A stretch of DNA of 64,000 nt from Prostheceraeus crozeri (Eukaryota; Platyhelminthes; Polycladida; Euryleptidae), in the NCBI GenBank assembly GCA_907163375.1, contig CAJQUW010006771.1:558001-622000 (forward strand), given 5' to 3'. Each line of letters opens with the position of its first letter. Position 1 is the stretch's first letter. The notes below the pieces were generated by a model, which was not told where the DNA came from, ran no database searches, and was given only the letters and a program-made list of their open reading frames with translations. The position numbers were made by a program, and so were the translations under genes. Positions 1 to 64,000 of the stretch are shown here, one piece after another.

Positions 1-380
1 CCCTGTAACAGAAACAATAGGGTGGATGGGACATAACCATCCTGCGAATGATGCCACCGGCACTTCAAAGATTGAAAAAGTGTTCATATCCAATGTGCCA
101 TCTTGTTTTATTTCAAGCAAATTCCAATCAATCGTTGAGTTTTCTTGAAGAGGTTATTTTTTACCTTAGTATAGGTCGGACAGTGAGTCATTGACTTCAG
201 TGTTAAGGAAAGCTGTTTACATGGTTCTTATGTTGCATGTCTTCACTTACGGCTATTTCGGCTGTATTAGAATATAGATGGGTATAAGCGGGAATTTCGG
301 TATTGCAGGCATTAAATCTTTTCTTGTCTAAAAATTTTGCCCAAACATGAGATATCAAAATGGTATTCTGAAAGTAAGAT
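1..380. other. No feature recognised
   Basis: AT-rich sequence at the window edge. I see no supported reading frame or repeat here. It precedes a decayed hAT-like coding remnant. Confidence 0.4.
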
Positions 381-1092
381 ATGTTATTTACGTTATGTCA
401 GTTGTCTAAATCGCTATATGTTGACAACGCAGACAAAGTCATGCTTGAAAAGCAGTTCCGCTCCGTACTTGATTCCTATATTTCTGCAAATCAATTGCCA
501 GTCGGGAAAGGGGATATTATTGAGCAACAATTTCTGTTTATGATTGATGATCCTAATGCAGCCCTCCCACTGGACCTGAAATTTTTAAAAACTGTCCTGA
601 TTTGTCCTGTAAGTCCTGAAATATGACGATATTCTCAGTTTTTCCTTACAATTCAACTGAAAATATCATTTTTTGCGAAAAATGTCTGAAGTTATGCTTA
701 GAACGATTGTCAGTTAGTCATGAGATTTGAAATGAATTTATCGGCATTTGCAACCTTGCATACAGGGAAGCATATAGACAGGCTGTGCCTCCACCTGCTC
801 AACGCCAATCATTGTCATGAGGATCAATGGAATTTGGTCATTAAAAAACTGCTTCTTCTCAGTCACTGTCAGACAAGTGTGGAGCGCAATTTTTCGATAA
901 ACAGGTGCATCTACACACATTCTTCCAGAAAACGTATTGGCCAGAAGAATTGTGAAGAATCACCTCGCGGCAGTTGGGGCGTCCAGAATAGGCCTACTGA
1001 TTTATCTGCAAAATTGTATTAAAATGTGGCAGCATCCAGCCGAAGATGTAAAGATTGTAATGAAAGGAAAAAACAAGAGGACGTTATGGTAG
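381..1092 (+). pseudogene. Decayed hAT-family transposase C-terminal remnant
   Basis: Broken coding sequence with several stops and frame changes. An open stretch at 381-626 is followed by 720-1022. The second contains LLLLSHCQTSVERNFSIN, which matches the hAT dimerisation-region pattern (LSH-x-x-x-x-VER-x-FS-x-N). The similarity continues in another frame after about position 930 (ENVLARRIVKNHL) and ends at a TAG at 1090-1092. I see this only as a C-terminal piece; no zinc finger or DDE portion is recognisable. It lies immediately left of the hAT element at 1341-5695, whose own transposase has an equivalent motif at 4975-5040, so it may be an older relative. Family assignment rests on this short motif. 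Confidence 0.5.
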
Positions 1093-1630
1093 TCAACCGA
1101 AAACTCGACGATGAACAGTTGCCAAATCTGACCAAACGGCAATAAATGCTATTATCAAATATTAACCATTTAGAAGAGAAAGGCTTTTATTTATCTGAAG
1201 CAAGTTAGACAAATAACACCGCCATGTTCAAAGACGCGAATTGAGGAGTGATTTAGAAAGTGTCACAGCTTCCATTAATGGACTGAAGAAGATGAAGAAG
1301 TTTGTGTGTTTGTATCGGCCGTACAGATTACCTACTAGTTCAGGGTGTATGCGGTCAGATAAGTCAGATATTTTTTTGTCAGATACAAGTCAGTTAAATT
1401 CACAAAAATGGTCAGATATTTTTTTGCAGCTACTTAGTAGTAATGATGTATTGTATTGTCTTTTTTCAATCTGTGGATCAAGAATTTATCATCAATCTAT
1501 TCGAAATTGACATGTATTTTTGTTCGTATCATTTCAGTTGGACGATTTTCCACATTATTGTGCAGTGAAGAAAAGGGTAGGCTTTGTTTTTAGTTTATCT
1601 TTATGGATGGCAAACAAAGAACTTGTGGAA

Positions 1631-1706
1631 ACTAGTATTTTCTAGTAAATTATTTTAAGAAAAAAGACACTAGTATTTTCTAGTAAATTATTTTAAGAAA
1701 AAAGAC
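1631..1706. repeat. 38-bp perfect tandem duplication
   Basis: Two adjacent identical 38-bp units, 1631-1668 and 1669-1706. Each contains an internal palindromic ACTAGTATTTTCTAGT-like stretch. It lies in the 5' non-coding part of the hAT element. Confidence 0.85.
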
Positions 1707-2822
1707 AAATATCTTGATTATGGATTGATTTCAATGCAATGGGTGACTTTATACAATTCTTTAATGTAACAGACTGACTATATACAAATTTTGTTATTTG
1801 TTCAATTTGTTTGTGCTTTTGTTCCTGTTTAAAGTGTAAATGTCAAGTTACATTAGTTGTATTTTTTCTTATACATTGACAGTGTAATTAGATTTTATGT
1901 ATCAGTAATAAAACAAATTATCAAATCAATGAATTACGTTTTTATGATACTGCCCATGTTTTTTGCAAGTAGTAGGCCTATTCGAGCTGAGGTATGGTAA
2001 AAGTAAAAAATGAAGATTTTATTCAATCATATAATGAACTTTCCCAACGTGCAAAGATTGCTATTTGTCACTGAATCAATATTATCAATGGAAATCGAGA
2101 TTCTGTTTAGGTACAGCAAATATTACTTTTACATTCCACATTAGAGTTTCACAAGCAATTTGTAATTTTATAATACATTCAGTCAGCACGAAACTATGTG
2201 AAATTTACGGTATTCATAGTACTTACTATGATGTGTTGCTTAGTTGTAAATATCAAGTAGGGCCTAGTAGATTATTTCCAGCTCATAGTAGAGTAGACTC
2301 AGTTACTGGAAAATTCAGGTAATGCATTATATCATAAAGAGAAATGAAATAAATCTCCATCAAAACTCAGCGGATGCACTATCATTTTGCCATTTTTATG
2401 GCTAGCTCAAGAACTTGAAGATTCAGAAAAACTTAGCGATTAAGAAAATTCTAAGTTGTATGGTATCCTCTCATTGAATTCCTCATTTCTTCAGTAGTCC
2501 AAGCTACATATCATTGACACATTGTATTTAGTAGTATGCATGTATTTTCTGACAGATGTACGCCCTATTGGAATGGATGCCAAAATCTGGCGAACTGACT
2601 CGATTTTCCGAGTTGCACCTCAACAAATGCTAACAATCTAACACCGCGCAGCAAATGTAAAGACGGTTTTTGCATTTGATTTATATCAAGGCAATATTAA
2701 CAGTCTAAATATTTTGAAGCCCTGTAAAGTGTGATTATCATTAAAAGAACACGTCTAATCAACATACACCTGTAAGCCACAAATTGTTCTCATGCTCAGA
2801 TGCATGATATCTCATCCCCAGA

Positions 2823-2906
2823 AATGAAATTTTGCGCTACTCGTTGGGTGAAAATGTTGAGGCCGCAGAGCGTGCAATCTTAGCACTTCCACACCTGATG
2901 AAGTGG
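2823..2906 (+). pseudogene. Duplicated fragment of the hAT transposase coding sequence
   Basis: About 80 bp closely resembling 4140-4222 of the same element, encoding the motif NVEAAERAILALPHL. It lies upstream of the main transposase frame and has its own differences, including a missing base in the run before NVEAAE. It therefore looks like an internal partial duplication or the trace of a second copy, not an exon. No other part of the gene is repeated here. Confidence 0.55.
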
Positions 2907-3137
2907 TTCGTGGTTACTACCCGTTATTACATCACATTTTGTCCTAAATATTGCGGCGATGAGTTCAGTTATCATTTATTGGAATCAATATTTTTCGAAA
3001 ATTACACCGGACGTTAGCATTTTGGAAGACATCCATTTCAACAGAGGTAATACGTTTGCTATGAATACAGTGCAGTTACAATGACAATATAACAAAGTTT
3101 CTTAATTGCTTTCAGGAACTTAATCAAGACCTCCGCA

Positions 3138-5348
3138 ATGAGTAATAAGAAATGTATTTTTAAGAATGAATGGTGCTCGAGCTACGCATGGGTCCGCAAA
3201 CATCCTACCGATAAGAACAAGGCAATGTGTGTCTTATGTGATTCGTCGTTTACGCTAGCTAACAAAGGTATTAGCATGTTAGCCCAGCACGAAGCTGGAA
3301 AGAAACACAAAAAGGTTGTGCAAAGTTCAAATTCTTCCCTGACATTGCGCGAATTTGCAGTTTCCTCAAATTCGGCAGGCACTGAGAGTACTATAATATC
3401 ATCAGGTGAAACTTCATCAAAGACTGTGGCACAATGTAACTTGAATAGCTTTCGTGAGAAGGATGGCGATACTGAAGCTGAAATCCGTTGGTGCTGCCTG
3501 AGTGTACAACATAAAATGAGTTTACGCACTTTAGAAGCGACTGTTTCGCTTTCAAATGATCTTCATAGTGACTCAAAGGTGCAACCGGAACTATTGAAAG
3601 ACAAGGCTCGCTATATGCTGACATGCGGAGTTGCTCACACACTCTCCAGCCAACTGATGTCCGAAATAAAGAACTCTCCTTTCTGTACTTTATTGTTCGA
3701 CTAAGCTCTGAATAAGCTATCTCAAAAGGGACAGCTTGATGTGCATATTCGCTTTTGGTCTGAACGAAATGTGGTGGAAACTCGGTTCGTTAATTCTCAT
3801 TTCCTTGGTCACGCTCGTGCCACTGACATATGCGAAGCCCTCAGGAAAAGTTCAGCGCAATTGTGTGAGGCGAAGATACTACAAGTTGGGATGGACGGTC
3901 CGAACGTTAATAAGTCTGCTTTAAGGCAGTTCAAAGCTTCACGCCAAGATAATTTGCCGGAGCTCATTGACTTTGGCACGTGTAGTCTTCACTCTGTCGA
4001 TGGCGCTCTTCGAGCTGGCAGCACTAGTGATGGTGGCGTGATGGAGTTCCTTCGCGTTAGTTACTTGGTGTTCAAAGACGTACCATCAAGACGTGCGGAT
4101 TACACAGAGTATGCGTCAGTAAAAATCCACCTCTACCAATGAAATTTTGCGCTACTCGTTGGGTGGAAAATGTTGAGGCTGCAGAGCGTACGATCCAAGC
4201 ACTTCCACACCTGATAACATACATACGCGCAATGGAAAAAATTCACTGAGCCTAGCTCACAGGCATATAAAAAGATGAAGGCATCAGCTCTGGATCCTCT
4301 TATTGGTCCGAGATTAGCATTCTTTCTTTCGGTTGCACGGGATTTTCAAGAATTTCTAACAGAATTCCAAACCGAGAAACCAATGCTACCCCACCTGCAC
4401 AGCGCTCTGAAGACCTTGCTCGACAGTCTTCTAGTTCGATTCATCAAGCCAGACATTCTTCAACGCAACACCGGTATTACAAAAACCCCTCCACTCCAAC
4501 TCGTTTATGACGAGAAAACGATTTTGGAACCTGGAAAAGTTGACGTAGGCTTCGGTGCCAAAGCAGTCATCCGCTCAACTTTGTCAAAAGACAACGCTAA
4601 TGAACATTCACGTCAGCTAGTACGGGACTTCAAGGTCGAGTGCAGGCAGTCATTAATCAACATGACGAAGAAGCTGATGCTGCGTACTCCTCTCGCCAGT
4701 AATTTTGTTCGAGGTTGTGCCGCTCTGGATCCGACAACCATATGCTCAAGTGTCGAGGAAAAATTGATTGAATTGCTGGTACAGTCTTTGCTAATCCTGG
4801 TGCAGCTGCATTGGCTCGATGGAATCAAGCGGCAATACCGAAAGTTGTGTGGTTCTCCGAAATTTATCCACCATATGAAATCATATCGTCGAGGTGTTGA
4901 CCGACTTGACACTTTCCTCGTCAAAGAAATTGATTCCGAAGACAATGAAGCGATGCTAAAGTTTCTTCGGATCGTCTTTTGCTTGAGCCACGACCAAGAA
5001 GATGTAGAACGCGGCTTCAGCACCAACAAAGAACTACTGGTTGAAAACCTAAAGGAGGAGAGTCTCGTAGCTCAAAGACTGGTTAGGGACCACATTCGTC
5101 ACAGATGTGAAGGTGATGTACAGAAGCTGGAGATCGGAAGAGAGTTATTAACGAGTGTGAAAAGTGCAAGACTACGGTATAGACTAGCCTTGGATAAGGC
5201 AAACGAACTAGATCGAAGTACAGTGGAAAAAGATTCCGCAGAGAAAAGGAAGGCGGCGGAAAAGCTTTCTGAACTTGAGGAAAGACAAAAGCGAGCTAAG
5301 CTGGAGCTTGTCAGGGTAACTCAAGAAATGCAGTCTTTGCAAAAGTGA
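3138..5348 (+). pseudogene. hAT-like transposase with TTF/BED-type zinc finger, broken
   Basis: The N-terminal part (3138-3704) has a C-x2-C...H...H-type finger (CVLCDSSF ... HEAGKKHKK, residues about 31-60), as in hAT-derived proteins. An in-frame TAA at 3702-3704 interrupts it, and the same frame resumes through 4142. Small frameshifts near 4120-4140 and in the A-run near 4232-4240 separate it from the C-terminal part (4275-5348). That part holds LSHDQEDVERGFSTNKELL, the diagnostic hAT C-terminal motif, and ends in a Lys/Glu-rich coiled coil (about the last 60 residues). The gene is centred in the 1341-5695 element and is presumably its transposase or a captured relative. The three breaks make an active product unlikely. 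Family assignment is firm; activity and exact start are not. Confidence 0.75.
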
Positions 5349-5792
5349 TTTTGTTTTTTCTTCTAACTGTTCTTAAATCTCAGTAAATTAACGATGACCG
5401 AATCTGACATGATTCATGCATAATTTTTGTTGTATTTGTTTTTAGTTTTCAAGTTATAATCGTGATCTAAACCAAAAACTTTTTGTAATTGTTTAATAGA
5501 TGCTTAGATTATATGCAAATAGTTGTTTTTACTCAAGTCACAATGTACTTATTGTATGAAGCAAATTCACATGTATTGTACGATGTACATACCTGTATAA
5601 TGTCGTACGATGTGATCAACAAAGGTCACATAATTTTGTAAATTAGTCAGATAAAAGTCAGATAAATTTCCGGATGAAAAACCGCATACACCCTGTAGTT
5701 GCTTCAACGTTTCATAATTATGTATTCAGTTACTATTAGTCATTACATGTTCTAATTAAAGGTGTAGGTATGAACTATTTCGTGTGTAAATA

Positions 5793-5798
<6 letters not shown>

Positions 5799-5825
<27 letters not shown>
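5799..5825. repeat. (AT)n microsatellite
   Basis: Uninterrupted AT dinucleotide run of about 13 units, between the two hAT-like elements. Confidence 0.9.
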
Positions 5826-5829
<4 letters not shown>

Positions 5830-6057
5830 GAGGTGGGCTGTAAAATCGAAGCAGTTCAAATCACTTTCACCAACAGCTCATTTTGTAAAGCTGACTTTTC
5901 TGAACACCATGCCACCAATTTTCAAAACTGACCCAAAAATGAGTAGGTGCAGCCGATTAAAAAAAATAGGGTGAAGTTACTGAAAATAGCCACAATGCCC
6001 AATGCGAAAGTGCTTATTATTTACACCAGACTTATGGATTCATGGATTGGTTCTAAC

Positions 6058-9000
6058 CAGTGTTTTTGAGCGAGCGAGCAGTATTTTTTCAAGTTTTTGA
6101 TGAGCGGATGAGCGAGCGAAAAAAAATTCGGTGAGCAAAAATTGAGCGAGCTAGCGATGATTTTTTGTCGTGATCGAGCGGGTGAGCGAGTCATTTTCAG
6201 AGAAATCAAAGGAATATAAGGATCAAATTATTAAAAGTGCAAAATATTTGAAGTCTTTTTAAAATGCTTTCTATTACATGCATATATCTACCTGGATTGA
6301 TAAACAAAACATGCAAAATTTATCGCTCTTCCGTGGATCTCACTCTTGACAATATGCATATTGAATGCCTTACTGGATTCTGTGTGTGGATGTAAACTTA
6401 GCAAGAAGAAGTGCTTTGTGATCGATGATGCTGTCAACATCTCACCATCGACACATTATTTATTCAAACATATTTTGAATCGGTCTTCCAATCGTCGCTT
6501 CCCCCTGTCGATGTACTAATGGTCTTATAAAATGCTTTAATTTGTGAAACATGTCATTGCTTGAAGATATCCACATGCAGATCCCTGAGAGAAATTCAGT
6601 ATCGTCAAACGTGAAAAAACTGCGAAGGAACTACAAATTTTGGAAGAATTGAAACGAACCAAATTAGGTCTACACACGGACAATCCGAATGTAGGCTTAT
6701 ATGGCTTCCACTGCGCATTGATTTTAAGACCTTCATTCCAACCTTATCCATACCGGACTCTGAAGCGCGTAGGACGAATTGGTCTTCCCTTAACTTCCAA
6801 ACCAATGTTCAAAATCACATGAAATTCACGGTGCAGCATATTCAGGGTCTGAGCTTTCATATCGTGATGTTTATTTGCTCCAACTCATTCATCTCCATAT
6901 TGTAAAAGCAATTCAAGGTGTAAAATCATCAATTTTGGCAGCTTTTTTGAAATTTTACCGAACTTTAATCAGAAATCTCCTCCATGATAAAGATTGCAGA
7001 GTGCCAGTTCACATGGGCAAACATCATGTCTGAGGACATTTTTCTATTCTGTCTCTTCAGTTATTGCCATTTACGATGCTTATCCAGTTGAGTGTACTGG
7101 GAAGTTACTTATCAGCACAAAATGAGATCGACAGGATTGATATGTAGGCCCTACGTGAAATAGCCTACATGTCAAACATACGCAAGAAATGTGGAAGATC
7201 TTCATTCAGAAGCAACCCTTCCAATGTCTCTGTGAAATGATGTTCAACAGGTCAAAGTAGTTCCATAAGCCTATGTAATTATATGAAGAAGGATCACATT
7301 ATGAATTCAAATTATTAGGAAAAGAAATGGAAGTGACAACTTACATCAGTCACAACAACTAAAAAATTGTGAGAAGTTACTTAACATTTGAATTTCCAAT
7401 GCTACATTCGATTGCTATGGTATTAGATATGGTATGATTCATGGACTCACACTTGTCAAAAATGTACTCACATTGGAAATCGATCCGTTTCGCAAATAGT
7501 TATCCTGTGAAGTGTTTGCAAGAAATAAGTATTTTCAGACTTCAGAAAAAAATGCTGGCCAAAATTCAACGATATCAGTGAAAATTTTGAAAATGCGCTA
7601 AACTTTAGGTTACAAAATCGTAGGTCGGGCGGCTCAGCTTTAAGAAGATTTCATTAAAAATCGGGAGACCGAAACGTACCTCTCCGGTATGGATAGTTAT
7701 TAGGTCACTAAAAATCTTGTAATTGTAATATATTGTTGAGCTTATTTTGCTTGCATCCTTTTCTGATAGCCTTCTTAAGTCAGAATAATCCAGTCAAGTT
7801 TAAAATGTCTTCTTTCTAGTTATGAATATTTAACAGCTAATTTTGACAATATGTCAGAACCATTATCAAGTGACAAGGAATGCAAAATTGAAGATCAACA
7901 TTTAAGATACTGAGTAGTAATCAGTTGGAGTGGTAAATCTTGGGTCACCATGCCCACTCCGCTCTGCTGCACCCTTCTTCCTATTTCTTGCCAAGGTGAC
8001 TGGTCTTCAGAAAGACATCTCTTCCAACTGTGATTTAAATGTTGTACTTAATTCCAGCTTCTTCACTTGAGACAAATTTGTTGAACAGCGATTCGTTGGG
8101 GAACAATAAATAATAGTTAGACAATTTAAAGATTGATTTTTCCAACTCGTTTCATGAATACCATCAATCAATTAGTCAAAGTATATTCTGACATCTTTAA
8201 CAGCTTTCGTACTAGTACTGTCAAATCTCGATTATACACCGCAGTTGATCCCTTTCGAGACAAAATAAAAATTGTTGAGAGCTGATTAATTGCAAGAGAG
8301 ATATTGTCAATCGAACCCTATGCATTTCAACTGTATCCTATAGTTGAAATACATTGAGTTCAATTTATGACATTGTATTTGCAATTAGATCTTTCGTTGT
8401 CTTATGCGTAAGGTTATTCATTATGCAAATCTCCACGAGGCAAGTAAAATATCGCTCCTTCAAGTGTAAGACGATTTTCATTGTTTTCGCAAATTAAAAT
8501 TCCCCGATGTTTGCAAATAGCCTGTTGTGCTATTTGCGTGCGGCATGTAGTCTACAAAAACTGTAAGAAATTAGCAAAGTGCCAATAATCAGCAAGAGTG
8601 TGGGAGTCTGGAACGATGCCCAAGTGTTGGACTGTGGCAGATGGCTCGACTGGGAAGCTGAAGATCGCAAGATCTTATGGAACGATTGGTGGAACATGGG
8701 CTACTGGCAGTGAAGCGGAAGCTTCAATAGACCTTTGCGTTTCCTACCCCCGCGAATCGGACGCGTTGTGGAATCCGGAAGGTCCTTCAGTGTCATCTGT
8801 GACATATGTGCCAATCTTCGCCATGCCCTCTCTGGTTGTCATGTGGCACTGAGGAAAGCATGCTACATGCACCGATTCGGTTTGGTCCTGCAAGCGATTG
8901 CGAAAGCAGTCTCCCCCCCCCCACGGTAACCACTTTTATCTTTAAACTTGATTTCCCCATGAAAATGGGATGCCGCGATCTCGATGCTCCATCGATGAAG

Positions 9001-11482
9001 AAATATCTTGTTAAAGCCGGCGTTAAAGTGTAAAGATCACCATGAAGAAGTTGAGTGCATAGGTGCAAGAAGGTAGGACCTGGGCGCAACAAGCTGCTGC
9101 GGACCGACCACCTTGACATACTGAGCTTTGTGGGCCGAAATCTCAGTGACGGACGGAGCCGATGTCTCAGGTCTTTTTGGGTGCAGCATTTGTTGTTTCA
9201 CATAATCAAACCATTTCGTTTATTAAACGATTTTATTTATAGTAGATTTTTAACATTTATTGATTACTCAATACTCATTCACTCACGTGCATGTATGTCA
9301 TCTTTAGCTACCTTTAGGAATTATCTATTATTTCGTCACGATTTCGTATAAGTTCTCTTTCAATTGTTAACGCATTACATAGCTTTTTAACGCACCTTGC
9401 GACTTTTGTCCAAGTATTGTGCCAAGAATTGTACATACTGGTTCATGTGATCAGCATATAAGATTGTCTAGATTATTGCCAATTTCTATACATATAAAAA
9501 GAATTCTGTGGTTCATCACAATATATTGTTTCAACTAATTTTGTGAAATTGTTAATAGGGCCTGCGAGTACTCGAAAATGTCGAGTGGAGTCAAGTCGAG
9601 GACTCGACTCGACATTTTGTTATACCGTTGGAGTACTCGAGCGATTTGACGAATACTTTAACGTTGATGAGTATTTGAATCGAGTTGGCGAACATGCGTA
9701 AAAATATACCGTGTATGCATAGCTTTCTTATTTCGATTACAATGAATTTCTTTAATGACTTACTACTTTAGCGTTTTTATTCAGCATTATGTTTTGGTCA
9801 CAGCCTGGTCCAATATTGTTGAAGTTGCAATTTCATGTTCTCTAAATTCCGTCACATTCAACGACGGCCAGTCACATCAAAAGAAGACGATTAATTATTC
9901 CTAACTCAATCTCCCTCCGTTGGTACACCGTGTCACGCGGAAATCGATTGAGTGAGTGAATTTCTGTCATTTTATCTCCACGGCGATGAATTTCAGAGCC
10001 ACTTAAACAGGCCAGACCAATGCAAGATTTCTCCACGGCTAGCCTGAGTTCCCGAATTGCCAGGCGAGGCTGCTCAACTTGTAAATCCCTATGTTATGTA
10101 CTTAATCTCTGTGCCTTCTTATTTTCCACTGGACCAAATGACTAATTGACTAAACCTCGGGAAGAATTCATATATCTGTTAGTTAATAGCGTCGCCGTCA
10201 TTCCTTGAATTCAACTCTCATTGAAAATCATAGTACGTCACATCAAAATGCTGTCATAGTACTGCACTACAATAAATTTCTCGAAGTCAAACAATTGTAA
10301 TTTCGACTTTTTTATGGGATAAGTTTGGTGACGTAGTGAATGTGATCCGTCTTATAAAATATATATAAAGCAAATTGAAAAACGACAAAACTGTTTTGCA
10401 GATTTCATGAGGAAAAGGTCGTAATTCGTCCATTCCTCTTTTCCGATGATTTTTGTATGCCACCCTTCTTACATGCTTTCTTTGGCGGACATCCATCAGT
10501 AGGACCCCTTCATATTAAAAAAACGTAACCAATATCAAAAATCTCTTAATGTTATACCCGGAAGGCCTCAGACATATGAGTGTTGCATGTAGATATCGCT
10601 GTTGCAGATAAGGTACAGCATTATCCGGTTCATTTGTCTGTAGAAATTCCTGTAGCGGAGTCATTGCCTTAGCACGCTGTTGACTAAAGTGATTCACCAG
10701 TCATCTCATCTGCTACTATTCGAATCAATGGATCCTCCCTTTGACTCAGGGTCCAGCCCTCAAACCTGGAGAAGAAGAGACAGTAAACAAGGAGTATGGT
10801 GACATAGACGTTGTTACTTAGCCCATGCGCTATACTAGTAATGCCTGCCAGGTATTCAGAATAGTGGCACACTTCCTTAATAATTATTGGATATTATGCC
10901 AACAAGGCAAAATATGTGCAATGCTTAAAACAGGTTTTAAAAAAATGATTGCATGCATGGAATTTTTTAAATTTGTATTATGTATGTCGAATGTCCACAA
11001 TTACATATACTTAACAAAGGATAACCCACTCATTTCTGTATTGCTTTTATTAGCCTAAGTAGGCCTAAACACATTCTTGCCTCTTAATATCTATGAAACT
11101 TTTGCCCGACTCGAGGTTGACAAAAGCCCGACTCGCAGGGCCCTAATTGCTAATTTAATACATTGGTATAATGTTCCACCATTATTTCATCGTGTGTTTC
11201 AAATTTCAACTAAAATGAAATTATGAATTTCCCTTCAACGCCTAAACGGAGTTTATTTAAGTTAAAGCATGCAATTATGGATGAGCATTAAAATGTTTGT
11301 GTAGAGTTAGGGGGCTATTATTGACAAATGAGCGAGCAAGCAGCATTTTTCGATGATTTTGAGTGGTGAGTGAGCGAAAGAATGTTTTTGAGGAAATGAG
11401 CGGTGAGCGAGCGAAAGGGTGATTATGGGCAAATGAGCGATGAGTGAGCGAAAGCGAAATTTCGAACCTCTCAAAAACACTG
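6058..11482. mobile_element. hAT-like element, non-autonomous or decayed
   Basis: Inverted ends CAGTGTTTTTGAG (from 6058) and CTCAAAAACACTG (to 11482) are flanked by GTTCTAAC (6050-6057) and ATTCTAAC (11483-11490), an 8-bp duplication with one mismatch. That length is typical of hAT. Sub-terminal GAGCGAGCGA-rich low-complexity blocks occur at both ends (6067-6195 and 11327-11455). No transposase motif is visible inside. Open stretches at 6640-6822, 8598-8852 and 9055-9351 are short and show no recognisable domain. A second element (9557-11144) is nested within. Confidence 0.65.
9557..11144. mobile_element. Nested hAT-like MITE candidate
   Basis: Left end AGGGCCTGCGAG and right end CTCGCAGGGCCCT are near-complementary. 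Similar 8-mers (AATTGTTA and AATTGCTA) sit at or next to the two boundaries. Sub-terminal ACTCGA-rich repeats lie just inside the left end (9568-9665) and a CGACTCGAG stretch inside the right. No coding sequence was recognised. The exact boundary is uncertain by 1-2 bp. Confidence 0.5.
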
Positions 11483-11490
11483 ATTCTAAC

Positions 11491-14245
11491 ATTCAATCCA
11501 GAATGAGATGTCTTCGGCTTAATATTACTAAAGCGTTTTATGGTGTTGCAGAAATTCGCTCTTACTAAGTCCTTTTCATCATCCTCATCATCTAAATGAC
11601 GAGTGGCATTTTCAACTTCACTGATTATATCTACATTTAACTTACGGTTTTGAGAACAACGGCAAATTCAAGACTTTTGGAAGGACATCATACTTTGATT
11701 CATTAGAACCCTATCAGACAAGTTTATCACCCATCTAGACTTGTCTACATCTGAAGAAATGAATAATTGGAAATAATTCCACATATTTTTGTTCTCATCT
11801 GTTAATCTTTGAGCGTTCAGTTGACTATATACTGAGTTTAACACCAAAATTCAAGTCAATGAAGCTACAATGATCTCCGAAGTAGACCATGACTTTTTTA
11901 CGATAGACATATGAGGCTTTTACAGGTAAAACATGAGGAAGTATGGGTGATCTCTAAAAGTCATCTTTAGGATCTGATTATTTTTCGGTGAAGTTCACAG
12001 GTCGACTACAAGAAAATATGAGGGTGGCCCGGCAGATATGAGATGATTGGAACAATAATTGACTTAATTGTAGACCTTAACCTGAAATGAAATTCCACAG
12101 AATTTGCCCTGTCTCATTGAAGCGCGTTTTCTCAGGTAGATGTGCCTTTTCTACCCTCAGCATTTCCATAAAACTGTGTTTGCTGAATGGTTTACTGCAT
12201 TAACTATGGTTTTAATGTACCCACAAAATCTAGATTATTAAACATACCGCAAGTCTTCTATTGATAACTTCATTAGAAGTGGTGACCTTGCATTGGTACT
12301 ATTGAAATATTACGTCATTCAATTAAAACTAAATCGATGATCTTTTGCTGTTATTGGTTCTCCTATTGGAAGTCAGTCTACTTGTATCGGAGATGAAAAA
12401 CTCCGCTCCGGTGTTACAGGAGTTCGAATACAATCATTGACTCTGGAGCTGCACAGCAGCTTTTTTCGAGTAGCGAAGCGAGGTGTTGTCTGACAAAATA
12501 GTAGTCCTAATTACACAGTTTGGATCTGCAAATATGGCAGTGATTAAAAAATCAGATTTTTGAAATACTCTGTTAGATTTTTAGTTGTTTTCATTTACGA
12601 TGAGATCCGTGTAGCATGCGGCAATTGAGAACCACCGTTTTAAGTACTTACAAAAGTGCGTTCATGAATAAAAGGTTACTTACTTATAAATAATAACTTA
12701 CACAAAAGAGGTAAGCTTTCATTGTAAGATCGACCCAAAGGCATTGTTAGTAAATATTTGCGATGATTCCTCAAAATGTTATTTTTTCGAGACAATGTTT
12801 TCGAGTCGTCATGTATATATAATACAGTACTACTGTATCATGTATCAGCATTGAAATATCATCTGCTAGGTATTCAAATTGCATCTTTTTTATCGAAAAG
12901 GCATTTGATTTTGAGATAAAGCCAGTTCTACGTAGCCAAATATTAAAGAAATCACATTTCCATCCTTCTGGCCTATAAATAACAAGTATAATAACCGAGT
13001 TTACCTACTTCGAATTTGATTTCATCCCCAAGACAACATAGCATTAGCCGTCAAGCCGAACTAGTAAACCCCCACATATCAGCAATTATATGCCAGTATT
13101 ATTACATGTCTCAGATATAGTTCTAACGGAGCTGTTGAAAACAATGATTATAATTATGCAGAATGTGAGACATCACATTCTCGTCGAACAACGCAGCCCC
13201 AAATTTGACTGAAAGGTTGTTTTGTGAAAGAATCATGGGTAAATTCGAGATTGGAAATCTTGAACAAACTTTCAGAAATCATTAAATCAAGTACTGATAA
13301 ATTGCTCTTATCACTGCACAAGGGGTAGAATCCAAAATAAACAAAAGTTTGGGTTATGCAAAGCTATTCCTTATCAGCCCGGAAGCCGAATGCAAATCGA
13401 GAAGATTTAGTTTCTCGAGTAAGTGGGTCAACAGCGATTGCTTTTCTTCTACTGAATCAATTGCTCCTCAGTGATTGGGGCTCCCACAGGTTGTAAATTT
13501 CTTGTAAAATTCACAGCTTTCGGTCCGGCGAACATTGGGAATATATGCATGCAGATTGAGGATCTAACTTCCATTTAGGCCCACGATTGATAGTTTACGT
13601 AAAATGTGAGTCTAAGAAAAGTGCGCATAGCCCCAATCCTAAAAAATCACTGGGATAAAATTGGCAGTGCATTTTTATCATCACTATTATTACTTCCGGC
13701 ATGCTTGTTTTCCAGACAAATAGCCAGAATCTATGAGCGATTTGTAGAAAGACATAAATGGAACTATATGGATCAATGCAAAAAAAGTTTTCAAGTATTT
13801 GATGCAAAGAGAATAGATTCAAACAAAGCGCCAAAGCATGAAATTTCCCGGAAAGAGACAAGCCTATTGTTATCAAGTTTGCTTTAGAAAGTCAGATATT
13901 AAACTATGTCATGAATTCGTCTTTTGAAGTTCTCATCATGAACACAACTTGCTTCTGAGATTGGCTTAGGTTTAGTCTGCCCTTTCAGCGTCGAGACATG
14001 CCAGATGTCTATTATAATTGGCATTCTTTTCGCGACCTCAAAATTTTCAGAACATCCAATCCTAGGAATTTCAAGTGTCGTAAAATCCTATTTTCTTTTT
14101 TATATCAGTCTCAATTTTAGCTGGGAATCACTTGAGTGGTTCGCTATGACAACATTCATTTTATTTTGAAGCTCTATTCGAACTTTTTTGAAAAATTCAC
14201 GAATAAAGATCGCTTTAGGCAGTTAGGTACTAGTGATGCAGATTT
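11491..14245. other. Gene-free stretch
   Basis: No supported gene. A 93-codon open frame on each strand at about 13595-13887 is the longest. The two overlap antisense, show no recognisable motif, and are not more persuasive than chance. Confidence 0.45.
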
Positions 14246-14525
14246 TAAGTAACTGAAGCTAGCCGCAAGACTATCAGTAGCTTTTTCGGATTAATTTGTT
14301 TAACTTACAAGTAAGCTCACTGCAGTGTAAATTATACACGCATTGTTCAACACACTGAATTTGTTATTGCAAGTTATTCAGAAAAGTTGCCGGTAAAGAC
14401 AAAAAATCCACCAAAAAATTGAAAATCTTACTGACAGACTTACTGATACTTTATATGCGCCATGAAAACATTTGTTAACGCTAGAAAATAGGTCAGCCCT
14501 CTTATTTGAGCTATTTCCGAATTTG
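14246..14525 (+). repeat. Dispersed repeat, inverted copies at 48256 and 53755
   Basis: About 280 bp closely matching the reverse complement of 48256-48534, and so of its duplicate at 53755-54033. The shared part includes a TTACAAGTAAGCTCACTGCAG-like core and a run ending in GAGCTATTTCCGAAT. It is non-coding. The copies lie on opposite sides of the Polinton in opposite orientation. Probably an unnamed SINE- or MITE-like family. Confidence 0.7.
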
Positions 14526-14709
14526 TTGGATTCCTAGTACTCAGACTTATTTTTTATACTCCGCTTCCATGCTGTCATTTTCATGGATATGATAGGACCG
14601 CCACTACAACTCCGGTATCTTACGTCTCAAGCGTTAAGCGTTTAGCGCAAATGTCAATTTTTCAAAAATTAGTCAGTTTCATTTAAAATGTAAATTTTTA
14701 AAAGTAGTC

Positions 14710-14923
14710 AAACAGTGTTAGCCTGAGTTCTGGAAGTCCCCCATATCTCTGATGTAGATAAAAACAACTTCTTTGCAAGAGATCAAGCGCTTTTATACTC
14801 ATACCCGAATATGACCCGACGGTTGTCGAAAGCGCTATCTCTCTTGAAAAAGTTGTTTTATATGGGGACTTCCAGAACTCATATAGGGATTCTCCTACAC
14901 ATTTCAAAGCAGTGTTAGCCTGC
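14710..14923. repeat. Foldback (inverted-repeat) element with flanking direct repeat
   Basis: Arms at about 14722-14790 and 14828-14885 are imperfect inverted complements sharing GAGTTCTGGAAGTCCCC and AAAACAACTT...GAGAT words. The 13-mer CAGTGTTAGCCTG occurs directly on both sides (about 14711 and 14911), like a target duplication or repeated terminal word. Non-coding. Confidence 0.55.
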
Positions 14924-15908
14924 GCATTTGATGGATGTAGATGTTCAAATTGTTCATCATCAGCTGCTATTGATATGATGGGTCAGCATGCATACCACAT
15001 GTGGTGCACGAAGGAATTTATTTTCAAATCGGAATTATCAACCATTTAACTGCATGGTATACAAGCGGGTAACTATGAAATCAATACCTGGACTTCATGT
15101 GCAGGGACAGACAATCCTAGTCTATGTGGCTAAGCATCGTCTTATCTACACAATTTCAAAATACATGCAGGCCTAGATAAGAAAATAATTCGTTTGCGGA
15201 AGTTGATTATTCCACAACGTTAGATAAGAAGACAACCCGGTTATTAAACTTTTTGGAATTTCAGTTACCGAATCAGCGACTGTGGTCTATGTATCATCTG
15301 TATCATCAAAAATTGGAAAAATATTTCAATTTGAAACAATGTAGAGCATTTTATGACAGCACATTTACTTGATCAAATTTAGCAAATTCAAAATTTTGAT
15401 TTTCATTAGCATTTGATGGGAATTCCCGGACAGGCTATTTTCAGAAATGGTTACGAAAGGAATAAACATGCTTTTTACCCACCCTGTCAGATAGCACAAT
15501 ACTCTTCGTTTTGATAATGCACTGCCATGTACAGTATATACGTACGTCTAATTACTGGTAGTGACTTCAAGAAGTCACATTAATTCTTATTTTCACTCCA
15601 CGTAATTCGTTTTCACTACTGCCTTTGCACTGTTCACTGTACATTTGCTTGATTGAGGAACGAGCTGACGTTCTAAACAAGGATAAATTATTGGTTTGCT
15701 TCAAATTTCGGTTCTACATAGACGTCTGAGTAAAATTAACATTTCTAATAGGCCAACATAATACACGCGTATTATGCCATTGAATGAAAATAAATGTGAT
15801 GACAATGGACTGTACAACACTGTTTTCCGAATTAGAAACAAGCTGTGTTGTTCGAGAGTTTCAAATAATCATACATAAACGCTTTTCAAAGGACTTTTGA
15901 ATTTTTTC

Positions 15909-16003
15909 AAATTGCCTCCGGCTTTCACCGGAAAAAGCACATTTTTACTAGCCGTTGAGTCAAAAAATCTCGCGTTTTTATGTGAAAGCCAGAGGCAATT
16001 TTT
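15909..16003. repeat. Hairpin-forming inverted repeat
   Basis: CAAATTGCCTCCGGCTTTCAC at the left end pairs with its near-complement, beginning GTGAAAGCC, near 15982-16003 (about 21-bp arms, 1-2 mismatches). The loop is about 50 bp. Probably a small MITE. The rest of 14924-17061 has no feature I can support. Confidence 0.5.
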
Positions 16004-17061
16004 AAAATAGGAATAATTTTTTCAAATTTTTTAAATAGATTTTCAGGAATAATGGCTAATAAAAACCTTAATGATCTCTACAAAGGACTTTTAAGATTAA
16101 TTATTCTCAAGATTAGTAACCTCATCATGTGAAGTATGTAAATCATAGCATAGCCTAGTAGGTTACACACAGTTTTATGTTTGGCTAACTGATGAGGCTC
16201 TGATAAAGCGAATAGACACCTACAATGTATTCTATGAAACATTCTATTTGTCGGACAGCTAAATCAAATAGCAAATCACAGGATATAACGGTAAAACGTG
16301 TCCCCTAAAAAATTAACAACTTTTCCCTTCTCTCATAATTTAATCGATGTTCAAAATTTTCAGACATCTCATTGATTTGACAGAACCAAAGATTGCCGAT
16401 GAGTTGCCAAGTTATAATTTTCCACTTCTATCTGTTAAGCACAATCCCATTCACGTGAAAACGATGTCGCAAGTTGAGGTAATTACGTCATATTTGACAG
16501 GCAATGGATAAAGCAAACAGATAAAAAGCAGAATTAACTCATTTGCTTATGATAATGGATGACATGTCAAGCGACTGTGAATTATCATACCTGCTGAGCG
16601 ATAACTCAAAAAAATGTTGGGATGCAATCTACAGCGATTGGTTCCGTGGTAGTGAAGTGTAATTTTATCAGCCCTTAATCAGTTTTAATAAGGGACCTTC
16701 AGTATAGTTAAAGTCCATCGTTAGCCTACTCTAGGAAAACCGCACCAGGTGCCACTCAAAACTTTGAGCGGGTCCCTTTATCAGTATTACAAATTTGTTG
16801 GGTCTTCAGTATGGCAGTATGGAAGGTATTTTCTTAAGTATAAGAAGTCCTGTGTTAGTTATTGCTATTTATTCCACAGTAGACCTACAGTTTCCTCTAA
16901 ATTTGGATTTTATACAGATAGAACAATTTACTTCTTTACTTTTGCTAAACATCCATAAACAAAAAACGGACAATCTCTACTCAACAGACGTCATGAAACA
17001 ATTCATTTAAAACCAACCACAACAGCTAATTTTTTTTTTGAAAAGTTTTGACTGACTGTAT

Positions 17062-17304
17062 TTGATTGGCCTATAATATGATGAATTCTTCCAAAACCAA
17101 GTTCTCTTCAATTATTTTATTGCGAGCTTTCGGGTGAATCCTCCACCCGTCTTCAGGCACGTACAGAGAGTACTCTCTGAAGACGGGTGGAGCATTCACC
17201 CGAAAGCTCGCAATAAAATAGTTGAAGAGAACTTGGTTTTTGAAGAATTCATCATATTATAACTGCTAGTTGTTCTCTGAGAAGAAGGATATTGATTGGC
17301 CTAT
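17062..17304. mobile_element. Foldback retroelement-like insertion with 13-bp target duplication
   Basis: Two 84-bp arms (17073-17156 and 17177-17260) are almost perfect reverse complements around a 20-bp centre. The direct repeat TTGATTGGCCTAT flanks the insertion (17062-17074 and 17292-17304). A 13-bp duplication with head-to-head arms is unlike cut-and-paste DNA transposons and resembles Penelope-like insertions with inverted partial copies. Each arm contains CTGAAGACGGGTGGAG...CACCCGAAAG, reminiscent of a hammerhead core but not a clean match. Confidence 0.55.
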
Positions 17305-18337
17305 GAACTATGTTCATTAGCATTATCAACTTTCATAACCTCGTGTTCTTATTTGAGTATGGTTCAGTTTCGAAGTCGGAATCTGCATGTTTGATAAATG
17401 AAATCTCCATAGTTTTAAGAAAAAGTCTAATTGATTTAAAAGTGCGGAATATTTAAATGATTGCACCCTACGCATTAGAATATGCGTATGAATATTCCAA
17501 TAAAATTTAATTAATGAATAAACTAGAAGTTGAATGGAAATGCCTGGAAAATTCTTCAGTTTCTTAATGCTTATTGAACCAATACGCGCAATATTTCATG
17601 ACATTGCTGTCAAACTAGATATTTTTAGTAGTATACATGTATATTTGTTTCTGAATAATTATTTGACCGCGGGTCTATGCATTTTACCACCAACATGCGT
17701 ATACAATAATTCGCACACTTGAGGCCAGTGTCATGCAAGATAGCCTACTAAAGAAACTCACGTATTGCTGGATATAAAAATCAATCAATGATCAAATAAA
17801 GCTTTGTTGAATGAGTGGAAATACTATGAATTAGCATTGACACATGACATTTAAGTTGAGGAAAATCTCATTATCATACATTCTCTCGGAAAGTTCTACT
17901 TACTTTGCATGATAAGTTCATGTCTTCCTTGTCCGGAAACATCCGACTGCCGAAGTAAAGACTCGATGGTTAAGCATATTAAGATGCTACTTCGAAGATG
18001 CTCCAAGTCACTTATTGATCAGTCTTAAAATGTAACATAACAAGTGGCATGATTATGCGCAATTGCATGTAGGAATGTAAAACATTTAATGTCTTGTTTG
18101 ATCATGCTAAATTGATAATGTTTGTTAACATGCTCTTAGATATGCTGCATATAGGCCTATGTGCATGCGCCGAACATATACTTAGTATTGTAAAATATAT
18201 TAGGCCTATTATAACTAAAAAGAATGCTTATAAAAATTGCTATTAATAAATGCAAAATTGTATAAATTGTCCATAGGACTGCTAAATAATAGAAATAATA
18301 AACTAATAAAATTAGACTAAAAATAAACAAAATTGTC
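17305..18337. other. Gene-free left flank of the Polinton
   Basis: AT-rich, with no supported gene or repeat. It ends at the 6-bp target duplication. Confidence 0.45.
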
Positions 18338-18343
18338 ATTGCA
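18338..18343. repeat. Polinton target-site duplication, left copy (ATTGCA)
   Basis: ATTGCA directly precedes the element end AGTAGTAAGC. The same six bases follow the right end at 47361-47366. A 6-bp duplication is the hallmark of Polinton integration. Confidence 0.92.
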
Positions 18344-19342
18344 AGTAGTAAGCAAACCTCCACAATAAACACAGCGCCCCCCCTCGGTTGAGAGTGTTGT
18401 CCGTCCGTGTTGACTTGAGCGGCCGACCAGGTTGCCAGAGTTAGCGGCGACTGTGGGATGTTTTGGGTTCTAGCGTCTAAACGGCTGCTCCAATGGTAGA
18501 TCTGAGACCAGATTTGGAATCAGCGTCAAATTCTACATCAGCATGGTAAATTTGAAAGCTCCATCGGAGAGAAAAAATGTTTGGGGCGTTCCCCCCCCCT
18601 CGGCAGCGTTGCTTACAACTTTGGTTCTAGATGTCGTAGAAAGTCGTGCAATAGCTCGTTTGAAAGCTAAGACTAAGACAAATTCACTGAAAGAAGCGGC
18701 TTGTTCATATCTGTCTTCGTTTAGATGTGAGACGCCATTTAAGATTTGGGAGATTGGCGAAAAACGACATAGTTAACGGCGAATGTGGGATGTTTTAGGC
18801 TCTAGCGTCTAAACGGCTGCTCCAATGGTAGATCTGAGACCAGATTTGGAATCAGCGTCAAATTCTGCATCTGTGGGGTGATTTCCAGCTCAATCGGCGA
18901 GAAAAAATTTTCAACATTTTTCGGAAAAACGACAGTTAACGGCGAATTGGGGCTGGTTTTGGACTGTAGAGCCAAAACGAAGCATCGGATGGGAAAACGG
19001 AGGCCAGATTCGGATTCAGCGTCAAATTCTGCATCCGTAGGGTGATTTCCAGCTCCATCGGAGAGAAAAAGTTTTTGGGACGTCCCCCCCTCGACAGCGT
19101 TGCTTACAACTTTGGTTCTAGAGATCGTAGAAAGTCGTACAATAGCTCGTTTGAAAGCTAAGACTGAGACAAATTCACTGAAAGAAGCGGCTTGTTCATA
19201 TCTGTCTTCGTTTAGATGTGAGACGCCATTTAAGATTTGGGAGATTGGCGAAAAACGACAGAGTTAGAATTTTCCAAAAAACAGCTCCAGCGGACGAACG
19301 AAGGCTCGGATTGGTAAACGGAGGCCAGATTTGGAATCAGCT
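18344..19342. repeat. Polinton left terminal inverted repeat
   Basis: About 1 kb matching the reverse complement of 46276-47360. It contains tandem sub-repeats of about 330 bp: the AGTTA(A/G)CGGCGA...GGGATGTTTT module starts at 18439 and again at 18772, and the GAAAGTCGT...GCTCGTTTGAAAGCTAAGACT module recurs near 18640 and 19130. Poly-C tracts of 6-9 bases sit at 18368, 18591 and 19084. The open frame at 18543-18776 in it is not a gene. Confidence 0.9.
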
Positions 19343-19394
19343 TAATGTTATTGTCCAATGAGGATCATCATCCAATGAGAATCATGGATTTCTC

Positions 19395-19402
19395 TATAAA
19401 TA
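19395..19402 (+). promoter_or_regulatory. TATA box (TATAAATA) of the first left-arm gene
   Basis: Just inside the left TIR and 94 bp upstream of the first start codon (19496). A plausible initiator (TCATTC) is about 30 bp downstream. A good core promoter for the rightward gene array. Confidence 0.65.
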
Positions 19403-19495
19403 ATGAGACTTTAGAGAGACAGTCATTCTATTTTTGAATCGTATAAGTGACGGACGCACGTTCTCTCAGCTCATCTATCCTACTTTTCAACTAGA

Positions 19496-20262
19496 ATGGT
19501 AAGTCAGAAAACTTCCCTCCACTTCCTTTCTTGAGTGTTTACCTAATCGCATCTTTCCGCTTTCAGGCTTCTACATCACTTACCAGACTAGATGCTGATG
19601 TCCAGACGGTGCAAGGTTCGCTACAATCAGGCCATATACAGTTGAGACCGGTGGAGGAAACAACACAGGTACATAATCCTACACCCCTACAGCGTAAATT
19701 TAGACAAGGCATGCGCTATTTCGATCATGCTATAGCGCTGGAAACGTGAATGATCCCTTCCACAGACGTGAGTGTGAAGAGGAATCAGTATGGAGACTAT
19801 GTCATCATTCCTGTAGCTCCGTACATACGTCGACAGCTTGACATTATTGAAGAATTTGTGACACTAAATATGGATATCCCTACTCCCCTTGACGAAGTGT
19901 GGAGAGCGAGAGATGACAAGGATACACCATATAAAAAGATTTGGGAAGGTGAACGACTTTCTCTACCACTATCGCATTGGTGTTCTTACTATCGAAAGGA
20001 TGGAGAACAAATAACACCCATCAGGTGTGAAGAGCTCGCAGAAGGCACTTGGAATATTCGTTTCACAATAAGCGGACTATATTATGGTTATCATAAGGAT
20101 AATAAATTGGCCTCTATAGCAATGCATACTCAATCCATCCTATATATACCGAAGCAGCCAGATGTTAATAGCATCATTGATCAAATCCTCAACGAGAGCG
20201 GTGGGAAGCACAAGTCAGAGAAGAATGTTGCCGGAAAACGCAAATCAAAGGAGAATCGCTAA
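19496..20262 (+). pseudogene. Unrecognised first left-arm protein, start codon split off by an intron, one in-frame stop
   Basis: ATG at 19496-19498 is followed at once by a canonical donor (GTAAGT). The acceptor TTTCAG ends at 19566, giving a 68-bp intron 19499-19566 in phase 0. The downstream frame then runs to a TGA at 19747-19749 and continues in the same frame from an ATG at 19750 to 20262. The second part (170 residues) has the motifs YGDYVIIPVAPYIRRQLD and FTISGLYYGYH and a Lys/Arg-rich C-terminus. I do not recognise the family. The position directly after the TIR and the TATA box suggests an early or regulatory gene, or a small virion protein. The TGA could mean decay, or the ATG after it could be the true start of a separate gene; the continuing frame favours one gene. 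Confidence 0.6.
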
Positions 20263-20296
20263 TCCTTTCCTGTCTCTACCTTATGACAATTCGCTT

Positions 20297-20422
20297 ATGT
20301 GGTTTGAGTGTAGTAGACGTCGTCTTATCAGATACATTTTACTTCTTCGCTGTCATCATGTTATTTGTGTATTTTGTCGTGAACAGCATCGTTGCACTTC
20401 TTCATATTGTAATATGTTATAG
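20297..20422 (+). CDS. Small RING-like cysteine-rich ORF, possibly degenerate
   Basis: A 41-codon frame whose C-terminal half reads RCHHVICVFC, the C-x-H-x2-C-x2-C core of a RING finger. A later Cys pair is spaced four residues apart instead of two. At the N-terminus a Cys is followed three positions later by Arg where the first C-x2-C pair would be expected, so the finger looks damaged. It sits between the first gene and the exonuclease and may be a leading exon of the latter. Compare the intact RING at 21626-21826. Uncertain. Confidence 0.35.
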   Translation: MWFECSRRRLIRYILLLRCHHVICVFCREQHRCTSSYCNML

Positions 20423-20465
20423 GATTTTTCATCCGATGAGTAAAACTATGTAATTGTCTTTTTAG

Positions 20466-21014
20466 TCATCCACCATCATTTATATGGATTGTGAGGGTGA
20501 TCCTGCACAGGAGCTCAGTGCTATTGCCATGGACAATTGCTCATATCAGATTGTTATTGTTTATCATTTTCATGACAAGTGTGATCCCAAAGCTGATGGA
20601 TGGGCGAGAAAACATATTCATGGACTTAATCAACAATATTTACAAGACTTTGGTCTTCCTACTGAAAGTGCTCTTCTTATTGACTTTAAAAGATGGCTAG
20701 CAGCCTTCAATGTTGTACGTATCTTTTGTAATGATCCCTCCAAGGAGAGAAAGCTTTTTCCTAATGTAGTCATTAATGATATTCTACTTCCACCTTGGGA
20801 TAGTAGAGTTAATCAACACTATCATGAAGTTACGAAATGTTTCAAGGAACTGAGTGTTCCCATTTCAAATATTCGTTGTAGTAGTTACATTCATAAACAA
20901 TGTTCTTTTCCTCCTTACCTCAGCACTGCCAAAGTAAGGTTTGGTTTTCATTGCTCTCTGTATGATAGTTACCAACTGTATCTATTTTATTTGTTTCAAA
21001 CCCAAAATTTGTAA
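20466..21014 (+). CDS. DEDDh-type 3'-5' exonuclease
   Basis: The sequence shows the ordered acidic motifs of the DnaQ-like fold. D-x-E occurs in YMDCEGDPAQELSAIA, with D and E in the first residues after the ATG at 20484. A central Asp lies in CNDPSKE. H-x4-D occurs in FHCSLYDSYQLYLFY near the C-terminus, the DEDDh signature. The first beta-strand lies partly upstream of the ATG: the open frame starts at 20466 directly after TTTTTAG, a splice-acceptor-like site, so an upstream exon is likely. The protein is about 180 residues, the size of a stand-alone exonuclease. The polymerase at 35007-39099 has its own exonuclease domain, so this is an additional nuclease, possibly for proofreading, recombination or RNA trimming. 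Activity is inferred. Confidence 0.7.
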   Translation, partial: SSTIIYMDCEGDPAQELSAIAMDNCSYQIVIVYHFHDKCDPKADGWARKHIHGLNQQYLQDFGLPTESALLIDFKRWLAAFNVVRIFCNDPSKERKLFPNVVINDILLPPWDSRVNQHYHEVTKCFKELSVPISNIRCSSYIHKQCSFPPYLSTAKVRFGFHCSLYDSYQLYLFYLFQTQNL

Positions 21015-21017
21015 TTC

Positions 21018-21512
21018 ATGCTGGAAGAAGTCATTCAATTAAAGCTTTATGTAAAGACTTGCTGTTTTTCATGCAATTGGAGGGATAGATGCAGGATGAC
21101 AATGTCTTTCTCAAATGATTGTGGAACATTGCGTTTTCATAGACAAGGTTTAAAAGGGACTATTCAAGATTATGTGATAACATTTCATAAAGATGAGATT
21201 AACATCAAATCAGTTATTGGTGATACTAGCACACTATTTTTGAAGTTAATGGATACGTTTTCTGATAAAATTGTAATGGCGCGATTAGTTGCGAAAATTC
21301 ATTTCAGTCATTTTGGGAAAGAAGAGGTAGAAGATCGTTTCTTCCACTTTGCTTCTTATTCGATGGAAGTTGTAGATAATCCTGAAGAATTTTTTGAAAG
21401 ACATATGGGAAAAATTGCTCAACATCTTGATGCATTTAACCATCATGATAGCAGTCGAGCGATTGAAGCAATTTCATATATTCACATTCAACTTTCTATA
21501 AAAGAAACTTAA
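21018..21512 (+). CDS. Protein resembling the N-terminal module of Polinton polymerases
   Basis: 164 codons from 21018; a start at 21098 is also possible. The region LVAKIHFSHFG ... EEFFERHMGKIAQHLDAFN ... IEAISYIHIQLSI resembles the segment preceding the exonuclease domain of Polinton-type polymerases (a beta-rich stretch, an 'I...L..F' helix, then a short beta-strand). No catalytic motif is visible. It follows the exonuclease gene by 3 nt. One possibility is that exonuclease and this module are separated relatives of polymerase N-terminal domains. The resemblance is weak and from memory of the family pattern. Confidence 0.45.
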   Translation: MLEEVIQLKLYVKTCCFSCNWRDRCRMTMSFSNDCGTLRFHRQGLKGTIQDYVITFHKDEINIKSVIGDTSTLFLKLMDTFSDKIVMARLVAKIHFSHFGKEEVEDRFFHFASYSMEVVDNPEEFFERHMGKIAQHLDAFNHHDSSRAIEAISYIHIQLSIKET

Positions 21513-21514
21513 AG

Positions 21515-21826
21515 ATGCAATGGTACTTGATCGTAGCACAATTGGTTTTCGAGTTATGTCTACTTACTCTCGAAGTATCTTCCTTCTGTACATGCGTCTA
21601 TTATTTAGAAAAGGCTAGCAAGTTCATGTCGTCAAAAAGACTAGCTTTAAAAATTGTTAATAAGAGTGAAAACATGTGTGATATATGTAAGCGAAAGGAT
21701 GGAAGTGAAAAACGCATCTTTAAGAGATGTAAGCATATTTTCTGCCAGCGCTGTTTCATACGCTGCTGTATTCAACTCTGTCAATGTAGCCACTGTGATA
21801 TAGCTCATTTTGAGTGTCACTTCTGA
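21515..21826 (+). CDS. RING-HC finger protein, candidate ubiquitin ligase
   Basis: MCDICKRKDGSEKRIFKRC followed by KHIFCQRC and C-x2-C gives C-x2-C-x11-C-x-H-x2-C-x2-C-x8-C-x2-C, a complete RING-HC signature. The best start is ATG 21626, just before the finger. The open frame extends to 21515 with a hydrophobic, Cys-containing segment (residues about 9-31) that could be a membrane span if translated. RING proteins act as E3 ligases, so a role in degrading host factors is plausible but inferred. It lies between the PolB-N-like gene and the GGFL virion-type protein. Confidence 0.65.
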   Translation: MQWYLIVAQLVFELCLLTLEVSSFCTCVYYLEKASKFMSSKRLALKIVNKSENMCDICKRKDGSEKRIFKRCKHIFCQRCFIRCCIQLCQCSHCDIAHFECHF

Positions 21827-21919
21827 CATAAAAGTTAGTACCCATGCAAATATGGAAAACTGAAGTTGCGACAATGGTAAAGAGAAAAATGGTCTACAGC
21901 CATTCGAGCTCTTCAACGA

Positions 21920-22207
21920 ATGAAAGGAAATCATCGATATAATGCTATACGACATGCTAATGATAAATTTATTCGAGAAATTGTTTCTCATGTGAGAAGT
22001 TTGAGGGCAAAGAAATTATCACCACAACAACAAAAGTTACTTAAGCGATATACTACAAAATTACGATTCATCTCCAATCCTAAAATCACCCTTCAAAGAA
22101 AGAGGAAAACTCTAACACAAAAGGGTGGTTTCCTTTCAGCACTACTTCCGATGTTAGAACCTGTAGTGGGCAACGTATTGGGTAGTATCTTTGGCTCTAA
22201 GCGTTAA
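21920..22207 (+). CDS. Small basic protein with C-terminal GGFL hydrophobic segment (Polinton virion-type)
   Basis: 95 residues: a basic helical N-terminal half (VRSLRAKKLSPQQQKLLKR) and a Lys/Arg-rich linker, then QKGGFLSALLPMLEPVVGNV, a Gly-rich amphipathic or membrane-active segment. This architecture is common in Polinton and adintovirus genomes and is compared with adenovirus minor core or membrane-lytic proteins. Function there is inferred from context. The open frame extends about 14 codons upstream without an ATG. It is intact and lies directly before the packaging ATPase. Confidence 0.65.
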   Translation: MKGNHRYNAIRHANDKFIREIVSHVRSLRAKKLSPQQQKLLKRYTTKLRFISNPKITLQRKRKTLTQKGGFLSALLPMLEPVVGNVLGSIFGSKR

Positions 22208-22238
22208 TTATGCAAATGTTGAATCTCAAAGTATTAAA

Positions 22239-22860
22239 ATGGATTTCAGACTTCAATGTGATAAAGTTCTGACTGCATCAGGTCCATCCCATGCAGGTAA
22301 AACTGTTTTTCACTCTGAATTTGCTAGACAAAAGAAAAGAATTGTTTAGGGAACCTATCAATCGAGTTATTTGCTGTTATGGTATTTATCAGCCGTCACT
22401 CTTTCAGGAATTGCAACGTCGCAACTTTATTCGAAATGAAGGAATTATTCGAGCTGATAAGATGGAGTCCAACGATGTCGTTGTATTGGATGATCTATTG
22501 AAGGAAAGCAAGAATTCTAAAGACGTTACAGATATGTTCATCCGCGTAACACATCAGAAAAGGTGCTTTATAATCTATATCACGCAAAATTTGTTTCCTG
22601 ATGGGAAAGAAGGCCGCACACGAAACCTGAATACGCACTATTACGCTATCTTTAAGAATCCACGAGATAGAAGTCAATTTGAAATTTTAGCGCGACAAGT
22701 TTCACCGAGAGGTTCAAAACCCTTATTAATTGAAATTTTTCAAGCGGCTACTGAAAAACCACACGGTTACTTATTTATTGATTTTACGCAAGAGTGTCCG
22801 GAAGAATTTAGATTTCGAAGTGATAGTTTGAAAAAGCCTATGATTATCTACAAACTATGA
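22239..22860 (+). pseudogene. FtsK/HerA-type genome-packaging ATPase, frameshifted
   Basis: The first frame, from ATG 22239, contains Walker A GPSHAGKT and stops at TAG 22347-22349. The remainder (22291-22860) is one base out of phase. It has Walker B (VVVLDDLL), the sensor-like stretch IIYITQNLF, and an R-x-N...KNPRDRSQFEILARQ region typical of A32-like packaging ATPases of Polintons. The phase change lies in the A-rich stretch 22325-22345. It is either a one-base indel that kills the gene or a sequencing error. The product would drive DNA into capsids. Its stop overlaps the start of the next gene by 4 nt (ATGA). Confidence 0.85.
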
Positions 22861-23588
22861 GCTCCTATTCTCGCATGATTGTCATTCCTCAGGATGAATA
22901 TGTGCAATTGACTGCTTTACAGCAAGTAAAGCAACCTCTAGCAAATCAAATTTATAAGAAAGAGCTGGATTATCAGGAAAATGCACATATTAAAGAACCA
23001 TATCGCGCAGTTTTATTACAATCAGAAACCGTTGAAGAATTGAAAAGTTTGAAGAATAAGATGCGTGACTCTGTTTCGACTGCTACACCTTTAGCATCTC
23101 GTGCACATGCAATAGCTCTTTTCAACAGCATTGAACCATATCTCAATATGAATGATGGAGGTGAAATCATTACAGATGATGATAAAATTATTAGCGCTTC
23201 GCGTTATGAAGACTTGATTCAGTATGCAACGCGTAGAAAATGTCGACAATGTTATGTCCCACATGGGATCCACAATGTTATGTCCACATTTCTTCAACTA
23301 TTGAAAAAGCATAATGTTCCAAAATTTGCATTGAATAATGAAACATTGAAAGAACTTGATTCTACTTAAGAAGTTGGTACTACTTCAAATGTTAATTCTG
23401 TTTCTAAAATTAGGAGTGTTGCAATGCCAAGAAATTGGTTTAAGAGTTCACCTTCTACATCTCCTTCTACACTTACTAAGAAAACAAGAGTAAGAGAACG
23501 ACGTAGATCTACACCCTCTAGGCAAACAAGAGAAAGAGATAGACGTAGAAGATCTCCACCAAAGAAATATATGTTCTCAGACTATTAA
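22857..23588 (+). pseudogene. Conserved Polinton protein of unknown function with Arg/Ser-rich tail, one in-frame stop
   Basis: 170 residues from ATG 22857 to TAA 23367-23369, starting MSSYSRMIVIPQDEY. It contains RRKCRQCYVPHGIHNVMSTF and a NVPKFALNNE stretch. The same frame continues past the stop for 72 codons to TAA 23586-23588, including an RS-rich basic segment (RERRRST ... RERDRRRRSPPKK). The uninterrupted in-frame continuation argues for one longer gene broken by a single nonsense change; an alternative is a separate small basic protein starting at ATG 23424. The family recurs next to the ATPase in Polintons. I know no assigned function; a structural role is plausible. Confidence 0.6.
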
Positions 23589-23651
23589 TATGAAGCAGAT
23601 GTGTTGCATGCCATGTAATGAACCGCCTTACTTACTGCATGTTGATGTAAC

Positions 23652-23825
23652 ATGTACTTGCTGTGCAGGTCTTACAGCGAGACTCCTAAGCAATGTGAAC
23701 ATGAACGTAAATCTGCTAAATCTTGTGGCTGTTGTAAGTGTAAAAAGACAAGAAAGCAAAAACATGAGAAGAAGGAGGAAGAGTCAGTCGCCATCACATC
23801 AACTTTTAAAGTCAATATACTATGA
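23652..23825 (+). CDS. Small Cys-cluster ORF overlapping the integrase start
   Basis: 57 codons in a different frame from the integrase, with the cluster CGCCKCKKTRKQKHEKK followed by an acidic stretch. The C-x-C-C-x-C cluster and the charged tail are not typical of random frames, but no homologue comes to mind. It could be a real small protein or a frameshifted leader of the integrase. Confidence 0.3.
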   Translation: MYLLCRSYSETPKQCEHERKSAKSCGCCKCKKTRKQKHEKKEEESVAITSTFKVNIL

Positions 23826-24852
23826 TGTAAAACATCCAGCAGGATTTGCATCTATAAAGAAATTGTCAAAAGCGAGTGGTCTTCCACAATCACAAGTTAA
23901 ACAATGGTTAAAGAGTCAGGCTACCTATACACCCCACAAACAAGCGAAAAAGAAGTACCGTGTCCGTCATTATATTACTCATGAAATTAATCAACAGTGG
24001 CAGGCAGATTTGTGTGACGTTGCCTCTATTTCAAAACATAACTGGGGGAATATTTTTATTTTGACAGTAATTGATATTTCCTCGCTATATGCGTGGGCTC
24101 AACCATTAAAACCTAAAGACGGTAAATGAGTAGCAAAGGCATTTCAGTCAATTTTCCAAGATGGTCGCATTCCAAAGAGAATTCAGAGTGATCAAGAAAA
24201 GGAGTTCGAAAATCAGCATGTAGGAAGATTGTTTGAGAGATATGACATTGAGTTGTTTAGTGTAAAGAGTGCCTATAAGGCTCCATTAGTTGAACGTTTT
24301 AACCGCACATTGAAAAATCGCGTGTGGCGACATTTTACTGCCAACTTAACACAAAATTGGACAAAGATTCTACAAGATACGGTACATGCCTACAATCACT
24401 CTGTACATCGCTCTATTGGACTCAGACCAGCAGATGTGAATGCTGACAATGTAGATGAAGTGCGTAAAACATTCCAACGTAAGCGTAATAATGCAAAAAG
24501 TGATGTAAAAATAGGCGATGAAGTTCGCATATCAAAAGTGAAGAGTGTTTTTGCCAAAGGTTATCTCCCGAATTGGACAGAAGAAATTTTTACAGTTTCA
24601 AACATCAATAAAAAAGACTCTCCCACAACTTACACGTTAAAAGATTACGATAATGAAGAGATGAATGGCAGCTTTTACCGTGATGAGATTGAGGTAGTCA
24701 CTGAAAGTGAAACATATTTGGTAGAGAAAATCATCCGTTGCAAAAAACGTCAAGGCGAAGAATGGTGTCTTGTTAAATGGCTCGGCTATCCTTCAAGTAT
24801 GAACTCTTGGATGCGTCGTGCAGACATTTTTCATCAAAGTGATCGCAATTGA
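23764..24852 (+). pseudogene. Retroviral-like integrase with C-terminal chromodomain, one in-frame TGA
   Basis: DDE integrase: an N-terminal helical region (PAGFASIKKLSKASGLPQSQ, then KQWLKSQATYTPHK); first Asp in WQADLCDV; second Asp in RIQSDQEKEF; Glu in APLVERFNRTLK. A C-terminal chromodomain follows: YLVEKIIRCKKRQGEEWCLV, then KWLGYPSSMNSW. TGA at 24127-24129 interrupts the catalytic core, but the frame continues correctly on both sides, so it is a single nonsense change. The open frame extends upstream to 23590; ATG 23764 is the most likely start. It would integrate the element with a 6-bp duplication, and the chromodomain would bind methylated histone tails to steer insertion. Confidence 0.9.
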
Positions 24853-24855
24853 TTT

Positions 24856-25357
24856 ATGCAAAACTATAACTTGCGAGTTCAAGATTTAAGTAATCAATTC
24901 GACTGCATCGTTTTATTCACGGCCCTCCTATGTAAGTGGCGCGGGTACAATTTACAGTGGTGCTCGCCGTCAACGTGGAGGTAGTATATTTGGCGCGCTG
25001 AAATCTGTTGTATCTCCTCTCTTATCTACTGTCGGAAAAACTTTAAAACGATCTGTTTTAAGTAATGCTGTTGGCTTTGCTGGCGATGTTGTCAATGATA
25101 TTGCTAGTGGAAAAAATATAAAGAGTAGTTTACTAAATCGTTGGAAGGAACGCGGTTTAAGAACATTACAACAAACTTTAAATGCTACACAACGAAAGAA
25201 AGCACCTAAACGAGTGAATGTTAGAAGAAAAAGAAAACAGCGCGGAGCTGGTAAGAGGCGAACTTCACGCAAATCTAAGAAAAGGCATTCACGCAAACGC
25301 AGTGCGCGCTCTAATCCTTCATCGCGTGCTAAACGACGACGCTGTCATAACTTCTAA
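24856..25357 (+). pseudogene. Basic virion (core/pVI-pVII-like) protein, frameshifted near its start
   Basis: From ATG 24856 about 18 codons run in one frame; from about 24911-24917 the next frame continues to TAA 25355-25357. The phase change is at the TTTT run at 24911-24914. The main body has RRQRGGSIFGALKSVVSPLL, a helical middle (VLSNAVGFAGDVVNDIASGK) and a very Lys/Arg-rich C-terminus with SRKSKK and RAKRRRC. Gly-rich hydrophobic N-terminus plus basic tail matches the protein usually found just before the Polinton capsid gene, likened to adenovirus core or membrane-lytic proteins. DNA-binding in the virion is inferred. Confidence 0.65.
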
Positions 25358-25359
25358 TC

Positions 25360-26633
25360 ATGGAGTGTAAAACTTCAAATTTTTGTTTGATGAACAAGCG
25401 ATACAGACAGATATTCTTAGTTCAAGTATTGTAGATTATCATCCTCGAACTGCTGAGAATACTGGTCCAATTGAATTTGTTATTCCTGGTGCTAGTGATG
25501 ACTACATTGATTTAAGTTATGCGATGGTTGATTTGCGGTTCAGAATTCAGCTAGCAGGTGGTACTAACATCGATGATGCACATAAAGTTGGTCTGAACAA
25601 TTTACCGCCGGCAACACTATTTCGTGATGTTTCTCTAACTATTGGAGAGCAACAGGTAGAAGGTGGACAAAGCGATTATCCCTATAAAGCATATTTCAAT
25701 GCCCTATCACAGTTTCATCCGTCAGCACAAAAGAGTCATATGGTGGCAATGGGATCGTTTAGAGATGAAGCAAAACAATTTGATAGTGAGACAAACGGTG
25801 GCTTTGTAAAGCGATCTGCTTTGATTAAAGATAGTAAAGTATGTCAGCTATATGGTCCACTAAATCTTGACTTCTTCAGACAGTCAAAGTTTTTATTCTG
25901 TAATACCAGCATGCGAGTCAAACTTACATTGAACAAGCCTGAATTTTTGTTGAATGCATATGCTAAAGTTGTCAATTTCAAAATCCATGTGGAAGATACT
26001 ACGCTATACATTCGTCGAGTGGTAGCTAATCCAAGTGTAATTAGAGGACATGCTGAGGGTCTTAACCGTAGCAATTCTATTTATCCCATTCAACATACAA
26101 AGCTTCTCACATTTACTATTCCTAAAGTTCAAAAAAAATTAATGAAAGATGGTCTATTTCCATCAGAAGCACCAAAACTCCTACTGGTAACAATGGTTGA
26201 AAATGATGCATTCAATGGCAATATCAAGAAGAATCCTTTCAACTTCAAACACAACAGTTTGAGCGAAATTGCTTTACGTGTAAATGGTTTCAGTCATCCT
26301 GGACCGCCCTATAGACCAAACTTCTCTTCTTATCAATTTTTGCGCAGCTATGTTGACTACATGAATGTCTTTGGCTTTTACAACACAGACGACACCAACG
26401 GGCTTACAATGAAAGAGTTTAAGAATGGCTATACTATTTATGCATTTGATTTGACTGCCGACAGTGATATTAGTGCACTTTATCGTCAAGCTAACGTTCC
26501 TCATAATATTCGCTTGGATCTGGATTTTAAAACAACGCTAGCTGCGACGATCAATGTATTGATTTATGCAGTTTTTGATTCAAATATTGAAATAACTAAG
26601 TATCGTGACGTGATTCTTCACTATAATCGTTAA
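25360..26633 (+). pseudogene. Double-jelly-roll major capsid protein, frameshift at extreme N-terminus
   Basis: The body (25371-26633) is fully open, about 420 residues, slightly short for the family. Recognisable blocks: GPIEFVIPGASDDYIDLSYA, LFRDVSLTIGEQQVEG, LDFFRQSKFLFCNTSMRVKL, SIYPIQHTKLL, and NPFNFKHNSLSEIALRVNG. These follow the order of the Polinton capsid fold. The frame has no ATG near its beginning. The only suitable ATG (25360) is out of phase, with the change in the T-run at 25380-25384, so one base may be missing. A TTG at 25383 is in frame but not credible. The stop overlaps the protease start by one base (TAATG). The product would form the icosahedral shell. Confidence 0.9.
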
Positions 26634-27094
26634 TGAGTTGGTTGAATGCTGACGATATTAAAGCTAAAGTACAGCGTAATGCAGACGAAGCGACGTTGAA
26701 AGCTTTTGATAATGTCTATTCGCTAGATACCCTACCAACTACAGTAAAACAGTATCCCATCTTTATTGTATTGAACACTCAGTCAAAGAATTTAGAAGGT
26801 GAACATTGGAAAGCTATCTTTATTGGAAAAGACAGACGCGGTGAACTATTTGACTCTCTTGCTCAACCTCCAAATATACCAACACAGCAGTGGTTGAGAA
26901 AACATACTCGTCAATATCAACGAAATGAGCGCATACTACAACATCCACTTTCATCATCTTGTGGTGCTTTCGTGTTGTACTTCATTTTAAAACGTTTGCA
27001 TGTACGTCGATTTAAATCTGTTATTCAAAAGTTTTCATGTAACCCATCTTCTAATGAAAAAATGATTTGTAAGTTTTATAATGATTTGAAATAA
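26633..27094 (+). CDS. Adenain-like (C5 family) cysteine maturation protease
   Basis: 153 residues, intact. Catalytic residues in family order: His in GEHWKAIF, acidic residue in ELFDSLAQPP, and Cys in SSSCGAFVLYF, with a Gln a few residues before (ILQHPL). The size is close to Polinton proteases. It cleaves capsid and core precursors during virion maturation in related viruses. The start overlaps the capsid gene stop (TAATG), which supports co-expression. It is one of the few core genes with no break. Confidence 0.88.
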   Translation: MSWLNADDIKAKVQRNADEATLKAFDNVYSLDTLPTTVKQYPIFIVLNTQSKNLEGEHWKAIFIGKDRRGELFDSLAQPPNIPTQQWLRKHTRQYQRNERILQHPLSSSCGAFVLYFILKRLHVRRFKSVIQKFSCNPSSNEKMICKFYNDLK

Positions 27095-27124
27095 AACATC
27101 ATCATATTGGAACAAAAATTGTTT

Positions 27125-27622
27125 TTATTTCACAATCCGCTGGGTATGTACATATTCGATTAAACGGTCTAGGATTGTATCTGCTTGCACTTCTGATTTC
27201 AGTCCAGTAATGATAACTTTACTGTTGTGAAAGATTGCAATATGTACAGGATTCCAACAATTAATGAGAGCTGCAGGAAAAAGCTGTGGTTCATAACACA
27301 AATTGTAGCTGCTGCTATGAATCTTCGAAAACAGATTCGACTTCACACACTTCTCCCTCTTCCATATTCGACGTAGTAGCTTCTGCAGTTCTAAGCGCAT
27401 TAACCGCGCCGATGAATGAGAAAGGGCGCCGAGAATTTGTAACGTCCCATTTGGAAAGAGTTGAAGTTTCCGTAAATTGCTCATCTTCACCACTAACATT
27501 TGCGGTCGACCCGGATAATACTTGCTGTTTGGAATTTGTTGATGTAATGTTGTGAGATCGATTTTGGTATAGAGTCTGATGCGGCGGAGAATGTTGACGA
27601 TGGTGCAACGATGACGTCTCAT
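27125..27622 (-). CDS. TATA-binding-protein (TBP) homologue
   Basis: 165 residues, intact, real ATG at 27622. Two TBP repeats are visible. Repeat 1 (about residues 7-85) contains IDLTTLHQQIPNSKYYPGRP and LFPNGTLQILGALS, matching the TBP L-D-L...N-x-E-Y-x-P-x-R and I-F-x-S-G-K-x-V-x-T-G-A-K-S blocks. Repeat 2 (about residues 95-160) contains CYEPQLFPAALI and IAIFHNSKVIITGLKSE, matching the diagnostic Y-E-P-E-L-F-P-G-L-I and I-F-x-S-G-K-x-x-x-T-G-A-K blocks. Three of the four DNA-kinking Phe positions appear kept (the Phe in LFPN, QLFP and AIFH); the first is Pro. It has no N-terminal extension. The stop TAA is part of an AATAAA signal at 27123-27128. Its ATG overlaps the stop of the upstream PC4-like copy (ATGA). 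Expected role: recruiting host RNA polymerase to the element's TATA boxes. I do not know of TBP in the standard Polinton gene set. Confidence 0.8.
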   Translation of the reverse strand: MRRHRCTIVNILRRIRLYTKIDLTTLHQQIPNSKYYPGRPQMLVVKMSNLRKLQLFPNGTLQILGALSHSSARLMRLELQKLLRRIWKREKCVKSNLFSKIHSSSYNLCYEPQLFPAALINCWNPVHIAIFHNSKVIITGLKSEVQADTILDRLIEYVHTQRIVK

Positions 27623-27948
27623 GATGAAGAAATGAGTAAATAGAGCGATTTTATCTTCCTTTTATACTTTTCCCAACTACCTTGATGAAACGTGAAGCAG
27701 ATAGAAAGTTGGGAATGATAGATTTGTATTCGTTGCTTTTTTAGCCGCAACCATATGCGATTTCCTATGCGTGAATGTCTTTTCATATAGAAGTACTTCA
27801 AGTCCTTCATGATATGATTTAGACATTGAAAATGTCGATCTGATAAAGCAAATTCTCTTCTCATATTTCCAGTATAGCCGTTGAAATAAACGTTTAGATC
27901 ATAATCAATCTCAACATGTTATAGGGAATCTAATTTCCAACTCTTCAT
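27619..27948 (-). pseudogene. PC4-like single-stranded-DNA-binding coactivator, copy 1, nonsense codon at residue 10
   Basis: A paralogue of the gene at 28005-28340. ATG at 27948 opens MKSWKLDSL, and TAA at 27919-27921 follows where copy 2 has CAA (Gln). The same frame continues to 27619 through FQCLNHIMKDLKYF, RIGNRIWLRLKKQRIQIYHS and GSWEKYKRK, all aligning with copy 2. It could also initiate at the internal ATG 27864 to give an 81-residue product without the first beta-strands. It overlaps the TBP-like gene by 4 nt. A single C-to-T change explains the stop. Confidence 0.65.
27657..27666 (-). promoter_or_regulatory. TATA box (GTATAAAAGG) of the TBP-like gene
   Basis: A consensus TATA box on the minus strand, 35 bp before the TBP-like ATG, inside the last codons of PC4-like copy 1 (the W-E-K-Y-K-R part). 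The equivalent site exists in PC4-like copy 2 at 28051-28060. Confidence 0.6.
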
Positions 27949-28004
27949 GATGGAGCGTGACATTGTATTGAAGGTGGTGTCTGATTAAGATTTGCATAGC
28001 AAAG

Positions 28005-28340
28005 CTATGAACTCTCGACGAATAAATGACATAATGGAGCGATGTATCCATCTTTTATATTTTCCCAATTGTATTTGCGAAATGAAAAATAGATTGAGGA
28101 ATCAGAATGACAAATTTGAATTTCATTTCTGTAATGTTGAAGCCAAACTTGATTACCGAAAGAGATGAATTTTACCGTTTCAAAATATTCCAAATCCCTC
28201 ATGATGTCATTAAGATTTAAAAATTGTCGCCATGTTAATGTAATTCCTCTCGATGTATTTCCATGAGAATTTTTGAAATGAACGTTTCCATTGCGATCAA
28301 CTTTGATGTATTGTTGAGAATCCAAAATCCAAGTCTTCAT
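28005..28340 (-). CDS. PC4-like (p15) transcription coactivator / ssDNA-binding protein, copy 2
   Basis: 111 residues from ATG 28340, chosen because the paralogue starts at the equivalent Met; the open frame extends to 28391. The N-terminal half reads YIKVDRNGNVHFKNSHGN and then RGITLTWRQFLNLNDIM. This matches the PC4 pattern of beta-strands followed by K/R-G-I-S-L-x-x-x-Q-W-x-x-L and a helix. The C-terminal half (VWLQHYRNEIQICHS ... FSFRKYNWENIKDG) is shared with copy 1. PC4 proteins bind ssDNA and help TFIID-dependent transcription. Lying next to a TBP homologue makes a joint transcription role likely. The 5' end runs head-to-head into the rightward gene at 28379. Fold assignment is from pattern only. 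Confidence 0.62.
   Translation of the reverse strand: MKTWILDSQQYIKVDRNGNVHFKNSHGNTSRGITLTWRQFLNLNDIMRDLEYFETVKFISFGNQVWLQHYRNEIQICHSDSSIYFSFRKYNWENIKDGYIAPLCHLFVESS
28051..28060 (-). promoter_or_regulatory. TATA-like site (ATATAAAAGA) upstream of PC4-like copy 1
   Basis: On the minus strand within the 3' coding end of PC4-like copy 2 (codons W-E-N-I-K-D), about 100 bp before the start of copy 1. Same place and surroundings (GGGAAAA-TATAAAAG) as the TATA of the TBP-like gene. Promoter use is inferred. Confidence 0.45.
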
Positions 28341-28852
28341 GATGTTATGCAAATTGGTAATATATAGATCACCAGAATATGAAAATGTCATTTTACCATA
28401 TTTTGCTTAGCAATGTAGCAACAAATAGATTTGCTGGTAATCGAGCCGCTATCTTTTCTACTCCCATTGATAATATACAACAGCTGAATGGAGAGTGGGA
28501 AGTAGGGGTCACACAACTTGTTCACAGTAACTGTGTCTATACTTTTGATCATGAGGTGATGACTATTAATATGAGACGCACAGCTGCTTACCAATGTGAA
28601 AAGGGCTGCCAAGTATACATTCCACAATGTCCGAACAAAGATCTTCTATCACGCCAGAAATTCGTCTATGATTTCCTGAATAAAGCGTGTAAACATATTG
28701 TCCAATTTACTCCGCACAATGATGATCATGATTATCTACATCATGTAGTTGAGAAAGATTGGATTGTTGGTTTAAGTCCAAGTTTAAGAAATGATCTAGG
28801 TTACCTCGCTAGCGCCTTAACAAGCTATGATAATTATAACGTTAATTACCAC

Positions 28853-31800
28853 TAGTGATGAAAATTTTCCGGAAAATTTTGAATCAAAATTTTCCATGGA
28901 AAATTTTGGAAAAAATTGGAAAATTATGGAAAATTTTGAAAGTTCTAATTTTTTGTGATAGGCCCTCTGCTTTGACCGCTTCTACAGCCGAGGCAGCTAC
29001 ACACCAATAGCATGGGTCTAAAAGTGGTGATCTTGATCATCATTTTGATTAAACCGATTTTGAAAAATGAAAAAATTTGAATTTTTGTGACATAATTTTT
29101 ACGTTTTCTATCACAGCCGATCGAGGCATGCATAGACACATCAATAGAATTGTTCCAAATCTCTTGATTTCATCATATCATTTCGATTAAAACAATCGTG
29201 GCAATACGAATCCCGTTCGCGGATTTTTTAGCATTCCTTTGCCACCAGTGGCTTGTGGCAATTTGTTGGCATTTTTAATATTATAACACAGACATCTTTT
29301 GGGACAACGTGAATTTTTTTCCTTTACGATAGGGGTATAATTTCATGCATTGTGAAAGATCTGGAGCAAAAAGAATGCACTTTATTTGGGAGCTTGTTTA
29401 TGGCTTAAAAGTTAAGCTTTATCATGCAGCCTTGATTGCAATGATACAAATTCTCCATGTGTTGATGAACATGTGAAGCACAGGCACACAGTCCAACACA
29501 GCATTATGCATGAGCGACGATATATTGGAAGATAAGACTGTAAGCTCGTGAGATATTTGGAAACTAAAGATATCTGTGATGAGTATAAGAAAATCTATAT
29601 GATAGCTTCTAACTTCTGGGGTAATGTCCGATATCTTCGTGGAGGACAAAAACTACACATCTTCCATTTCTAGCTCAGATGGTTCAGATAGTTCCAAATC
29701 GATTTCAGATCTGTGAATTTCAGACTTTTCCAGATGAATTGGAGATTCTCCAGTTGAATCTAAGATCCTTTCAAAGTTGAGTTTCTGACAAACAGGGCTG
29801 TGGAGCCGATGCGTTATCTCATCGGCTCCGGCTCCACGACGCTGATGTGAAAGGCTCCGGCTCGGCTCCGGCTCCGGCTTCAAATTCAGGTTCTATCTAT
29901 GCTGGTTATCATGGATCCGTTGAACGGGTTTTTTGGATAACGGTGTGGCCCTCAGAGGCTTGCTACAATCATCAAATTAGTTTTCATTAACAAGCAACGA
30001 CTTAAGTCAATAATAAGAATGATAATAGCCTAATATAATGACAAATAACATACTTGTCATATATTTTTGCATGAATTGACTATCTCTGAAAGATAAAATA
30101 AAGTTATAGCCAGGATTGGTTAAATTAGATAAAGATCTCCCGCACTGACTAAATATAAATTGGCCTAGCCTGCAACCAGTCTACTACGAGGCTACATTAA
30201 ATAAGACCACATGAGTGATGATGATACTAATTAGCCGTCACAGGTGCCGAATAGTAGTATAAACTTTTTAACAAAGCTTGAATATGAAACTGGATAGCGT
30301 ATGCCTCTAAATAGCTTATAGGGCCTGTATCTACTCGAACATGGAAAGGGTATCGGTTATATAGCCAAATATACCGTATCAATAAAGATATCAATTGCTT
30401 TATTGAATATTAAAGTGTATATAGGCTAGCTTAGGTTGTTATTGCCTTTATTCAATAGTCTGTTGGTCCATGAATAATATGATCGGTGGGTAGCCCACGA
30501 CTCATCATCTGTAGAAATTGTAATTTAGATAGGCTCATTGCAGTGTAGGCTAGAAATGTACAATTGAAAATTATACTTAAAAAAATTAAAAATATCTAAT
30601 TTAGGACAAGTTTTGTAATTCTATGCAGCATACTTAATAAGTTAAGGCCTAACTTACATTATATTAATTTCGTATTTTTCATTATGGCGTAAAGTTGCAC
30701 TAAATAATTCATCAATGATTCATGTATATTATTATATTCAATTTATGTATAACACATTACCACTATTCCTCTGATGATGGTTAGGCTGATGAAACTGAAC
30801 TCGGAGTATCACACAGTATGTTGCAGGGTGCTATGCATAATAAAAATTTGACTGCGAGCACCGACCAGAAATCCCATCTACTTTGCTAGCTTTCGAATGC
30901 GTGTGCGGTTTAATGTCACAGACAATAGAAAAGGGAGGTCAAAAGGCGCCTTTTTTTACTGAGAGCGTCTCAGTCTTTTTTTATTGTTTACATATAAGTC
31001 AGCATGATATCAGCATAAAGTGTTGACAGACGGAAAAAATAATAATGAAAATTCTTGAAATCCACAGGTCTATGACATTTGGGGAAATATTATTACACGA
31101 TACGGCTCTTGTGCAGTCCTCCCCCCCCATTTTTTCTCTGGTCAAAAGATGCAGCACCATTGGATGTCCGTTTCAGCATCACCGGTTTGAGTGAAGCATT
31201 CCGTGCTGTTGTAAAAATCTACGTGGGTAATTGCGATGTCATGGTCGAAAACTTCGTCAGCAAGTCAACATTGTAATTTGCCTTCGGGTTTTTCGCATTG
31301 AAATATACCCTTTGAATTTTGAAGTCAAAGGAAATTCATTGTGAATGAGATACCTTTAAAATAATAGGGCGCTACTAGAAGTGGCTGGGTCGCTTATTGC
31401 TATAGCCATGTGAGGACTTGTAGTCAGGTCATTCGTGTGAGTGTGAAGAGTTATCCCTCCAATCAAAATTGATCAAATTGAATAATCGATTGTTTTGAAA
31501 AATGTAGGTGGGGGGACTGCACAAGAGCCTACAATACAATCTAAGGAAATTGGCATTGTCACAGATGCCAGTAGCTTCTGCCAGTAGCCATACCGATAGA
31601 TGATAGCCTACATAGTAACCGTATTAGATTTAAGACATTGCGCAGGAAATGTAGCTATATTATCTCTGCTGACTGAACTGGAAATGTGTACATAAATGAC
31701 TGGCGACTTGTCTCTAGGAATCTACAATCATCTAGTTAGCATGCATATAACAAGTCTTCAAATTAATGGATTTTGGAGAATACGTTGTCAATATGGAAAT

Positions 31801-32453
31801 TAGTCTTACGAAACATATGCAATAAAAAAATATTACACATGTGTGTAAATATATAATAAATATAATACAAAAGAAGGCGGCAACTGCAAAGAAAGATATC
31901 GTGGAGGACAGATCATTGGTATACTTAAAAGACATATCTTTAGATTTCAAATGATTTAATTTTTTTATGATGCCAATTAATAACTTTCAAAATTCTAGAT
32001 TTATATCAAAGCTCAAACTATCGGAGCCGGAGCCTTTGTGATAAATCGGCTCCGGCTCCGACCAAAACCATCGGCTCCTTAAGGCTCCGGCTCCAGCTCG
32101 GCTCCGGCTCCACAGCCCTGCTGAAAAATATCTGAAATTCACTTAGAGAAATCTGAAATCCATTTAATATCTGATATTCAGTTGGAAAGATCTGAAATAG
32201 ACATGGAAAGGGTGCAGTTGGTTCCAAAAGTTAACATGCAGGGATGATAGAGAAGTTCTCGGCCTTTGAATGTTACATTGTCTTTTCAAACGACTGCAAC
32301 AAGTCTCCAAAACAAAGGCAAAAACGTCAATCACCGAAAAAAAATTTCAAAATTTTCCATTGGAAAATTTTCCGGAAAATTTTGAAAAAATTGGAAAATT
32401 TTCCGGAAAATTTTCTGGAAAATTTTCTGGAAAATTTTCCATTTGCATCACTA
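28853..32453. mobile_element. hAT-like element (TAGTGATG ends) inserted in a Polinton gene
   Basis: Ends TAGTGATG and CATCACTA are flanked by a perfect 8-bp duplication, ATTACCAC (28845-28852 and 32454-32461). Sub-terminal blocks are dense in GGAAAATTTTCC-type palindromic words. Without the nested element (29793-32120) and its 8-bp duplication it is about 1.27 kb, the same size and sequence family as the copy at 41720-42909 in the opposite orientation. No transposase; the 64-codon frame at 28945-29139 recurs in the other copy but has no domain, so this is a non-autonomous family. Confidence 0.85.
29793..32120. mobile_element. Second hAT-like element nested in the first (CAGGGCTGTGGAGCCG ends)
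   Basis: Inverted ends CAGGGCTGTGGAGCCG and CGGCTCCACAGCCCTG have near-duplicate 8-mers outside, CTGACAAA (29785-29792) and CTGAAAAA (32121-32128), one mismatch. Sub-terminal GGCTCCGGCTC repeats occur at 29820-29878 and 32025-32110. It is 2,328 bp with no recognisable transposase (non-autonomous). The nesting orders the insertions: Polinton first, then the 1.27-kb hAT, then this one. Confidence 0.8.
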
Positions 32454-33429
32454 ATTACCACCCAAGTGGTCATAAACAGTTAATATATCGAGAAGAAGCT
32501 TATTATGTAGATCTTATTCCAAGAAATGAGAAGACGTTGGTGAAGAAGATTGTGATTAAGCCAAGAAAGACAAACATGACTCCTGAAACATTATTGAAGA
32601 AGTTTAATTATCTCCTTCGAGTTGATGGTAAACAAGTGGCAACATTGACTTATATCAAATCATCTAATCATATTGCAATAAGTAAATTAAATGTTGATGA
32701 TCTAGTATTAGTTTGTTCAAAAGATTTTCATCAGTTTTTACGACATCGTTCTGCAGGTGTTCATGGAAAATTTGGTATGCAACATTTACCATGTGAAAGG
32801 TCAAATCAATTTGATACAGAATGGACCGTATCTTTATACAGAAAGCGTATAGAGCCTTTAGGTGGTATCTTGCATAAAACAAGAGTGTTGATGCCTCGCA
32901 TTATTACTTCAGTTAAATTGGTTGTAGATTATTTAAATGAAGTGATTAATGAGCAACATATTTCAATTTCTGAAAAAGAAGGTGCTTTGTCTCTCACTAT
33001 AAGTGGAAAAGGTATTGAACTAATTATGGATAAAACTCTAATGGACATTTTGGGTTTTGATCGAAATATCTTTAAAAGTGGTACTGTAACCAAAGTTAGC
33101 GCAGACATGTCGCTATTGCGTCGTATTAACTATTTTCAGATATATTCCAATATTGGTGAAGATGTACGTGTGGGAGATGTTGAAGCTCCATTGCTAGTAA
33201 TGATACCATACCAGCCAAAAAGCTGCAGTATTTTATCTGAGCATACTTTCAAGAAAGTGCATTATACAAAGCTGAAATCAAACTACATCCCAAAAATTGA
33301 TTTGCAATTCATGACGATGCTGGTGCGTTGATTCCTTTTCATAAAGATGCTGTAACAAGTATCACACTCCATTTCCGAATGAAGAGTTAATGCAAAAGTA
33401 TGCTAATATATTTTTCCAATGTGATTAGT

Positions 33430-34955
33430 ATGGAAAGTGAAAATGGAGATTTGTTTCTAATTTACTTACCCAGTAATGCTTCTATGAATAAATTTCCTAA
33501 TAATAAACCATCAGACTTTCGAGTAGAATTAAATCGCTCACTACATCTAGAAGGTGAATGGGAAGTAGGTGTTTCCAGCATTTGCTATGATAGCAATATT
33601 CAGAATGTGAATGATTTGGAAGAAATGATATTGACTCCTCGCACCCATGATGGAATAACGATGAATAATGCTTTCCAGTTCCAATACAATTTAACGTCAG
33701 ATGGAAAGTGTAACTATGAATGGATTCAGATAAAATCAGATTATTATGGTCCATTTGGGGATGAGAAAATTATTAAGGCATTCAATAGTGGTAATACCTC
33801 CATCATGAAGAATAAGGATCAGAAAGTTTATGAGTTTGCTATCATGGCTGATACATTGGAGTGGGAGACAGTTCCTTCGCTTTCATTCTTTTACTAAGGT
33901 CTTACACTGAGGTTGGATAATGAATTCTATCCACATCTTGGTTTTGGCCGTGGACTACATCTAGCGTCAATTGCTACTGCAAATGTTAAAAAAGTTTATT
34001 CAAATCGAATCAACAAATTTCATTATAAATTTAAAATATTTGATGAAGATGTTGTAGAATGTGAAGAACGCATCATTTTGAAAAAGCGTGGTGTTCAACC
34101 TTTATCACTTATTGAGTTAGTAAAACGATGGAATGAGACTGTGGGTAAGAAGTATGGAGAAAAAATTATGGCGGACAAAAATAAGTTGATCATTCAGAAA
34201 TATAATGACAAACTTACAGTTTATTTCTCTCCAACCTTGCGTCATTTTGTAAGACATCATACACCTATTATTGGAAGCGGTTTGGTTTATGCTTCTCATG
34301 AATATCACACTAAAGCTGATTCAGTTAATGATGAATGGTGGGTGGATATCTATGGTGATCGCATCAAGAAAATTTACCAGTCTTATCAAGAATCTAAAGT
34401 TGCTATCAATATAATGCCGCGTCTATATCATACAGTTGAAAGCTTCATTCATGTAATAAATCCCTATATACAACAGAAGTTGAAGCATGTGATGAAAAGT
34501 AAATATGATATAAAGACACACCACATTTCGTTTTCAATTGAAAATCAACGCGTTGTTCTGAAACTGGGTGATGACATTCAATGTCAATTGAGTAAAAATT
34601 TGAAAAACTCTTTGGTTTTTCAATGCTACAAAATATGTTTACTGCTGCGCATACGATTGGTATAGAAACACCAATGACATTTGATAAACATGAACAACAC
34701 CTCTACATTCAAGGTGATTTGATTCTACCTATTTCTGTTGGCGAGGAAAAAGAACACATTTTACTTGATTTCATTCATGATAAGGATGCTTTATATGGAA
34801 TTGTCGAGAAGATGTTTCAACCTATTTTCTACCATCCTGTTATCAAACAAACTATACCATCTATTTCTATCAAAATTACAAATGGTCTACATGAGTGCAT
34901 CCATGTCAAAGTGACTAAATCCCTCGCAACTTTAGTGTTTCGGAAAACAAAGTGA
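33430..34955 (+). pseudogene. G-E-W-E-V-G family structural protein 2, one stop and one frameshift
   Basis: The start region (MESENGDLFLIYLPSNASMN, then a P-N-N-x-x-S-D-F stretch and LEGEWEVGVSSICYDSN) is the same family signature as in the preceding gene. TAA at 33895-33897 is in frame with the continuation from 33898 (TLRLDNEFYPHLGFG). Near 34605-34625 a one-base phase change at the TTTTT run joins a C-terminal part ending at 34955. Both paralogues share the middle block (HFVRHHTPIIGSGLVY here, HQFLRHRSAGVHGKFG there; DEWWVDIYGDRIKKIYQ here, DTEWTVSLYRKRIEP there). Roughly 500 residues. Likely a virion surface or vertex component. AATAAA follows at 34978. Confidence 0.65.
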
Positions 34956-35006
34956 AGTCATTGTAAAATTTTATTGAAATAAAAATATGTGTATGAAAAA
35001 GTCTCT

Positions 35007-38000
35007 TCACAGATATATGGGGAATGGGCTGACTGTAGGCATATATTGCAGGAAGTGCAATCTAAAGCGATACATAAAACAACAATGAATGTCAACAAAA
35101 GCATCATCAAAATACTGATTTGAGACTGAATCTATTTGCACATCTCCTGAATGTGGTAGTGTGAGTTTAATTCTTTTGGTTAGTGATATGTTTATATCAG
35201 GATGACCATGTGGAAGAGATATGTTATGCCCTTTCCAACACCTCTTATCTTACCACGCTGAAAGTGCTCGCTTTCTAAATGTATGAGTTTTTACCTCATG
35301 CGTCTTTGATTTTAAGATGGTCATGTTGACAAACGTTACACACGTATTTTCAAAGGCCTTCTGATAGACCCTGTTTCATATTTACAACAATCGATTTAGA
35401 TATGCCTTTTGCGCGCTTAATACTGTCACTTGAGTCTTTTGGTTTCATAGAATGCATTTTAGGACGAAGAAGAATCATTTCCTTAATTTCTTTTCCTGCC
35501 ATTTCATTTTTGAAGCACCCTAATTTTGCTTTATTTTTAGTAGAGTATAGTGGGTGATCTGTAGGATAAGTTGACGTATCAAAATAATTTTCTAAAGATT
35601 TTCCTATTTCATTGAAGTCTAACTCTTTCTGAGCAGCGATACTTAAAAAGAAACTGTCTCTATCACCACCCAGCAAACGCACGTCTTCAATTAGAGGACA
35701 TGGTTTTAATATTCTTTAGAAGAGTTGATACATTTCAAGCTTGGAATAATCTAATACAGCTTGTCCAATGTAGATGGCCTTGCACAACTCTACTTCTGAT
35801 TTTATCATTTTAACACCAACCAACTCATCATCTATAATATCTCTATCAATAAAGAGAGGTGATGCCGCTAACTTTTGGAATTTATCATTATGATTCACAA
35901 GTTTATAGTTTATACGTTTTCTAACATCCTCCATCGTCTTACCAAAAAGACTATTATTCTTATATTTATAAAAATCCTTTTCAAAATTATTTTGGGCTAG
36001 TGCACGTTTCTGGCTGTTACTATCAATATATGGTTTCAGAAAGGCTTTCTGTCTAAATTTGATAATGCGGTGAACCGTTTTTAAAATCATGCCCATTTCT
36101 AAATAAAATTTTCAGATGGAAAGGTAGACTAGATAATTTTCTTTATCAAATTGAGAAAGCAAAAGTATGCGACAAGGCTTATACTTGGGCTGTCCACTCC
36201 CTTCTGAATCTTTATGAAATTGTTTCATAAAGTCCAAAAACATATCTTCAGTCACTTCACCTGATTCGGGCGCAAGTGGAAAATCCACAGTTTTATTTTT
36301 AATACTATTTGGATAGATAAGATCTACCTCAAAATAATATCCCCAATCACCATCATCTGGAATAGCTAGTATGTTTGAAGGATTGGAGAAATGTTGAATT
36401 TCACTATCACCTAGCCAGCTAAACTCAGAGTGAAGTAGAGGTTTGGATAGTGAACTACCATATAAATTATTCTGGTCATAGTACTTTAGAGGAATCTGAT
36501 CATCATCTACTATTTTTGATTTTATTTGATGTCTATTTACAAATGTGAGACCACCGCGAATTCCTCGCTCAAATAAATTGTACATCTCTGGATCTTGTAA
36601 AAGATGGATGCTCTCTCCAGTCATTTTAAAAGCAGACTGGAATGACATGGCTGGAAGACTGACAAAGTGGATAGGGTGTAATTTATCTTCTTCTAATGTC
36701 ACTCGCCGAAACTCCTGAAATACATCAGCCAGCAAAAATACATCTAAGTTTAGATAGGCAATCATATAATCGCTAAACGTTTGACAGTCAAATTTTGTCC
36801 ATGCAACTTGAGCATGATTGTAATCTTCTACCCTACATTCTATACCAGTCAAATCATTTTTAAATTTATCTATTGATGGAAGAGAAGTCTCACTAAGTTT
36901 AGAAATGTTATGAAAGTATGCATATGGAAACACTCCTTTGCGTGTGATGACTTCATCCGTCAAGTTGGGATATTGTTTCTTCAAATTTTAAGTTAATGGA
37001 AGAAACTTAAGATTTTGAACGAGAGATGCTAGTGATGAAGTCATGAATTGATAGGAATCTAAAAATTTTATATCAAAGTAGACTGTCTTATTTTCTTTAG
37101 TCTTATCAACTGGTACTTTTGCTGTCATGGACATAAATTTTTCCCTCGTTTTAGCTATAACATTCATCAACCATCCCTTCATTTTTCCTAACCCCCCTTT
37201 TATTATCATATGGCTGTCATAGCCTCTGAAGTTATGAAACATTACGGGTAGAGTGCGCCGCTTCATTCTTAGAGAAAAATTGCATCTTGAACACAGTGCG
37301 TTTCTAAATTTGCCAGTGATGTGATCATGGTCACGCACTTTCTTAATTTTACCCTCATCAAACGTTTTATTACATTTTGAGCAGACTTTACAACTTTCAA
37401 ATTTTACCTGATCATCTGCTGTCATATTTAATGATCTGTGATAGAGTTCACTATCATATTTTTGTTGAAATTTACTAGCACTTTCCAGGAATTGCAAGAA
37501 TTTGTGTATACAATCCTCACCTTGCCAGACGTGCATTTTATCATTTTTATTTTGGAAATGATTATGCCATACCTCATAACAGGATATGGCTGCTGGCTTG
37601 TGGATGTTATCATCAATATAGCATTCGATGTCAGCATAGATGACACGAAGAGGACTTAATTCACTACCATTCTCTCTATATGAAAAGATTTTATCTTTGG
37701 GCATGCGTTCCATTTGCAATTTACCTCGCTTACACCATTCATAATGTTTTTGAAACTTATCTTTTGACCAGAAGGATCTCATACAACGATCACATATGAA
37801 ATGCTCCCCCCTTTTGGATGTTAAGTGGGAATATAGTCGATGAATATTTGGAATACCGCAGTAATGCCATTGTTGACTGCTATCCTCATATACCAACAAG
37901 AGGTTGACAACGCGATCATAAGTTGATGAACGTTTGTTGTAGCGTACACCTTTAAGTCCTTTTTGCCAGACATGAACAACTATTTTAATTTCATTTAATT

Positions 38001-39099
38001 TTTCAAATTTCTTTATATCTTTCAATTTCATATCTTCACTATTACAGTCATCAAATTTCAATTCATTCTCACATGGATGATATTTGATTTTGCGGAAACG
38101 GTTGTTCTGTACATCATGATAGTGGAGAATGGATAAAACCGCATACTTAAAACAGTGCGATTCACAATCTATAGAAATGACTGCTTTCTTATCTTTTAAC
38201 GTCTTTGGAAGATTGAAGGAGCCTCGTCTACTGTAATTTTCTAATAGAGTAATTTTAAACATGGCAGATTCTACACCATCAAAAATCAAACCTCTATCGC
38301 GCTCGTTAAATTTATCAATATTTGATTTCAGCCCTTGAATGTGAAAATTTAACCATATTTCTTTATCTACCAGCTCTGTAGCAGGAGAGGAGGGTATGTG
38401 AAACTCCAACTGCACTATTTCGCCAGTATAATGATCAACTTTAGCATATTTTATTTTAAAATGGATGAGCCCTTATATTCTAAAGTTGTCTAAATTTCTA
38501 AAGAGCGCATCTATTAATATTGAATTTTGATGAAACCACTCCGGAAAATCAGCAATGGCTTCTGAGGATTCCATCTGGTAATTTCTCACTACATTATTAA
38601 GCGACACTTCAGTGAGACGGATAGAGGAGGTGCTGTTACTATAACTATCATTTGCATGCGTGTGGTGAAGTCTATGTGAAGGTAATTCAAAACGTGTTTC
38701 AAAAGATTGAGTGCAAAAGTCGCAAGTAAAGGAGACATGTTGAATAGAATCATCCTCACCTCGGGAGATTGATGATGTCTTGGGTTGACATATACGTTGT
38801 CTGATGTGCCGGGCGAGATCACGCTTCCTTGTAAAGATGTGACCACAATCAGCACATTCCCGCTCATTAGATTCCCGCGACTGTCCGCTTGAACTGGTAC
38901 TAACATCACCTGAAAGAGAAATCATACTATCATCTCTATTAAAGTTATAGTTTATTGTTACAACCTACCTTCACTTAACAGCTCTAAAGTTTCCTCGAGA
39001 AGGGAGCGATTTGCTGATGAAGTAGATGGCTGAAATTGAGAAAGATGCTATTAACCAAACGTTGGAGGGAGATGAGTGAAGAAATCTTCAACTTACCAT
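35007..39099 (-). pseudogene. POLB: Protein-primed DNA polymerase B (Polinton POLB), three exons, several in-frame stops
   Basis: Exon 1 is just ATG 39097-39099 followed by GTAAGT; exon 2 is 38969-39029; exon 3 starts at 38909 (introns 67 and 59 bp). Two C2H2 fingers come first (CADCGHIFTRKRDLARH and CDFCTQSF...H...H). Later zinc motifs are CDRCMRSFWSKDKFQKHYEWC-like and an EndoVII-like CKVCSKCNKTF...DHDH. Exonuclease motifs: VIYADIECY, FHNFRGYDSHMI, YLNLDVFLLADV. Polymerase motifs: A YYDQNNLYG, B KNNSLFGKTMEDVRKR, C GGDRDSFF (D-R-D where D-T-D is usual). A C-terminal RKRALSAW...DKR block lies near 35240. One frame from 38909 to about 35310 is broken by TAA 38473, TAA 36988, TGA 36112 and TAA 35716. 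A phase change near 35298 and a further TAA follow near the C-terminus. Not functional as written. Confidence 0.92.
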
Positions 39100-39224
39100 T
39101 TCAACGAAAACATGTTTAAGTATGATACTTCAATGCTAGAAAATTGCATAGTTTATCAAAATAGAGACTTCACTTATTCTCAATACGTATCAAATATAGA
39201 ATGAAAAATAAGTCTGTTTCCCCC

Positions 39225-39235
39225 CTTTTATATAC
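39225..39235 (-). promoter_or_regulatory. TATA box (GTATATAAAAG) of the polymerase gene
   Basis: On the minus strand, about 125 bp before the polymerase ATG at 39099 and preceding a G-run. The rightward gene at 39331 starts about 100 bp to the other side, so this is a divergent intergenic promoter region. Confidence 0.65.
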
Positions 39236-39330
39236 TCTCATACTCGGCATTCATTGGCTCTTCATTTGGTTGGCTACTTACTTGTACTTAAGCACTAAGA
39301 AATTAAGTTTATAGCATACAATTTGAAGTC

Positions 39331-39729
39331 ATGAATTCGCCAACAGCAACTCTCTCCGTGGACACATCAACTTGCCCTCCCGCTCCAAAGAAGGTGAAGT
39401 TGGAGAAGAAGAAAACAGTTGAGGATATTCCAAGTTTGGAGTATCCGTCTCTGACTGAGAAAGAGGAGATGGAAATGGTGTATGTGAGGTGGAAGTACCT
39501 ACTATACAACAAGGAGGATGTGTCGAAGGAGGAGGATATCAGTCTTATCCATGACATACGGAGATGGTACAGCCCATCGTCTCAACCCAGGAACGAGATT
39601 GAATGGGACTATGTATTTGGTGTATTGGCTGCAGCCGAGGAAAGACTGCGACAGCTGAAATGTGACTGCAGTAACTGCGAATCGCTGTGGGACAATATTA
39701 GTACTGAAGAACTTCTAAATTATTTGTAG
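39331..39729 (+). CDS. Unrecognised acidic/basic accessory protein with NLS-like stretch
   Basis: 132 residues. The N-terminus is Ser/Thr/Pro-rich, followed by PPAPKKVKLEKKK, a monopartite nuclear-localisation-like signal. The middle is acidic with YVRWKYLLYNKED, and the C-terminus has CDCSNCESLWDNISTEEL, a C-x-C-x2-C cluster. No family recognised. It is intact and divergent from the polymerase gene. Nuclear localisation is inferred from the basic stretch; it may be regulatory. Confidence 0.55.
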   Translation: MNSPTATLSVDTSTCPPAPKKVKLEKKKTVEDIPSLEYPSLTEKEEMEMVYVRWKYLLYNKEDVSKEEDISLIHDIRRWYSPSSQPRNEIEWDYVFGVLAAAEERLRQLKCDCSNCESLWDNISTEELLNYL

Positions 39730-39993
39730 TTTCTGAATATATTTTTCATTTGTTATATCTGTCTGTTTTCACTTATTTCTGGGTAATGTAGTCATCAACA
39801 TCATAGTGAAAATCTAATCATTTGACAGCTCAGTATAAATCATAGCAGCTGATGTTAGACACCATCTTTTTTCCTAAATACTACCTCAATCACTGCTGAG
39901 ATTGGTATATCTTGCAAACTTCTGACTTAAACAGTCTTTATCTAAATTAGAGTGATTCTGATTGGCTGTCGAGGAAAGTATTGTTGAATATCC

Positions 39994-40002
39994 TATATAA
40001 AT
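39994..40002 (+). promoter_or_regulatory. TATA box (TATATAAAT) of the 40053 gene
   Basis: 51 bp before the ATG at 40053, with a TTCTCATTCACATC initiator-like stretch about 30 bp downstream. Canonical spacing. Confidence 0.65.
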
Positions 40003-40052
40003 CATAAGATTGTAGCACTTCTCATTCACATCATACGATCGAACAGGCTAGT

Positions 40053-40328
40053 ATGGCAAATTCTTCGGAAGCCTTAAATATTTTCCACAAAATTTTCGAA
40101 GTTGTCGATGAATGGGACGAGGATATGAACAGTGGCAATAAACCCAAAATCGCCAATGACGAGGAGAAGAGCTGTAGCAAAAGTGAAATCACCCAAGTTG
40201 TATGGAGTGAGGGCGAGTTCACACCGAAGACGACGCGACTCAGAAGAGTGCCAAATGCACCAAAGCGAGTGGTATATTACAGGATTTATAATGACTTGAA
40301 ACCAGTCCCACTGAACTTTGATAAATAA
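40053..40328 (+). CDS. Unrecognised small acidic accessory protein
   Basis: 91 residues: an acidic N-terminal half (EVVDEWDEDMNSGNKP), and a more basic C-terminal half with TRLRRVPNAPKRVVYYRIYN. It is intact with its own TATA box. No homologue recognised. It sits in the accessory arm with other short independently promoted genes, which in virus-like elements often act on the host; that role is inference. Confidence 0.55.
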   Translation: MANSSEALNIFHKIFEVVDEWDEDMNSGNKPKIANDEEKSCSKSEITQVVWSEGEFTPKTTRLRRVPNAPKRVVYYRIYNDLKPVPLNFDK

Positions 40329-40400
40329 ATCTAAAGAACTACATGTCTTTGTTTTGCAATGTATTGATCTAGAAATGGAAATAAAGGGAGGAATTTAGAT

Positions 40401-40895
40401 ATGGGGCTTATTGTATACATGGTTGCGAATGTCATCACATTTATTATCGGTCTACTTTTCTATCAAAAGCAATCAAAAGAGATCGCATCATTAGTAAAGA
40501 GAGAAGATGTATATGTTTGCGTGTGGCGCAAGAGTGCCCTCCCATATCATCCCTTCATCATTTAGCCTCAACAATAGAGACAGTTTTTAAGAGAACTCAT
40601 GATTCATTCTCAGATAACGTATGCAATGGAGAATTTAAAAAAGTAACCTGCGGCAGATAGCTAAGACTCAACCGATTGGCGTTCAAAGTGCTACGTTGAG
40701 CGAAGAGACCACGACGACCGTTGGAAAGTCGGATTAAGGTAAGTCTCAAGCCCTTGCCACACTCATCACTACGATATCATCCGCTGTCTCAAGAGAGATC
40801 GCCCACCAACAGGAAGAATTATACCGAAGTTCTCCGTGCCATGCAACGTTAAAGTTGACTGATAGCAGATACAACATTATGACTATATTTTTTAT
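40401..40895 (+). pseudogene. Decayed membrane-anchored accessory gene
   Basis: ATG 40401 opens a 54-codon frame with an N-terminal hydrophobic span (VYMVANVITFIIGLLFY, residues 5-21) and a polar segment (KQSKEIASLVKRE). It closes at TAG 40563-40565. Coding-like sequence continues in other frames: LASTIETVFKRTHDSFSDNV from about 40565, and IAKTQPIGVQSATLSEETTT followed by ALATLITTISSAVSREIAHQ from about 40657. The simplest reading is one single-span protein broken by two frameshifts and a stop. If not, the 54-residue ORF alone may be a small membrane protein. Confidence 0.4.
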
Positions 40896-40901
40896 ATTCG
40901 T

Positions 40902-41006
40902 GTGATAGATTCAGTCAGACCATAAAGTCTGTCCAGGGCAAACCACGAGGAGGTACTATCACATTTTGCCCCTTGTGGTCTCTTAAAGACCGATGGTTCG
41001 TTCTCG
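40902..41006 (-). repeat. Duplicated 3'-end module, copy 1 (second copy 41365-41468)
   Basis: About 103 bp present twice in the same orientation with about 85% identity. Read on the minus strand it starts with codons for RERT(I/N)GL and a stop, then a tract rich in complementary words: GGTCT...AGACC, GGGGCAAA...TTTGCCC, CAGAC...GTCTG and GTGATAG...CTATCAC. It lies at the 3' end of the leftward gene at 41016-41279; the second copy lies after the leftward coiled-coil gene. Probably a shared 3' UTR with RNA structure. Confidence 0.6.
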
Positions 41007-41015
41007 GATACATGT

Positions 41016-41279
41016 CTAGATTTGACCGATTCCGCTGAGAGAGACTTTTAATCTCTCTATGTCAGCGGCATCGACCTCCTCTACTTCCATCCGACTGTCA
41101 GAGGGCGGAATATATCTCCACTCTGTTGAATCGGCATCATCGGTAACCGATGAGCCGATTCGAGCAACATTGTTATGGACTCGCTCTCGCTCCTCCATCT
41201 CTGAAAACTCAATAAATAAATTTCTCGGTCTAAGCCGAGTCTTGTCAGGAGAGCTGACTGTCGTCTTAGGTGTGTTCAT
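41016..41279 (-). CDS. Unrecognised small accessory protein
   Basis: 87 residues from ATG 41279, with a TATA box 40 bp upstream. It is charged throughout, with FIEFSEMEERERVHNNVARI and an acidic C-terminal half (MEVEEVDAADIERLKVSL). The stop is TAG. The frame continues after it to a second stop through RERTIGL, the peptide also encoded by the duplicated downstream module, so the C-terminus may originally have been longer. No family recognised. Confidence 0.55.
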   Translation of the reverse strand: MNTPKTTVSSPDKTRLRPRNLFIEFSEMEERERVHNNVARIGSSVTDDADSTEWRYIPPSDSRMEVEEVDAADIERLKVSLSGIGQI

Positions 41280-41316
41280 GATGGAGTATAGAATGAAAAT
41301 GAAAGTGAGGTAATGG

Positions 41317-41324
41317 TTTATATA
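41317..41324 (-). promoter_or_regulatory. TATA box (TATATAAA) of the 41016-41279 gene
   Basis: On the minus strand, 38 bp before the ATG at 41279, preceded by GGG. Confidence 0.65.
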
Positions 41325-41364
41325 CCCCTCTGATACAAAGACATGACTCAGTCTTTCTAATTAT

Positions 41365-41468
41365 GTGATAGATTCAGTCAGACCGAAGTCTGTCCAGGGC
41401 AAACCACGTGGAGGTACTATCACTTTTTGCCCCATGGTGGCCTCCTAAAGACCGTTGGTTCGTTCACG
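41365..41468 (-). repeat. Duplicated 3'-end module, copy 2
   Basis: The second copy of the module at 40902-41006, with the same order of complementary words. Stem differences include loop changes in the CAGAC hairpin (TTCG here, six bases in copy 1) and a G-U-compatible change in GGTCT/AGGCC. A candidate intron (donor GTAAGT near 41535, acceptor TTTTTCAG near 41475) precedes it on the minus strand. Confidence 0.55.
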
Positions 41469-41547
41469 TCGCATCTGAAAAATAGGAAGAAAATAGATGA
41501 AATTATATTCAAGTGATAGAGATGATATTAACTTACCATAAATTAAC

Positions 41548-44500
41548 TTAATTGGTTCGTTGAACCTTCGATGGTGGTGGGTGAGGTAGGTATTTGGCCG
41601 GCAGTTTCCGCTTGCGGTGGCGCAATTCCTTGATGTCACCATCGTGCTTAATTGAAATGTGTAAGCAGCGCATATCCGCCATCGCCCCATCGTAGCACTC
41701 GAATGTGGTGTCTAAGTCCTGGTGATGCAAATGGAAAATTTTACAATTTTTTCAAAATTTTCCAATGGAAAATTTTGAAATTTTTTTTTTCGGTGATTGA
41801 CCTTTTTGCCTTTGTTTTGGAGACTTGTTGCAGTCGTTTGAAAAGACTATGTAACATTCAAAGTCCGAAAACTTCTCTATCATCACTGCATGTTAACTTT
41901 TGGAACCAACTGCACCCTTTCCATGTCTATTTCAGATCTTTCCAACTGAATATCAGACATTAAATGGATTTCAGATTTCTCTAATTGAATTTCAGATATT
42001 TGTCAGAAACTCAACTTTGAAAGGATCTTAGATTCAACTGGAGAATCTCCAATTCATCTGGAAAAGTCTGAAATTCATTTAAGTAGATCTGAAATCGATT
42101 GGGAACTATCTGAACCATCTTAGCTAAAAATGGAAGACGTGTAGTTTGTCCTCCACGAAGATATCGGACATTACCCTAGAAGTTAGAAGCTATCATATAG
42201 ATATTCAATTCTTCTAATCATCACAGATATCTTTAGTTTCCAAATATCTCACGAGTTTACAGTCTTATCTTCCAATATATGGTCGCTCATGCATAATGCT
42301 GTGTTGGACTGTGTGCCTGTGCTTCACATGTTCATCAACACATGGAGAATTTGTATCATTGCAATCAAGGCTGCATGATAAAGCTTAACTTTTAAGCCAT
42401 AAACAAACTCCCAAATAAAGAGCATTCTTTTTGCTCCAGATCTTTCACAATGCATGAAATTATACCCCTATCGTAAAGAAAAAAATTCACGTTGTCCCAA
42501 AAGATGTCTGTGTTATAATATTAAAAATGCCAACAAACTGCCACAAGCAACTGCTGGCAAAGGAATGCTAAAAAATCCGCGGACGGGATTCGTATTGCCA
42601 CGATTGTTTTAATCGAGATGATATGATGAAATCAAGAGATTTGGAACAATTCTATTGATGTGTCTATGCATGCCTCGATCGGCTGTGATAGAAAACGTAA
42701 AAATTATGTCACAAAAATTCAAATTTTTTCATTTTTCAAAATCGGTTTAATCAAAATGATGATCAAGATCACCACTTTTAGACCCATGCTATTGGTGTGT
42801 AGCTGCCTCGGCTGTAGAAGCGGTCAAAGCATAGGGCCTATCACAAAAAATTAGAACTTTCAAAATTTTCCAATATTTTCCTAAATTTTCCGGAAAATTT
42901 TCATCACTAGCGTGGACTAGCTGTGTGCTTATACTTCATAACATGTTCATCAACACATGGAGAATTTGCATCACTATGATCAACGCTGCATAATGAAGCT
43001 CAACTTTCAAGCTAACAGTTAGCAAAATCCAAAATAAAGTACATTGTTTTTGCTCCAGATCTTTCACATTGAATTATACCCCATAGAAATTATACCCCTA
43101 TTGTAAAGCAAGATTCACGTCATCCCAAACGATGTCTGTGTGATAATTTAAATGCTAACAATTTATAGTACAAGCCCCTGCGGTAGCAAAGGAATGTTCA
43201 AAAATCCGCGGACGGAAATCGTATTGCTACGATCGCTTTAATCAAAACAATGATGAAATCAAGAGTTTTAGACCCAATTTATTGGTACTCAGCTACCTCG
43301 GCAGTTGAAGCGCTCAAATTACAGGGCCTATAGAAAAAAATCAAATTTTTCCAAAATTTTCCATAATTTTCCAATATTTTCCAAAATTTCCATTTTTTCC
43401 ATAATTTTCCGGAAAATTTTCCAATGGAAAATTTTAAAATTTTTTTTCGGTGATTGACGTTTTTGCCATTGTTTTGGAGACTTGTTGCTGTCGTTTGAAA
43501 AGACTATGTAATATTCAAAGACCGAAAACTTCTCTATCGTCCCTGCATGTCAACTTTGGAACCAACTGCACCCTTTCCATGTCTATTTCAAATCTTTCCA
43601 ACTGAATATCAGACATTAAATGGATTTCAGATTTCTCTAATTGAATTTCAGATATCTGTCGGAAACTCAACTTTGAAAGGATCTTAGATTCAACTGGAGA
43701 ATCTCCAATTCATCTGGAAAAGTCTGAAATTCATTTAAGTAGATCTGAAATCGATTGGGAACTATCTGAACCATCTTAGCTAAAAATGGAAGACGTGTAG
43801 TTTGTCCTCCACGAAGATATCGGACATTACCCTAGAAGTTAGAAGCTATCATATAGATATTCAATTCTTCTAATCATCAAAGATATCTTTAGTTTCCAAA
43901 TATCTCACGAGTTATACAGTCTTTATTTATCTTCCAATATATGGTCGCTGTGTTGGACTGTGTGCTTGTGCTTCACATGTTCATCAACAAATGGAGAATT
44001 TGTATCATTGCCAATGCAATCAAGGCTGCATAATAAAGCTTAACTTTTAAGCCATAAACAAACTCCCAAATAAAGTGCATTCTTTTTGCTCCAGATCTTT
44101 CACAATGCTTGAAATTATACCCCTATGTAAAGGAAAAAATTCACGTTGTCCCAAAAGATGTCTGTGTTATAATATTAAAAATGGAAACAAATTGCCACAA
44201 GCAACTGCTGGCAAAGGAATGCTAAAAAATCCGCGGACGGGATTCGTATTGCCACGATTGTTTTAATAGAAATGATATGATGAAATCAAGAGTTTTAGAA
44301 CAATTCTATTGATGTGTCTATGCCTCGGCTGTGATAGAAAACGTAAACATTATATCACAAAAATTCAAATTTCTTCATTTTTCAAAATCGTTTTATTCAA
44401 AATAATGATCAAACTCACCAGTTTTATGGACCCATTCTATTGGTGTGTAGCTGCCTCGGCTGTGGAAGCGGTCAAAGCATGGCCTATCACAAAAAATCAG

Positions 44501-45508
44501 AATTTTCAAAATTTTCCAGAATTTTCCAAAATTTTCCAAAATTTTCCGATTTTTCCAAAATTTTCCAATTTTTTCCAAAATTTTCCGGAAAATTTTCATC
44601 ACTACTAAGTCCTCGCTTTCTATCATTATGTTATCAACAATTCTGCTGTTGACAACGGGAAGGTGGAGCGTTGTTCTTTTCTCCTCTTTTTTCTGACTCT
44701 CAGTCAGGCTAATCTTCAGTTGCTCGATTTTTAGCTTTGACGCCTCTTCCTGAGCTTTTAATGATTTTATATACGTCGCCTGCTCTTCAACTCGTTTTTC
44801 GCTGGTAAGCGCCCTTTCGCGGAAAGGTTCTAAGTTGATCACTTGGGTCTTGAGGGCCCGAATCTCGGCTACCTGACCCTTAAGGTGAAAATTCTCGTCC
44901 CTAAGGGCCGCACATTCCTTTTTGTAACGAGTGAGCTCGTCTTAATTTTGTGAGTGCATATTCCTGGCTCACTTTCGAGATCTGGGCATCCTTATTCCAG
45001 CTATCCGTCTGCTGCTTAATCCCCTTCTTTAATGGGGAAGGTGCGATCACTTTCTTTTTCGGGGAAGACTGATTTGCCGGTCTTCCTATCTCTTCCGCGT
45101 TTTTATTGATGACGACCTCCTCAGTATCGGAGTCGTCTGAGCTGTCCGATCCACTGAGTTGTTCTGTGGTCGGTGCAGTCGGGCTCAAGATGGTGTCAAT
45201 TGCATCTTGCAATTCTGCGTCTAAATCGACTGTTCTTCGTTGAAGAAGGCTGTGATCACTTTGCCGATGTCTGATGTCGTATAATTCCTAGCCTTCTTGA
45301 TCGGACATTCGGCGTGAGCGGCATAAAATGCTGTCTGATCCTTGCCTTTTAAAAATTTCAGGCAATGTATGCAGCCGGAAATAACGGCTCTTTCCTCGTG
45401 AAAGTGAGGAGTATTCTTATACTTGTTAATGTGGCGTTTAAATTCGTCGCGTCTCTTCATCTCTCCACAAGAGCACTTCTTAAGCAAAAATCTTGAATTT
45501 CCTCCCAT
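41548..45508 (-). pseudogene. Zinc-finger / coiled-coil accessory protein, split by a hAT insertion and two frameshifts
   Basis: The N-terminal part, 45508-45221, has Cys/His clusters (KCSCGEMKRRDEFKRHINKY; CIHCLKF...H...C). An acidic Ser/Asp run (SGSDSSDDSDTEE) and a basic stretch (SPKKKVIAPSPLKKG) follow in 45212-44901, after a one-base phase change near 45225. A second phase change near 44940 leads into a long coiled coil (ALTSEKRVEEQATYIKSL; KLKIEQLKISLTESQKKEEK) down to 44613. The insertion 41720-44604 interrupts it; reading resumes at 41711 and ends at 41548 with RHRKRKLPAKYLPHPPPSK. The frame is consistent across the insertion when the 8-bp duplication is counted once. No family recognised; the layout suggests a nuclear DNA- or protein-binding factor. 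Confidence 0.55.
41720..44604. mobile_element. Composite hAT-like insertion (two near-full copies and a partial copy)
   Basis: A perfect 8-bp duplication, CTAAGTCC, flanks it (41712-41719 and 44605-44612). The first copy, 41720-42909, is full-length (TGGTGATG to CATCACTA). 42909-43400 is a diverged right-hand part. 43400-44604 is another nearly complete copy ending CATCACTA. All belong to the family inserted at 28853, in the opposite orientation. Because only the outermost ends carry a matching duplication, the block inserted or expanded as one unit, or was later rearranged between copies. Confidence 0.75.
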
Positions 45509-46234
45509 TTTCCTTAAAGGAAGGATGAAATAGAATTACTACTTATACCATTTATAACTTCAACGAATCAATACATTGACAATCATTTTAAAAATATAAC
45601 TAATATGTCATTCAATACTTCAGGATAGACAAGCTAGGCTGATGAATCCGTTACAGGTATTACTCAGAGGGGATCTTATCCCGACTCCAAGGCCTCGGCC
45701 CTCAAATCCAACCTCCCGCGGACAGAGCGTGCGTCATATCACTGTGTTGGTATTCGAACCCCGATTTTGACATGAAAACCGGTGGAGTTATTTACATCAG
45801 GAAGCAAGTCTCGAGCCGAAGCTCACCTCTGACAACTTTATAAAGGTCTTTATTGAAATCAGAAAGTTTGAAAACCCCGAAAATCACCAAAAATAGCTAA
45901 TTTAAATTTTTCAACTTTTTAGCACTACTTATGAAATTTTATAAGTAGTCTATCACATAGGGCAGGTCAACAGCGACCGAACCTTTTTTTAATCAAGTCA
46001 AACGGACTTGTAGAAGTAAAGTTACAAGCCTTTAAAGTTTTGGAGTCTTTTATGGCCTGGAGAATAAGGCCATCTCCTGGCTAACCTTTAAGTCTGACGG
46101 CTTAGCTGATATCAGCAATGAAATTTGGAATCAGCCCGAAATTTGGAATGTCCGATGCTAGCATCAGAGCTCAGAGAGACGACCTACCGTTGACAATCTC
46201 TCGTCTTAATTGACAAGTCTCTGTCGGTTCCCAG
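45509..46234. other. Leader or intergenic region with a strong hairpin
   Basis: Between the zinc-finger gene start and the TATA-like site near the right TIR. No credible ORF. It contains ACTACTTAT (45924-45932) and ATAAGTAGT (45941-45949), a perfect 9-bp hairpin with an 8-base loop, followed by CTATCAC as in the duplicated 3' modules. It could be the 5' UTR, possibly intron-containing, of the leftward gene. Confidence 0.4.
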
Positions 46235-46242
46235 CTTATATA
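46235..46242 (-). promoter_or_regulatory. TATA-like site (TATATAAG) reading out of the right TIR
   Basis: On the minus strand just inside the right TIR, mirroring the TATA just inside the left TIR at 19395. It probably starts the leftward zinc-finger/coiled-coil transcript. The distance to its ATG (about 730 bp) implies a long or spliced leader. Confidence 0.45.
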
Positions 46243-46275
46243 GTTTGTGCCGATCAGCTGATGACGTAAGATCCA

Positions 46276-47360
46276 TCATCCAAAAACTTTAAACGCTTCT
46301 ATCACCGATTCTAGAGGTCCGATTGAGCTGGAAATACACCATTGACATGTAGAATTTGACGCTGAATCCGAATCTTTCCTCCGTTTTCCAATCCGATGCC
46401 TCGTTTTGGCTCTACAGCCCACAACCATCCCAAATTCGCCGTTAACTCTGTCGTTTTTTGCCAATCTCCCAAATCTTAAATGGCGTCTCACATCTAAACG
46501 AAGACAGATATGAACAAGCCGTTTCTTTCAGTGAATTTGTCTCAGTCTTAGCTTTCAAACGAGCTATTGCACGACTTTCTACGATCTCTAGAACCAAAGT
46601 TGGAAGCAACGCTGTCGAGGGGGGGACGTCCCAAAAACTTTTTCTCTCCGATGGAGCTGGAAATCACCCTACGGATGCAGAATTTGACGCTGAATCCGAA
46701 TCTTTCCTCCGTTTTCCCATCCGATGCCTCGTTTTGGCTCTACAGCCCACAACCATCCCAAATTCGCCGTTAACTCTGTCGTTTTTTGCCAATCTCCCAA
46801 ATCTTAAATGGCGTCTCACATCTAAACGAAGACAGATATGAACAAGCCGTTTCTTTCAGTGAATTTGTCTCAGTCTTAGCTTTCAAACGAGCTATTGCAC
46901 GACTTTCTACGATCTCTAGAACCAAAGTTGGAAGCAACGCTGTCGAGGGGGGGACGTCCCAAAAACTTTTTCTCTCCGATGGAGCTGGAAATCACCCTAC
47001 GGATGCAGAATTTGACGCTGAATCCGAATCTGGCCTCCGTTTTCCCAGCCGATGCTTCGTTTTGGCTCTACAGCCCAAAACCAGCCCAAATTCGCCGTTA
47101 ACTGTCGTTTTTCCGAAAAATGTTGAAAATTTTTTCTCGCCGATTGAGCTGGAAATCAACCCACAGATGCAGAATTTGACGCTGATTCCAAATCTGGTCT
47201 CAGATCTACCATTGGAGCAGCCGTTTAGACGCTAGAGCCTAAAACATCCCACATTCGCCGTTAACTCTGGCAACCTCGTCGGCCGCTCAAGTCAACACGG
47301 ACGGACAACACTCTCAACCGAGGGGGGCGCTGTGTTTATTGTGGAAGTTTGCTTACTACT
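46276..47360. repeat. Polinton right terminal inverted repeat
   Basis: The inverse of 18344-19342. Sub-repeats of exactly 328 bp are evident: the CCCAAAAACTTTTTCTC word occurs at about 46630 and 46958. A more diverged unit begins near 46281. Overlapping frames of 127-149 codons here (46458-46841, 46786-47235) come from the repeat and shift phase each unit, so they are not genes. Confidence 0.9.
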
Positions 47361-47366
47361 ATTGCA
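47361..47366. repeat. Polinton target-site duplication, right copy (ATTGCA)
   Basis: Directly follows GCTTACTACT. Because of the segmental duplication it appears again at 52860-52865. Confidence 0.9.
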
Positions 47367-47559
47367 CCACGGAACAGTATTTGCCAATTTGTATACCATC
47401 ACGATATAGTACAGCACTAGGGAGAAAACAATACAGCACAGGTAGAAAACAGTACAATTACATCTGTGTAATCCTTTGAGTAATTTTGAATCAAAAATAT
47501 ACATGTTTAGGCTACGTACTACCGGTGTATGATGGCTCGACAAAGTGGACGAGCCGACT

Positions 47560-47985
47560 AAAACGTGGAATCTACATGTACATCGAATTTTCCTTATTTC
47601 CTCTTTTTCCCCATGTGGACTTACTGACATCAATGGCATGTGGAATTTACATAGAATATTCCATATCTTTTCTAAGTAGACATTTGTACATGAATACCAC
47701 ATGGGATCAACGCACTCAATTGAATTTTCTACTTTTTTCCACGTGGAAATTTTCACACGAATACCACGTGGAATTTATGTAGATTTTTTCTACCTCTTTT
47801 CCACGTGGACATTTTCACACGAATACCACGTGGAATTGACGTAGATTTTTTTACCTCTTTTCCATGTGGACATTTTCACACGAATACCACGTGGAATTGA
47901 CGTAGATTTTTTTACCTCTTTTCCATGTGGACATTTTCACACGAATACCACGTAGGATCCACGTGGACAATTCCACATCATATCC
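47560..47985. repeat. ~61-bp tandem repeat rich in CACGTG (copy at 53059-53484)
   Basis: Successive units share TTTTCACACGAATACCACGT followed by GGAATT and TAGATTTTTT. The last three to four units are nearly identical; earlier ones have degraded. Each unit has one or two palindromic CACGTG or CATGTG words. Open frames across it (47292-47756 on minus, 47486-47782 on plus) follow the repeat and are not supported as genes. Confidence 0.7.
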
Positions 47986-48255
47986 TCATGAATTCCAAAA
48001 AATAAAAACAACTTCATAACTAAAATAAAGACAAAAATCCTGCAATTATATCACTTCAAAAAGCTCTGATATAAACTGTTTCGCATCCTTTTAGACGAAA
48101 AAAATTCCACGTGAATTCAAGAATATCACGTAGATTCGAAGTGGAATATATGTAGCAGTTTTCAGTGTGAAGCATTAGCAACTTTTGATGAGTAGCATCT
48201 GACTTTGATTGATTGTGGAGAGACCCTGAATGCTGAGTTGAAAAGTGTTTAACAG

Positions 48256-48534
48256 ATTCGGAAATAGCTCAAATAAGAGGGCTGACCTATTTTCTAGCGT
48301 TAACAAATGTTTTGATGGCGCATATAAAGTATCAGTAAGTCTGTCAGTAAGATTTTCAATTTTTTGGTGGATTTTTTGTCTTTACCGGCAACTTTTCTGA
48401 ATAACTTGCAATAACAAATTCAGTGTGTTGAACAATGCGTGTATAATTTACACTGCAGTGAGCTTACTTGTAAGTTAAACAAATTAATCCGAAAAAGCTA
48501 CTAATAGTCTTACTTCTAACTTCAGCTACTTTGT
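48256..48534 (-). repeat. Dispersed repeat, inverted copy of 14246-14525 (duplicate at 53755-54033)
   Basis: Reads as the reverse complement of the left-flank copy with few differences. Non-coding. From here to about 49500 I see no gene. Confidence 0.7.
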
Positions 48535-50043
48535 ATTGCTGTATTTAAGCAAATTTAAATATACTTATTGAATTAGTTTTGAGCTTAATTTACCTAGAGG
48601 TAGTGCAAAGTGTAGAAACCAGCTCAAATTTGCATACAAAAGCTGAATTTAATACAAATCATTTACTGAATTTACTACAAATCATCGACCTTGTTGCATT
48701 AGGAACGAGATCCTCGAAATTCCAACCATCGAAATTTTCAAGATTGCTTGCCTCAAGTGACTCCTTCGGATTCCGAAAATACCCGATTATCACTGTCAAT
48801 ATCAGAGGAGTCAGATAACCTAATAAGTCAGACACGCCATCGTCCGATACGTCGGAGTTATCATCAAATTTTCCCGATTGCTATTAAAGCCGATTGTAGA
48901 AGATATTAGCACTTGCAGATATTAACACAATAGCCGAAACATATCGATAGAATAAATCCAAAAAAAAGTTACCAACCTCTACTTGGCTTTTCCAAATCTT
49001 TTAAACAAAGCCGATTGTGTTAATTGCTGACGGTAACATTTTTCGCACGACACATAGATCTTGAACCGGGATCAAGCATTCTCATTTGAAGTGAAAGTAA
49101 TAAAGTAGACCACTGATAAAGTAACTGCATCACTATCAAACTTTGCTGTTCATTCACCGCGCCCACCGGTAATGACGGCATGCTCGATCCTGATTGGTCG
49201 GCAAAATTCGAAGACGTCATCGAAAGACTTGATCCGTTGTAATGAGCGATGATAGCATGGTATTCATGAAATCATCAATAAACTCACGAATTTAACCGTA
49301 TCAGCGACAATATATAGGCCCGAGTATATATACTCGTTTTAGACGCGAAAGGGTTAAGTAGGCCTATCGTTTCCTATATGCTAGCAGTTGATTATTAGGC
49401 CTATTCAGCTTCAAGAATGAGCTAGTCTACCATGTGTTGTTTGTAATCTTGTACATGTACATGTATGTCATCAGTGGCAATTGACAATAAATCACGATAC
49501 TTTTGCACCAATCATAGGGGAGACACCCCTATAATGGGCCGGGCTGCTATAACGAGCCAGCAGGATTTCTCCGCTCAGCGATAAGTTGTTCAGCAGCCAA
49601 TGCGTTCACCTCGAGGAGACGGTGTCAGTGACTTGCGTTGCCAAGTTACAGCTCGATCGATGCAGTTAGCGGGAAGCTACAGCCAACAATCACTTTTTCA
49701 TGAAATCCTTGTCATGGTGAGTGTTTTGAATTTTACCGCCTGTGTATACAGATGTAGGTAAATTTTCAAATTGCTTATACATAGAAAAGCATCGGACCCT
49801 CTGCTAACATTTACAAGCGATTAGTTTATCTGAAGTTGAATATGATAGACTAGTGAGATGTTTTCTGTAACATCGCCTCCTGGCCCATTATAGGATGCCA
49901 AACGTGAATTTGCAAGTTTTTATGAGAATAACTGTGGACTATACATGCTTTGATAACAAAGTTTTTCATGGGCATTTTTGGCATTAGCTAACAATATTAG
50001 CTACCCAACCTACCGGTTCATCGATACAAAATTCGTATTTTAG

Positions 50044-51452
50044 ATGAGTAGTCGATGGAAGAGGCGGTCAAATCGCTTGAATTGGTCAAGCGACAACATG
50101 CGTTTGGCAATTGAGGATGTTCGGCATGAAGGTATATCTGTACGACGGGCAGCAAAGGACCGAAATGTACCTAGAGCAACTCTATAACGGCGTATAAATG
50201 GTGGAAACTCAATAGCAACTGAAGACAAGAAGGTGAGTTCTGAAAAATAGGCCTAGAACTTTTTTGTCGCGTTGTGTTAGAACTTAGGTGCTGGTTTAAT
50301 TAGCCTAACCTAATGTGGCAGTTTAGGCTGTAGGTCAATCTCTGTATATTGATCAAATTCCTCAGTATGTTGTCCATCAAGAGAGAGTCAAAGCTTTCAC
50401 AACCAAATTTGTTTGGTGCCTCCGTATTATTTCATTAATCAGGTAAATTACGGCATGAGATTAAACAAAAATGTAGGATAATTGGAAGTCTGTATAATTT
50501 CATTCAATTTCCCAGTTTCCCGGTCCAGGTGACCGTTCTTCAGACAACAGTTACACATGCATATAGTATCCATCACTGTTGTACATTGACGCTGGTAAGT
50601 TAAGAATATTGACGCTGACGGTGTCAATTTGAAAAACCGTTGACGCTGACTCCGTCAATATTTTCTACTGACGCCTTGAAGCTGAAGGCGTCAAATTTTT
50701 TCGTTGACGCGTACAACACTGGATTGTAGATTTGTGTAGCCGCATTGATATTTTAACTTTCCTTGCAATGTTGGGAATCCATTGATGTTTCCCTTTAAGT
50801 TGTTGTTGACATGTTCTTAATGAGAATTAAATTTTCAGGCTTTCGTCGGAGGATTCCTACCAATTTTCAACAATAAACAAGAGGAGGAACTGGTGAAGCT
50901 GATTCTTGATATGGAAGCAAAATTCTATGGACTAACTGGCTACGACGTGAGAATACTGGCCTATCAACTCGCTGAGCGGAATGGCATCAGACATCGCTTT
51001 AATGCTGAGGCTGGAGTGGCCGGGAAGCGCTGGTTGTCATGTTTCATTGAACGACATCCCGAAATCTCAATTCGCTCACCAGAACCAATCATTGTTCTCC
51101 AAAACAAATCCTCGAAGAGTCTTTCAGCGAGCGAGACCTGCCACTTCAAAAGAAAAGAAGAAAGAATAAGTCCAGAGTCAGCACTGTACTTACATCACCA
51201 GACCATTTGAATGAATTAGAGCAATGCAAGGAAGGTCTATCAAAACCTGCAGTCAAAATTCCTTGCAAACGCAAAGCAAATGCGAGGGACAAGAAGAATG
51301 TCCCTGACAAGAAGTGTGCTTTTGACAATGAGTGCTTATACTGCGGCGAATCATTCGATAGTGTCCCTCGAGAGAAGTGGATCTGCTGCGGAATGTGTGG
51401 TGACTGGGCACATGTTGACTGTACCGCCCTAGACAGTGAGTTTTGCGCATGA
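50044..51452 (+). pseudogene. Pogo/Tigger-type gene lacking its DDE domain, PHD finger retained
   Basis: Exon 1 (50044-50232) encodes a psq-type helix-turn-helix (LAIEDVRHEGISVRRAAKDR) and has an in-frame TAA at 50185-50187. The donor GTGAGT follows; the acceptor TTTTCAG ends at 50838. Exon 2 encodes a CENP-B-type second HTH (YDVRILAYQLAERNGI; AGKRWLSCFIERHPEI; IRSPEP). After about 51085 the frame shifts and the sequence jumps to a Lys/Arg-rich linker (LPLQKKRRKNKSRV) and a C-terminal PHD finger (CLYCGESF; WICCGMCGDWAHVDC). The ~200-residue DDE catalytic domain that normally lies between is absent, so this is an internally deleted, non-autonomous copy or an unfinished domestication. Present again at 55543-56951. 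Confidence 0.75.
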
Positions 51453-51469
51453 ATGAACAAGATTATGTT

Positions 51470-51803
51470 TCAATAGTGTTTTATAATCGACTCATCTGTT
51501 TTATAATCAATTCTTCTTTGTTCTATAGTGATTTATAATCTAATAATCTCTGTTTTTTAATCGACTCATCCCTGCATCTTTTATAATCGATTCATCTTTG
51601 TTTTATAGTGGCTTAAAATCGACTCATCTCTGTTTTATAATCTACTCATCCCTGCATCTATTATAATCGACTCATCTGTTTTATAATCGATTCATCTCTG
51701 TTCTATAGGGCTTTGCAATCTAATCATCTATTTGTAATCGATTCATCTTTGTTTTATAGTGGCTTAAAATCGATTCATCTCTGTTTTATAATCTACTCAT
51801 CCC
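51470..51803. repeat. ~22-bp minisatellite (TTTTATAATCGA(C/T)TCATCT(C/G)TG)
   Basis: Degenerate tandem array just 3' of the PHD-finger frame. Truncated at the duplication junction. Confidence 0.8.
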
Positions 51804-52859
51804 AAAAACTTTTTCTCTCCGATGGAGCTGGAAATCACCCTACGGATGCAGAATTTGACGCTGAATCCGAATCTTTCCTCCGTTTTCCCATCCGATGCCT
51901 CGTTTTGGCTCTACAGCCCACAACCATCCCAAATTCGCCGTTAACTCTGTCGTTTTTTGCCAATCTCCCAAATCTTAAATGGCGTCTCACATCTAAACGA
52001 AGACAGATATGAACAAGCCGTTTCTTTCAGTGAATTTGTCTCAGTCTTAGCTTTCAAACGAGCTATTGCACGACTTTCTACGATCTCTAGAACCAAAGTT
52101 GGAAGCAACGCTGTCGAGGGGGGGACGTCCCAAAAACTTTTTCTCTCCGATGGAGCTGGAAATCACCCTACGGATGCAGAATTTGACGCTGAATCCGAAT
52201 CTTTCCTCCGTTTTCCCATCCGATGCCTCGTTTTGGCTCTACAGCCCACAACCATCCCAAATTCGCCGTTAACTCTGTCGTTTTTTGCCAATCTCCCAAA
52301 TCTTAAATGGCGTCTCACATCTAAACGAAGACAGATATGAACAAGCCGTTTCTTTCAGTGAATTTGTCTCAGTCTTAGCTTTCAAACGAGCTATTGCACG
52401 ACTTTCTACGATCTCTAGAACCAAAGTTGGAAGCAACGCTGTCGAGGGGGGGACGTCCCAAAAACTTTTTCTCTCCGATGGAGCTGGAAATCACCCTACG
52501 GATGCAGAATTTGACGCTGAATCCGAATCTGGCCTCCGTTTTCCCAGCCGATGCTTCGTTTTGGCTCTACAGCCCAAAACCAGCCCAAATTCGCCGTTAA
52601 CTGTCGTTTTTCCGAAAAATGTTGAAAATTTTTTCTCGCCGATTGAGCTGGAAATCAACCCACAGATGCAGAATTTGACGCTGATTCCAAATCTGGTCTC
52701 AGATCTACCATTGGAGCAGCCGTTTAGACGCTAGAGCCTAAAACATCCCACATTCGCCGTTAACTCTGGCAACCTCGTCGGCCGCTCAAGTCAACACGGA
52801 CGGACAACACTCTCAACCGAGGGGGGCGCTGTGTTTATTGTGGAAGTTTGCTTACTACT
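51804..52859. repeat. Orphan Polinton right TIR
   Basis: A copy of the right TIR with no element attached, ending GCTTACTACT followed by ATTGCA at 52860. Made by the segmental duplication, not by a separate integration, because the flank beyond it is also duplicated. Confidence 0.85.
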
Positions 52860-55542
52860 ATTGCACCACGGAACAGTATTTGCCAATTTGTATACCATCA
52901 CGATATAGTACAGCACTAGGGAGAAAACAATACAGCACAGGTAGAAAACAGTACAATTACATCTGTGTAATCCTTTGAGTAATTTTGAATCAAAAATATA
53001 CATGTTTAGGCTACGTACTACCGGTGTATGATGGCTCGACAAAGTGGACGAGCCGACTAAAACGTGGAATCTACATGTACATCGAATTTTCCTTATTTCC
53101 TCTTTTTCCCCATGTGGACTTACTGACATCAATGGCATGTGGAATTTACATAGAATATTCCATATCTTTTCTAAGTAGACATTTGTACATGAATACCACA
53201 TGGGATCAACGCACTCAATTGAATTTTCTACTTTTTTCCACGTGGAAATTTTCACACGAATACCACGTGGAATTTATGTAGATTTTTTCTACCTCTTTTC
53301 CACGTGGACATTTTCACACGAATACCACGTGGAATTGACGTAGATTTTTTTACCTCTTTTCCATGTGGACATTTTCACACGAATACCACGTGGAATTGAC
53401 GTAGATTTTTTTACCTCTTTTCCATGTGGACATTTTCACACGAATACCACGTAGGATCCACGTGGACAATTCCACATCATATCCTCATGAATTCCAAAAA
53501 ATAAAAACAACTTCATAACTAAAATAAAGACAAAAATCCTGCAATTATATCACTTCAAAAAGCTCTGATATAAACTGTTTCGCATCCTTTTAGACGAAAA
53601 AAATTCCACGTGAATTCAAGAATATCACGTAGATTCGAAGTGGAATATATGTAGCAGTTTTCAGTGTGAAGCATTAGCAACTTTTGATGAGTAGCATCTG
53701 ACTTTGATTGATTGTGGAGAGACCCTGAATGCTGAGTTGAAAAGTGTTTAACAGATTCGGAAATAGCTCAAATAAGAGGGCTGACCTATTTTCTAGCGTT
53801 AACAAATGTTTTGATGGCGCATATAAAGTATCAGTAAGTCTGTCAGTAAGATTTTCAATTTTTTGGTGGATTTTTTGTCTTTACCGGCAACTTTTCTGAA
53901 TAACTTGCAATAACAAATTCAGTGTGTTGAACAATGCGTGTATAATTTACACTGCAGTGAGCTTACTTGTAAGTTAAACAAATTAATCCGAAAAAGCTAC
54001 TAATAGTCTTACTTCTAACTTCAGCTACTTTGTATTGCTGTATTTAAGCAAATTTAAATATACTTATTGAATTAGTTTTGAGCTTAATTTACCTAGAGGT
54101 AGTGCAAAGTGTAGAAACCAGCTCAAATTTGCATACAAAAGCTGAATTTAATACAAATCATTTACTGAATTTACTACAAATCATCGACCTTGTTGCATTA
54201 GGAACGAGATCCTCGAAATTCCAACCATCGAAATTTTCAAGATTGCTTGCCTCAAGTGACTCCTTCGGATTCCGAAAATACCCGATTATCACTGTCAATA
54301 TCAGAGGAGTCAGATAACCTAATAAGTCAGACACGCCATCGTCCGATACGTCGGAGTTATCATCAAATTTTCCCGATTGCTATTAAAGCCGATTGTAGAA
54401 GATATTAGCACTTGCAGATATTAACACAATAGCCGAAACATATCGATAGAATAAATCCAAAAAAAAGTTACCAACCTCTACTTGGCTTTTCCAAATCTTT
54501 TAAACAAAGCCGATTGTGTTAATTGCTGACGGTAACATTTTTCGCACGACACATAGATCTTGAACCGGGATCAAGCATTCTCATTTGAAGTGAAAGTAAT
54601 AAAGTAGACCACTGATAAAGTAACTGCATCACTATCAAACTTTGCTGTTCATTCACCGCGCCCACCGGTAATGACGGCATGCTCGATCCTGATTGGTCGG
54701 CAAAATTCGAAGACGTCATCGAAAGACTTGATCCGTTGTAATGAGCGATGATAGCATGGTATTCATGAAATCATCAATAAACTCACGAATTTAACCGTAT
54801 CAGCGACAATATATAGGCCCGAGTATATATACTCGTTTTAGACGCGAAAGGGTTAAGTAGGCCTATCGTTTCCTATATGCTAGCAGTTGATTATTAGGCC
54901 TATTCAGCTTCAAGAATGAGCTAGTCTACCATGTGTTGTTTGTAATCTTGTACATGTACATGTATGTCATCAGTGGCAATTGACAATAAATCACGATACT
55001 TTTGCACCAATCATAGGGGAGACACCCCTATAATGGGCCGGGCTGCTATAACGAGCCAGCAGGATTTCTCCGCTCAGCGATAAGTTGTTCAGCAGCCAAT
55101 GCGTTCACCTCGAGGAGACGGTGTCAGTGACTTGCGTTGCCAAGTTACAGCTCGATCGATGCAGTTAGCGGGAAGCTACAGCCAACAATCACTTTTTCAT
55201 GAAATCCTTGTCATGGTGAGTGTTTTGAATTTTACCGCCTGTGTATACAGATGTAGGTAAATTTTCAAATTGCTTATACATAGAAAAGCATCGGACCCTC
55301 TGCTAACATTTACAAGCGATTAGTTTATCTGAAGTTGAATATGATAGACTAGTGAGATGTTTTCTGTAACATCGCCTCCTGGCCCATTATAGGATGCCAA
55401 ACGTGAATTTGCAAGTTTTTATGAGAATAACTGTGGACTATACATGCTTTGATAACAAAGTTTTTCATGGGCATTTTTGGCATTAGCTAACAATATTAGC
55501 TACCCAACCTACCGGTTCATCGATACAAAATTCGTATTTTAG

Positions 55543-56951
55543 ATGAGTAGTCGATGGAAGAGGCGGTCAAATCGCTTGAATTGGTCAAGCGACAACATGC
55601 GTTTGGCAATTGAGGATGTTCGGCATGAAGGTATATCTGTACGACGGGCAGCAAAGGACCGAAATGTACCTAGAGCAACTCTATAACGGCGTATAAATGG
55701 TGGAAACTCAATAGCAACTGAAGACAAGAAGGTGAGTTCTGAAAAATAGGCCTAGAACTTTTTTGTCGCGTTGTGTTAGAACTTAGGTGCTGGTTTAATT
55801 AGCCTAACCTAATGTGGCAGTTTAGGCTGTAGGTCAATCTCTGTATATTGATCAAATTCCTCAGTATGTTGTCCATCAAGAGAGAGTCAAAGCTTTCACA
55901 ACCAAATTTGTTTGGTGCCTCCGTATTATTTCATTAATCAGGTAAATTACGGCATGAGATTAAACAAAAATGTAGGATAATTGGAAGTCTGTATAATTTC
56001 ATTCAATTTCCCAGTTTCCCGGTCCAGGTGACCGTTCTTCAGACAACAGTTACACATGCATATAGTATCCATCACTGTTGTACATTGACGCTGGTAAGTT
56101 AAGAATATTGACGCTGACGGTGTCAATTTGAAAAACCGTTGACGCTGACTCCGTCAATATTTTCTACTGACGCCTTGAAGCTGAAGGCGTCAAATTTTTT
56201 CGTTGACGCGTACAACACTGGATTGTAGATTTGTGTAGCCGCATTGATATTTTAACTTTCCTTGCAATGTTGGGAATCCATTGATGTTTCCCTTTAAGTT
56301 GTTGTTGACATGTTCTTAATGAGAATTAAATTTTCAGGCTTTCGTCGGAGGATTCCTACCAATTTTCAACAATAAACAAGAGGAGGAACTGGTGAAGCTG
56401 ATTCTTGATATGGAAGCAAAATTCTATGGACTAACTGGCTACGACGTGAGAATACTGGCCTATCAACTCGCTGAGCGGAATGGCATCAGACATCGCTTTA
56501 ATGCTGAGGCTGGAGTGGCCGGGAAGCGCTGGTTGTCATGTTTCATTGAACGACATCCCGAAATCTCAATTCGCTCACCAGAACCAATCATTGTTCTCCA
56601 AAACAAATCCTCGAAGAGTCTTTCAGCGAGCGAGACCTGCCACTTCAAAAGAAAAGAAGAAAGAATAAGTCCAGAGTCAGCACTGTACTTACATCACCAG
56701 ACCATTTGAATGAATTAGAGCAATGCAAGGAAGGTCTATCAAAACCTGCAGTCAAAATTCCTTGCAAACGCAAAGCAAATGCGAGGGACAAGAAGAATGT
56801 CCCTGACAAGAAGTGTGCTTTTGACAATGAGTGCTTATACTGCGGCGAATCATTCGATAGTGTCCCTCGAGAGAAGTGGATCTGCTGCGGAATGTGTGGT
56901 GACTGGGCACATGTTGACTGTACCGCCCTAGACAGTGAGTTTTGCGCATGA
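55543..56951 (+). pseudogene. Second copy of the DDE-less pogo-like gene
   Basis: Identical, as far as I compared, to 50044-51452 (offset 5,499), including the in-frame TAA and the intron. It exists only because of the segmental duplication. Confidence 0.75.
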
Positions 56952-56968
56952 ATGAACAAGATTATGTT

Positions 56969-57482
56969 TCAATAGTGTTTTATAATCGACTCATCTGTTT
57001 TATAATCAATTCTTCTTTGTTCTATAGTGATTTATAATCTAATAATCTCTGTTTTTTAATCGACTCATCCCTGCATCTTTTATAATCGATTCATCTTTGT
57101 TTTATAGTGGCTTAAAATCGACTCATCTCTGTTTTATAATCTACTCATCCCTGCATCTATTATAATCGACTCATCTGTTTTATAATCGATTCATCTCTGT
57201 TCTATAGGGCTTTGCAATCTAATCATCTATTTGTAATCGATTCATCTTTGTTTTATAGTGGCTTAAAATCGATTCATCTCTGTTTTATAATCTACTCATC
57301 CCTGCATGTTTTATAATCGATTCATCTGTTTTATAATTGACTCATCTCTGTTTTATGGTCTTTTATAATCGACACATCTGTTTAAATAATCGATTCATCC
57401 CTGTTCTATAGTGTTTTACAATCTTATCATCTATTTGTAATCGCTTCATCTTTGTTTTGTAGTGTTTTATAATCGATTCATC
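56969..57482. repeat. ~22-bp minisatellite, longer copy
   Basis: The same array, here continuing 180 bp past the point where the first copy is cut off. The first copy was therefore interrupted by the duplication junction, and this one keeps the original right edge. Confidence 0.8.
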
Positions 57483-57944
57483 TCAATTTTGATGCCCTAT
57501 GGAAAAGTTGATTGTGAACTGTCACTGATTGTTTTGATTGTTTTGCGCGTTTTGGGGCGTAAGGAATCATAGCCCTATTGCCATGATCTGAAGAGTAGGC
57601 CAGCTGTTCAAGTAGGTTGCCGAAATATCTTTTAATCAAACTACATGTAGAATTGTAACATCGCAAAAGTGTCTTGGGTCATGACAGCTAGGTTGGGAGT
57701 TTGGTGCGTCGAAACAATGATCATGGGATCATAGGCCTTGCAACCATCTAATTAAAAAAACACTTAAAAAGATATCTATTTTGCATGTGCTAGGGGCCTA
57801 CAAGTAGATTGATTTTTTCAATAATAAATGGACATTAAATACTGATAATCTACTTGAAATTTGCTAACATCGACCATAATAGAGAAGTTCTCCTTTAAAC
57901 GAGAAGTGGCTCATTATATGCACCCACCCCGGCTAACAAATTAC

Positions 57945-58255
57945 GTATCTGCTACGTAGCGGGGGAGTAGCAGAAATGCGTAGCAGAAACCAATAAAAAT
58001 GGCGGCATAGACCACGTTCCTGCTACGTAGCATGGTGCTACTTGTTGCTACCAATTGAAACGTTGCTGCTACTGAATTGACCTTACAATGCAAGCTACCG
58101 CTACGCTGAAGCACCAATTGCTACCGGTATGCTACGTAGCAGAACCTTGTGCTACTCTACCTACGTATCTGCTACTGGATGCCACGTAGTGCTACGTAGT
58201 TGCTACTAATTGCTACTAGTTGCTACCAACTGCTACACTGACGCTACGCTACATT
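57945..58255. repeat. TGCTAC / GCTACGTAGC-rich low-complexity repeat
   Basis: Dense, irregular reiteration of TGCTAC with repeated palindromes (TGCTACGTAGCA at several points). No regular period and no coding potential. Probably the sub-terminal part of a transposon or a satellite seed. Confidence 0.6.
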
Positions 58256-59167
58256 TTATCACCCCTTATTGGCGAAAGTCCACCTCAATCAATACACAGT
58301 CCAACTTAAGAGATGGCTGAAGGCGGGAGGACCATAATTTCACATCATTGATTCACAGTCCAACTTACCCACAGCTATGCAACTATGAAAATCAGAAGGC
58401 GATATTCCGGAATAGCAAAAAACAAACCATCACACAAACGATTCTATTCGAACACATATGCACACATTATCAAATGTCTTTACTCCGGCACTTGATCGTC
58501 TTCCACGTCACCCTCTACGTCCGGCAGCTCAACCCTGCTCCGAGAGAGTTTTCTGGGGGCTTGTTATAGCCAGTTCCCCACAAGGACCTTGATCCTGGCA
58601 TTTCCATTTTGCAATGGAGTTTTCTCATTGCCTCTGAAAAAGGATGATCAATTCTTAAAAAGGGTACTGAAATGCATATGAGATTATAACAAAATAAAAC
58701 TTAGTCTGATACACAGTTAGACACCACTTAGTTTGGAATACGTGCAATTCGTACTAGAAAAAAGAATGTTCCTGTCTACTGATGATGCTACATAGTTGGG
58801 TCAAGTTATGATGTATCAAAATGCACTCTCTGATGAGATGCAACGTTTCAAGCTCATTTGTAAGCTTAGAATATCGACTTTGTTAAGTTTAGCAGTTCTA
58901 ACCACTTTGCAAGTTTTCAGTATATGTAGTAGCTGCTTTGCATAATGCAATTCGGCGGAATATGCGCTTTTTTGAATTTCTAAATTTAGTTCCTCCCACA
59001 TTCACCGAAATCATAATAACCTCGACCTAGACTACGTAGATTTTCATCGAGGTCGGACAGAACAGTAGTCAGATAATTATAGAAACATTTTGCTATTCAT
59101 AATTTTTTATTTCCTCCTTGTTATTCATACTTATTTGTTCCTTTATGCCTATTTCTCGGACATTTTT

Positions 59168-59945
59168 GGACATGATAATGATTATAGCAAATACTATGTA
59201 AGGATAGAAATAGTCCCTCCGTCAGGACGGGCTTTTGCATGGAACGAGACCGAAGATGGGACTTTCAACGAATGTTCTAAACCCTATGACTACTACGAAA
59301 ATGCGCGCCTGCCGAGTTCTAACGTGTTCCTTTGATATGCAGACAAGTTCAAAGAAAAAGGACATGCTGATTGAAAGAAAATCGAAGTTTTCGACCGAAA
59401 TGTTGGTTTGGTGTGTTTGCCCGGACTATGCGAGATGTATTAACTCAAGCGCTGCAGGCCTAGTTTGTGGCATGATATATCTTCAGGTAATGAAGTCATG
59501 TAATCATCTACCTTTGCCTACCAAAACCAAACAAATTTGGATTCAACAAGCATCTTAGGAAGGTAAACATGAATGAAATTTTGATCAAATTTCAGCTCAA
59601 GCCTTGAGCATCTATAACCACTCTTGCAAATATCGCATATAGATTTTGTTCTTAGCACGGGATTAGAACGCAATAGAAGACATGTCATACCGCAAGCTCG
59701 CATAGTCGGACCAAGAATACCAAGCAGATATATTGGACGAAAATTTTCCATCAATTAGCATGTCTATTTCCTTGATCTTGTCTGTAGATCAAAGGAACAC
59801 GCTAGAACTCGGAAGGCGCGCATTTTCGTAGTAGTCATAGGGTATATAACATTCTGTGTCTCGTTCCATGCAGAGGCTCGTCCTGGTGGGACTATAAATA
59901 TATTCCCATGTTTCCATATAGTATTTGTTGCAATCATTCAAATTT
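59168..59945. repeat. Long inverted repeat (foldback) with ~170-bp arms
   Basis: Arms at about 59168-59345 and 59777-59945 are imperfect inverted complements. Shared words include ATGACTACTACGAAAATGCG, GCATGGAACGAGAC and GTGTTCCTTTGAT. The ~430-bp spacer has no recognisable domain. Looks like a foldback or MITE-type element. Short frames across the left arm (59090-59335, 59235-59558) are probably incidental. Confidence 0.6.
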
Positions 59946-62900
59946 TATAATGGGCATAAGCTTATAACGAAATTTGCATGATTCTTTTGTCCAAAGTTAG
60001 CGGCTGTTAAGATTGAACGGGAGACCTCATGCCATTAGATGATTTCAATGAATTTTGTGGTTATTTCCAAAATTGCTTTGGAACGATTTTATGTCATGCA
60101 TTGAATAACGCTTTGAGCGTGTCCGTTAAAAATTGTCATCTTTTTATCTGCAATTGTTAGTATAAAGCATATTTATGTTTTCACAAGGCATACCATAATG
60201 TAGTAATTAACCATTTAAAACTATTATAGATAATTATCATATTTTCAATGTGTTGACACAATGTGATCAATAACTTGATAAACATAAATGTCTTCGTTTT
60301 CCTTTCATTCAAGTGCCCGGTGCCAAAGTCAATCAAAGTTATGTAACTTATATCGAGAACAACCTCGACCTCGATTAAAATCTACAGTAACTGAAGTCAC
60401 ATCACTGATTTTTACATATTTTACCAAGTGTGCTCGTCAAAAGGGGGAAACTCGTACAGGAAGCTACACTTGGTCTAAATTTTGAATAGTGTCTGATATC
60501 ACTGTGCTAAATTTTCGGAAGAGCTTGATATAGAATCAAGTATGTTGAGTATCTACCTTGCGTTCAAAAAGTCTTCCATACTTCATTGCTGATTTATATA
60601 AAAATGCATCATTCACTAGTGGACAGAATTGCGGAAACATTGCAATTTATATATGATTTTATGCGTTAATTGTAATTTATTGTCATTTTACACGATAATT
60701 GCAATAAAATGATGCAATATATAAATTGCAATTTTTGTATTTTTCGTTTGCGAAATTTTCACCGTACATTTATCATCATCGATTCATCTCAGTGTTGCTT
60801 CCTTTACAAAGATTTTTGCTCTCTTCAGGATAAAAAATGAAAACATTCATATCATTGCTACTTTTTGTTGATTATAATTGATATCACTGTAGCACACGAA
60901 AATTGTAATAAAAATACCCTAATGACCATATTGCAATATGATCATTATAATACTATATATATATGAGACATGTATTGCACAAAAGCAAATCGCAATCAAT
61001 TTCAGATAACTTAAGGTAATAGTTTTCAAATGATCGATAAATTGATTTCACTTCGGAACTAGAAAACTTAAAAACGACTTTAAAAAACCATTTCACTGCA
61101 AAAATATTTATACCGGCGCTAAAATATTATCATAATCACCTAAATGTTCATATCTGAAACATTTTACAAATATTTATAAATTAATTTGTCGATGTAACAA
61201 AAATGTTTCTGCATACTTATGTAATTGTTACCATTAAACAGTGCAGTAAGCGGAGTTCTGAACTCATCTGTTTAGCTACATGGTAACAATGTTTACGTCA
61301 AATGATTGAAAAATCACAACTTTTTATCACTAGCCAGCAGCTGGTGTCAAAACGGAACCGAATCTCCAAGACAAATACGTGAACAATGGAATTGAACTTG
61401 AACAGTGTAACTTGCAAAGGAGCAGTGTCTGTGTTAATCTTCACATCACATTGAAGTTGATGAACATGCAGTTTGATTTCACAGACAAGCACAATAGCAG
61501 CACCCATATTCACCATACTTCATTAATAATTGCAGCTCTACATTAATATGAGCGTTTGTTTCTTCCTAGCATGCCTTCAGTCGAGGACTTCTATATAATA
61601 CGATCGAGTGACGTCATAACAACATCAATCTTGCCTTACACATAGGATCATTGCTTTATAGAGTGACTCACGCATAGAGTGCACGTGCCCTCGCCGTCTT
61701 TAGTGCGCACTGACTTACTTTACGTTTCTTTTAACAATGCGTGACCTCACTGTCTGGCCATACTGCTGCGCTCGTTTCGATATGCGCTCCTCAGTCGAAC
61801 AGAAGGGCTGTGAATTGTAAAGCTGTCACTGGATGTGCCAACGACTTTTCATGCTGATTCTTTACATTGGTAAACTATGATTTCGTGAAGCTTCTTCGAA
61901 TTGAACGAAATATGATAGAAGTGTGAATCGAATACCTGTGTGACTCAATTTCTGCCGATTCTCTCAAGTTTACGTCATACATGCCAAGTCTCCCGCATTT
62001 CGCGGGAGTCTCCCGCATTTTTAGTCAATCTCCCGCTCACCCGCATAATTGCTTAAATCTCCCGCATCATCATTTATTTACGCCGTATTTTAAAGTAGTC
62101 CAACAGTTTTTATCCTTCTAGTGTGCTCTTTCCATCATTCAAATGTAACAGCAAGCGTTCGGACTGATCAGCCACTCACCGCTATCCTATTCTTCGATTA
62201 GCCCTCCTCCATTCCCTCACAACCAATGAGAAGCATGCAATCATCCGTTTATTGAAAAGATAGATTTTCTTTTGATTCACGAACTCTATCTTTTTTATTG
62301 GAAATGTGACAAATTAATTGTCTTCAAAAATAAATATTCTCCATTTATTGAAGGAAATATAGGAAGTTGATAGGGCTTTTAAATATGATTTAATCTAATT
62401 TTACTATTTTTGTTGTTGGATCATTTGATGTTGGGTCTCCCGCATTTTTTTTTGAAACCTTGGCATCTCTGTTTACGTGCTGGTAAGGAATAGAGCGGAG
62501 GCCACGTAAAAGAAGGTAAGACGATCACTCATGCTACAAACCAAGTTATTATTCCATGAAGTGTGAGTTAAATTGTATTTTAGCTGTAAACGTACACCTT
62601 CATGGTCTCCTTTTTGAAATAATGTGCTTGAGATTGAAAAAAAATTTAACATTTTTTCTAGACCTACCGGTGCTAAAGTTTTTGATTTAAAAACATTGAA
62701 TATTTTTCTGAAATTCAGTAGGAAAGTTCAAGCGTCGCATCATTATCAGCGTGATCATTTTTATACTGTGCTTCAATTGAGGGTTCCATTTCTTTTTCTC
62801 ACTCTGACCCGGGTTTCATTAGGGAATAGATATTGGAGAATGTGACACGTTTGTTTTAGACTGGGTAGGAATTCAAAAACAGCTTATGTTTTACTCCTTT

Positions 62901-64000
62901 TTCATCCGGTAGATGTAGCGTTCTAGGTTTACAGCATCAAGGTTTCAGGTAGTATCAGACAATGAAACTAAGTAGGCCTATTGATAGAGGGTAACATTAT
63001 AAATTGGAAATTAGTAAGATTTCTGCAATTTTTTAAGTGTCATACTAAAATCATGAGTTAATGAAATTGAAAAACATGATATTATAATATACTATAAAAT
63101 GAACCAACACATGAGGTCTTGAAATGAAACCTTATTTTCTCAACCACTGAAACGAATTTTAATGCGCACATTCTGCGGTCATGACTCAAAATAATTCAGA
63201 AAAAAGCGCCACTGCACTCGGTTTATGCAGCATGTTTGAGACGAGTAGTAGGTGGATACTTGCTTTTTTTTAGATGGGGCTGCATGAATCCAAATGGTCC
63301 CATCCCCTGATTAAGAAATCGGGCTCAAGCTATATACATTAGACGGCTGACCAAATGGACCTCATTTGTGATTTAGCTGGTTATAAAAGTAAATCGTTTA
63401 ATTTTCATAACGACTGATATGTCAGAGCTTCCGAATGTTTTGTAATCCTGGATATTTTGTGGCAAATGATATCGATCGGCAGTCGCGGGTATAATACTGA
63501 ATCTATTGTGAAGTACTTACGTTGCATTCTTAATATTTTTTTGAATTGTGTTTGCATGCGATACATTATTATAATTGCAAATAAAGTTCTTGGAATTGCT
63601 GAAGATTAAATCAAGTGACTTCTTGGTTTTCTTAGAACAGGAAAAAGAGAAATAATACTGTTTATGTAAGGTACCTTTGGAAGTACATCCAAAACCTCGA
63701 AGCCTATCTTTTAACCCAAGAGGAAAGACTGTGCAAAGAGTTTTTATCCAGAAATCCTCCTAAAGAATGACGGATATGGGCTCGAGTATTCTAAAGTTAC
63801 CTGATATTTCTGTTACTGGCATTTGACAGCCGATGATCTATCTTTCGTAGAATTAGCGATTTATTATATGTGTATACGTTTGATACCCCTTCCATGTTTC
63901 TACACAATTTTTTTTATCTTCCAGGTTTCGGGTAACATCAAAAAGAAATTGTAATGGAGAGTAGTTAAAAAGCATTTGTGTTTAGACCAAACTCCCTCAT
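59946..64000. other. Gene-free right end
   Basis: No supported gene. Minor structure: an AT-rich palindrome near 60640-60735 (TTGCAATTTATATA and its complement), and a CTCCCGCATTT reiteration at 61985-62065 with another copy near 62435. Open frames (60288-60485, 61298-61516, 62624-62845) are short and show no motif. Confidence 0.45.

Follow-up and report, generated by a model that had tools for sequence, protein, structure and literature searches.

A diverged TBP family, with a decayed copy in an apparent Polinton-type element of Prostheceraeus crozeri, that may recruit host TFIIB and RNA polymerase II for late genes

The present analysis identifies, in a 64,000-nucleotide stretch of Prostheceraeus crozeri DNA (the window), an ORF that is, judging from its sequence, a decayed and diverged TBP homologue. 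It lies in what we file as a decayed Polinton-type element and belongs, by the same kind of evidence, to a family that is distinct from cellular TBPs. We give an even chance to the reading that intact members of this family are a second TBP that is probably expressed early, under a TATA promoter of host type, and that would recruit host TFIIB and RNA polymerase II for the late genes of the element. Since the window copy is degenerate, this claim is built on the family and not on the window ORF.

The TBP-family ORF matched PF00352 in both lobes (60.8 bits against a cut-off of 22.9; E = 1.2e-16), and thus both TBP repeats reported for it in the initial annotation are there, as is the motif CYEPQLFPAAL. 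Solved TBPs were matched in a PDB sequence search (best E = 2.7e-9), and in fold matches the protein was about 20 to 25% identical to cellular TBPs. Three of the four intercalating Phe are kept, as had been described, and the F99 position is Pro. The frame had been called intact because it is open; yet, when aligned with the relative P0001 (76% identical), the window protein lacks 16 residues after SNL, at a junction near 27331/27332. These residues constitute strand S1′ of lobe 2 with its DNA-contacting Asn and Val, so that lobe 1 is complete and lobe 2 is not. About the same stretch is absent from P0125, one of the 38 aligned relatives. In the predicted structure, a poor model overall (pLDDT 54), lobe 1 superposes on TBP, whereas lobe 2, without S1′, was modelled at low confidence. 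The TFIIB-contacting positions of the window copy are Glu and Gln. Because S1′ is absent and the second TFIIB position is Gln, the window copy is probably inactive.

The family itself is large. Of 3244 candidates searched with profile A1, 154 were relatives at E ≤ 1e-3; at least 120 of them score 194 bits or more each and carry PF00352, and there may be cellular TBPs among the remaining 34. With the same profile, 78.5 bits was the score of the best solved cellular TBP. All 38 sampled relatives matched PF00352, and the two of the 120 relatives that bear a source-given name are both called TBP. In a tree of these 38 relatives, the window copy and five cellular TBPs, the 39 family members and the cellular TBPs fell on two sides of one branch (support 100/100, length 1.35), and P0001 and P0002 grouped with the window copy. 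A tree with host, TRF and viral TBPs had been suggested earlier; of these, the present tree covers cellular TBPs. Such a split argues against the gene having been copied recently from a host. The longest contigs bearing relatives reach 24,690 bases, which is Polinton size, and for P0026, P0038, P0039, P0040, P0060 and P0088 they span 14.5 to 24.7 kb; a Polinton-type setting within the family is seen for the window copy alone, and scans of viral contigs with TBP, small-protein, PolB and capsid-candidate queries, together with genome contigs, returned no locus for the relatives.

Residue counts were taken over 120 of 122 members (two shorter than 140 aa were dropped) aligned with yeast and archaeal TBP, in yeast numbering; L205 coincided with a gap in the alignment. 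In lobe 2 the DNA and TFIIB positions are nearly invariant: N159 and V161 are kept in 119/119 each, F190 and F207 in 120/120 each, T215 in 119/120, and Glu occupies the TFIIB positions E186 and E188 in 118/120 each. In lobe 1, which in TBP is turned towards the downstream TATA half-site, N69 (99/99) and F116 (120/120) are kept, but F99 is Pro in 117 of 119 relatives, V71 is Met in 102 of 110, L114 and V122 are both Gln in 120 of 120, and T124 is Leu in 112 of 120. Thus the four intercalating Phe of a canonical TATA-box TBP are not all present: F99 is lost, and the other three are found in 120/120. Helix 2 has shifted from basic to acidic in most members, with Glu for K133 in 98/120 and Glu or Asp for K138 in 112/120; we take both lysines to be part of the TFIIA surface. 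We equated yeast E186/E188 with human E284/E286 via the motif YEPELF; in PMC7221094, this human acidic pair (C.L3.2 and C.L3.4) is the TFIIB contact, and TFIIA, Mot1, TAF1 and Brf bind at the N-lobe basic cluster. The TFIIB acidic residues are printed as yeast E184 and E188 in PMC12529657.

From this residue pattern and the surface map of PMC7221094, we infer that the family holds TFIIB, evades regulators and reads a half-changed site. Specifically, lobe 2 would still bend one half of the DNA site and, since both acidic contact positions are kept, hold host TFIIB, while lobe 1 (F99P, L114Q, V122Q, T124L) would read a changed other half. The acidic helix 2 would free the element TBP from host TFIIA, Mot1 and TFIID, and the protein could then recruit host TFIIB and RNA polymerase II to late genes. 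The kept TFIIB-contact positions and the changed DNA face and regulator surface would also suit an interfering protein that occupies host TFIIB or host TATA sites, thereby depressing host transcription or weakening a defence that depends on host TBP, with no positive role at the promoters of the element. We regard this as unlikely: the DNA face of lobe 2 and the two L5.1 Phe are kept in 120/120, which suggests that DNA binding still matters. The missing strand of the window copy and its damaged neighbours are, besides, what a captured gene in decay would leave behind, a fossil without function in the element; that reading seems quite improbable for the family, in which the DNA and TFIIB positions hardly vary over at least 120 relatives and so point to selection.

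The element that surrounds the TBP gene is set out in Table 1.

Table 1. Features of the apparent Polinton-type element in the window
Feature	Position	Strand	Basis or context
Left end module: TATAAATA, TCATTC, ATG, intron-like GTAAGT...TTTCAG	19395..19578	+	inverted relative to right module
Candidate late box ATGCAAA	21844..21850	+	before small ORF 21881-22207
Candidate late box TTATGCAAA	22208..22216	+	before ATPase-like gene
Packaging ATPase-like gene	22239..22860	+	Walker A GPSHAGKT by eye, then frame break
Integrase, two pieces, C-terminal chromodomain	23494..24852	+	Chromo E = 2.9e-7
Candidate late box TTATGCAAA	24854..24862	+	before basic ORF 24890-25357
Candidate capsid ORF	25371..26633	+	position and length only
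Ulp1-type protease	26633..27094	+	PF02902 E = 4.2e-5, 23.9 bits against cut-off 20.7
TBP-family ORF, 165 aa	27125..27622	-	PF00352 E = 1.2e-16, two stretches; PDB TBPs
Small protein, second copy, in-frame stop	27619..27949	-	sequence; adjoins TBP ORF
TBP-gene core promoter TATAAAAGG ... TCATTT	27630..27666	-	sequence, pattern scan
Small protein, first copy; C-terminus leaves frame of relatives P0009-P0012	28005..28340	-	
Candidate late box TTATGCAAA	28345..28353	+	before virion-like ORF 28379-28855
Stretch with repeats common to 41.7-44.6 kb	28856..32440	.	about 3.6 kb, splits element
Candidate late box TAATGCAAA	33388..33396	+	before virion-like ORF starting ~33430
Protein-primed type DNA polymerase B, broken pieces	35350..38472	-	PF03175 E = 3.5e-6
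Right end module: TATATAAAAGG, TCATTC, ATG, intron-like stretch	39018..39234	-	

The Polinton setting named in the initial annotation is borne out by a DNA polymerase B (PF03175, 26.6 bits against a Pfam cut-off of 25.8) and an Ulp1-type protease, both above cut-off. The integrase core (rve_3, E = 0.0073) lies below its Pfam cut-off, at 16.5 bits against 26.5, whereas its chromodomain lies above. The upstream polymerase piece, at 36988-38415(-), contains an Endonuclease VII domain (PF02945, E = 1.1e-7), and a C2H2 zinc-finger ORF (38473-38925) lies just before it. The ATPase-like piece 22291-22860 matched no Pfam family at E ≤ 0.1. For the candidate capsid ORF, Pfam and phage records gave no match and the PDB search gave no capsid. 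A TFIIB gene of the element's own was absent among the 28 ORFs and pieces scanned with Pfam, in an element that is broken. The inverted end modules, candidate terminal inverted repeats, are 70% alike over 86 columns. At 19495-19578 and 39018-39100, an ATG is followed by an intron-like GTAAGT...TTTCAG, as though the repeat supplied each of the two outermost genes with a short first exon. Four ORFs lie at the left end, at 19750-21826(+); the first three gave no Pfam family at E ≤ 0.1, and the last has a RING-like Cys pattern by eye. We read the repeat-bearing stretch 28856..32440 as an insertion into the element. Two related virion-like ORFs, at 28379-28855(+) and 33400-34955(+), share the motif GEWEVGV.

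The TBP gene is preceded by a TATA that starts 44 nt before its ATG. The window has 12 instances of the pattern TATAWA-(20 to 27 bases)-TCATTY where 1.49 would be expected, a number not attained in any of 100 shuffles; the pattern was framed after some of the sites had been seen, and among the 12 rows two overlap and two are tandem-duplication copies. Such sites lie in both end modules (19395 and 39234), before the TBP gene (27666) and at 28059, upstream of the second small-protein copy and also inside coding sequence. TATA-TCATTC sites are found beyond the right module as well, at 39994-40027(+) and 41291-41324(-). The site at 41324 precedes a small minus-strand ORF, 41016-41279(-), in the same layout as at the TBP gene; because of this site and layout, the element or a neighbour may reach about 41.4 kb.

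Distant family members carry what could be traces of the same promoter. In 15 of the 122 family proteins, the predicted start lies at least 15 codons before the Met that we took as native. The extensions have Ile-Lys 14 codons before this Met in 7 of the 15 and 13 codons before it in 2, His 4 codons before it in 10 of 15, and Gly 17 codons before it in 10/13. Read as AGT-ATA-AAA and TCN-CAY-TTY-TTY, these codons give TATAAA and TCATTT at about the spacing of the window, so a core promoter of host type is probably common to the TBP genes of distant members. The pattern might arise instead from an overlapping upstream coding frame.

The abundance of TATA-TCATTY sites in and beside the element bears on what the TBP binds. 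A regulator-resistant TBP for ordinary TATA boxes could bind these sites, escape Mot1 and TFIIA and raise transcription without any new box. The acidic helix 2 of most members agrees with this, and viral TBPs have been argued to evade host regulators (PMC7221094). However, F99P, L114Q, V122Q and T124L are nearly fixed, which would be surprising in a protein that recognizes the canonical box, and we consider this explanation rather unlikely. We retain as the preferred reading a TBP that would recognize a half-changed site.

A candidate for that site is ATGCAAA, which in three cases takes the form TTATGCAAA and lies 29 to 40 nt ahead of five ORFs of packaging or virion-like type. It occurs in 6 of 17 upstream regions, a count that no word reached in 2000 random sets; the motif was first noticed by eye, and six of the 17 starts were placed by hand after it had been seen. 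The sixth copy is on the minus strand, inside coding sequence. Five of the six plus-strand copies in the element fall within the 10.4% called intergenic, again for a motif chosen beforehand by eye. With mechanical ORF starts, the count was just 2 of 18. Among intergenic segments it was 5 of 13; 194 of 3000 random sets attained this level, as did 17 of 3000 Markov sets. In the whole window, ATGCAAA occurs 33 times against 25.06 expected (10 of 100 shuffles as high), TWATGCAAA 8 times against 4.07 (7 of 100) and TATGCAAA 10 times against 5.39 (2 of 100). Counts of the longer pattern TATAAAAG were at chance level, and that pattern was dropped. The candidate capsid, protease and integrase ORFs have no ATGCAAA box upstream. 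The statistics are thus mixed, and we hold ATGCAAA as a late box most tentatively, as a lead. A rival reading of the box comes from POU factors, whose octamer is ATGCAAAT.

The most tentative step of the proposed mechanism is that the changed site would be (T)TATGCAAA, the candidate box before the five packaging or virion-like ORFs. Taken with the promoters, this would make a two-TBP switch in an element of about 16 to 20 kb. Early genes, including the element's own TBP, would be expressed from host-type TATA-TCATTY promoters (TATA-TCATTT for the TBP gene); thereafter, the TBP with its rewritten lobe 1 would read (T)TATGCAAA before the genes for packaging and the virion; it would hold host TFIIB and RNA polymerase II but disregard host TFIIA, Mot1 and TFIID. 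This full scheme is speculative, and we think it well short of an even chance. The earlier suggestion that the element has its own core-promoter recognition system is judged the likeliest, by way of the residue pattern and the promoters, whereas the TBP-PC4 partnership on which it had leaned is unsupported.

By analogy, the closest working model is KSHV ORF24, which with other beta- and gammaherpesvirus TBP mimics serves late promoters with the box TATTWAA through host RNA polymerase II (available text of PMC12529657). The two have in common a virus-encoded TBP fold, a more polar DNA face, host RNA polymerase II and a changed late box, the last being here proposed. As described in the same text, ORF24 keeps all four Phe, has no TFIIB acidic residues, and has extra domains and five partner proteins; in contrast, the present family is a bare TBP core with the TFIIB positions kept. 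With cellular TBPs (yeast, human, archaeal), the family shares two lobes, three of four Phe, both Asn and the TFIIB glutamates, and differs from them in F99P, L114Q, V122Q, T124L, the acidic helix 2 and a separate branch.

TBPs have been reported in large dsDNA viruses by a survey of viral folds (PMC11410667) and in mirusviruses (PMC10132985). The TBPs of giant viruses, poxviruses, asfarviruses and mirusviruses are likewise virus-encoded and of PF00352 type, with a diverged regulator surface. According to PMC7221094, viral TBPs keep the TFIIB positions poorly (about 40% at C.L3.2) and are mostly paired with a viral TFIIB. Those are TBPs of large dsDNA viruses, whereas the window TBP sits in a much smaller element and its family has Glu/Glu in 118/120 each. 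Vertebrate Mavericks/Polintons, of 12.7 to 24.6 kb, resemble the element in their PolB, integrase, protease and ATPase-like genes and inverted end modules (available text of PMC8097293). The words "TBP", "TATA" and "PC4" have no occurrence in the text of that paper. In the literature that we searched on Polintons/Mavericks with TBP, the TATA box or PC4, a Polinton-encoded TBP was not found, nor any paper on Polintons with PC4, nor was an answer to how Polintons switch from early to late genes.

If the two-TBP switch is true, we know of no genome smaller than such an element that has a TBP of its own to recognize promoters for host RNA polymerase II. Virus-encoded TBPs would extend from large DNA viruses to much smaller elements, and the early-late switch of Polintons would become testable. 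A family that keeps the TFIIB contact, drops the regulator surface and has a half-rewritten DNA face would be a natural experiment on each half of TBP. A promoter system separate from that of the host, yet using cellular TFIIB and RNA polymerase II, might result.

The small proteins encoded upstream of the TBP gene had been called PC4-like, an identity that found no support. The two ORFs are paralogues (42% identity over 66 aa), and both are damaged, one by a stop and the other by a departure of its C-terminus from the frame. Neither the window ORFs nor P0009-P0012, the only four relatives found, matched any Pfam family at E ≤ 10. Profile comparison with two PC4 sequences gave Prob 1% and E = 0.055 over 16 columns around RGITLTWRQF, and this short resemblance is what human PC4 (PF02229) shares with the small protein; the latter has two strand-helix units per chain. 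The model shows the strand-helix pattern at pLDDT 67. PC4 was absent among the rows listed in the fold searches, an absence that does not by itself exclude it. PC4 identity was thus unsupported by Pfam, PDB sequence search, profile comparison, Foldseek and VIA, and consequently we dropped a TBP-PC4 partnership as support. A sequence duplication of one unit within the small protein was also rejected, as 97 of 100 shuffles scored as high in hhalign as the alignment of its two halves did. A reading close to the initial one, that the TBP opens promoters jointly with the small protein as a two-part system in which the latter is a diverged single-strand binder of PC4, Whirly or Pur type, strikes us as improbable, given the lack of a PC4 profile match and of PC4 among the fold rows listed. 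Moreover, because only four relatives were found, the pair is at most indicated in a close lineage.

Two further observations concern the surroundings of the element. To its right, 46318-51803 and 51818-57302 form a tandem duplication of about 5.5 kb that is 99.8% identical, which could be recent or an effect of assembly, with repeats of 328 bases and 61 bases inside it. To the left of the element, at 17072-17261, lies a 190-base perfect-like hairpin with two 85-base arms that are 96% complementary.
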